Source: a virus
DNA: 33,748 nt
Virus record (IMG/VR): IMGVR_UViG_3300017732_000028
Coordinates: 1-33,748 of that record
Direction: 5' to 3' (one strand)
Positions 1 through 33,748 of the stretch are shown here, piece after piece. Numbering within the stretch: position 1 is the first letter of the stretch; every line of letters begins with the position of its first letter. The position numbers were made by a program, and so were the translations under genes. The notes beneath the pieces are model-generated. The model made no database searches and was not told the origin of the DNA. It saw only the letters and a list, made by a program, of their open reading frames with translations.

Positions 1-657
1 GCTTATGACTTTAGATACATTACTAAAGACCAAAAGATAAAATTAGATGCAGATCTAGAAATATCTAAATCTAAAAAATTTACAGAAGGTGAAAAGATTA
101 TGCGTAATGCTTTTGGTTATTCAGAGGCTACTATATTAAATGCATCTAAAAAAGATAAAGCAGCTGCTAATCTTTATAGAGCAAAATCAAATGAGCTAAT
201 TGCATTTATGAGAGCTAACCCAGATGCATCAGCTAAAGATATTACAGACAAAGCATTAGAATTAACTCAAGGTGTAGAAACTAAAAAACTTAAAGAAGAT
301 GATGTTAAAGAAATGAAAACAAACATTACTTCTAAAGAATTTAAACTTTCATCTAATGTTTGGAAACTTTATTTGCAAAATTTCTATACTACAGAAGATG
401 ATCAACCTTACAATCATGCAAACTACAGATCTGAATTTTTAGAAACAACAGATGGTGTACAACGATTAATTGTTGAAATGGAAGAGTTAAAAGAAATGGA
501 AGATGGTATGGTTTTAGAAGAAGGTTTTATTGACTACTTTGATAAAACTTTTACTAGACCAAAAGTTAATGGAAAACCTATATCAAATGAATTTATAGAA
601 AAATTTATAGAACAATTACAATCTTATAAAACAGCATTAGGGGAGCTTGAACAATAA
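1..657 (+). CDS. Ejection (internal virion) protein, gp15-like, C-terminal part
   Basis: The frame is open from base 1, so the first in-window ATG (100) is not the real start and the gene begins outside the window. About 218 residues are visible: charged, Lys/Glu-rich and mainly helical, with no catalytic motif. The unfinished frame at 32583-33748 sits just after a gp14-like gene, and this piece sits just before two more large virion proteins. The two pieces are therefore probably one gene of about 600 residues, the T7 gp15 position. Such proteins are ejected into the cell and help build the DNA conduit. The stop overlaps the next ATG (TAATG). Position and size are clear; the exact role is inferred from gene order. 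Confidence 0.75.
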   Translation, partial: AYDFRYITKDQKIKLDADLEISKSKKFTEGEKIMRNAFGYSEATILNASKKDKAAANLYRAKSNELIAFMRANPDASAKDITDKALELTQGVETKKLKEDDVKEMKTNITSKEFKLSSNVWKLYLQNFYTTEDDQPYNHANYRSEFLETTDGVQRLIVEMEELKEMEDGMVLEEGFIDYFDKTFTRPKVNGKPISNEFIEKFIEQLQSYKTALGELEQ

Positions 658-2744
658 TGTCATCATTAGAAGAAAAATATTTAAACTACCTAGATTTTAA
701 AAATAGTGATAACGATTACAAGCTAACTGAAAATGGTTATGAGTTATTTGAAAATAAGAAAAAAGGATTTTTACAATCTGCTAAAGATTACACAACTAAT
801 ACATTACAAACATATAAAGATATTGGTAGCACAGTTTTAAAATACAATAATGAAATTGGAACCGGTATAGCTAGAGGTACAACTAAACTTGTAGAAAGTG
901 TTGGTGGTTTAGGATTAGCAACATTAGAAAAGTTAGATCTTGCTAGTGAAGGATCTGTACAAAAGTTTGGTGATTTCTTTGCTAAAGAAGTTTATCCAAG
1001 AATAGGTGAAACAGAAACATTAGCTGGAGGATTTGCAGAAGGTATATCTCAATTTTTAACTCCAGGTCTAGGTTACTACAAATTATTTGGTACATTAATA
1101 AAAGCAAAAGGTGTTATGCCTTTTGTAACAAGAGCATTAGCAGCAGAGGCAGCAACTGTAGGTACAGCTCAAGTTCCTATGGATCCAAACTTTGTTAGCT
1201 TTATGTCAGAAATGTTTGATATTGATACTGAACAAGCTGACAGTTTAAGTAAAGAAATATTTAATTACATTGCTACACCAGAAACAGAATACAATGCTGA
1301 TACTGTTTTTAAAGAAAAGATGAAAGCTATTATTGGTGATAGTGCATTAGGCCCATTAGGTGAAGGTGTAATGTTATTAGGAAAATTATTTAAAGGATTT
1401 AAGGAACAGCCGGAAGTAGTTAAGGAATTAAACAATAGTATAAATTTATCTGGTGGATCTGCTATGAACCCAGAAGGGCCTTTAGCAAAAGAAATAGAAG
1501 AAGGTACTTTTTCTTACAAATCAGAATTAGAAGGGCCAGAAAAATTTGATACTGTTATGATTATGAATAGTATTGAACCGGTTATTATTGGTACAGGAAA
1601 AAATAACAAAGTTAAAGTTGAAGATATAATTAATCATTTTGATCAAGCTCCTAAACTAGATATTAAAAATCCAGATGATTTTAAATTAATGGTAGACCAA
1701 GGTGTTAAAGAAGTAACTTACCAACTAGATCAAAAAGTTACAGGGGCCGGATGGTATGACAAAGATATTAAAATAGCTATGGAAAAATTAGATGACATTA
1801 ATCCTAAATTTAAAGGTAATGATCAAATAAAAGATATGGTAGTATTCTTTACAGCTATTGCCTCGCCAGGACAAAATGTTGGAATGGATTATAAAGTAGC
1901 TGCACAGATTGCAGATATTTATTTAGATACAGGAAAGTTCCCTACTACAAATCCTAACAGCCTTCGTAATTCAGAAGATGTAATGGTTAAATTAGGTAGA
2001 GCTGAAATAGGTGAAGAAAAAGGATGGACACAAAGATCTCACTTAAAAGGACAAATAGAATTTGTACAAAAGTATGTTGATGCAAATGGATTAGATGCAT
2101 TTTTAGAATTCCTACATACTCCAACTACAAGAAGAGCATTAAATGATTTAAGAAAATCTTATGGAATGAAACCAATAGCTGGTGCTTTAGATAAAGAGAT
2201 CTATGGAGCTGATATGTTTGGCCCTAAAGTAAGTAAATTTATGCAGAGCTTAATGGGTACTTCTGATGAGGCTGTTCCAGATATTTGGTTTACTAGAGGA
2301 TTTAATAGAAAGTCCGGTAATGTTTATACTATTAAAAAAGATGGTGTTAAAACAAATGCTGATCAACCAAGAAATCTTTCTGAACGAACAATCATGGATA
2401 ATTATATTGAAGAAATACGAATACAATTAGAAAACAGCATAGGTGTTAAATTAAATGCTCGTGACACACAGGCTGTTCTATGGTACTTTGAGCAAGGATT
2501 ATATACAAAACTAGGAGTAAAAAGTGAACCAAAAAGTTACGCAGACGCAGCAGAAACAATCATTGAAAGAAAAGCCAATGACATCAAAGGAGGCTTTTCA
2601 CAAAGCGATGTTAGTAATGTTGAAAGCAAAAAAAACAAAAACAAGAAAAGATATATCGTCAACGAAGATCTAGATCTAGATACAGGGGATCTTTATGGAA
2701 TTGATGCTGATGAAATTGACGAATTTAATAAAGGAGTTAAATAA
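657..2744 (+). CDS. Large internal virion (ejection) protein, 695 aa
   Basis: Starts at a TAATG overlap with the preceding gene, with GGGGAG about 11 bases upstream. Residues about 60-230 hold Gly/Ala-rich amphipathic and hydrophobic helices, as expected of ejected proteins that contact membranes. The C-terminal half (about 360-640) contains motif-like stretches such as GWYDKDIKIAM, VPDIWFTRGF and AVLWYFEQGLY that recall domains of phage polyvalent virion proteins. I see no lysozyme or transglycosylase catalytic pattern. It lies between the gp15-like junction gene and the 989-residue protein, so it is probably part of the internal core ejected with the DNA. The virion role is fairly secure; the biochemical function is unknown. 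Confidence 0.7.
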   Translation: MSSLEEKYLNYLDFKNSDNDYKLTENGYELFENKKKGFLQSAKDYTTNTLQTYKDIGSTVLKYNNEIGTGIARGTTKLVESVGGLGLATLEKLDLASEGSVQKFGDFFAKEVYPRIGETETLAGGFAEGISQFLTPGLGYYKLFGTLIKAKGVMPFVTRALAAEAATVGTAQVPMDPNFVSFMSEMFDIDTEQADSLSKEIFNYIATPETEYNADTVFKEKMKAIIGDSALGPLGEGVMLLGKLFKGFKEQPEVVKELNNSINLSGGSAMNPEGPLAKEIEEGTFSYKSELEGPEKFDTVMIMNSIEPVIIGTGKNNKVKVEDIINHFDQAPKLDIKNPDDFKLMVDQGVKEVTYQLDQKVTGAGWYDKDIKIAMEKLDDINPKFKGNDQIKDMVVFFTAIASPGQNVGMDYKVAAQIADIYLDTGKFPTTNPNSLRNSEDVMVKLGRAEIGEEKGWTQRSHLKGQIEFVQKYVDANGLDAFLEFLHTPTTRRALNDLRKSYGMKPIAGALDKEIYGADMFGPKVSKFMQSLMGTSDEAVPDIWFTRGFNRKSGNVYTIKKDGVKTNADQPRNLSERTIMDNYIEEIRIQLENSIGVKLNARDTQAVLWYFEQGLYTKLGVKSEPKSYADAAETIIERKANDIKGGFSQSDVSNVESKKNKNKKRYIVNEDLDLDTGDLYGIDADEIDEFNKGVK

Positions 2745-5713
2745 TGTCAAAACCAGATATTTCCATAGATACTATAGAAAACCAAGATAGTTCTTTTTTA
2801 GATAAAAAATTAGATAAGTTAGCTGAAACTATTCTTCCTGTAGAAAATGAAATTATTAATACAAGTAATAATGAAGATGTAATTCTTGAAAAAGAAATAT
2901 TAGAAAAAACTAATATAGTAGAAAAAAAAGAAGATGAACAAGAAGAAGTTTTACTTGCATCTATCTTTCCTAAAAAAATACCTAAACCAAACAAATCTAA
3001 AACATACAAAGATAAAACTCATGGCGATACAATAAAAGAGGCCCAAGAAAAACAAGCAGAGATTTTATCTACCAAAGTTCCAGATAATAAAATGTTTGTA
3101 ATAGAAGAAGGAACAGGAAATATAATCTTTAAACAATTCAATGATGCAGAGTTAAAAGTTATTGAAGATACAATGAGTGATTTACAATTAGGTAAATTAA
3201 AAATTAAAGAAGGTTCTTTACAAACTACATTAAGAAATTCTGACCATCCTAATTTATTTAAAAGTGTTGCTACATTCCAAGACTTTGTAGCTACTGTTTT
3301 TAAAGACAGTATTAATTCTGCTAAACGAGGCAAGATGACTATGGAAGAAATAGCAGCAGCAGCAGCCAAGTATGGAAGAAATGATGTGTACATGCAGATC
3401 CTTAAAAATCCAGAAGGCACACCTTTTAAAACAGAATTTGCTTATAGAGCTATTATGGAAGTAACAGTTGCAAGAGCAGAGGTAGATAGACTTGCTAAAA
3501 TAGTAATGTCAGATAAAGCAACAGCAGCAGATGTAGAATTATTCTACAGAACATTTGCATTGTATGGATCTTTATTTTCTAAAACAGCTGGTGCAATATC
3601 TGAAAGTGGTAGAACACTTGGTATCATATCTAAATTGGATACACCTAAAGTTGAGGGTATTGATGAGTTAGGTGATATTTTAAAACAGATGAATGTTGAT
3701 CCTAAAGATACAACAGCTGCTGCTAAAATTGCTCAAGCCTATTTAAAATTAGAACCACATCAAAAATCTAAATTTGCTAAAGATGGTATTGTAACTAAAT
3801 TTAGAGATGCCTGGGCAGAGCTTTGGATTAACACAAGATTAATGTCACCTATTACACACACAGTAAACATTGCTGGTAATATTACTTTTAATACTTTGAG
3901 AGTTGTAGAGTATGGAATTGCAGCTGGTATTAATAAAGTTCCTTTAATGTCATCAGCTGATGGTGTGATGTTTAATGAAGTTTGGGCCATGATTAAATCT
4001 ATGAGATATGGATCTAAACTTGCTGTAGGTAATGCATGGGCCTCTTTAAAATCTGGTGAAAGTGTTACAACAAAAATGGATTTAAGAAAAGATAAAGCAA
4101 TATCAAAAGAGTTAGCTGGTAAGTATAAAGACACAGCTCTTGGTTCATTTTTTGAAGTAATGGGTACAATGGTTAGAGTGCCTGGCAGATTGTTAGTTGC
4201 AGAAGATGAAATGATGAAAGGTTTTATTTTTCAAATGGAGCTTGAAAGAATTGCAACAAGTAAAATGAATAAATTTTTAAATGATTTTCCAGATGATAAA
4301 GCTGGAGCTGAATTAGTTTATAAAAAAACTTTAGCAGATCCAGATACTGCAACTGTTAAAGAAGTACAAGAAAGTATGTTAGAAGGAACATTCCAAAAAG
4401 ATTTACCTCCAGGAATATTTTCTAAATTACAAAGCATTCTAAATGTACCAGAAATGAAAATGTTTGTACCTTTCTACAAAACAATTATGAATATCTTTTT
4501 TGAAAGTAACAAAAGAAACCCAGCTCTTGCCTGGATATCTAAAGATGTACGAAAAAATTTATCTGGTGGAAATGGAAAGAAAGCTCAACAACTTGCTATT
4601 GCTAAACTATCTACCGGTGCAATGTTAATGTATCAATTTGGAAGTATGGCTTATGGAGCTAATGTTACAGATCAAGGAACAATGATTACAGGAATGATGC
4701 CGACAAGAAAAGGTGAGAGAGAGGCATTTCAAAGAAAAGGTTTATTACCTTATTCAATATGTAATATGCAAGATGATGGTTTATATCAATGTACTTCTTA
4801 TGCTAGATTTGATCCTGTATCATCTTTACTAGCTATCTCTGCTGACTTTGCTTACATGGCATCAAGACCAGGACAATATGAAAATCCTAATTTTGCTAAT
4901 GACATGGAGGCTTTATTTAAAGCTGGATTAGGATCTATCTTCCCATACATCATGCAACAACCATTTGCACAAGGTGTTACTCAACTTGGTGCATTGTTTC
5001 AACCTGGATATGGTGATCCAGAGGATATGGCAACAAGATCATTAACAACACTATTAAAAAAATTAACAGAGGCAACAGTTGGTATTGGTATAAATCCTTT
5101 AGGTACTTTTGGTAACTACTTAACTAAACATTCAGATCCAACAATCTATGATACAATGATTACAACTGACCAGTCATCATGGTGGAGAGAAAATTTTGAT
5201 GGTGATATACCAGCTCCTATTAGAGCATTCTATAAAGAATATAATAAAGCAATGCATCAATCACCATTCTTTAATCCGGAATTAGAAGAAAGAGTTAATC
5301 TATGGGGTGAAGTAATGGTAGGCCCAGAAATGAATGTGTTTAGTCCAATTAGAACACAGAAAGAAAAATACAATAGAGTTGATGATTGGTTAGTTAAATT
5401 AGGTTTAGGTATTCCAATGCCAAGAGCTTTTATTAGTGGTATCCCTCTTACATCAGAAGAATACAAATCTATTATTATGTACATGAATTCTGATATTGAT
5501 GGTGATGGTACTATGTTAGATGAAATGTTAGATATGATTGATAATGATCAAGATTGGAATGATATGTTGCCTGGTGATAAATTATCAGCATTAAAAAATA
5601 TTGTTTCAAATAGAAGATCATTGGCAGAAGAAAACTTTTTAAGCAATAATCCTATTTTTAATGACAAGGTAGAATTATTAAAAGAAAGGGTAAATAGGAA
5701 AGGGAAAAGATAG
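2744..5713 (+). CDS. Largest internal virion protein (gp16-like position), 989 aa
   Basis: ATG follows AAAGGAG at 2731-2737 and overlaps the previous stop. This is the longest gene in the window and lies immediately before the tail fibre, the place of gp16 in T7. The N-terminal 90 residues are acidic and low complexity. A long helical region follows, with the motif LMSPITHTVNIAGN at about residues 366-379, a type of motif I associate with large phage polyvalent and ejection proteins. Hydrophobic helices appear near residues 620-640 and 700-760. T7 gp16 has a lytic transglycosylase domain; none is visible here. Likely role: ejected core protein forming the channel across the envelope. The assignment rests on size, order and the shared motif. 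Confidence 0.7.
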   Translation: MSKPDISIDTIENQDSSFLDKKLDKLAETILPVENEIINTSNNEDVILEKEILEKTNIVEKKEDEQEEVLLASIFPKKIPKPNKSKTYKDKTHGDTIKEAQEKQAEILSTKVPDNKMFVIEEGTGNIIFKQFNDAELKVIEDTMSDLQLGKLKIKEGSLQTTLRNSDHPNLFKSVATFQDFVATVFKDSINSAKRGKMTMEEIAAAAAKYGRNDVYMQILKNPEGTPFKTEFAYRAIMEVTVARAEVDRLAKIVMSDKATAADVELFYRTFALYGSLFSKTAGAISESGRTLGIISKLDTPKVEGIDELGDILKQMNVDPKDTTAAAKIAQAYLKLEPHQKSKFAKDGIVTKFRDAWAELWINTRLMSPITHTVNIAGNITFNTLRVVEYGIAAGINKVPLMSSADGVMFNEVWAMIKSMRYGSKLAVGNAWASLKSGESVTTKMDLRKDKAISKELAGKYKDTALGSFFEVMGTMVRVPGRLLVAEDEMMKGFIFQMELERIATSKMNKFLNDFPDDKAGAELVYKKTLADPDTATVKEVQESMLEGTFQKDLPPGIFSKLQSILNVPEMKMFVPFYKTIMNIFFESNKRNPALAWISKDVRKNLSGGNGKKAQQLAIAKLSTGAMLMYQFGSMAYGANVTDQGTMITGMMPTRKGEREAFQRKGLLPYSICNMQDDGLYQCTSYARFDPVSSLLAISADFAYMASRPGQYENPNFANDMEALFKAGLGSIFPYIMQQPFAQGVTQLGALFQPGYGDPEDMATRSLTTLLKKLTEATVGIGINPLGTFGNYLTKHSDPTIYDTMITTDQSSWWRENFDGDIPAPIRAFYKEYNKAMHQSPFFNPELEERVNLWGEVMVGPEMNVFSPIRTQKEKYNRVDDWLVKLGLGIPMPRAFISGIPLTSEEYKSIIMYMNSDIDGDGTMLDEMLDMIDNDQDWNDMLPGDKLSALKNIVSNRRSLAEENFLSNNPIFNDKVELLKERVNRKGKR

Positions 5714-5767
5714 TGGTTTTTTTTTGTTCTACTATACAAAACGATAACATAAGCATAGGAATTATAT

Positions 5768-7261
5768 ATGGCAACATTTAATGTAAATGACACAGCAAGA
5801 AGAGTACAGTACACATCAAGTGGACAATCCTCTCATACATTTAATTTTCAAGTTAATGCAATATCTGAAACCCAGGTACATAAAAATGATACTCTTTTAA
5901 CAGAGGCTACTCATTATAATACATCCCTTAATGCAGATGGAACAGGAACAATCACTTTTACCTCTGGCAATGTACCAACTTCTGGCGATATAATTACTAT
6001 CATTGGTGATCAACCATTATCTAGAACAGGAGTTTATAGTACAGGCCAGGTTATTACACCAACTGCTCTTGAAACTGATTTTGATAATGTAGTTATTAGA
6101 CAACAACAATTAAAAGAAATTACAGATAGATCTGTTTCATTAAAACCAACTACTCCTAGAACAGTTACAGGAACAGGAACAAATGGCCCATTATACTTTC
6201 CATACAGCACAACATCTGCAAACTCTGGAAAAATAATTAGATATAATGCTGCTGGTACATCTTTAGAATTAGGGCCAGATAGTACATCAATAGATGCATT
6301 AGCTGCTATTACATCTGATTTAACAACACTTGCTGGAATATCAGCTAACATCACAACTGTAGCTGGACAAATATCTCCAACTAATAATCTTTCTACTGTA
6401 GCTGGATTAAGCTCACAAATTAGTACATTAGGTTCAATATCTGGATTATCAACTCTTGCTGCTAATTCTGCTAATGTAACAACTGCTGCTCAAAATGCTG
6501 TTGCTATTAATACAGCAGCTACAAACATTACTGCAATTCAAAATGCTAGTACAAATGCTACAAATGCTGCTGCCTCTGCAACTGCTGCTGCTGCTAGTGC
6601 TGCTAGTGCTGCTGCATCATCTGGAGGAGGTTCTGTAAAAGTTACTACTAATGATACTTCACCTAGTTTTTTAAATCATAAGTTACTTGTTTCTGGTGGC
6701 CTTACAAAAACTGTGGGTAATGCTGGAGGAAATGAAACATTAACATTAACTGCTCAAGCAGCAGAAATTTATGGATTTAAAAAATCATTTACAGCAACTA
6801 CATCAACAAAAACTGTAACAGTACAATCAGTTGGTGGTTCTAATAAATATTTTATAGATGGGATACAGCAAGAAGAGCTATATTTATTTGAGGGTAATAC
6901 TTATATTTTTGATCATCCATCTGGACATCCATTTAGATTTTCAACAGATAGTGGAAACTCAAGTGCTTATACAACTGGAGTAACAGTAAACTCATCTACT
7001 AAAGTTACAATAGTTGTAGCAGCTAATGCTCCTACTCTTTACTATTATTGTTCATCTCATTCAAATATGGGGGGTGTTGCTTATACTCCTGTTCCAGCTA
7101 ATAATACTTTACAAGTAGTAACAACAAATGGTGGTCAAGATAATATAACTTCTACAGAATATAACAGTTTTATTCAAGATCCAATCTTTGCTGCAAGTGG
7201 TATTACCTGGAGTATTAGTAGTACCGGATCAACACCAGGAGAGATACGAGCTACTATATAG
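5768..7261 (+). CDS. Tail fibre with T7 gp17-type N-terminus and cupredoxin-like domain
   Basis: ATG has AGGA 7 bases upstream. Residues 1-130 match the layout of the T7 fibre tail-attachment domain: a beta-rich segment, then a conserved stretch ending FDNVVIRQQQLKEITDRSVSL. Residues about 175-290 are Ala/Thr/Ser-rich heptad-like repeats suited to a trimeric shaft. Residues about 335-445 resemble a cupredoxin domain. His387 and the cluster Cys428-x2-His431-x2-Met434 reproduce the order and spacing of amicyanin-type copper ligands; His383 is nearby. The last 50 residues are a small tip. It is probably the fibre that docks to the tail, possibly receptor-binding. The fibre call is strong; copper binding is inferred from motif only. 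Confidence 0.8.
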   Translation: MATFNVNDTARRVQYTSSGQSSHTFNFQVNAISETQVHKNDTLLTEATHYNTSLNADGTGTITFTSGNVPTSGDIITIIGDQPLSRTGVYSTGQVITPTALETDFDNVVIRQQQLKEITDRSVSLKPTTPRTVTGTGTNGPLYFPYSTTSANSGKIIRYNAAGTSLELGPDSTSIDALAAITSDLTTLAGISANITTVAGQISPTNNLSTVAGLSSQISTLGSISGLSTLAANSANVTTAAQNAVAINTAATNITAIQNASTNATNAAASATAAAASAASAAASSGGGSVKVTTNDTSPSFLNHKLLVSGGLTKTVGNAGGNETLTLTAQAAEIYGFKKSFTATTSTKTVTVQSVGGSNKYFIDGIQQEELYLFEGNTYIFDHPSGHPFRFSTDSGNSSAYTTGVTVNSSTKVTIVVAANAPTLYYYCSSHSNMGGVAYTPVPANNTLQVVTTNGGQDNITSTEYNSFIQDPIFAASGITWSISSTGSTPGEIRATI

Positions 7262-7298
7262 TGTACTTTAAATGTTTATGTATAATAATATGGAAAAT

Positions 7299-7322
7299 AA
7301 CTTAATAATTAACTTAATAATT
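7299..7322. repeat. Tandem 12-base direct repeat upstream of the adhesin gene
   Basis: Two perfect head-to-tail copies of AACTTAATAATT occupy the short gap before the gene at 7335 and end just before its ribosome binding site (AGGAGG at 7324-7329). A TATAAT hexamer at 7281-7286 lies just upstream, without a convincing -35 partner. The repeat may be a regulatory site, or simply slippage in AT-rich DNA. Confidence 0.6.
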
Positions 7323-7334
7323 TAGGAGGCTGAT

Positions 7335-9218
7335 TTGGCTGTTATAGATTTAGGCAAGATAAAATTAACATGGCGATCTACTTATAATAATTCAACTGCT
7401 TATGTAGTTGATGATGTTGTAGCTTATACTGATACTGGAGTTATCAGTACATACATTTGTGTTGCAAACACAACTGGTAATGCTCCATCATCTAGTGGTA
7501 CAGCTCATGCCTCTTGGCAATACATGACTAAAGGTGTTGCTTTATCTGGTTCTGCACATGGTGATTTACCTTATTACAATGGATCATCTTATGTGCCATT
7601 AACTGCTGGATCAAATGGTTTATTTTTAAAAACTCAAGGTTCTGGTGCAGCTCCAGTATGGGCTGCTCTTAATGAATATGATGATACAAAAGTACAAAAC
7701 AATATTGCTTTACTTGGATTTAAAGTAGCAACAACTGGAAGTTTATCTAGGTATTCTCTTAATGATCAAGTCATAGATGAATTTGTAGATAGTTCTGGTA
7801 TTGATGCTGGTAATACTTCAAATGCAATTAATTCTGCTGGAAAACTTTTAAGTTTATCAGCACAAGGTAACTACTGGGGAACTGGTGCTGATGGTGCAGT
7901 AACTATATCTGGTAATACAAGTTTAACAGTACCAAACAAAAATGGTTCTTATGATGGAGATATGGTTATTAAGAATTACACAAACTTAACTATTAACTCT
8001 GGTCAAACTTTAACAACTGATCAACCAGGTAGAGGATTAATGATTTTCTGTACTGGTAATTGTACTATTAATGGTACTCTTTCAATGAGATTTAGAGGGC
8101 CTTTTGCTAATCCAACAACAGCTGGAGGTTCAGACAATAAAGTTGTAAATGCAAATGGGATACAAATAGGTTATCTTAAAACTGGTTCTACTGAAAGTTT
8201 ACCATCTGTAGATTTATCTGGATCTGGAACTGCTGCTACTGGTATTCAAAATGAATTCCCAGCTGGTGGAACTGGTCATTTATTTAATGTATCAAGACAA
8301 GGTGCAGCTGGAGCTGAAAGTGTTGCTGGTTCTAGTACACAAGGAAATGATGCTGCTGCTGTTTCTGGATCAACTGGAGGAGGAGGATCTGGGGGATCAC
8401 ACGATAGTGGAAATTCTGGTTCTGGTGCTTATGGAAATTGCTGGGGTGGAGGATCTGGTGGAGGAGGTTCAAGAACTGGATCTGCTACATCTGCTATAGC
8501 ATGGGGTGGAGCTGGTGGAAATGCCGGATCTGCAACTGGATGTGGTGGAGGAGCCGGAAATCCTAATGGTTCAAACAACTCTGGTGCTACAAATTCTGGT
8601 GAAGAAGGAACTGGTGGTGCAATATGGTTATTCGTTAAAGGTAATTTAACAATAGGTGGTTCTGGTGAAATTACTGCTGTTGGTTCTCAAGGAAATACTG
8701 GTACTGAAGGTGGAGGAGGAAACTCTGGATCTGGTGCAGTTTTAATTGGATATGGTGGAACATTATCTAATTCTGGTTCTGTAAGTGTTGCATCAAGATC
8801 AAGAAATACAAGTACAAATAATGGTAAAGGTGGTCAAGGTGCTGCTGGTCATACTGAAATGGTACAAGTGCTTAATACTGATGAGGCAGCTGGTAATATG
8901 GATTTAAGATCTGTTGCATCAACAGCTGCAACTTCTCCAAGCAAAGGAGATTTGGTACTTTTATATAGTGACCAAGCTGGTACAGCTACACTTAATACAG
9001 ATATTAAAGGTTTTATATCAAGAGATAATGGTTCAACTTATATAGAAGGAACATTAGTATCCGAAGGTACTTATGGTACTTCAAAAATTGCTGCATTTCA
9101 TGACAAAGAATTTACTGGTTCTGCTGGTACTCAAATAAAATATAAAGTTACTACTCATAACCAGGTACTTACTAGCAAACAAACTAATATTGAGGCTGTG
9201 TCATTAGGATGGGCTTAA
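7335..9218 (+). CDS. Glycine-rich tail adhesin or second fibre protein, 627 aa
   Basis: The start is TTG, supported by an AGGAGG ribosome site 5 bases upstream; no in-frame ATG lies nearby. Residues about 10-65 (WRSTYNNSTAYVVDDVVAY, then WQYM) resemble a carbohydrate-binding module of the CBM5/12 type. Residues about 170-260 look beta-structured. Residues about 325-500 are extremely Gly/Ser-rich with many GGG runs and a few Cys, recalling the polyglycine sandwich adhesins of tailed phages such as the gp38 type. A beta-rich C-terminal region of about 100 residues follows. It lies directly after the tail fibre, so it is probably a receptor-binding or virion-surface protein. The structural analogy is by pattern, not alignment. 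Confidence 0.65.
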   Translation: MAVIDLGKIKLTWRSTYNNSTAYVVDDVVAYTDTGVISTYICVANTTGNAPSSSGTAHASWQYMTKGVALSGSAHGDLPYYNGSSYVPLTAGSNGLFLKTQGSGAAPVWAALNEYDDTKVQNNIALLGFKVATTGSLSRYSLNDQVIDEFVDSSGIDAGNTSNAINSAGKLLSLSAQGNYWGTGADGAVTISGNTSLTVPNKNGSYDGDMVIKNYTNLTINSGQTLTTDQPGRGLMIFCTGNCTINGTLSMRFRGPFANPTTAGGSDNKVVNANGIQIGYLKTGSTESLPSVDLSGSGTAATGIQNEFPAGGTGHLFNVSRQGAAGAESVAGSSTQGNDAAAVSGSTGGGGSGGSHDSGNSGSGAYGNCWGGGSGGGGSRTGSATSAIAWGGAGGNAGSATGCGGGAGNPNGSNNSGATNSGEEGTGGAIWLFVKGNLTIGGSGEITAVGSQGNTGTEGGGGNSGSGAVLIGYGGTLSNSGSVSVASRSRNTSTNNGKGGQGAAGHTEMVQVLNTDEAAGNMDLRSVASTAATSPSKGDLVLLYSDQAGTATLNTDIKGFISRDNGSTYIEGTLVSEGTYGTSKIAAFHDKEFTGSAGTQIKYKVTTHNQVLTSKQTNIEAVSLGWA

Positions 9219-9265
9219 TATAATATTTCCTTTTATCTATTGTTATTTTGTAATATAGTCATACT

Positions 9266-9961
9266 ATGTATAATTTTAACAACGATAAGTTTATAAAATC
9301 TCAACAAAATAAAATCCGATATCTTTCTCCACAAAATCCTGGGGTGAATGATAATGATCTTGCAAATATAGGTGTTGCAAGAGGTATTATTCCAGATGAT
9401 TTTTTTGAATATCTTACACACGATTTTGATAATTTAAGTGGTACAGTTAATAACGATTTAGCTGGTCATATATCTTATGAGTATGATTTGAATTACAAAA
9501 TCAATGATGAGGTAAATAAATTTTTTCAAGGCATGGTTAGTTACTATCCAGTATTGCAAAAAGAACTTTATGAGTATAAAGTTTTAAGTCATGATTGCCC
9601 AGTAGAAATGCATACTATGTGGACAAACTTTCAATCCAAAGGAGATTTTAATCCATTACATAGACATAGTGGTATTTATTCTTTTATTATATTTGTAAAC
9701 ATTCCTTACGATTTAAAAACAGAATTAAAAAGATATAAAAAACCACAAGAAGAAAATGCTACTTCAAAATTATCTTTTGTATTTACAAGATCAAATGGTC
9801 AAATAGGAGTAAAGCATATTCCAGTTGAGAGATCTTACGAAAAAACTATCTTCATGTTTCCAGCAAAGTTATGGCATTGTGTTTATCCTTTTTTTTCAAG
9901 TGATGATTATAGAGTAACTATTTCTGGTAACATGAGATTTAATACAAGGAGTGATAAATGA
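9266..9961 (+). CDS. 2OG-Fe(II) oxygenase-like protein (PF13759 type)
   Basis: The protein has 231 residues. The C-terminal half shows the double-stranded beta-helix pattern of putative 2-oxoglutarate/Fe(II) oxygenases: WTNFQSKGDFNPLHRHSG with His132 and His134, then FPAKLWH with His204, and Arg216 in a DDYRVTISGN strand, the usual 2-oxoglutarate anchor position. The family hydroxylates or otherwise oxidises proteins or small molecules; the substrate cannot be read from sequence. No clear Shine-Dalgarno precedes the ATG. It is the first of three adjacent proteins of this fold placed between the adhesin and the lysis genes. The stop region overlaps the next start by 4 bases (ATGA). Confidence 0.7.
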   Translation: MYNFNNDKFIKSQQNKIRYLSPQNPGVNDNDLANIGVARGIIPDDFFEYLTHDFDNLSGTVNNDLAGHISYEYDLNYKINDEVNKFFQGMVSYYPVLQKELYEYKVLSHDCPVEMHTMWTNFQSKGDFNPLHRHSGIYSFIIFVNIPYDLKTELKRYKKPQEENATSKLSFVFTRSNGQIGVKHIPVERSYEKTIFMFPAKLWHCVYPFFSSDDYRVTISGNMRFNTRSDK

Positions 9962-10509
9962 TAATACCAAATACTATAGGAGATAACATTGATATATTTG
10001 AAAGTGCTTTGAGTAGTAATAACTTACAAGCATTTGATGAATTAAAAACAGATATGTTTCCCTGGTACTCATCTAAAATAATAGATGAAGAAGATGGAGA
10101 TGTAGTGCCTAATGAAAATGAAAACTTACAATTTGTTCATACAATTTATAAAGATCATTCACCATATAGTAATTATTTTAATATGTGTATGCCTATACTA
10201 GATGTTCTAAATGCTAAATCTATTTATAGAATAAAAGTTAATTTAACATTTCCTACCAAAGAACCTAAAAAATTAGGAACAATGCATAATGATTTAATGT
10301 GGGCCAATGAGGGAATAGTAAATTGTAAAGTAGCAATATTTTATCCTACTAAAACAAATGGTCAATTACATATTAAAGAAGGAAAAGAAATACATGAGAT
10401 TGATAATAATCGTAATCAATTAGTAAGGTTTCCAAATGAATTGAAACATTTAGGAATTAGTAATACAGATAATAAATTAAGGTATGCTGTAAACATAGTA
10501 TATTTTTAA
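9958..10509 (+). CDS. 2OG-Fe(II) oxygenase-like protein, second of three
   Basis: The protein has 183 residues and starts at an ATGA overlap with the previous gene. A likely metal motif His110-x-Asp112 (GTMHNDL) follows the strand IYRIKVNLTFPT. A later His164 (FPNELKHLG) and Arg175 (LRYAVNIVYF) complete the expected HxD...H plus Arg pattern of the 2-oxoglutarate/Fe(II) fold. It has the same layout as its neighbours but little obvious sequence identity with them, so it is not a recent tandem duplicate. The substrate is unknown; co-translation with the flanking oxygenase-like genes suggests a shared pathway or target. Confidence 0.6.
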   Translation: MIIPNTIGDNIDIFESALSSNNLQAFDELKTDMFPWYSSKIIDEEDGDVVPNENENLQFVHTIYKDHSPYSNYFNMCMPILDVLNAKSIYRIKVNLTFPTKEPKKLGTMHNDLMWANEGIVNCKVAIFYPTKTNGQLHIKEGKEIHEIDNNRNQLVRFPNELKHLGISNTDNKLRYAVNIVYF

Positions 10510-10518
10510 AGGAGAAAC

Positions 10519-11169
10519 ATGGGCAGATATAGTAATAAATTAAAAGTAGAAATAATAAGTCCTAACAAATTTCCAGTTATGGTATTGGATGATTTTTATA
10601 ACAATCAACAATTAACAGAAATATGGCATGATATTGATGGATACAATTTAGGTAATACAAGAATGATTTGGCAAGATAATTCTAACGATCCTAATAGAGC
10701 TATAGATAAAAGAGGTGATGCATTAGCAACAAACTCAAGAATATATTTGGATCAAGTATATCATCCAGAACATAGATACATGTCATTTATATTATTGCAT
10801 TACAGCAAACTAATGACACCACCAGTTATAGATGCTTATAAAGAAATACATCCATCCACCAGAAATATAGAAAATGTAAACAGAGATTACACAATGATTT
10901 CATATTATAAAGATAAAGAAAAATATGAGTTTCATAAAGACAGAGCTACTCATACTGCTTTATGGTGGACATTTAAAGAACCCAAAGGATTTACTGGAGG
11001 AGATTTAGTATTTAAAGATAATGGTGAAACCATAGAATGTAAGAATAATAGAATGGTTTTATTTCCTTCTTATTATTTACACGCATCTAAAGCTGTAGAA
11101 TTAAAAGATAAAAAAGTTATAGGTTCTGGTAAGTATACTGTTTCACACATGTTTAATATTAATACTTAA
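10519..11169 (+). CDS. Prolyl-4-hydroxylase-like 2OG-Fe(II) oxygenase
   Basis: The protein has 216 residues, with AAAGGAG upstream of the ATG. It is the clearest member of the trio. The metal motif is FHKDRA (His139, Asp141), followed by FTGGDLVF and FPSYYLHAS (His188). A basic residue at the 2-oxoglutarate anchor position (Lys205 in GSGKYTVSH) is followed by a closing strand. This matches P4Hc-type enzymes common in marine phages. The family hydroxylates prolyl or other side chains. A virion or host protein is a plausible target, but nothing in the sequence identifies it. Confidence 0.75.
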   Translation: MGRYSNKLKVEIISPNKFPVMVLDDFYNNQQLTEIWHDIDGYNLGNTRMIWQDNSNDPNRAIDKRGDALATNSRIYLDQVYHPEHRYMSFILLHYSKLMTPPVIDAYKEIHPSTRNIENVNRDYTMISYYKDKEKYEFHKDRATHTALWWTFKEPKGFTGGDLVFKDNGETIECKNNRMVLFPSYYLHASKAVELKDKKVIGSGKYTVSHMFNINT

Positions 11170-11191
11170 ATAAATACAATGAGGTTTAAGC

Positions 11192-11416
11192 ATGGCTAAA
11201 AAAACTACAAGAAAAGCAACAGTACACAGCATAACTCTAAAACACATCAACGAAAAGTTAGATCATATTCATAAAGATCTAGATCAAAACACAAAAGATA
11301 TTGTCCAATTAAAACAAGAAGTCGCAATGGGCCGAGGTGGTCTTAAAGTGATCTTCTATATTGGAGCTATAATTTCTATAATAATAGGAGGTTTAAAAAT
11401 TGGAAAATTTATTTAA
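11192..11416 (+). CDS. XhlA-like coiled-coil and membrane protein (lysis region)
   Basis: The protein has 74 residues, with GAGG upstream. Residues 15-48 form an amphipathic coiled coil (HINEKLDHIHKDLDQNTKDI) and residues about 52-70 are one hydrophobic segment with a short basic tail. This is the layout of the haemolysin XhlA family, membrane proteins found in phage lysis cassettes. It opens a run of small membrane and exported proteins leading to the holin and amidase. Its stop overlaps the next ATG by one base. Confidence 0.55.
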   Translation: MAKKTTRKATVHSITLKHINEKLDHIHKDLDQNTKDIVQLKQEVAMGRGGLKVIFYIGAIISIIIGGLKIGKFI

Positions 11417-11643
11417 TGGAATATGTACTTGTAATGATACTATGCTCATCTGTGGCCAACTCTTGTTTGCCTCCACACATATATCCTAATACATTTCCAG
11501 ATGCCTACAGCTGCATGGTTCAAGGCTATCAAAGCTCACTAGATAAAACTATAGATATTGGCCCAGAGGATATTAACTCTGGTGGCATGTACATAAAGTT
11601 TGGATGTAACCCTAAAGAAATCAAGAAAGGAATATCAACATGA
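11416..11643 (+). CDS. Small exported cysteine protein of unknown function
   Basis: The protein has 75 residues. A short hydrophobic N-terminus (about residues 3-15) looks like a signal peptide or anchor. Cysteines fall at 10, 17, 33 and 63; the pair 33/63 could form a periplasmic disulphide. Two other small proteins in this window, at 12618 and 14646, share the same plan of a hydrophobic start plus two spaced cysteines. It sits between XhlA-like and holin genes, so a periplasmic role in lysis or superinfection control is possible but unproven. It ends in an ATGA overlap with the holin. Confidence 0.5.
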   Translation: MEYVLVMILCSSVANSCLPPHIYPNTFPDAYSCMVQGYQSSLDKTIDIGPEDINSGGMYIKFGCNPKEIKKGIST

Positions 11644-12053
11644 TACAAGGATTAACTGCTCTAATGCCTATACTAAATAAGGCTATAGATTTAGTTCCAG
11701 ATAAAAACAAAATTGCAAAACAAAAAGCTGACATAGAAAAAGAATTAATGAAAGCTCTTGTTGATGTAGATAAAGAACAAGCAAAAATTAATAGAGCTGA
11801 TGCTCAAGCTACAGGAGCTTTGTCCTGGGTACAAAGATTATGGAGGCCATGCCTAGCATGGGTATGTGTCCTGGCATTTGCATTTCAATTTTTAGTTATA
11901 CCAATTACTAATTGGTGGTGTGCTATGAATGGTACAACAATACATTTACCTACTCTTGATAGCTCAACTTTAATGACAGTATTGTTTGCCTTACTCGGTA
12001 TGACAGGAGCAAGATCTTTTGATAAGTTAAAAAAAATTAGCAGCAAGAAATGA
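11640..12053 (+). CDS. Holin, 3-TM / gene-transfer-agent holin family
   Basis: The protein has 137 residues. Residues 20-60 form a charged amphipathic helix, followed by the conserved LSWVQRLWRPCLAW motif and hydrophobic segments at about 70-90 and 109-124, with a basic C-terminus. This matches the holin family described for gene transfer agent release (PF11351 type). Holins permeabilise the inner membrane so that the endolysin, here the amidase at 12826, can reach peptidoglycan. It is placed in a compact lysis cassette with overlapping genes. Confidence 0.8.
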   Translation: MIQGLTALMPILNKAIDLVPDKNKIAKQKADIEKELMKALVDVDKEQAKINRADAQATGALSWVQRLWRPCLAWVCVLAFAFQFLVIPITNWWCAMNGTTIHLPTLDSSTLMTVLFALLGMTGARSFDKLKKISSKK

Positions 12054-12130
12054 GGATAAAGTTAATTATGTTTTTAGTTGTTTATTGGGTATGCATAGTA
12101 GGAGCTACAACAAATATTTTATGAGGTGTT

Positions 12131-12208
12131 ATGAATTATTATTTTACAGGCTTGTTAATTATAGCAATGGTATTGTTAGCCTTATGTGGAGGGCCACCTA
12201 ATTACTAA
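12131..12208 (+). CDS. Tiny lipoprotein-like peptide, 25 aa (possible outer spanin)
   Basis: An ATG preceded by GAGG with a 5-base gap encodes 25 residues: a hydrophobic segment (LLIIAMVLLAL) ending at Cys19 and a short tail GGPPNY. The segment before Cys19 is lipobox-like, but Leu at -1 is atypical. Its stop overlaps the ATG of the next gene (TAATG). That gene encodes a membrane-anchored coiled coil, so the pair could be a minimal two-component spanin. The mature tail would be unusually short for an outer spanin. The coding call rests on the ribosome site, the overlap and the hydrophobic pattern. Confidence 0.45.
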   Translation: MNYYFTGLLIIAMVLLALCGGPPNY

Positions 12209-12618
12209 TGAAGATCTCTGATAAAACATCTGTTGATATGCCAATTAAAAATTTAATTAGTATTATTGTATCTGTAGCTGTAGCTGTGTGGGCCTACTTT
12301 GGTTTAATTGAAACTCAAAACAAACATAGTACACAATTAGAATTGTATGAAAAAGATATAGAATTAAATACAGAGTTTAGAATTAAATGGCCAAGGGGCC
12401 AGGCTGGATCTTTACCAGCTGACCAGGAGCAATTCCTTTTAATAGAAAATCTTTTTAAATCTGTAGATACATTAGAGAAAAATCAAGAAATGAATATGAC
12501 TAACAAAGTTAATATAGAATTCTTAACTAAACAATTAGAGAAAGCTCTCAAAGATATTGAAAAATTAAAAGATGCAAACAGAGAAATTAAATATTCAAAT
12601 GGAAATGGAACACACTAA
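12208..12618 (+). CDS. Membrane-anchored coiled-coil protein (inner-spanin-like)
   Basis: The protein has 136 residues. One transmembrane segment lies near the N-terminus (about 14-34, LISIIVSVAVAVWAYFGLI), followed by a predicted periplasmic region with WPRGQAGSLPADQEQF and a C-terminal heptad-like helix (about 100-130). Type II topology with a periplasmic coiled coil is what inner spanins (Rz-like) show, and the lysis location fits. I recall similar proteins in other marine podoviruses labelled hypothetical. It is coupled to the tiny lipoprotein-like gene before it and to the small exported protein after it. Confidence 0.55.
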   Translation: MKISDKTSVDMPIKNLISIIVSVAVAVWAYFGLIETQNKHSTQLELYEKDIELNTEFRIKWPRGQAGSLPADQEQFLLIENLFKSVDTLEKNQEMNMTNKVNIEFLTKQLEKALKDIEKLKDANREIKYSNGNGTH

Positions 12619-12824
12619 TGTTTGAGGTAGTAGCTTTATTAATGTTTTTAAATGGTGATCTTACAGAGTATCGTAAGCAGCCAGATTTTGGTACTTGTTT
12701 AGAAAGAGCTAGAGTAGCTAGAAGAACATCTAATCCAGATACAGTTCAATATCAATGTGCAAAAGTAATGGCTGAATTATCAGAAGATAAGCAGCATATA
12801 TTAACAATAAAAAAGGTAGACTAA
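12618..12824 (+). CDS. Small Cys-pair protein with hydrophobic N-terminus
   Basis: The protein has 68 residues and starts at a TAATG overlap. A short hydrophobic start (VVALLMFLNG) is followed by a charged region with Cys27 and Cys47. It has the same plan as the proteins at 11416 and 14646 (reverse strand). It is tightly linked to the amidase gene, whose ATG follows one base after its stop. The function is unknown; a periplasmic disulphide protein is the simplest reading. Confidence 0.5.
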   Translation: MFEVVALLMFLNGDLTEYRKQPDFGTCLERARVARRTSNPDTVQYQCAKVMAELSEDKQHILTIKKVD

Positions 12825-12825
12825 A

Positions 12826-13245
12826 ATGGCAATGGTAGAAAGAAAAGAAACTAAATATGTAGTAGTACATTGTGCTGATACTCCAGCTGATATGGATGTG
12901 GGAGCTGCTGATATTAGAAGATGGCATGTAGATGAAAGAGGCTGGGATGATCTGGGTTACCATTGGATAGTGAGAAGATCTGGGCAGTTGGAACCTGGCC
13001 GAGATCAAAGACTACAGGGTAGTCATGCCCTTGCAGTTAATAGTAAAAGTATAGGTGTTTGCCTAGTGGGAAGAGGCGATAACTTTACAGAAGATCAGAT
13101 GTACACACTTCATAATGTAATACAAACAATAAGAGATATGCACCCAGAAATAGAAGTCATTGGACATTCAGATGTGGAACCAAAGAAACCACATTGTCCA
13201 GGATTTAATGTAAAGGAATGGTATCAAGATGAGTTCATCGGCTAA
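12826..13245 (+). CDS. Endolysin: N-acetylmuramoyl-L-alanine amidase (T7 lysozyme-like)
   Basis: The protein has 139 residues, close to T7 gp3.5 in length. Amidase_2 signatures are visible: VVVHCADT with His15, the GYHWIVRRSG segment (Tyr45, His46), SIGVCLVG, then GHSD (His114) and KPHCPGFNV (Cys124). His15, His114 and Cys124 correspond to the zinc ligands of the T7 enzyme. It cleaves the lactyl-peptide bond of peptidoglycan once the holin opens the membrane. There is no signal peptide, so release depends on the holin. No T7 RNA polymerase gene is present, so the second T7 lysozyme role (polymerase inhibition) is unlikely here. Confidence 0.9.
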   Translation: MAMVERKETKYVVVHCADTPADMDVGAADIRRWHVDERGWDDLGYHWIVRRSGQLEPGRDQRLQGSHALAVNSKSIGVCLVGRGDNFTEDQMYTLHNVIQTIRDMHPEIEVIGHSDVEPKKPHCPGFNVKEWYQDEFIG

Positions 13246-13948
13246 AGGTTATTCAAGAGTATTAACCATATCAGATCTTCATTGCCCCTGGGAACATCCA
13301 GATGCATTTGATTTTTTAAAAGCATTAAAGAAAAAAATTAAACCGGACTTTGTACTTAACCTAGGTGATGAGGCAGATGCCCATGCCCTATCAATGCATG
13401 ATAGTGATCCAGATCTTATGTCAGCCGGTGATGAGCTGATAGCTGCTAAAAAAAGATTACATAAATTAGAAAAAATTTTTCCAAAAATGACACTACTACA
13501 TTCTAATCATTCATCATTAATATATAGAAGAGCATTGAAACATGGAATGCCAAGAGCTTACTTAAAAAATTATAATCAGTTTTTAGAAGTAGGCCCAGGA
13601 TGGGAATGGGTAGATGATATTACAATACCATTATCAGATGGATCTAAAGCATTTGCTACACATGGTATGTCAGCTGATGGATTAAAACTTGCTATGCAAT
13701 ATGGCCTTCATACAATCCAGGGCCATTTCCACAGTAAGATGAACATACAATACTTCTCAAATCCTTCTTCATTAATATGGTCAATGCAATGTGGCTGCCT
13801 CACAAAACAATCAAGTCTTGCCTTTGAGTATGCTCGTAATTTTAAAATGAGATTTGTTATTGGAACAGGAGCTGTCATTGATGGACAACCAAAACTTTAC
13901 ATTATGAGATTAGATAAAGATAACCGGTGGGATGGTACTATAGTCTAA
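13229..13948 (+). CDS. Calcineurin-like metallophosphoesterase
   Basis: The protein has 239 residues and overlaps the amidase end by 17 bases. Metallophosphatase motifs appear in order: DLH (Asp16, His18), GDEAD (Asp47, Asp50), SNH (Asn93, His94, where the family usually has GNH), THG (His145) and GHFH (His166, His168). The two-metal site appears complete. The family hydrolyses phosphomono- or diesters; a phage role in nucleotide or DNA processing is plausible, but the substrate is unknown. It is placed after the lysis genes and before a small basic protein with a 1-base overlap. Confidence 0.8.
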   Translation: MSSSAKGYSRVLTISDLHCPWEHPDAFDFLKALKKKIKPDFVLNLGDEADAHALSMHDSDPDLMSAGDELIAAKKRLHKLEKIFPKMTLLHSNHSSLIYRRALKHGMPRAYLKNYNQFLEVGPGWEWVDDITIPLSDGSKAFATHGMSADGLKLAMQYGLHTIQGHFHSKMNIQYFSNPSSLIWSMQCGCLTKQSSLAFEYARNFKMRFVIGTGAVIDGQPKLYIMRLDKDNRWDGTIV

Positions 13949-14082
13949 TGGCTAAACAAAAGTTCACTCATTTTGTACCTCGTGATAAACCTAAAAAAAG
14001 ACCAGGAGTACACACAAAAAGTTTAAACAAACATAAAAAATTACAACAAAAAAACACTAGATATAAAGGTGGTGGAAGATGA
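13948..14082 (+). CDS. Small very basic protein, 44 aa
   Basis: It starts at a TAATG overlap with the phosphoesterase and ends in an overlap with the next ATG (14079). The product begins MAKQKFTHFVPRDKPKKRPG and is rich in Lys/Arg, with no hydrophobic core. I recall near-identical short proteins in other marine podoviruses. A nucleic-acid-binding role would suit the composition but is not shown. Overlaps on both sides and conserved style support real coding despite the length. Confidence 0.6.
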   Translation: MAKQKFTHFVPRDKPKKRPGVHTKSLNKHKKLQQKNTRYKGGGR

Positions 14083-14303
14083 CAGCTAAAGCAGATTGGA
14101 AAGAAGTAGTACAAGAATTAAAAGACCAGGTAAGAATACTCAAGGATGAGAAGGCAGAGCTGCAATCAAGTGTTAAAGAAAAAGAAAGTGCATTGAAAAG
14201 ATCAACACAAAAATTAGAGAATGTTACAGAAGATTTAGATGCAGCTAATCAAGAGATAGAACAATTAAAGAAACCAAAAGAAGATGAAATCAGTAACGAT
14301 TGA
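14079..14303 (+). CDS. Coiled-coil protein, 74 aa
   Basis: GGTGGAAG lies directly before the ATG. Nearly the whole chain (residues 8-66) is one charged heptad-repeat helix, for example QELKDQVRILKDEKAELQ, and no other domain is visible. The function is unknown. The next gene starts 20 bases before this one ends. A second, unrelated-looking coiled-coil protein is encoded nearby on the other strand (14894-15235). Confidence 0.5.
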   Translation: MTAKADWKEVVQELKDQVRILKDEKAELQSSVKEKESALKRSTQKLENVTEDLDAANQEIEQLKKPKEDEISND

Positions 14304-14595
14304 TAACACAAAATATTTTTTTAAGAAATTAACCTGGCTTGATATTGTAGGTGATAGTACGATTGCTGGTGAAAATGATTATCATAATATGAAGTGTGCA
14401 GAGATAATTACAGAGGCATATGTCTATGACATCTTTGAGGAGGATGGTAGGGAGTTTGTAAGAACCTTTGCATCTTACCAAACAAAAAACAATGAGTTCG
14501 GATTTGGGGATAGAAACTGTTATCCTATGGAAGTCTTTGATAAACGCAGCCAGAAAGCCATCAGAGAGGCCTCCAGATTAACATTAAAGGGGTAG
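14284..14595 (+). CDS. Conserved phage-type hypothetical protein, 103 aa
   Basis: The ATG is within GAAGATG, overlapping the coiled-coil gene. The protein has the pattern KLTWLDIVGDS, a central Cys, then VRTFASYQTK and GFGDRNCYPMEVF. I associate this layout with short hypothetical proteins of marine podoviruses, but I know no function. It is probably cytosolic, with no signal or transmembrane segment. It is the last gene of the rightward transcription block; the stop at 14595 faces the leftward block across about 50 bases. Confidence 0.5.
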   Translation: MKSVTIDNTKYFFKKLTWLDIVGDSTIAGENDYHNMKCAEIITEAYVYDIFEEDGREFVRTFASYQTKNNEFGFGDRNCYPMEVFDKRSQKAIREASRLTLKG

Positions 14596-14645
14596 CTAGT
14601 ATGATTGGGTGTATAGAAACTAAACCTTCTGTATAGGCTTTATAT
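14596..14645. other. Convergence point of the two transcription blocks
   Basis: Fifty bases separate the stops of the rightward and leftward operons. The gap contains two copies of TGTATAG (14610-14616 and 14630-14636) and an imperfect inverted repeat around 14612-14635. A bidirectional terminator would be expected here, but I see no strong GC stem with a T-run. Confidence 0.4.
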
Positions 14646-14897
14646 TCAATTTAAAGGTAAAGTCTTTGGTATGTTCTCTACTGAACCTAATAAACCAGCA
14701 CAATAGCTACCGAACACTACATAACCATGGTAAAAAAATCTATCTAGCTCTACTTTATCCTTGTTTAGAATGGTTCTATGTTCAAAAAGATTATGCTCAT
14801 GTGGATCCTGGCATTGCTCTTCTGTAACCTGGACAGGATGCATCATATATAATTCAGATCCTACACCCAGGTATAAAATCAAAACAAATAGTTTCAC
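14646..14897 (-). CDS. Small exported Cys-pair protein
   Basis: The protein has 83 residues and a GTG start that overlaps the stop of the upstream gene (GTGA), so translation is probably coupled. A hydrophobic N-terminus (KLFVLILYLGVG) resembles a signal peptide. Cys29 and Cys66 are the only cysteines and could pair in the periplasm. The plan matches the proteins at 11416 and 12618 in the lysis region. It is the last gene of the leftward block. Function unknown. Confidence 0.5.
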   Translation of the reverse strand: MKLFVLILYLGVGSELYMMHPVQVTEEQCQDPHEHNLFEHRTILNKDKVELDRFFYHGYVVFGSYCAGLLGSVENIPKTLPLN

Positions 14898-15235
14898 GAT
14901 TTACAAAGATGTACGAGCTGCTTAATTATCTCTTGAATTCTATCCTTTAGTTTTGTTATAATCTTGTCCTTTATTTTTACATGTTCATACAAGGCTACAA
15001 CCTCTTGTTCTTTTTTAGATAGTTTAGTTTGTAACTCACCATTCAAATCTTTGTGGCCCTTATTAATTGTAAGTAGATTATCTCTTTCTTCTGACAATCT
15101 ATCTATTTCTTTTTCTAATCCAGAAAAATTTAGATCTTTATGTTTTTTTAATCCTTCATTCATTTTTTTTACCTCATTCTCAAAAGAAATATCTGTTCCA
15201 TGATCTTTCTCTTTCTTATAAGTTTTAGTTGCCAT
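14894..15235 (-). CDS. Coiled-coil protein, 113 aa
   Basis: I take the ATG at 15235; a GTG lies directly upstream at 15238. Residues about 35-105 are heptad-like (LEKEIDRLSEERDNL, then KIKDKIITKLKDRIQEIIKQ), with a basic N-terminus. No domain is recognised. It overlaps both the preceding gene (ending 15225) and the following GTG start, so it belongs to the leftward recombination operon. Confidence 0.5.
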   Translation of the reverse strand: MATKTYKKEKDHGTDISFENEVKKMNEGLKKHKDLNFSGLEKEIDRLSEERDNLLTINKGHKDLNGELQTKLSKKEQEVVALYEHVKIKDKIITKLKDRIQEIIKQLVHLCKS

Positions 15236-15521
15236 CACTATTCTCTGTTGGATTTTTAATAAACAAATGTTCTATCTTATCTCTATGAGTTTCAAACCAC
15301 AGCTCTTCAAATGGTCTAATCTCTACATCACTTGGGAACATAGGATTGTGTTCTAGCTTTTGTAACTCTGGACTACTAGCTGTATAAAACTTTTGATAAG
15401 GTTCTATACCATCTTCAGTACCAGGAATTGTTATACAAATAACATCTTCTGTGCCATCAAAAGCCTCTATCAATCCCTTAATAAATTCTTTTCTAAATCT
15501 GCTTTTGTATAACTTCATCAT
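15225..15521 (-). CDS. Hypothetical protein, 98 aa
   Basis: Two consecutive ATG codons open the frame, overlapping the end of the LexA-like gene. A basic N-terminus (KLYKSRFRKEFIKGLIEAF) is followed by an acidic, probably globular region. There are no transmembrane segments, signal peptide or recognised motif. It is part of the leftward operon between the LexA-like regulator and the coiled-coil protein. Confidence 0.45.
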   Translation of the reverse strand: MMKLYKSRFRKEFIKGLIEAFDGTEDVICITIPGTEDGIEPYQKFYTASSPELQKLEHNPMFPSDVEIRPFEELWFETHRDKIEHLFIKNPTENSDGN

Positions 15522-15730
15522 AATATTTCTATACCTCTTGGTTTAGCTGGATGTACTTTAATATGATTATCTCTTTCTAATAACCTTAACATGCGATGCA
15601 CATTTGAATGTACACATCCCATGTGTTTAGCTATCTCTCTTACTGTAGGAGGTACTCTATCTTTTTTGTAATAGACTTTAATGTAATCTAAAACTCTTAA
15701 TTGTTTTTTAGTTAGCATTACTGTCGCCAT
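15518..15730 (-). CDS. LexA-type winged-helix DNA-binding protein without peptidase domain
   Basis: The protein has 70 residues, with a strong ribosome site (AAGGAGGT, 5 bases before the ATG) inside the end of the ERF gene. The whole chain matches the LexA N-terminal DNA-binding domain: LTKKQLRVLDYI, PPTVREIAKHMG, a recognition helix around SNVHRMLRLLER, and PRGIEIL at the wing. LexA's C-terminal autoproteolytic serine/lysine domain is absent, so it cannot respond to RecA in the usual way. It may repress phage promoters, or compete with host LexA for SOS boxes. Confidence 0.75.
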   Translation of the reverse strand: MATVMLTKKQLRVLDYIKVYYKKDRVPPTVREIAKHMGCVHSNVHRMLRLLERDNHIKVHPAKPRGIEIL

Positions 15731-16406
15731 TGTTAACCTCCTTTTTCTTTTTAATTATTTCATTAAGTTTTGATTTAATGTATGAGCAACGAATAGAGAT
15801 CTGATCACCAGCTGCTGGTAATTGCTCTTTACAATTATCCCAATTATTTTTTTGAGAATTTTCTTGATCTTCTATTTTATTTAGTCTTTCTTCTGGTGAT
15901 AGATTTGCATCTTTAGAAATAGTATTCATTTTTTCTACTTGTTCTTTAGAATACTTAATCCATTTATTATCTTCTGCTGTTGGTTTAGAAGATACAGCTG
16001 CATTGCCATCATCATCTTCACTAGGTAATCCATAGATAGCTTGTAAAGAATATCTTTTGGCATAAGTAATAGCAGATCCCAGGGCCTGGCTATCATCATA
16101 CTTATTATTTTTTGGAATGATTAAGTATCTAGATTTAATTACAGCATCACTATCAGTATGCATTAAACTTGTTGTTACATACATAGTAGTGTCAATTACA
16201 CCTTCTATTATTTGTTTTTGATAATCAATAGTTTGTGTAAATGCTAATCCAAACTTGGCCCCTTGATTAGCAGCTGCAATTACATCTTCTAATCCAGCAT
16301 AACTTGATTTGAAATAAGGATTTTTTTTATCCTTAACTGCTACATTAGCCTCTTGTTGAAACTTACTTAAAGCCTCAACTATACTTTTAGTGTTGGGTTT
16401 CGTCAT
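15708..16406 (-). CDS. ERF-family single-strand annealing recombinase
   Basis: I place the start at the ATG at 16406 because AGGAG lies 9 bases upstream and the family usually begins just before SIVEALSKFQ; ATG codons at 16412 and 16436 are alternatives. Counting from 16406, ERF hallmarks are YFKSSYAGLEDVI (31-43), then SQALGSAITYAKRYSLQAIY (106-125), followed by GLPSEDDDGN. Essential recombination function proteins anneal complementary single strands, usually with a partner exonuclease; here that is probably the YqaJ-like gene just upstream. The C-terminal 90 residues are charged and poorly conserved. Likely roles are end repair, concatemer formation or genome circularisation. Confidence 0.85.
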   Translation of the reverse strand: MTKPNTKSIVEALSKFQQEANVAVKDKKNPYFKSSYAGLEDVIAAANQGAKFGLAFTQTIDYQKQIIEGVIDTTMYVTTSLMHTDSDAVIKSRYLIIPKNNKYDDSQALGSAITYAKRYSLQAIYGLPSEDDDGNAAVSSKPTAEDNKWIKYSKEQVEKMNTISKDANLSPEERLNKIEDQENSQKNNWDNCKEQLPAAGDQISIRCSYIKSKLNEIIKKKKEVNNGDSNAN

Positions 16407-16656
16407 CGTCATTTTCTCCTGGTTCTTCTGGTTCATTTATTGCTCCTTTGTCCACATGAATTGTGAATATTTGATTTTGCATTTTAAGACCTTCAATGGC
16501 AGCCATAGCCACATACTCAATAAGCTCCTCAACAAAAGGAACCTCAAGTTCAAGACCGGTCTTTTCATAGATCTTGTTTCTAACTTTCCTGGCACTTTCT
16601 TTTCTTGCCAATAAATAGGCATTGATCTGAAAGTATTTTCTTGGATCATCATCCAT
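16387..16656 (-). CDS. Hypothetical protein between exonuclease and ERF, 89 aa
   Basis: The protein overlaps the exonuclease end by 8 bases and runs over the start of the ERF gene. It is a mixed-charge chain with a helical middle (YEKTGLELEVPFVEELIEYV) and a very acidic tail. No domain is recognised. A position between exonuclease and annealing protein in phages is often taken by an accessory recombination factor, but nothing in the sequence shows that here. Confidence 0.45.
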   Translation of the reverse strand: MDDDPRKYFQINAYLLARKESARKVRNKIYEKTGLELEVPFVEELIEYVAMAAIEGLKMQNQIFTIHVDKGAINEPEEPGENDDDETQH

Positions 16657-17629
16657 TCATATCCTTTATGGTAAACCTTCTAGTTATTGTAGGAGCTGCA
16701 CCTTCAACTTTAATTGTTTTAGTTTTAGCTCTTTCATAAGTAGAATGATTAATCATATATCCTTGGCATTCAGCTTTCTCATGCTCACCCAGGATCTCTT
16801 TCATTCTTATTGATACTGTGTCCTGGATTTTTTTAGATGCTTTGATTGCTTTATCAGCAGATAGATAATCATCTATTAATTGTGGTAGTTCATTATTTTT
16901 ATTAAAGTTAATTACATCTTTAGATCCATTACCTTTGAAGATCCTTGATGCCTCTTTTGTATTAGCAGCTGCGTAGTGTAGCTTATCACCTTGCATGATA
17001 CCATCAACTCTATGCCAAAATTCTACAGCAGCATTAATTAACTTATCTTGTATTTCTTTATTTGGTTTATAAACAAACCATTGTAACTCCCATCCCTTAA
17101 CTAACCTAACCAAGATGGCATAGTTATAACCGGTAGTTAAGAGTTGGGCCTGTACCTGGAGTTTATAAATTTCAGATACATCATCAGAGGCAGCCCCAGA
17201 ATAATTTTTAATCTCAATCACACCCTTACCATTCAAGCTGTGGGAGCTTTTAAAATGGTCAATCAAGTTTAAAGTTTTATCAAGATGCATTTCTGCATCC
17301 AGGGAGCTGCCTATTTTTCCACCATCAACTTCATAGAAGTATGCTTTATCCGGAACACTTATATTTAGAGGGAGCTTTCCTTGTTCAGCACAAATCAATT
17401 TCAGTTCATTGTGAAACATTTGTATTATTGCCGGTTCTAAAATAGTACCAGCTTTAACTTTAGGTAAGTTAGCTATGTCATTTGTAGCCTCCTGTCCTTG
17501 TAAGGCATTGATTGCCTTTTCCAACTCATCATTCGGTGAGCTGAAACCTATATAACCTTGATCGGTTAAAACTAAATTAGGGATAGAGCTAGATCCTATC
17601 TCTCTTCTGGCATACGAAGTTAATTTCAT
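16649..17629 (-). CDS. YqaJ / lambda-exonuclease-like PD-(D/E)XK nuclease
   Basis: The frame is open to 17665, but GGGAGG lies 6 bases before the ATG at 17629, which I take as the start (326 residues). Nuclease-fold residues appear in order: Glu65 (GTILEP), Asp111 (GSSLDAE), Glu139-Ile-Lys141 (VIEIKNY) and a Gln-rich helix KLQVQAQL (157-164). That is the YqaJ-type arrangement. The family resects double-stranded DNA ends 5' to 3', giving 3' tails for an annealing protein; the ERF protein follows in the same operon. The last 80 residues are basic and may bind DNA. Confidence 0.8.
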   Translation of the reverse strand: MKLTSYARREIGSSSIPNLVLTDQGYIGFSSPNDELEKAINALQGQEATNDIANLPKVKAGTILEPAIIQMFHNELKLICAEQGKLPLNISVPDKAYFYEVDGGKIGSSLDAEMHLDKTLNLIDHFKSSHSLNGKGVIEIKNYSGAASDDVSEIYKLQVQAQLLTTGYNYAILVRLVKGWELQWFVYKPNKEIQDKLINAAVEFWHRVDGIMQGDKLHYAAANTKEASRIFKGNGSKDVINFNKNNELPQLIDDYLSADKAIKASKKIQDTVSIRMKEILGEHEKAECQGYMINHSTYERAKTKTIKVEGAAPTITRRFTIKDMNG

Positions 17630-17787
17630 TATATGCCTCCCATCATTCCATAGTATGCAGCACACTTATCTGACAACGCACACATAACTATAGTAAATAA
17701 ATAAATTGCAACTAACATTAAAAGAAATGTTATGCACTCGGCAGCAAACTTGATTTGCTCTTTATACTTTTTAATCAACTGTATCAT
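17629..17787 (-). CDS. Small membrane protein, 52 aa
   Basis: A strong ribosome site (AAGGAG, 5 bases before the ATG at 17787) opens a frame that ends in a one-base TAATG overlap with the exonuclease start. The product has a basic N-terminus (MIQLIKKYKEQIKF), one transmembrane segment (about 15-38) and a short Cys-containing tail. Function is unknown. The ribosome site and the overlap make it convincing despite the length. It lies between the recombinase and the exonuclease. Confidence 0.65.
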   Translation of the reverse strand: MIQLIKKYKEQIKFAAECITFLLMLVAIYLFTIVMCALSDKCAAYYGMMGGI

Positions 17788-17806
17788 CCTTACTCCTTTT
17801 TAATTG

Positions 17807-17844
17807 GTGTCTAAATGACCTGGTATAGTTTATCTTTTAGACAC
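17807..17844. repeat. Perfect 9-bp inverted repeat next to the serine recombinase
   Basis: GTGTCTAAA (17807-17815) and TTTAGACAC (17836-17844) are perfect reverse complements separated by 20 bases. They lie in the only real gap of the leftward operon, just downstream of the recombinase stop and upstream of the small membrane gene. The repeat could be an RNA hairpin, an operator or a recombinase binding site. There is no T-run, which argues against a simple terminator. Confidence 0.7.
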
Positions 17845-17856
17845 ATATTGTTTCTA

Positions 17857-18522
17857 TTATAGATGAACATTAACAGAACATCTATTTACATAATTTCTTA
17901 CAGTAGAAGGATACCATTCACCATTTCTAACTGTAGGAATTCCTCTTGCATTTAGAGCTTTTGCAATTTCAGATAATGTAGTTACACCATACTTTTTAAG
18001 ATCTACTATAAGGTTATTAACAGATCTAGCTTTCTCATCTGCTAACAATTTCTTTTTAGCATTACCTTTTATTGCAGCTTGTTTTAAGTTTTTAGTATTA
18101 CCTAAAACAACTCCTCTTTTTTTTGCCTGGGCCAAAGCAGATTTAGTATTCTTTCTTAAAGTATCTAAATACTGTTCAGCTACAGCAGCCAAAACTTGTA
18201 TCGTAAATTTATTTACTGATGGCATATCACAACAAACAAACTCAATCTTACTTTCCATAAGTGATGCTGTGAATGCCAGGTTACGAGATAGTCTATCAAG
18301 TCTAGCAATAACTAAAGTTGCTTTTTCTTTTTTACATAACTCCAGGGCCTGTGTTAATTGTGGTCTATCATTTTTAGATCCACTTTCTTCTTCCTGGAAT
18401 ACTTGCAGCAGCTCATCATTCTTAACAAACTCATTAATAGTTTGTAATTGATCAGCAGATCCATAACCTTCCTTACCTTGCTTATCTGTACTAACTCTAG
18501 TGTAACCTACATATTTTTTCAT
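17857..18522 (-). CDS. Small serine recombinase (resolvase/invertase family)
   Basis: The protein has 221 residues. The N-terminal catalytic domain has YTRVST with nucleophile Ser11 and Arg9, RLDRLSR (74-80), a long helix around ILDKE-type positions (FTIQVLAAVAEQYLDTL, 106-122) and GVVLGN (137-142). The C-terminus (ARGIPTVRNGEWYPSTVRNY) resembles the start of the recombinase domain of larger serine recombinases but is short. The family cuts and rejoins DNA at paired sites through a serine-DNA link. Possible roles are resolving genome multimers, inversion or integration. No invertible gene segment is evident. A perfect inverted repeat lies just downstream. Confidence 0.85.
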   Translation of the reverse strand: MKKYVGYTRVSTDKQGKEGYGSADQLQTINEFVKNDELLQVFQEEESGSKNDRPQLTQALELCKKEKATLVIARLDRLSRNLAFTASLMESKIEFVCCDMPSVNKFTIQVLAAVAEQYLDTLRKNTKSALAQAKKRGVVLGNTKNLKQAAIKGNAKKKLLADEKARSVNNLIVDLKKYGVTTLSEIAKALNARGIPTVRNGEWYPSTVRNYVNRCSVNVHL

Positions 18523-18734
18523 TACGCAGCCCCCTTATCCATATAGTATCCTTCGGATCCTAATTTTAATTCAGCAAATAAAAATGTTTTAGTATAGCCA
18601 AACTTTTTTACAACTTGTTTTCTGTTTGCAATTCTAAAAACTTTTTCCCATGCCATAATTACAGCTTGTGCTTTATGTGGAGCTTTAACTTTGCAAATAA
18701 CTTTTTCTGCTTTTTTTATTAACCATGTTTTCAT
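18522..18734 (-). CDS. Small hypothetical basic protein, first leftward gene
   Basis: The ATG at 18734 has GGGAGG 8 bases upstream, better than the open frame's earlier ATG at 18776. It encodes 70 residues: basic, with MKTWLIKKAEKVICKVKAPH then MAWEKVFRIANRKQVVKKFG, and no transmembrane segment or known domain. It is the promoter-proximal gene of the leftward block and overlaps the recombinase start by one base. A regulatory or DNA-binding role is possible from position only. Confidence 0.5.
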   Translation of the reverse strand: MKTWLIKKAEKVICKVKAPHKAQAVIMAWEKVFRIANRKQVVKKFGYTKTFLFAELKLGSEGYYMDKGAA

Positions 18735-18782
18735 TTGTGTAGCCTCCCTAGCTTTTGTTGTTCTTATATTGTTCATATACTA

Positions 18783-18812
18783 AATATATATTTACGATAT
18801 ATAAATAGTCAA
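18783..18812 (-). promoter_or_regulatory. Candidate leftward promoter (sigma70-like)
   Basis: Read on the minus strand, TTGACT (18812-18807) and TATATT (18788-18783) are separated by 18 bases, each one mismatch from consensus. Transcription would start near 18776 and read into the gene starting at 18734. This is the best promoter pair I found in the window. Confidence 0.6.
18789..18807. promoter_or_regulatory. Candidate operator in the divergent control region
   Basis: TATTTA (18789-18794) and TAAATA (18802-18807) form a perfect inverted repeat with a 7-base spacer. It falls between the -35 and -10 of the leftward promoter, where a bound protein would block it. The divergent gene at 18842 encodes a ribbon-helix-helix protein, the obvious candidate. 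AT-rich DNA makes such repeats less rare, so this is tentative. Confidence 0.45.
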
Positions 18813-18841
18813 GAGTTAAATTAATAAAAAGGAAAAAAAAT

Positions 18842-19027
18842 ATGCAACCTAAATTAACCCCACTTTTCCTTAATATTTCAGCAGATTTGAAGAGTAAGCT
18901 AAAGATCCAGGCTAAAAAAGAGAGGATCCCTATGGTTACTTTGATCAGCGAGGTATTGGAATTTGGACTACCGAAGAGAAAACAAATCAAAAAACAAATC
19001 ATGGGAGGTATAAGTAATGGCCGATAA
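18842..19027 (+). CDS. Ribbon-helix-helix (Arc/CopG-like) regulator
   Basis: The protein has 61 residues, with AAGGA upstream. The pattern TPLFLNISADLKSKLKIQAK followed by ERIPMVTLISEVLEFGL fits a ribbon-helix-helix fold: a short beta strand, helix 1, a turn, and helix 2 with hydrophobic spacing. Such dimers bind operators through the beta ribbon. It is the first gene of the rightward block and faces the leftward operon across a control region with an inverted repeat, so it is probably the early switch protein. It overlaps the next gene by 11 bases. Confidence 0.65.
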   Translation: MQPKLTPLFLNISADLKSKLKIQAKKERIPMVTLISEVLEFGLPKRKQIKKQIMGGISNGR

Positions 19028-19397
19028 AATAAATCCGGATCACTACAAAGATAACAAAATAGAAACTTGCGATGCTACATTCTCACAATTATCAGAGGCA
19101 GAGATACTTGGGGCCTGTAAGTTTAATATAGCTAAATACACATTCAGAGCTGGTAAGAAAGTACAAACTCTTGAAGGTACTAGGGATGACATTGGTAAGG
19201 CCCATTGGTACTGCGAGAGATTACTCAAAGAGCTTACTGACATGATTAATAAAAGAAAAAAAGCAAAACGAAAAGATCCAACAGATATTGATCTTGAAGA
19301 TCTAACAGAAGAAGATCTACAGGAGCTGCTAAACCCTGGAGCTAAAGTTGTTCCAATAAAAAAGAAAGAGGATAAGAATGACAAAAATTCCAAATAA
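19017..19397 (+). CDS. DUF3310 protein, T7 gp1.7 nucleotide-kinase-like
   Basis: The protein has 126 residues. DUF3310 features are the start INPDHYKDNKIETCDA, then CKFNIAKYTFRAGKK, and GKAHWYCERLLKEL. T7 gp1.7, which carries this domain, is a nucleoside monophosphate kinase acting on dGMP and dTMP, so a role in supplying DNA precursors is likely. The last 45 residues are charged, acidic then basic. It lies in the early rightward operon immediately before replication genes. Confidence 0.75.
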   Translation: MADKINPDHYKDNKIETCDATFSQLSEAEILGACKFNIAKYTFRAGKKVQTLEGTRDDIGKAHWYCERLLKELTDMINKRKKAKRKDPTDIDLEDLTEEDLQELLNPGAKVVPIKKKEDKNDKNSK

Positions 19398-19920
19398 TGT
19401 AATGCGACCACCGAAAGGTTTTGAGTATGTACAACAAGGATCTGTACCTAATGTTCAAGCTAAACCCATTCAAGATGATACGAAGATAAGGATCAACTAT
19501 CTTGAAAGTAAATTAGATAAGATCATGGATGAGCTGCGAGTATTGAAGAGAAGAGATAAGTATAAACCTCAACCAAACGAGAGAGCTAAACGAGTATGGA
19601 TTTCAGATATACTTGAGGCTGTTTGTGATTACTATGAAATGACACCAGCTGACATACAATCTGCAAGTAGGCTTTCAGAGATTGTAAGAGTTAGATCTGT
19701 ATTTATAAACTTATGCAATTCACTTACTCATGGATCTTATTCTGCAATAGGTAGAATGTGTGGTAACAGAGATCATACAACAATCATTCATCATGTAAGA
19801 TTAAAAAGAGATAAGACTAATTGCTGGAATATTAAGAAGGAATTAGGATTAGAGCTGTGGTCAGATTTTGGCAAACTTGAGGCCGAATTAAAGTCTAAAG
19901 CAGAACCAGATAATGAATGA
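19378..19920 (+). CDS. DnaA domain IV-like origin-binding protein
   Basis: The protein has 180 residues and overlaps DUF3310 by 20 bases. Residues about 76-145 match the DnaA C-terminal DNA-binding domain: ILEAVCDYYEMTPADIQSAS, a basic VRVRSVFINL helix, SYSAIGRMCG and the signature GNRDHTTIIHHV (129-140) that contacts DnaA boxes. The AAA+ ATPase part of DnaA is absent; the N-terminal 75 residues hold only a short coiled coil. It probably binds a phage or host origin and recruits or diverts host replication proteins. It overlaps the next gene at ATGA. Confidence 0.8.
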   Translation: MTKIPNNVMRPPKGFEYVQQGSVPNVQAKPIQDDTKIRINYLESKLDKIMDELRVLKRRDKYKPQPNERAKRVWISDILEAVCDYYEMTPADIQSASRLSEIVRVRSVFINLCNSLTHGSYSAIGRMCGNRDHTTIIHHVRLKRDKTNCWNIKKELGLELWSDFGKLEAELKSKAEPDNE

Positions 19921-20771
19921 CAAAAAAGAAAGCAGATTATGGTAAGGGCAAAACACCTGGAGCATTCTGTGTGCTGCCCCAAAGAGCTGTCATAGATCCT
20001 AGGTTCAAGACTTATCCTAGAACATTTATGATCCTGGCTTGTCTAGGTAACTACACATCAAGAACCGGTGTGTGTTGGCCTAATCAGATTACTATTGCCA
20101 GAAACTTACACATCACCCAATCAACTGTATCCAAGCACATACAGAAACTAATTGAATGGGGTTACATAAGATATGCAAAGAAACATCCTGGATTAAAAGG
20201 TAACAAATACTTTATGGTGTTTGATCCTAAAGTTAAGGAAGAGGATGCGAAGGCTATTGCTACAGTAAATGATAGATCCTTTGAAGAGAAGATAACTATT
20301 CCGAAAGGCCCCCTTATGAATAAAAACAGTAATAGTAAATATTCCCCTAGAGTGAATAATAAGAAAGATACTAACAAGGTAGATATTCCCTCTACTGAAT
20401 ATGTAGATATTCCTTCAGACCGACTACATAACACTCCATCTAACAATATATCTATTCTTAATAGCAGTAGAGTAATTATGAATAGTTATGTTAAATTCTG
20501 TAGAGAAATATTCGGACAACATAAAGTTTACGATTTTAAGCAAGAAGAATTAGTGAAGAGCTGGTTAAATCAAGGATTGCATCCGGATACAGCCATTGCC
20601 AAGATCAGAACCACAATACAATGGAGGAAGGATAATAGGTATGATTGTCCTGGTACTATCTATTTCTTTAAGCCTATATTCTTTAAGGAAGATAAGGGTA
20701 ATGATACCAGGCTAGATATACAGAAGATGATTAAGAAACTAGCCAATAAAAAAAGGATGCCATGGAAATAG
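19917..20771 (+). CDS. Helix-turn-helix replication initiation-type protein
   Basis: The protein has 284 residues. Residues about 10-100 fit the winged-helix domain of replication initiators: FCVLPQRAVIDPRF, MILACLGNYTSRTGVCWPNQ, then ARNLHITQSTVSKHIQKLIE. The middle is Ser/Asn-rich and low complexity. The C-terminal part (about 180-284) has a helical region with WLNQGLHPDTAIAKIRTTIQ resembling DnaD-like helicase-loader tails. It follows the DnaA-like gene and precedes the repeat-rich gap, so the two probably initiate replication together. Origin binding versus helicase loading cannot be separated from sequence. Confidence 0.65.
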   Translation: MTKKKADYGKGKTPGAFCVLPQRAVIDPRFKTYPRTFMILACLGNYTSRTGVCWPNQITIARNLHITQSTVSKHIQKLIEWGYIRYAKKHPGLKGNKYFMVFDPKVKEEDAKAIATVNDRSFEEKITIPKGPLMNKNSNSKYSPRVNNKKDTNKVDIPSTEYVDIPSDRLHNTPSNNISILNSSRVIMNSYVKFCREIFGQHKVYDFKQEELVKSWLNQGLHPDTAIAKIRTTIQWRKDNRYDCPGTIYFFKPIFFKEDKGNDTRLDIQKMIKKLANKKRMPWK

Positions 20772-20964
20772 AATTATTTACAAAGCCTAAAGGTTCGTAT
20801 ATGATTTGTACTGTAAGAAGATTGTAAATATACAGGGCAGAAACCTGGGCCTTTTTCTTTTAGAAAAAGTGTACCCCCTTCTCCCCCAGGGTGCGTATAT
20901 CTATAGGGGTATATCTCACAATTTTTTTACAAATAAAACATGAAACAAACAAGTGAGGAAATAT
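20772..20964. other. Repeat- and hairpin-rich intergenic region (origin/terminator candidate)
   Basis: This is the longest gap between annotated genes. It contains a short CAGG/CCTG stem (20833-20847) followed by a T-rich run, a perfect 7-bp hairpin CTTTTTC/GAAAAAG (20851-20869), an outer CCTGGG/CCCAGG pair (20844-20849, 20885-20890), a C-rich tract, and two direct copies of GTATATCT (20895-20902, 20909-20916). It follows the replication genes. A terminator plus promoter, or a replication origin, are both reasonable. Confidence 0.5.
20833..20869 (+). terminator. Terminator-like hairpins after the replication genes
   Basis: A short GC stem (CAGG, 7-base loop, CCTG) is followed by GGCC and a TTTTTCTTTT run, itself the left arm of a perfect CTTTTTC/GAAAAAG hairpin. 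Position after 20771 suits termination or attenuation of the early transcript before the packaging and virion genes. The first stem is only 4 bp, so confidence is modest. Confidence 0.4.
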
Positions 20965-21270
20965 ATGACGAAACCAATATCCAGCAACAGAGGATTTAAG
21001 TTTTTTAAAGCTGCATCTATTCCAGAAGGAACAGAAGTAATTATAGAAACTTGGCCTGGTGCTGATTACAATAAAGACACAGGAAAGTATGTTCCGGTTC
21101 CAGGTAGATTAGATACAAAGATCTATAGGAAAGATGAAACCAAAGAATATAAAAAAGGTGAACCTATTTTATTCTTTAACACATTTGAGAATAAAGATGA
21201 GGAACCCCCTGTCAATCTAGCAGCTGAACAAGCTGATAAGGAAGAAATGGATGACGCAATCCCCTACTAA
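20965..21270 (+). CDS. Hypothetical protein upstream of terminase, 101 aa
   Basis: I choose ATG 20965 because GAGG lies 6 bases upstream; a GTG at 20953 would add four residues. A positively charged N-terminus (MTKPISSNRGFKFFKAASIP) is followed by a beta-rich middle (EVIIETWPGADYN, KYVPVPGRLDTKIYRK) and an acidic tail ending DDAIPY. The acidic tail recalls single-stranded DNA-binding proteins, but no OB-fold signature is certain. It overlaps the small terminase by 20 bases. Confidence 0.5.
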   Translation: MTKPISSNRGFKFFKAASIPEGTEVIIETWPGADYNKDTGKYVPVPGRLDTKIYRKDETKEYKKGEPILFFNTFENKDEEPPVNLAAEQADKEEMDDAIPY

Positions 21271-21754
21271 AAAGAGGATTATAAAACCCCCTCTGGATCG
21301 TTTCGGTGGTGTCCGAGTGGTTCAGAGGAGGATTAGAAAATCCGAAGTCATTGAGCATAACAAAGATAATGTTGCTCAAGAATTGATTGATATAGCTACT
21401 GCGAATATTGATGAGATAATGGATTGGGATGATGAAGGTAATGTTACTATTAGAGATCCTAAAAATATTTCAAAGTCAGCAATCAAAGCTATAAAAAAAA
21501 TTAAAGTAACACCGACAAAGATGGGGCCACAGTTAGAAGTAGAGCTGCATGATAAAGTTGGAGTGTTAAGAGTATTAGCTAAAGCATCTGGATTATTAGA
21601 ACCAGAGCAAGATGTAGATAGACCGAGTGTTGTGCAAATAAATATGAGTGGGCCGGAAGAACCTAAAATAGTGGAGGCAGAGAATGTTGAGGTTAATGAA
21701 CCACAAGGAAGTGGAACAGATCCAAGTAGCGATGCTCAAGAACAAGTTGAGTGA
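21251..21754 (+). CDS. Terminase small subunit
   Basis: The protein has 167 residues and lies just upstream of the large terminase. The N-terminus is basic; the core (about 43-115) is helical and ends ELHDKVGVLRVLAKASGLLE, the closing motif seen in Terminase_2-type small subunits. The C-terminal 50 residues are acidic and disordered. Small terminases recognise the packaging site and load DNA onto the large subunit. The call rests on position, size and the conserved helix. Confidence 0.7.
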   Translation: MTQSPTKKRIIKPPLDRFGGVRVVQRRIRKSEVIEHNKDNVAQELIDIATANIDEIMDWDDEGNVTIRDPKNISKSAIKAIKKIKVTPTKMGPQLEVELHDKVGVLRVLAKASGLLEPEQDVDRPSVVQINMSGPEEPKIVEAENVEVNEPQGSGTDPSSDAQEQVE

Positions 21755-21875
21755 TCGTGAGTGTGCAAAAAAGTGTGGCAAGAATATAAAAGATTATAGA
21801 GATATAGTCTTTAAAAGAAAAAAAGAAGATGACAGCAGAATTAAATCAATAGTAAAGGCAATCACAAATGAGTAA
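21732..21875 (+). CDS. Small basic protein between terminase genes, 47 aa
   Basis: The ATG at 21732 lies inside the small terminase end and the stop overlaps the large terminase start; an earlier in-frame ATG at 21684 would increase the overlap. The product (MLKNKLSDRECAKKCGKNIK then DYRDIVFKRKKEDD) is basic with two cysteines and a possible helix-turn-helix. It fills the gap between two essential genes with overlaps on both sides, which supports coding. Function unknown. Confidence 0.5.
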   Translation: MLKNKLSDRECAKKCGKNIKDYRDIVFKRKKEDDSRIKSIVKAITNE

Positions 21876-23388
21876 TGCAATAGCAAATCTAAATCTAGAC
21901 TTTAGTACATCCCCTACTGTTTGGAAATTTTTAAATGATAAAAGTTTTGTAAGAGGATTAATGGGGCCGGTGGGATCTGGCAAGTCTTATGCTTGTGCAG
22001 CAGAGATTATGATCAGAGCTGTTAATCAAGTACAAAGTCCTCGTGATGGGATCAAGTATTCTAGGTTTGTTGTAGTTCGTAATTCTTATCCGGAGTTGAG
22101 GACAACTACTATTAAAACATGGCAAGAGTTATTTCCAGAGAACATTTGGGGTGCATTTAGATGGTCACCTCCATTAACACATCATATAAAATTACCAGCT
22201 AGAGATAATGCTCCAGGTATAGATTGTGAAGTTATCTTCCTGGCCCTTGATCAACCTAAAGATGTTAGAAAGTTATTATCAATGGAATTGACAGGAGCAT
22301 GGGTAAACGAGGCTAGAGAGCTGCCTAAAGCTGTTATAGATGGATTAACACACAGAGTTGGAAGGTATCCTACATTATCAGATGGTGGAGCAAAACCATG
22401 GCGAGGAATTATTATGGATACAAACCCAATGGATGATGATCATTGGTGGTATAATTTAGCAGAGAAAGAAAAGATGAAAGGTAAATATGCCTGGAAGTTT
22501 TATAAGCAGCCAGGAGCTGTTGAAGAGGCTACAGAAAATGAGTTACCAGAAAATCCAGAGGCTAATGGTTTTGTTTATGCAGCAAACAAATGGTGGGGAA
22601 CAAATCCTACTACAGAAAATAGAAAAAATTTAACAGCTGGTTATTACGAACAAACATTACTTGGTAAGAATGCTGATTGGATTAGATGCTATGCCCAGGG
22701 TAGATATACTTATGTTCAAGAAGGTAAGCCTGTCATGGGTGAGTATGATGATACTTTAATGACAGAAGAATATTTAGAACCAGATATTCAATATCCTATC
22801 CAGGTAGGTGTTGACTTTGGTTTAACTCCAGCTGCTATCTTTGGTCAGAAATTACCTAATGGACAATGGCGAATATTTCATGAGCTTGTAACATTTGATA
22901 TGGGCCTGGAAAGATTTGGTTATATGTTAAAAGGTGAATTAGAAACAAGATTTCCAAAGTATGATGTATTAGTTTGGGGTGATCCAGCTGGTATGAAAAG
23001 GGATGAGATCTTTGAAGTTACTGCATTTGATCATTTAAGAACCATTGGATTAGTTGCTAGACCAACTGCTACAAATGATTTTAGAGTTCGTAGAGAGGCT
23101 GGTGCAGCTCCAATGAATAGGTTAATCCAAGGTAAGCCTGGATTGTTAGTTGATAAAAGATGTAAGCGATTACGAAAAGCATTGAATGGTGGTTATCATT
23201 TTAAACGAGTTCAAATATCTGGTGGTGAAAGATACAAAGATCAACCTAATAAGAATGAACATTCGCATGTCGGTGATGCTTTTATGTATTTACTATTAGG
23301 TGGTGGTGAACATAAACGATTAACAAGAGGTGGTAATAAAAACTTTTCAGCATCAGTAGCTAGTGCAGATTTTGATATATTTGCATGA
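21868..23388 (+). CDS. Terminase large subunit (ATPase and nuclease)
   Basis: The protein has 506 residues. The ATPase has Walker A GPVGSGKS (33-40) and a Walker B-like strand ending with an acidic residue in GAWVNEARE (143-151), then IIMDTNP (181-187). The nuclease domain has VGVDFG (Asp316), VWGDPAG (Asp372) and HVGDAF (Asp470), the expected RNase H-like metal triad. It powers DNA translocation into the prohead and cuts the concatemer. It follows the small subunit as in most tailed phages. The length is normal and no motif is missing. Confidence 0.95.
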   Translation: MSNAIANLNLDFSTSPTVWKFLNDKSFVRGLMGPVGSGKSYACAAEIMIRAVNQVQSPRDGIKYSRFVVVRNSYPELRTTTIKTWQELFPENIWGAFRWSPPLTHHIKLPARDNAPGIDCEVIFLALDQPKDVRKLLSMELTGAWVNEARELPKAVIDGLTHRVGRYPTLSDGGAKPWRGIIMDTNPMDDDHWWYNLAEKEKMKGKYAWKFYKQPGAVEEATENELPENPEANGFVYAANKWWGTNPTTENRKNLTAGYYEQTLLGKNADWIRCYAQGRYTYVQEGKPVMGEYDDTLMTEEYLEPDIQYPIQVGVDFGLTPAAIFGQKLPNGQWRIFHELVTFDMGLERFGYMLKGELETRFPKYDVLVWGDPAGMKRDEIFEVTAFDHLRTIGLVARPTATNDFRVRREAGAAPMNRLIQGKPGLLVDKRCKRLRKALNGGYHFKRVQISGGERYKDQPNKNEHSHVGDAFMYLLLGGGEHKRLTRGGNKNFSASVASADFDIFA

Positions 23389-23579
23389 TCAAAAAATATT
23401 TAATTAAGGTTTGGCAGATCGGTGAAATGAGTTTGCTAGAAGAAAAAATTATAGAAGTAGAAGATGATAAATGGAAAGGCATTGTATTACATCAACCAGG
23501 AACCAGAGCAACAGCAGAAGAAATAAATGAACCTACAGAAACTAGAACAGATATTCAAGATCCAGGAAACAAAGATTAG
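23385..23579 (+). CDS. Hypothetical protein after large terminase, 64 aa
   Basis: ATGA overlap with the terminase stop. It begins MIKKYLIKVWQIGEMSLLEE, followed by an acidic, probably unstructured C-terminus (ATAEEINEPTETRTDIQDPG). No domain is recognised. It overlaps the next frame by about 50 bases if that gene starts at 23527. The coupling supports coding; the function is unknown. Confidence 0.4.
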   Translation: MIKKYLIKVWQIGEMSLLEEKIIEVEDDKWKGIVLHQPGTRATAEEINEPTETRTDIQDPGNKD

Positions 23580-24015
23580 TGTAGTTCCTTTTAGATCTTA
23601 CTTATTAAAGATTATGGATCTAAATGAATTTGATAGATTAAATTTATCTCAAACTAATTACTTTGATTATATAGATGCTGCTAGTGAGCAAGGCTATGGC
23701 TATACAGTTATTGAGAATGGTAAGCCTATGTTATGCTTTGGTGTAGTTCCTTATTGGCCTGGAGTTGCAGAATTATGGTTGATACCAGATAAAAAAAAAA
23801 TTTCAGAGCATAAAATAAAATTTCACAAAGGTGCATTAGAGTTTATGAAGTTAGCAGCTGCTGATCTAAAATTAAAAAGATTACAAGTAACTGTCAGTTC
23901 TTTAAATGTTTCTGCTCTCAAATGGATAAAAGCAATGTATTTTGTAGAAGAAGGAATTTTAAAACATTATGGTGTTGATAATTCCGACTATGTAATGTTT
24001 GCGAGGTACTTTTAA
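23527..24015 (+). CDS. GNAT-fold protein similar to T7-type gp13 (internal virion protein A)
   Basis: The GNAT-like core runs from about residue 17: VVPFRSYLLKIM, YTVIENGKPMLCFGVV, WPGVAELWLIPD, FHKGALEFMKLAA, KRLQVTVSSLNVSALKWIKA, then FVEEGILKHYG and SDYVMFARYF. The pattern resembles the T7 gp13-like GNAT family of podoviruses. Whether acetyl-CoA is bound is unclear. Homology seems to begin near residue 17, where there is no ATG; the ATG at 23527 adds 16 residues, and the next ATG (23614) would cut the first strand. It sits between terminase and portal rather than after tail tube B. Confidence 0.7.
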   Translation: MNLQKLEQIFKIQETKISVVPFRSYLLKIMDLNEFDRLNLSQTNYFDYIDAASEQGYGYTVIENGKPMLCFGVVPYWPGVAELWLIPDKKKISEHKIKFHKGALEFMKLAAADLKLKRLQVTVSSLNVSALKWIKAMYFVEEGILKHYGVDNSDYVMFARYF

Positions 24016-24019
24016 AACT

Positions 24020-24286
24020 ATGGGATCACTATTCAAAATGCCAAAATATGAACCACCTAAACAAGTGGAAACATCTAATAAACTTTTAGATGAAAGAGAG
24101 GCGAGAGCTGATGCCAATGAACAAAGAGAAAAAAGAAAGATAGCTGCAAGATCTAGATCTCGTAGAACAAACGCAAAATTATTATTTTCAGATGAAAGAA
24201 ACAATCCAGCATTAGGAGTTACAAATAGCATGACACCAACAGTAGCTAATCGTAATCCTTATGATACAGAGAAGAGGTACACATAA
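24020..24286 (+). CDS. Small Arg/Lys-rich virion-region protein, 88 aa
   Basis: I prefer ATG 24020; a TTG at 23999 would add seven residues. It begins MGSLFKMPKYEPPKQVETSN, continues with a charged helix (LLDEREARADANEQREKRKI), then RSRSRRTNAKLLFSDERN. Short proteins starting MGxLF with a proline-rich segment and Arg cluster are common near portal genes of marine podoviruses, and a minor virion or assembly role is likely. It ends in a one-base overlap with the next gene. Confidence 0.5.
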   Translation: MGSLFKMPKYEPPKQVETSNKLLDEREARADANEQREKRKIAARSRSRRTNAKLLFSDERNNPALGVTNSMTPTVANRNPYDTEKRYT

Positions 24287-24555
24287 TGGGAGGATCACCA
24301 GCAAGAGTAATTAAAAAAACTATTTCTAGAGTTACCGGTGGAGGTGGATCACCTTCAGCAACATCTCAAATTGAAGATAGAAGAACAGAAGTAAAAAAAA
24401 CAACTGAACCAGAAGGTAAAAAATTAGTTAGAAGAAAAGTAGGAGGAAGAAAAAGAAGAAATGTATCTACTCTAGCTAACTATGCTCCATCAACATCATT
24501 AGGTGAAACAGTAAGTAGAAATCCAAGAGATACTAAAAATAAATTAGGAGCTTAA
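24286..24555 (+). CDS. Basic low-complexity protein, possible T7 gp7.3-like tail assembly protein
   Basis: The protein has 89 residues and starts at a TAATG overlap. A basic N-terminus (RVIKKTISRVTGGGG) is followed by KKLVRRKVGGRKRRNVSTLA and a Ser/Thr-rich tail. The overall style, with KK repeats, a Gly-rich stretch and GRKKR then SxA near the end, and the position before the portal resemble T7 gp7.3. No alignment was possible, so the link is weak. Confidence 0.4.
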   Translation: MGGSPARVIKKTISRVTGGGGSPSATSQIEDRRTEVKKTTEPEGKKLVRRKVGGRKRRNVSTLANYAPSTSLGETVSRNPRDTKNKLGA

Positions 24556-24681
24556 ATGCCAGATAGAGAAACTCAAGAATATAATAGAAACCCTCGTTTC
24601 ATAAAATTAAAAAATAATTGTGAGTGCAATGGTGATTGTAAATGCAAGAATGATGAAAAAAAAAGAGAGGAAAATAAATAA
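24556..24681 (+). CDS. Micro-protein with CxCxxxCxC cluster, 41 aa
   Basis: The ATG directly follows the previous stop and the stop overlaps the next ATG (TAATG). A polar N-terminus (MPDRETQEYNRNPRFIKLKN) precedes Cys22, Cys24, Cys28 and Cys30 in ten residues, then a Lys/Glu tail. The spacing suggests a small metal site (zinc, iron or copper) similar in density to metallothioneins. The coding call rests on tight junctions on both sides. Confidence 0.55.
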   Translation: MPDRETQEYNRNPRFIKLKNNCECNGDCKCKNDEKKREENK

Positions 24682-24830
24682 TGGCTAAACCTGGATTATA
24701 CGCAAACATAAACGCAAGAAAGAAAAAAGGAATTAGCAGATCTAAAAAGAATTCTACTATTTCAGATAAGGCATATAAAAATATGAAAGCTGGATTTCCA
24801 AGATCTAAAAGAAATAAAGGATTAGTTTAA
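24681..24830 (+). CDS. Highly basic micro-protein, 49 aa
   Basis: Starts and ends in TAATG overlaps. It contains YANINARKKKGISRSKKNST and ends RSKRNKGLV. The ending resembles that of the next protein (RKNRKKGLVY), so the two may share ancestry. Composition suggests binding to DNA, RNA or the acidic capsid interior. No known domain. Confidence 0.5.
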   Translation: MAKPGLYANINARKKKGISRSKKNSTISDKAYKNMKAGFPRSKRNKGLV

Positions 24831-24943
24831 TGCCTAATGTAGCTGGTAAGAAATATCCTTATACAAAAGCTGGAAAGAAAGCAGCTAAACAAGCAAAGAA
24901 AAAAATGAGTAGAAAAAATAGAAAGAAAGGATTGGTTTATTAA
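24830..24943 (+). CDS. Highly basic micro-protein, 37 aa
   Basis: Starts at a TAATG overlap. The sequence begins MPNVAGKKYPYTKAGKKAAK and ends with a Lys/Arg tract and RKKGLVY. More than a third of residues are Lys or Arg. The YPYTKAGKKAAKxAKK pattern is one I recall from short marine phage proteins. A nucleic-acid-binding or packaging-related role is possible. Confidence 0.5.
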   Translation: MPNVAGKKYPYTKAGKKAAKQAKKKMSRKNRKKGLVY

Positions 24944-24945
24944 TT

Positions 24946-25083
24946 ATGTACAAAATGAAAATGAAAAAAAAGAATACTTTAAAAGGTAATCAAAAAAAAT
25001 TAGATGCTAATAAAGATGGTAAAATAAGTGGTAATGATTTTGCTTTATTAAAAAATAAAAAAAAACAAAAGGCAACAGCATGA
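24946..25083 (+). CDS. EF-hand micro-protein, 45 aa
   Basis: The frame begins three bases after the preceding stop. The protein is a basic peptide holding one textbook EF-hand/dockerin-type loop: DANKDGKISGND (20-31), with Asp20, Asn22, Asp24, Gly25, Ile27 and Asp31 in the calcium-binding positions, followed by FALLKNK. A single loop could bind calcium as a dimer or as part of a virion. Its last base overlaps the next ATG. Confidence 0.6.
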   Translation: MYKMKMKKKNTLKGNQKKLDANKDGKISGNDFALLKNKKKQKATA

Positions 25084-25190
25084 TGATGTTTGGAAAAACT
25101 CCTAGTGATTGGAAAGCATTAGAATTACATTACAGAAGAGAATGGATCTGCTTTGTTGTTGGATTTATTTTAGGAGCTGTAATATTCTAA
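25083..25190 (+). CDS. Single-pass membrane micro-protein, 35 aa
   Basis: Two consecutive ATGs at 25083 and 25086. The soluble start MFGKTPSDWKALELHYRREW is followed by one transmembrane segment (ICFVVGFILGAVIF) running to the C-terminus. It overlaps genes on both sides (TGATG and TAATG). Function unknown; coding is supported by the overlaps and the clean transmembrane pattern. Confidence 0.5.
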   Translation: MMFGKTPSDWKALELHYRREWICFVVGFILGAVIF

Positions 25191-25438
25191 TGGTAGCTAA
25201 AAGATTTCAAGATCCATCTGGTGGTTTAAATGATGCTGGTAGAAAAAAATTTGGTGTTAAAAGACCACAAAGCTCTGGTAAAGATGGCCGAAGAATTTCT
25301 TTTGCTGCAAGATTTTCTAAAGTACCTGGCCCATTAGAAAAAGATGGAAAGCCAACGAGATTAAAACTTGCATTAAAAAAATGGGGATTTGCAAATAAAC
25401 AAGCAGCAGCTAGTTTTGCAGCAAACAATAAGGCATAA
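25190..25438 (+). CDS. DUF6321-like small basic protein, 82 aa
   Basis: The ATG at 25190 overlaps the preceding stop; the frame is open to 25109, but that region codes the membrane micro-protein in another frame. The pattern GGLNDAGRKKFGVKRPQSSG, then RRISFAARFSKVPGPLEKDG and KPTRLKLALKKWGF resembles DUF6321 as I remember it. The cysteines I would expect around SFCAR and KWxC appear as Ala and Gly/Phe here. Function unknown. It directly precedes the portal. Confidence 0.6.
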   Translation: MVAKRFQDPSGGLNDAGRKKFGVKRPQSSGKDGRRISFAARFSKVPGPLEKDGKPTRLKLALKKWGFANKQAAASFAANNKA

Positions 25439-25440
25439 TT

Positions 25441-27048
25441 ATGATGTATTTAAAACCACAAGAAATTTTAAAAAGACACAAGAAAGCATTTGGTGCAAAA
25501 GAAAATTGGAGAACAATTTATGAAGAGTGTTATCAATATGCTTTACCTCAAAGAAATTTATATGATGGTTATTATGAAGGTAACATTCCTGGACAGGGTA
25601 AAATGTCTAGAGTGTTTGATAGTACAGGAATACATTCTGTTCAAAGATTTGCTAACAGAATTCAATCTGGATTATTTCCTCCTTATAAAAAATGGTGCAG
25701 ATTAGAACCTGGTAATGATATACCAAATGAAAGAAAAGGTGAAACGCAACAAGCTCTTGATTTATATTTAGATAAATTATTTGCAGTATTAAGACAAAGT
25801 AATTTTGATTTAGCTATTGGTGAATTCTTATTAGATCTATCAGTTGGTACAGCTGCAATGTTAATTCAGCCTGGCGATGATTTAAACCCTGTAACATTTA
25901 CTCCTGTTCCTCAATATTTAATTGCATTAGAAGAAGGGCCTAATGGTACAGTTGATAATGTATATAGAAGATTAAGAGTTACCGGTGATGCTGTTGCTAG
26001 ACAATTCCCTGGTGCAAATATTTCACCAGAGTTACAAAGAATGATAGATGATAAGCCACAGGAAAAAATAGAGTTCTGTGAGGCAGTAGTAGTAGATCCA
26101 GAAAGAAAAGATTACTGCTATCATGTCATCCATGAAAAAACTAATACAGAATTAGTTTATAAAAGAATGGATCAATCACCTTGGATAGTAAGTAGATATA
26201 TGAAAGTACCAGGTGAAGTTATGGGTAGAGGCCCATTAGTAACTGCTTTACCAGATATTAAAACATTAAATAAAACTTTAGAATTATTATTAAAGAATGC
26301 ATCATTAGCAATCTCTGGAATTTACACAGCAGCTGATGATGGTGTATTAAATCCAAACAACATTAGAATTACTCCAGGTGCAATTATTCCTGTAGCTAGA
26401 AATGGTGGGCCTCAAGGTGCATCATTGGCCCCTCTTCCAAGAGCTGGTGATTTTAATGTATCTCAAATTGTTATTAATGATTTAAGAATGAATATTAAAA
26501 AAACATTATTAGATGATACTTTACCTCCAGATAATATGTCAGCTAGATCTGCAACTGAAATTGTAGAAAGAATGAAAGAGTTAGCTCAAAATATGGGAGC
26601 TGCATTCGGAAGATTAATTACAGAAACAATGGTTCCAATAATTCGTAGAACATTATTTATAATGGATGAAAAAGGATTGATACAATTACCTCTAAAGATA
26701 GATGGATTAGAGGTTAAAGTAGTACCAATATCACCTCTTGCTAAAGCTCAAAATTTAGAAGAGGTAAATGAGGTCATGCAGTTTTTCCAAATTGCTAACT
26801 CGTTAGGCCCTGGTGGGGTGGCTGAAATAAAACCGGATGCTATTGCTGCATTCGTTGGTGATAAACTTGGCATACCAGCTAGTTTAAGAAACAGCGAAGA
26901 AGAAAAGCAACAGATCCAACAACAAGCTATGGCTATGCAGCAACAGATGATGATGCAGCAGCAACCACCTGGGAATGAGCAACCTCAAGATCAAGCTCCT
27001 CCTCAAGAAGAACCAGCTATGGCTTTAGAGGCAGAGGCTAGATCTTAA
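25441..27048 (+). CDS. Portal (head-tail connector, T7 gp8-like)
   Basis: The protein has 535 residues, almost the T7 length. Connector features include WRTIYEECYQYALPQRN (22-38), VFDSTGIHSVQRFANRIQSG (58-77), LFPPYKKWCRLEPG, the central MGRGPLVTALPDIKTLNKTL and SARSATEIVERMKELAQNMG. The C-terminus is Gln/Met/Pro-rich, as is common. Twelve copies form the vertex ring through which DNA enters and leaves and to which the tail tube attaches. The stop overlaps the next ATG. Confidence 0.92.
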   Translation: MMYLKPQEILKRHKKAFGAKENWRTIYEECYQYALPQRNLYDGYYEGNIPGQGKMSRVFDSTGIHSVQRFANRIQSGLFPPYKKWCRLEPGNDIPNERKGETQQALDLYLDKLFAVLRQSNFDLAIGEFLLDLSVGTAAMLIQPGDDLNPVTFTPVPQYLIALEEGPNGTVDNVYRRLRVTGDAVARQFPGANISPELQRMIDDKPQEKIEFCEAVVVDPERKDYCYHVIHEKTNTELVYKRMDQSPWIVSRYMKVPGEVMGRGPLVTALPDIKTLNKTLELLLKNASLAISGIYTAADDGVLNPNNIRITPGAIIPVARNGGPQGASLAPLPRAGDFNVSQIVINDLRMNIKKTLLDDTLPPDNMSARSATEIVERMKELAQNMGAAFGRLITETMVPIIRRTLFIMDEKGLIQLPLKIDGLEVKVVPISPLAKAQNLEEVNEVMQFFQIANSLGPGGVAEIKPDAIAAFVGDKLGIPASLRNSEEEKQQIQQQAMAMQQQMMMQQQPPGNEQPQDQAPPQEEPAMALEAEARS

Positions 27049-27317
27049 TGGCAGATATTAATACTCCAGGATGGGAAGGATTAAATACTCTTGATGTTGT
27101 TCATCGTAAAGATGATCAGTTAGAATTAGATAAGGCTTATGCTAGAACATTTGAAACAGAAGAAGGAAAAAAAGTTTTAGAACATTTAAAATCTAAAACA
27201 CTTGATCAACCAACTTGGATACCAGGATCTGAAACATCTTTTGGCTTTGCTAGAGAAGGACAAAATTCTGTTATGCGAGATATATTAATGAGAATAGAAA
27301 GGGCAAAAAATGAGTAG
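27048..27317 (+). CDS. Bbp19-like structural protein
   Basis: The protein has 89 residues. The pattern AYARTFETEEGKKVLEHLKS, then TWIPGSETSFGFAREGQNSV and MRDILMRIERA fits the Bbp19 family: a helix after a modified or processed N-terminus, a GS/ET turn, then a second helix. These proteins occur between portal and scaffold in podoviruses and are thought to be minor virion or assembly factors. It overlaps the portal stop by one base and the scaffold start by eight. Confidence 0.65.
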   Translation: MADINTPGWEGLNTLDVVHRKDDQLELDKAYARTFETEEGKKVLEHLKSKTLDQPTWIPGSETSFGFAREGQNSVMRDILMRIERAKNE

Positions 27318-28113
27318 TGAAGAAATAAAAAATGAAGAAAGTTTAATTGGTGATGCTCCAGCTACAGAACCGGTAGAACCTAATGCAGAGGAAACAACTA
27401 TTCCTCATAAAGAAGAAGAGCAAACTAATACAACTCCTCAACAAGAAACAGATGGAGCTAAATTAGAAAAACCAGATTACATTGAAGATAAATTCTGGGA
27501 TGAAAAAGAAGGAGTTAAAACAGAAGATTTAAGTAAGTCATATACTGAATTACAAAAACAATTTTCTATGGGAAAACATAAAGCTCCTAAAGAATATGAT
27601 ATGGCAGCATTAGAAGATATAGATGAGGATGATGAATTAGCATCTTATTTTAAAGATTGGGCAAAAGAAAATAAACCAACTCAAGCTGCATTTGATAATC
27701 TTGTAAATAAATTTAAAGAATTATCTGTAGCTCAAGCAGAAGAAGATAGTATTAATATTGACGAAGAAAAAAAAATACTAGGGCCTAATGCTGATCAGAT
27801 TATAAAAGGTATTACTACTTGGGGCCAAGGATTAGTATCTAAAGGTATATGGTCAGATGCTGACTTTGATGAGTTTAAAATTTTTGCAGCTACAGGCAAT
27901 GGTATTAATGCTTTAAATAAAGTTCGTAAGTATTATGGTGAACAAACTATACCTACAGCTCCTATAGATGTTGAAGGGCAACCATCTAAAGAAGAGTTGT
28001 ATAGTTTAGTAAATGATCCTAAATACAAATCAGATCCAGTATTTAGAAGAAAAGTTGAAGAACAGTTTGCTAGAGCATTCCCTGGTACTGCAACATCAAC
28101 AGGCGAAATCTAA
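27310..28113 (+). CDS. Capsid assembly scaffolding protein (T7 gp9-like)
   Basis: The protein has 267 residues, acidic, with a disordered Glu/Thr/Pro-rich N-terminus (about 1-55). The conserved T7-scaffold-like segment follows: YIEDKFWDEKEGVKTEDLSK, SYTELQKQFSMGKHKAP, later ILGPNADQIIKGITTWGQGL and a C-terminal helix PVFRRKVEEQFARAFPG. Scaffolds guide coat assembly, then leave. The place between portal and major capsid is standard. Confidence 0.85.
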   Translation: MSSEEIKNEESLIGDAPATEPVEPNAEETTIPHKEEEQTNTTPQQETDGAKLEKPDYIEDKFWDEKEGVKTEDLSKSYTELQKQFSMGKHKAPKEYDMAALEDIDEDDELASYFKDWAKENKPTQAAFDNLVNKFKELSVAQAEEDSINIDEEKKILGPNADQIIKGITTWGQGLVSKGIWSDADFDEFKIFAATGNGINALNKVRKYYGEQTIPTAPIDVEGQPSKEELYSLVNDPKYKSDPVFRRKVEEQFARAFPGTATSTGEI

Positions 28114-28297
28114 TGAATAAATAATTTTTTTTAAACTATTTACATTTGATATAAAATCGCTTATCTTTGTAAGTGAAGATAACTAAATATTCATTTAGCC
28201 TTCTGGCTGGTGGGCAACTACACCATACGATCAGCCGGATATGTATTCCGACAACTGAAAATAATAGTAACAATGTGTAATATATGAAAGGATAAAT
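28114..28297 (+). promoter_or_regulatory. Structured leader of the major capsid gene
   Basis: The gap holds three stem-loops: TTATCTT/AAGATAA with an 8-base loop (28161-28182), AGCC/GGCT with a TTCT loop (28197-28208), and a two-tier element with outer TCAG/CTGA (28231-28234, 28255-28258) and inner CGGA/TCCG (28236-28239, 28247-28250). The stretch at 28195-28260 is more GC-rich than typical gaps here. A weak promoter pair TTTACA (28139-28144) and TATCTT (28162-28167) is spaced 17 bases. It probably drives or stabilises strong capsid expression. Confidence 0.5.
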
Positions 28298-29149
28298 ATG
28301 GCACAATCAATAACAAATGCTTTTGTTACTCTATTTGATGCAGAGGTCAAACAGGCTTACCAATCAGAAAGTGTATTGCGACAGGCTGTTAGATTAAGAT
28401 CTGGAGTACAAGGGCAAACTTACAAGTTTAATAAACTTGGTAAGGGATCTGCAACTGCAAGGATACCTCAAACTGATGTTACACCTTTAAATGTAACTTA
28501 CAGCCAGGTAACTGCAACTATGTCAGATTACAATGCTGCTGAATACAGCGATATTTTTCATCAAGCAAAAGTTAATTTTGATGAAAGATCAGAGCTTGTT
28601 CAAGTAGTATCAAAAGCAATCGGTAGAAGAATAGACCAATTAGTCATAGATGCTCTTAATGGTGCATCTGGTGCATCAACAGTAGCGAAAAATGTTGTTA
28701 CATCTGGTTCTGCTGCAAACTCAAACTTGAATGTTGGAAAGTTAATAGCTGCTAAAAAAGCTCTTGACACAAAAAATGTTCCCTTTGATGATCGTTGCAT
28801 AGCTGTTCATGCTAACAATTTAGCTGGACTACTAGGTGATGAGAGAGCAGTAAGTGGCGACTTTGCGTCTATCAAAGCTCTTGTTTCTGGCGAAATTAAC
28901 ACATTTATGGGTATGAAATTTATTGTGTTAGGCGACAGAGATGAAGGTGGACTACCATTAACATCAAACGACAGAAGTATTTTTGCTTTCCATCGTTCAG
29001 CAATAGGTATGGCTGAAAACATGGCACAAAAAACAGAGATCAACTATGTTCCGGAGAAAACTTCGTTCCTAGTTAATTCTATGTTTAGTGCTGGTGCAGT
29101 ATCTATAGATGACGAAGGTGTTGTAAAAATAACTTGTGACGAAAGCTAA
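28298..29149 (+). CDS. Major capsid protein
   Basis: The protein has 283 residues, with AAAGGA upstream. It begins MAQSITNAFVTLFDAEVKQA, then VRLRSGVQGQTYKFNKLGKG and a region around DYNAAEYSDIFHQAKVNFDE. Features fit the HK97-type coats of small marine podoviruses: an N-arm, a helix with RRIDQLVIDAL, and a C-terminal beta-rich region. It follows scaffold and precedes a decoration-like gene. It uses more C-ending codons (AAC, GAC, GGC) than its neighbours, as highly expressed genes often do. Confidence 0.85.
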   Translation: MAQSITNAFVTLFDAEVKQAYQSESVLRQAVRLRSGVQGQTYKFNKLGKGSATARIPQTDVTPLNVTYSQVTATMSDYNAAEYSDIFHQAKVNFDERSELVQVVSKAIGRRIDQLVIDALNGASGASTVAKNVVTSGSAANSNLNVGKLIAAKKALDTKNVPFDDRCIAVHANNLAGLLGDERAVSGDFASIKALVSGEINTFMGMKFIVLGDRDEGGLPLTSNDRSIFAFHRSAIGMAENMAQKTEINYVPEKTSFLVNSMFSAGAVSIDDEGVVKITCDES

Positions 29150-29168
29150 TAGAGGAAGGATATAAATT

Positions 29169-29444
29169 ATGGCTTATGCAGAAATAGGACTACAACCAAT
29201 AGGTGGTCAATCAAAAGCTGGTAATGCTCCTCAAATGTGGAGTTACAAATCAGCTGACGCAATCGCAACTGTTAATACTTCTGGATACTTTAATACAGCA
29301 TCCGATAGTTTAAAAGTTGGTGATTTAATTTATGTGTACGATAGTAATACACCTACTGCTAGTTTAGTAGTAGTGCTATCAAATGCATCTGGAGTAGTGG
29401 ATGTATCTGATGGAACAGCTATTACTGTTGCTGACGCAGATTAA
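29169..29444 (+). CDS. Decoration-like virion protein after major capsid, 91 aa
   Basis: It begins MAYAEIGLQPIGGQSKAGNA, followed by PQMWSYKSADAIATVNTSGY and beta-rich repeats ending VSDGTAITVADAD. The PIGGQSxxGxAPQxWxYxxxD motif is one I recall in marine phage structural proteins, sometimes fused to fibres. Its place directly after the coat gene, all-beta look and size suggest a head decoration or surface protein. It has its own ribosome site (GAGGAAGGA). Confidence 0.6.
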   Translation: MAYAEIGLQPIGGQSKAGNAPQMWSYKSADAIATVNTSGYFNTASDSLKVGDLIYVYDSNTPTASLVVVLSNASGVVDVSDGTAITVADAD

Positions 29445-29455
29445 TAAATAAATAT

Positions 29456-29480
29456 GAGGAGGCCCTTAATGGGCCTTCTC
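29456..29480 (+). terminator. Strong hairpin after the capsid genes
   Basis: A 10-bp stem (29456-29465 with 29471-29480, nine Watson-Crick pairs and one G-U pair, six of them G-C) closes a TTAAT loop. The following bases (TGTATT) are only weakly T-rich, so termination may be partial. It lies between the decoration-like gene and tail tube A, the same place as the T7 terminator after gene 10. Confidence 0.65.
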
Positions 29481-29498
29481 TGTATTAAAAGGAATTAA

Positions 29499-30131
29499 AT
29501 GGCAAGTGGCGATACAAATATAACTATATGCAACCAAGCTCTAAATTTATTAGGAGCTGATACTATAAGTTCATTTAGCGATACATCAAATGATGCTGCT
29601 GCTGTATGTAATAACATTTACGAAACTATTAAAAGACAAACTCTATCTATGTACCAATGGAGTTTTGCATTTACAAAATTACAATTATCTCAATCTTCTA
29701 CATCACCAATAGGTGAATGGGATTATAGATATGATTTACCTTCAACAGCTGTAGCTGGTCAAGCATTTCAAGTTTATAATACTAAAGCATCTTTAGCTCA
29801 ACCAATTACAAATTTTGAAATGTTTTATACAACATCTGGCCCAGCAATATTTACAAATGAAAAAACAATTTTTATTGATTATATTACAAGTGAAATAACA
29901 GAAGGATTAATGCCTTCATATTTTGTACAATTACTTGTTTATATGATGGCTTGGCATTTAGCTGAACCGGTAACAGATCAAATAACAAAGGCAGATTATT
30001 GGAAAGTCACAGCATTAGGTACTCCATCTGAAAATGGTAGAGGGGGTTATTTTAGACAAGCTGCTAATGCAGATGCTAGAGGTAAACCTTCTTATGCAAT
30101 TCACGAGTTTCCATTAACAGATGTTAGATAA
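29499..30131 (+). CDS. Tail tubular protein A (T7 gp11-like)
   Basis: The protein has 210 residues, with AAGGA upstream. It opens with the typical NITICNQALNLLGADTISSF, followed by RQTLSMYQWSFAFTKLQL, and later YDLPSTAVAGQAFQVYN and YFVQLLVYMMAWHLAEPVTD. This layout defines the gp11 family, a dodecameric gatekeeper linking portal to nozzle. It overlaps tail tube B at TAATG. Confidence 0.9.
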   Translation: MASGDTNITICNQALNLLGADTISSFSDTSNDAAAVCNNIYETIKRQTLSMYQWSFAFTKLQLSQSSTSPIGEWDYRYDLPSTAVAGQAFQVYNTKASLAQPITNFEMFYTTSGPAIFTNEKTIFIDYITSEITEGLMPSYFVQLLVYMMAWHLAEPVTDQITKADYWKVTALGTPSENGRGGYFRQAANADARGKPSYAIHEFPLTDVR

Positions 30132-32095
30132 TGAGCAGAGCTGCAACTTTACAAACAAATTTTACCACAGGGGAAATAGATCCTTTATTAAAATCTAGAA
30201 TAGATATTGATCAATATTATAATTCTTTAGAACAAGCTCGTAATGTAGTTATTCAGCCTCAAGGTGGAATTACTCGTAGGCCAGGACTACAATATGTTTC
30301 AACTATACCTTCTGCTGCTGCTCCTCAAAGTGGATGTAGATTAGTACCTTTTGAATTTTCAACTACACAAAGTTACATGTTATTATTTGTACATAATAGA
30401 ATGTACATTTATAAAGATAAAGTTTTACAAACAAATATTAATTCATCTGGTAACGATTATTTAACTACATCTATTACATCAGCAATGATTGGTACAATAG
30501 ATTATGCTCAATCAGCAGATACATTAATTGTTGTCCAGGAGGACATGGCCCCTAAACAAATTAAAAGAGGAGCTAGTCATACTGCCTGGACTATTACAGA
30601 TATTACATTTGAGTATATTCCAAAGTTTGCATTTTCATTATCTACTTCTAATCCAGCTGGAACAATAACTCCTTCTGCTGTAGATGGTAATATTACAATA
30701 ACAGCATCTTCATCAGTTTTTTCATCTGGTAATGTTAATGATTATGTTGAGGCAGTTGATGGAATTGGTAGAGCAAGAATAACTAGATTTGTATCTGGCA
30801 CATCTGTTGAGGCTATTGTTGAAATACCATTCTTTAATACATCTGCTATAGCAAATGGATCTTGGTTATTAGAAGTTGATTATGTAGATGCCTGGAGTAA
30901 TACTAATGGTTACCCTAGAACAGTAACTTTTCATGAAGGAAGATTATATTTTGGTGGATCTAAATCTAGACCAAACACAATCTTTGCATCTAGAGTAGCA
31001 AGATTTTTTGACTTTAATCCAGGTGAGGCATTGGATGATGATGCTATAGAAGTTACATTAAACACAGGCCAGGTTAATGCTGTTACAGGATTATTCTCTG
31101 GTAGAGATTTACAAATATTTACTAAAGGTGGTGAATTCTTTTTACCACAATCAGATCTAGATCCAATCACACCAGGCAATGTTGTAATACAAGGTGCAAC
31201 TAAACGAGGATCAAAAGAAGGTATCAAGCCTGTGGGAGCAGAAAGTGGTACAATGTTTATACAAAGATCTGGTAAGTCATTAAGAGAATTTTTATTTAGT
31301 GATGTAGAGTTATCTTACATATCAAATAATATTTCTTTATTATCTTCTCATTTACTTGTTTCCCCAACAGATCTAGCATTAAGAAAAGCAACATCTACTG
31401 ATGATGGTGATTTATTATTAATTGTTAATAATGATGGATCTCTTGCAACTTACTCAATCTTGAGAGGCCAAAATGTTATAGCTCCATCTTTATCATCTAC
31501 TGATGGTGAATTTATAAATGTAGCTGTAGATGTAGATACAATTTATTTTGTAATTAAAAGAACAGTAAATTCTAATACAGTTTATCATGTTGAAACTTTC
31601 AATGATGATAATACTACAGATGGTTCAATATTATTTATTGGTGGTACAAAACCATCATCTACAACATTGAGTGGCCTATCACATTTACAAGGTAAGACAG
31701 TTAAGGTAATTGCTGATGATGCAATGCAAACTGATAAAGTTGTTAATGGATCTGGTCAAATAACTTTAGATGCTATTCCAACAACTTATGTTGAAGTAGG
31801 ATTAAACTATACACCTACTATAAAAACAATGCCGGTAGAATTAAAATTACCAAGTGGTAATACAGTTGGACAAAAGAAAAGAATAGTAGAGGCAACAGCT
31901 TTATTATACCTTTCACAAAATTTAACTTTAGATGCTAAAGAATTTCCATTTACAGCAGCAAGTTTTTTTACAGGAAAGAAAAGAAGAAAACCAATGTTAG
32001 GTTATGATCGTGAAGGACAACTAACATTTAGTCAATCAGCTCCCCTCTTCTTCACATTACTTGGGGTGGAGTATAAAGTGAGTGTAGGACAATAA
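30131..32095 (+). CDS. Tail tubular protein B (T7 gp12-like nozzle)
   Basis: The protein has 654 residues. The diagnostic N-terminus AATLQTNFTTGEIDPLLKSR, with ALEQARNVV-like SLEQARNVVIQPQGGITRRP, marks the family. The middle contains GYPRTVTFHEGRLYFGGSKS, PNTIFASRVARFFDFNPG and VTGLFSGRDLQIFTKGGEFF, conserved beta-propeller strands. It forms the hexameric nozzle at the tail tip that contacts the outer membrane and carries fibres. It overlaps the gene after it at TAATG. Confidence 0.92.
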   Translation: MSRAATLQTNFTTGEIDPLLKSRIDIDQYYNSLEQARNVVIQPQGGITRRPGLQYVSTIPSAAAPQSGCRLVPFEFSTTQSYMLLFVHNRMYIYKDKVLQTNINSSGNDYLTTSITSAMIGTIDYAQSADTLIVVQEDMAPKQIKRGASHTAWTITDITFEYIPKFAFSLSTSNPAGTITPSAVDGNITITASSSVFSSGNVNDYVEAVDGIGRARITRFVSGTSVEAIVEIPFFNTSAIANGSWLLEVDYVDAWSNTNGYPRTVTFHEGRLYFGGSKSRPNTIFASRVARFFDFNPGEALDDDAIEVTLNTGQVNAVTGLFSGRDLQIFTKGGEFFLPQSDLDPITPGNVVIQGATKRGSKEGIKPVGAESGTMFIQRSGKSLREFLFSDVELSYISNNISLLSSHLLVSPTDLALRKATSTDDGDLLLIVNNDGSLATYSILRGQNVIAPSLSSTDGEFINVAVDVDTIYFVIKRTVNSNTVYHVETFNDDNTTDGSILFIGGTKPSSTTLSGLSHLQGKTVKVIADDAMQTDKVVNGSGQITLDAIPTTYVEVGLNYTPTIKTMPVELKLPSGNTVGQKKRIVEATALLYLSQNLTLDAKEFPFTAASFFTGKKRRKPMLGYDREGQLTFSQSAPLFFTLLGVEYKVSVGQ

Positions 32096-32583
32096 TGAGT
32101 ATTTGGACAGTAATAGCAGTAGCATCTAGTGTAGGTAAAGCCTATGCTACTTTATATTCAGCAGCTGCTACTAAAGCTAGTATGGATGCCCAGGCAGATA
32201 TATCAGCATTACAATTTAAAGAAAAAAGAATTGAATACAAAGAGCAAGGTGTTGAGGCATTAAAAGAAACTAATAAAGCATTAGGTACTATTGTTGCAAG
32301 AGGTGCAGCTGGTGGGGCCTTAACTAATGAAGGATCTATTTTAACATCACAAATTATTTCATTAAGAGAAGGTGCAGAGGACTTTTCACTTGCAGCTCTT
32401 AACCAGGAGCTAACACAAAATTTAGGTATTATACAATTTAATAATTATAAGATAGCTGGGAAACAAGCAAAAAAAATGGGTTATCTAAATGCTATATTTG
32501 GATTAGGTACTGATATGGGGCAGCTAGGTACTACCGGTGCATTTGATAAAAAACCACCAACTGATAAAAAGAAAGTAGTATAA
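32095..32583 (+). CDS. Internal virion protein B (T7 gp14-like)
   Basis: The protein has 162 residues. A hydrophobic/Ala-rich start (IWTVIAVASSVGKAYATLYS) is followed by a long amphipathic helix, then GAAGGALTNEGSILTSQIIS and LNQELTQNLGIIQFNNYKIA. This resembles gp14-type core proteins, ejected first and thought to form the outer-membrane pore. The position after tail tube B and before the large ejection proteins fits. TAATG overlaps on both sides. Confidence 0.75.
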   Translation: MSIWTVIAVASSVGKAYATLYSAAATKASMDAQADISALQFKEKRIEYKEQGVEALKETNKALGTIVARGAAGGALTNEGSILTSQIISLREGAEDFSLAALNQELTQNLGIIQFNNYKIAGKQAKKMGYLNAIFGLGTDMGQLGTTGAFDKKPPTDKKKVV

Positions 32584-33748
32584 TGGCAAGAGAAAGAAAA
32601 ACATATCCAGGTGGTTTAGTTAGAGGAGCAGCAATTCCTTCTATATCATTTCCTCAATTCCAAGTAGCTCAAGCTGGTATGGATAGTTTAAATAATAAAC
32701 TTAATCAATTAAATAACTTTGCTTTAAAAAAAGTTGATAAAGAAATGGAAGATGCTGGTATTAAATATGCAGCTGAAAATCCTGTATCAACTGATCAATT
32801 TCTAGATGCTAATCCAGATGAAAAAAATAAACTGATAGAAGGTAAAAAAGGTACAACTTATGGCAATGCTATAAGAGCTACTCAATTAAGTTTACTTACA
32901 TCACAGATTACAATGAGAGCATCTAATGATTTTGCTAATCTTAAAACAAAAGCCTATGCAAGAGATATGGATCTTGAAACATTTACAACAGAATTAAATG
33001 CTATTGTTAATGGATACTCTGATAGTTTATTAGAAGTAGATGGTGAGGCAAGTATTGTAGCTAATGCTAAACTAGCAACAACAGCAAATACTTATCTTAA
33101 TTCTTATTCAGATAAATTATTAAAAGATTATAAAAATATGAAAGATGCTACTGTATTAATTTACAGTAATGAAACACTAGAATTAATACCGGATATTATT
33201 AAAGGTGGAGCTGAACAAAGTATTAATGGCCCAGATAATACACCATTAATGGGTGAAGATGGTAACCCAATAAAATTATCTTTAGATGATATTTTAAAAT
33301 TGCGTAAAGAAGAAAAACAACAAGAGCTTATTGTTAATGGTATTAGTAAAGCTGATCTTCTTGCTTGGTCTAAAAATTGGGATGCAAGAGTAATTAGAGA
33401 AAAAGCAAACTTTTTATTTAGTGAGTATGTTGATACTCCATTCAATTATAAGAATGGTACAAAACATGCAAACAATATTTATAAACAAGTTCAAAATGGA
33501 AACTTTGGTGGATATGAAAATCTTAAAAAAATATATGAAAGTTTACCAGAAGATAAACAAAAAGAATTTAGATCTAAAGTTTCAGAGTGGAAACAAAGTA
33601 TTATTAAAGCTAAAGAAGATGAAGATAAAACTCTTGTATTAGATAAAAAAGAAACTGTAGATAACTATAAGTTTAAATATTATACAGCTAGAGCTGATGG
33701 TAATTATGATGAGGCAAAGAAAATTCTTGAAGAAGTAAAAGATTATGA
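32583..33748 (+). CDS. Ejection (internal virion) protein, gp15-like, N-terminal part
   Basis: The frame starts at a TAATG overlap and runs 388 complete codons to the right end of the window without a stop. It begins MARERKTYPGGLVRGAAIPS, then becomes a long Lys/Glu-rich helical chain with LDANPDEKNKLIEGKKG and LATTANTYLNSYSDKLLKDY. No enzyme motif is seen. The C-terminal part is probably at 1-657 in the same sense. If the last eight bases are overlapped with the first eight (one mismatch) the frame is continuous; a direct join would shift it. Confidence 0.75.
   Translation, partial: MARERKTYPGGLVRGAAIPSISFPQFQVAQAGMDSLNNKLNQLNNFALKKVDKEMEDAGIKYAAENPVSTDQFLDANPDEKNKLIEGKKGTTYGNAIRATQLSLLTSQITMRASNDFANLKTKAYARDMDLETFTTELNAIVNGYSDSLLEVDGEASIVANAKLATTANTYLNSYSDKLLKDYKNMKDATVLIYSNETLELIPDIIKGGAEQSINGPDNTPLMGEDGNPIKLSLDDILKLRKEEKQQELIVNGISKADLLAWSKNWDARVIREKANFLFSEYVDTPFNYKNGTKHANNIYKQVQNGNFGGYENLKKIYESLPEDKQKEFRSKVSEWKQSIIKAKEDEDKTLVLDKKETVDNYKFKYYTARADGNYDEAKKILEEVKDY

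Follow-up and report, generated by a model that had tools for sequence, protein, structure and literature searches.

The DNA analysed here, referred to throughout as the window, is a viral record of 33,748 bases with 33% G+C. A short gap in this record separates two divergently oriented sets of genes. To its right lie replication genes, both terminase subunits, a head-tail connector, the major head protein and tail proteins, and the arm to its left encodes a serine recombinase, a YqaJ-like exonuclease, an Erf annealing protein and a LexA DNA-binding domain. The recombinase/exonuclease/Erf operon is oriented leftward and the repressor/replication operon rightward. We identified the following genes and features in and around the gap.

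15518..15730, minus strand: 70-residue protein consisting only of a LexA DNA-binding domain (PF01726, E 1.8e-12), the proposed reader of the boxes
15708..16436, minus strand: Erf-like single-strand annealing protein (PF04404, E 5.5e-24)
16649..17665, minus strand: YqaJ/RecE-like exonuclease (PHROG 434, E 9.4e-27; PF09588 under its cut-off)
17856..17861, minus strand: TATAAT, which follows box 2 at a distance of three bases and could be an inner -10; poorly kept in relatives
17857..18522, minus strand: small serine recombinase of 221 residues (PF00239, E 8.5e-27; PF07508, E 1.2e-5)
17865..17879, minus strand: box 2, GTTC-TGTTAAT-GTTC, within the final recombinase codons, on the strand opposite to that of box 1
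18522..18776, minus strand: gene X, the first leftward gene, 84 residues when read from the ATG at box 1
18760..18774, plus strand: box 1, GTTC-TTATATT-GTTC, over the predicted leftward transcript start, 8 bases downstream of the -10
18774..18776, minus strand: ATG overlapping box 1, predicted near-leaderless start codon, 6 bases from the -10
18783..18788, minus strand: -10 element TATATT of the leftward promoter P_L, from the sequence and its relatives
18785..18803, no strand assigned: AT-rich inverted repeat, put forward as the operator in the original prediction; present, weak against shuffles, register not kept
18807..18812, minus strand: -35 element TTGACT of P_L, with TTG at this place in all 21 distinct relative gaps
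18842..19027, plus strand: first rightward gene, putative ribbon-helix-helix (Arc-like) protein of 61 residues, from weak PHROG matches

Several other features of the window were noted. The protein encoded at 19378-19920 (180 residues) carries DnaA domain IV (PF08299, E 2.6e-21) without the ATPase part; the window contains nine one-mismatch copies of the DnaA box and no exact copy, and they form no cluster near the DnaA-domain gene. Matches to 2-oxoglutarate/Fe(II) oxygenase families were found at 9266-9961 and 10519-11169 (PF13759, E 8.3e-10; PF13640, E 3.3e-6), and 9958-10509, between these two oxygenase-like genes, had no Pfam match. No tyrosine integrase was recognised among the scanned proteins of the window, some small open reading frames lying outside the scan, and the RNA family search returned no match. 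A 9-base inverted repeat (GTGTCTAAA...TTTAGACAC) is present at 17807-17844, in the stretch that separates the recombinase gene from the ribosome site following it. Its arms are largely conserved in relatives, including those with a different loop (the L040 group), and it may therefore be an RNA or DNA control element.

Relatives were drawn from IMG/VR and from genome assemblies, and the group consists of uncultured, mostly marine bacterial viruses. By the large terminase subunit, the closest isolates are OM43 phage MEP301 (67% identical) and Pelagibacter phage Hodr (44%); positions 13000-25000 had no near nucleotide match among isolates. A search of genomes with the large terminase subunit gave four loci of mixed taxonomy, two from alphaproteobacterial MAGs (L089, L091), one from an Opitutae MAG (L090) and one from a betaproteobacterial MAG (L092), and the nearest isolate infects OM43. 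One distant relative (L091/L096), on a 186-kb contig of a Hyphomicrobiales MAG, is an apparent prophage in which a tyrosine integrase (304 residues, PF00589, E 1.8e-32) adjoins a YqaJ-like gene.

The leftward promoter P_L consists of TTGACT, an 18-base spacer and TATATT, just as originally predicted, and matches the consensus at 10 of 12 positions. It is the best of five promoter-like sites in 17500-20500, where shuffles average 12.9. Although a promoter-like match as such is not rare, P_L is above chance by conservation, being retained in all 21 distinct relative gaps examined. In 20 of these a script found TTG, 16-18 bases, a TATATT-like -10 and 6-7 bases to an ATG; the exception, L048, has 9 bases from -10 to ATG, and its -35 was scored by the script as CTTGCA, one base off TTGCAA. 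Given the 6-7 bases between the -10 and the ATG, the P_L transcript probably begins at or beside the AUG and would be near-leaderless. The search gave no rightward promoter-like pair in the gap, and here too it agreed with the original prediction.

Over the predicted start of this transcript lies box 1, whose sequence is that of the alphaproteobacterial LexA/SOS box, a direct repeat GTTC-N7-GTTC that is exact in the window. Upstream of the repressor gene, GKTC-N7-GTTC was found in 48 of 59 contigs and a copy one base off in the remaining 11, against shuffle rates of 0.11% for an exact copy and 3.3% within one mismatch; the 59 are the contigs with a recognised repressor gene, and since they are related the counts are not independent. 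The subset found by protein similarity (51 of the 59) comprises 42 exact and nine one-mismatch copies. A first set comprised 47 contigs with a recognised repressor gene. In the 130 bases upstream of it, GKTC-N7-GTTC was present in 45 of them (39 of 39 protein-similarity contigs, the window and five of seven motif-found contigs) and GTTC-N7-GTAC in the remaining two, L066 and L070. A later LexA-domain search (80 of 116 relatives), from which only the 40 new contigs were examined, added 12 contigs with the repressor gene, three exact and nine one-mismatch at box 1. Duplicate loci of one contig were left out of the counts.

The half-sites of box 1 vary only between GTTC and GGTC on the left, GGTC being present in 42 of the 48 exact copies, and among GTTC, GTAC (10 contigs) and GTGC (one contig) on the right. 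The N7 centre takes the forms TTATATT, TCATAAT, TTATAAT, TTATTTT, TTGTATT, TCATATT, TCGTATT, TCTAACT and TCATAGT. Because related contigs are not independent, this constancy of the half-sites amid a changing centre should weigh more than the contig counts. An open scan for dyads in 13 representatives ranked TCTT-N5-GTTC (10 of 13, 0.05 expected) and GGTC-N7-GTTC (9 of 13, 0.03 expected) first. By eye, the codon changes that distinguish lineages within the box are amino acid replacements and none were seen to be silent, which points to constraint on the box as DNA. The number of boxes is not above chance: the window has two exact boxes where 0.64 are expected, a number reached by 13 of 100 shuffles, and ten whole relative contigs contain the exact box 19 times compared with 16 for the backwards pattern. 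Seventeen of the 19 are box 1 or box 2 by position and spelling, and two are extra copies in the L042 contig. Only place and conservation support the boxes.

The window contains one further exact copy, box 2. Of 49 contigs, 33 have an exact box 2 in the stretch from the recombinase end to the exonuclease gene (29 of 41 with motif-found contigs omitted and the window counted); one-mismatch copies in the other 16, about as many as we estimate would arise by chance, were left uncounted. The half-sites (GTTC or GGTC, then GTTC) are kept across nine spacers, TGTTAAT, TTCAAAT, TTCTAAT and TTATATT and, in further contigs, TCCTAAT, TTGTATT, TAGTATT, TTACATT and TCAAATT. An inner promoter at box 2 was considered and rejected, as the TATAAT is present in the window but is not kept in relatives.

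The left arm itself encodes a candidate reader for such a box. The 70-residue protein has an N-terminal winged-helix LexA domain (PF01726, 47.3 bits against a cut-off of 23.7). It scores 47.4 bits for full-length LexA model TIGR00498, whose cut-off is 110.95, and matches it only at 3-69 of 203; the S24 self-cleaving protease domain is absent. Its recognition helix, SNVHR, resembles the SGIHR and SNIHR of alphaproteobacterial LexA, and the SOS box described for Caulobacter is GTTC-N7-GTTC, as in box 1 (PMC9578287, PMC12700426). As a positive control, alphaproteobacterial lexA genes were searched for GAAC-N7-GAAC or its complement within 250 bases upstream, and 23 of 28 parsed genes had it, three of these 23 loci being of 27 to 34% G+C; the class was that of an assembly titled Alphaproteobacteria, and L116 and L122 fall outside the 28. 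For this control 58 genomes were drawn, 45 had lexA over the cut-off, and the best 30 loci gave the 28 that were parsed. L102, which was probably parsed from a wrong start, was counted as a miss, and L097, the lowest-G+C locus (24%), had no box within 250 bases upstream. All 23 host boxes have GTTC in both halves, unlike the GGTC of most phages, and this favours a reader of slightly different specificity, for example the phage protein.

In other phages, the absence of both a LexA domain and a box from MEP301 speaks for a pairing of the two, as does one distant relative. In the distant phage contig L090 (Opitutae MAG), a LexA domain adjoins YqaJ and is followed by an apparent terminator, and the promoter, read by eye, is TTGCAA-N17-TATATA followed by GAAC-N7-GAAA. 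Two phages speak against the pairing. Hodr has no box despite a LexA domain that scores 33.2 bits, over the cut-off, in a six-frame search and 20.5 bits, under it, in the annotated gene alone. This LexA-like domain (OQ414635, 18171-18422) is annotated as hypothetical; its reading frame continues beyond the annotated start on the upstream side, and the match is better there. In HTVC104P, which carries a LexA-like gene, the one box in 17.5 kb is at about the chance level.

Taken from the sequence and its relatives, the switch is probably read by a phage LexA-type protein rather than only by the neighbouring repressor. We propose that the gap would serve as the control point between two early phage operons, with P_L transcription starting at or next to the ATG that overlaps the GTTC-N7-GTTC operator, so that a protein bound to box 1 would lie across the start site and keep P_L off. 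The likeliest candidate for this protein is the phage 70-residue LexA DNA-binding domain. This domain is encoded in the very operon that it would control, an arrangement that favours negative feedback: the recombinase, exonuclease, annealing protein and the variable cargo genes described below would be on early and then shut off. Box 2 would be a further operator, governing the portion of the operon that carries the exonuclease, and host LexA may read the same box and so tie the operon to DNA damage. Shut-off of the early recombination operon by a phage LexA-type protein, perhaps with host LexA as well, is a reading we lean towards, and that the phage protein is the main reader of the box we hold a little more tentatively, at slightly under an even chance. 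Counting against the shut-off reading are the Hodr and HTVC104P cases, the GGTC, GTAC and GTGC half-sites of box 1 in relatives, a number of boxes no higher than chance, and the contigs in which box 2 has no exact copy or its -10 is not kept. The promoter-like sequence, both boxes with their conservation, and the LexA-domain gene with its position can be read from the DNA itself; the identity of the binding protein, repression over activation and the start site are each inferred here, and activation, as by GIL01 gp6, is possible instead of repression.

Host LexA could instead be the main reader, the operon being a phage SOS set opened by damage and the phage LexA domain competing with or replacing the host protein. 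The box in the window is the canonical alphaproteobacterial SOS box, SAR11 lexA, recA and umuDC are described as rising in HTVC027P infection (PMC12753301), and control of phage promoters by host LexA is documented (GIL01, PMC6182141; PMC9437464). We nevertheless consider this account unlikely: GGTC in 42 of 48 exact box-1 copies stands against GTTC/GTTC at the 23 lexA genes, so that the phages seem to have been selected for a specificity other than that of host LexA.

The original prediction attributed control to the ribbon-helix-helix protein, which would bind the AT-rich repeat in the P_L spacer and autoregulate the divergent pair. Its description of a compact divergent control region is borne out, as all 56 contigs showing both genes have the recombinase and the repressor in divergent orientation, and a similar small gene occupies the same divergent position, by eye, in distant L090 (starting at 2855, plus strand) and L091, where it has no significant Pfam match. 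That the first rightward gene encodes a ribbon-helix-helix protein is suggested by weak matches of the 61-residue protein to Arc-like repressor families (PHROG 3180, E 0.0014) and by matches to PHROG 582 in 11 of 13 members of the family alignment, the window included (best E 2.3e-5). The structure model is of low confidence (pLDDT 69); nothing in the PDB matched it at E 0.001, and CopG (1ea4) appeared at E 9.

The predicted operator fared less well. The perfect 6-7-6 repeat between -35 and -10 is present, as TATATA-N7-TATATA at 18785-18803, or, read outward, as a 7-5-7 repeat TATATAT-TTACG-ATATATA. The arm TATATA is its own reverse complement and the gap has 22% G+C. A 6-7-6 repeat arises in 8.6% of 2,000 dinucleotide shuffles of the gap and any repeat with 6-base arms in 43%, and the whole window contains 18 perfect 6-7-6 repeats; the four overlapping 6-base repeats in the gap are a number reached by 2.7% of shuffles. 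Across the 21 distinct relative gaps the best arms are 4 to 9 bases long, with loops of 3 to 9. Local shuffles equal the repeat at 7.6 to 51% in 18 of these gaps and do as well in at least 96% of cases in L014 and L015 (arms of 4); only L040 (1.8%) stands out. All 13 representatives contain ATAT-N7-ATAT, where shuffles of the full 130 nt predict 0.8. We put the surplus of overlapping repeats and ATAT pairs down to the AT-rich spacer, where a loose AT site is possible. From the shuffle levels and the lack of register in relatives the repeat was rejected as an operator. The evidence for it is weak and not convincing, and conservation of the repeat in relatives, proposed earlier as a check, gave no conserved operator repeat in the 21 gaps.

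The strongly conserved element is instead a LexA-type repeat outside the spacer, with a LexA domain encoded in the operon, and the evidence gives no support to the ribbon-helix-helix protein as the main controller. The consistently divergent position, the like gene in L090 and L091 and the ATAT dyads in every representative speak for autoregulation of the pair by this protein. With the changing register of the repeat and no rightward promoter in view, we find that model doubtful as an account of the switch; the protein may act in the same region.

The ATG at box 1 has consequences for the first leftward gene. Gene X comprises 84 residues from this ATG or 70 residues from an inner ATG that has, by eye, a ribosome site, and family searches with it gave no convincing match. 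In relatives the slot of gene X is a variable cargo position. Among 27 distinct leaders, which come from exact-box contigs with a recognised recombinase in the first 47 only, the frame of the box ATG continues into the first gene in 21, ends in TAATG in four and behaves otherwise in two. The first genes differ, encoding the recombinase or one of several small uncharacterised proteins, yet they share the start MNNIRP or a close form of it, and by eye inner ribosome sites are often also present in them. Of ten cargo proteins, eight had no match and two had weak matches to PHROGs of unknown function. In L046 (440-1530) two cargo genes lie in tandem, and the start sequence (ATGAACAATACAAGACC) is repeated at the head of the second, giving the impression that a newer gene was placed ahead of an older one.

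These observations raise the alternative that the conserved element is a translation signal only, a 5'-terminal AUG followed by constant first codons (MNNIRP) that would serve the leaderless initiation of the first gene. The ATG lies 6-7 bases from the -10, its frame enters the first gene in 21 of 27 leaders with TAATG in four more, and E. coli mRNAs are described in which 5'-terminal AUGs function beside ribosome sites (PMC4965119). The box substitutions, however, are not silent. The corresponding ATG at box 2 points in the direction opposite to the operon, and the L026 group lacks it, yet the half-sites are retained; L066 and L070 have no ATG at box 1 yet retain GTTC-N7-GTAC. We therefore rejected a pure leader peptide as the sole cause, since box 2 lacks it and the ATG is lost in L066 and L070, and regard the translation-only reading as improbable.

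A bolder version of our proposal combines the two signals: operator, 5'-terminal AUG and first codons would form one start module to which unrelated cargo genes are joined in frame, and the protease-less LexA domain would read it; this domain, which has a host-like recognition helix and is uncleavable and so could sit on host SOS boxes, could in addition hold down the host SOS response during infection. We offer this as a speculation more likely wrong than right by a wide margin. That the serine recombinase acts on the boxes, as sites on either side of an exchangeable segment with recombinase and cargo, is highly improbable, and we rejected it: the boxes do face each other around the recombinase and variable genes, and in L046 a further direct copy precedes the second cargo gene, but all 73 contigs showing both recombinase and exonuclease have them on the same strand, so that no inverted isomer of the segment was seen, the half-sites are direct rather than inverted, and the two centres in the window differ (TTATATT and TGTTAAT), where sites of such recombinases are expected to have matching centres.

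Regulation by a phage LexA-type protein, the reading we prefer, has its nearest precedent in the Bacillus phage GIL01, for which LexA boxes in phage promoters and a truncated LexA homologue, gp6, corresponding to the DNA-binding domain, are described (PMC6182141); host LexA on phage promoters and a truncated phage LexA are thus already known. Judged by its sequence, the window has the same combination of a truncated LexA homologue and a LexA box at a phage promoter. The systems differ in several respects. GIL01 infects Bacillus thuringiensis, and the B. subtilis box is CGAAC-N4-GTTCG rather than the direct GTTC-N7-GTTC found here; the GIL01 account has gp6 activating a late promoter through its own palindromic site (PMC6182141), whereas here the LexA-domain gene sits in an operon preceded by the box. 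The components of the GIL01 lytic switch are host LexA, gp7 and gp6. Compared with the Caulobacter SOS regulon as described, half-sites, spacing and repeat direction are identical, but here the box lies on a phage early operon, mostly has GGTC in one half, and is accompanied by a LexA without the protease domain. The start codon predicted at the 5' end recalls the leaderless lambda cI mRNA and E. coli 5'-uAUG mRNAs as described in PMC4965119, with the difference that here the AUG and first codons join unrelated genes and overlap a putative operator. MEP301, the nearest isolate at 67% by the large terminase subunit, shares the arm annotated as recombinase, YqaJ and ERF; it differs in having no LexA domain, no box and, by tblastn, no relative of the ribbon-helix-helix protein.

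Titles and abstract openings returned by full-text searches contained no report of this arrangement. Within the literature searched, three aspects are new: a direct-repeat box on the early recombination operon of these phages, the joining of this box to a predicted 5'-terminal start codon, and the swapping of first genes at this start. Little has been learned so far about how these uncultured phages regulate their early genes. If our reading is true, an SOS-type operator together with a non-cleavable LexA domain would provide a testable rule for the timing of recombination genes, and would give a hint of alphaproteobacterial hosts. The shared MNNIRP start would, in turn, mark a slot of variable early genes, among which there may be counter-defence genes.
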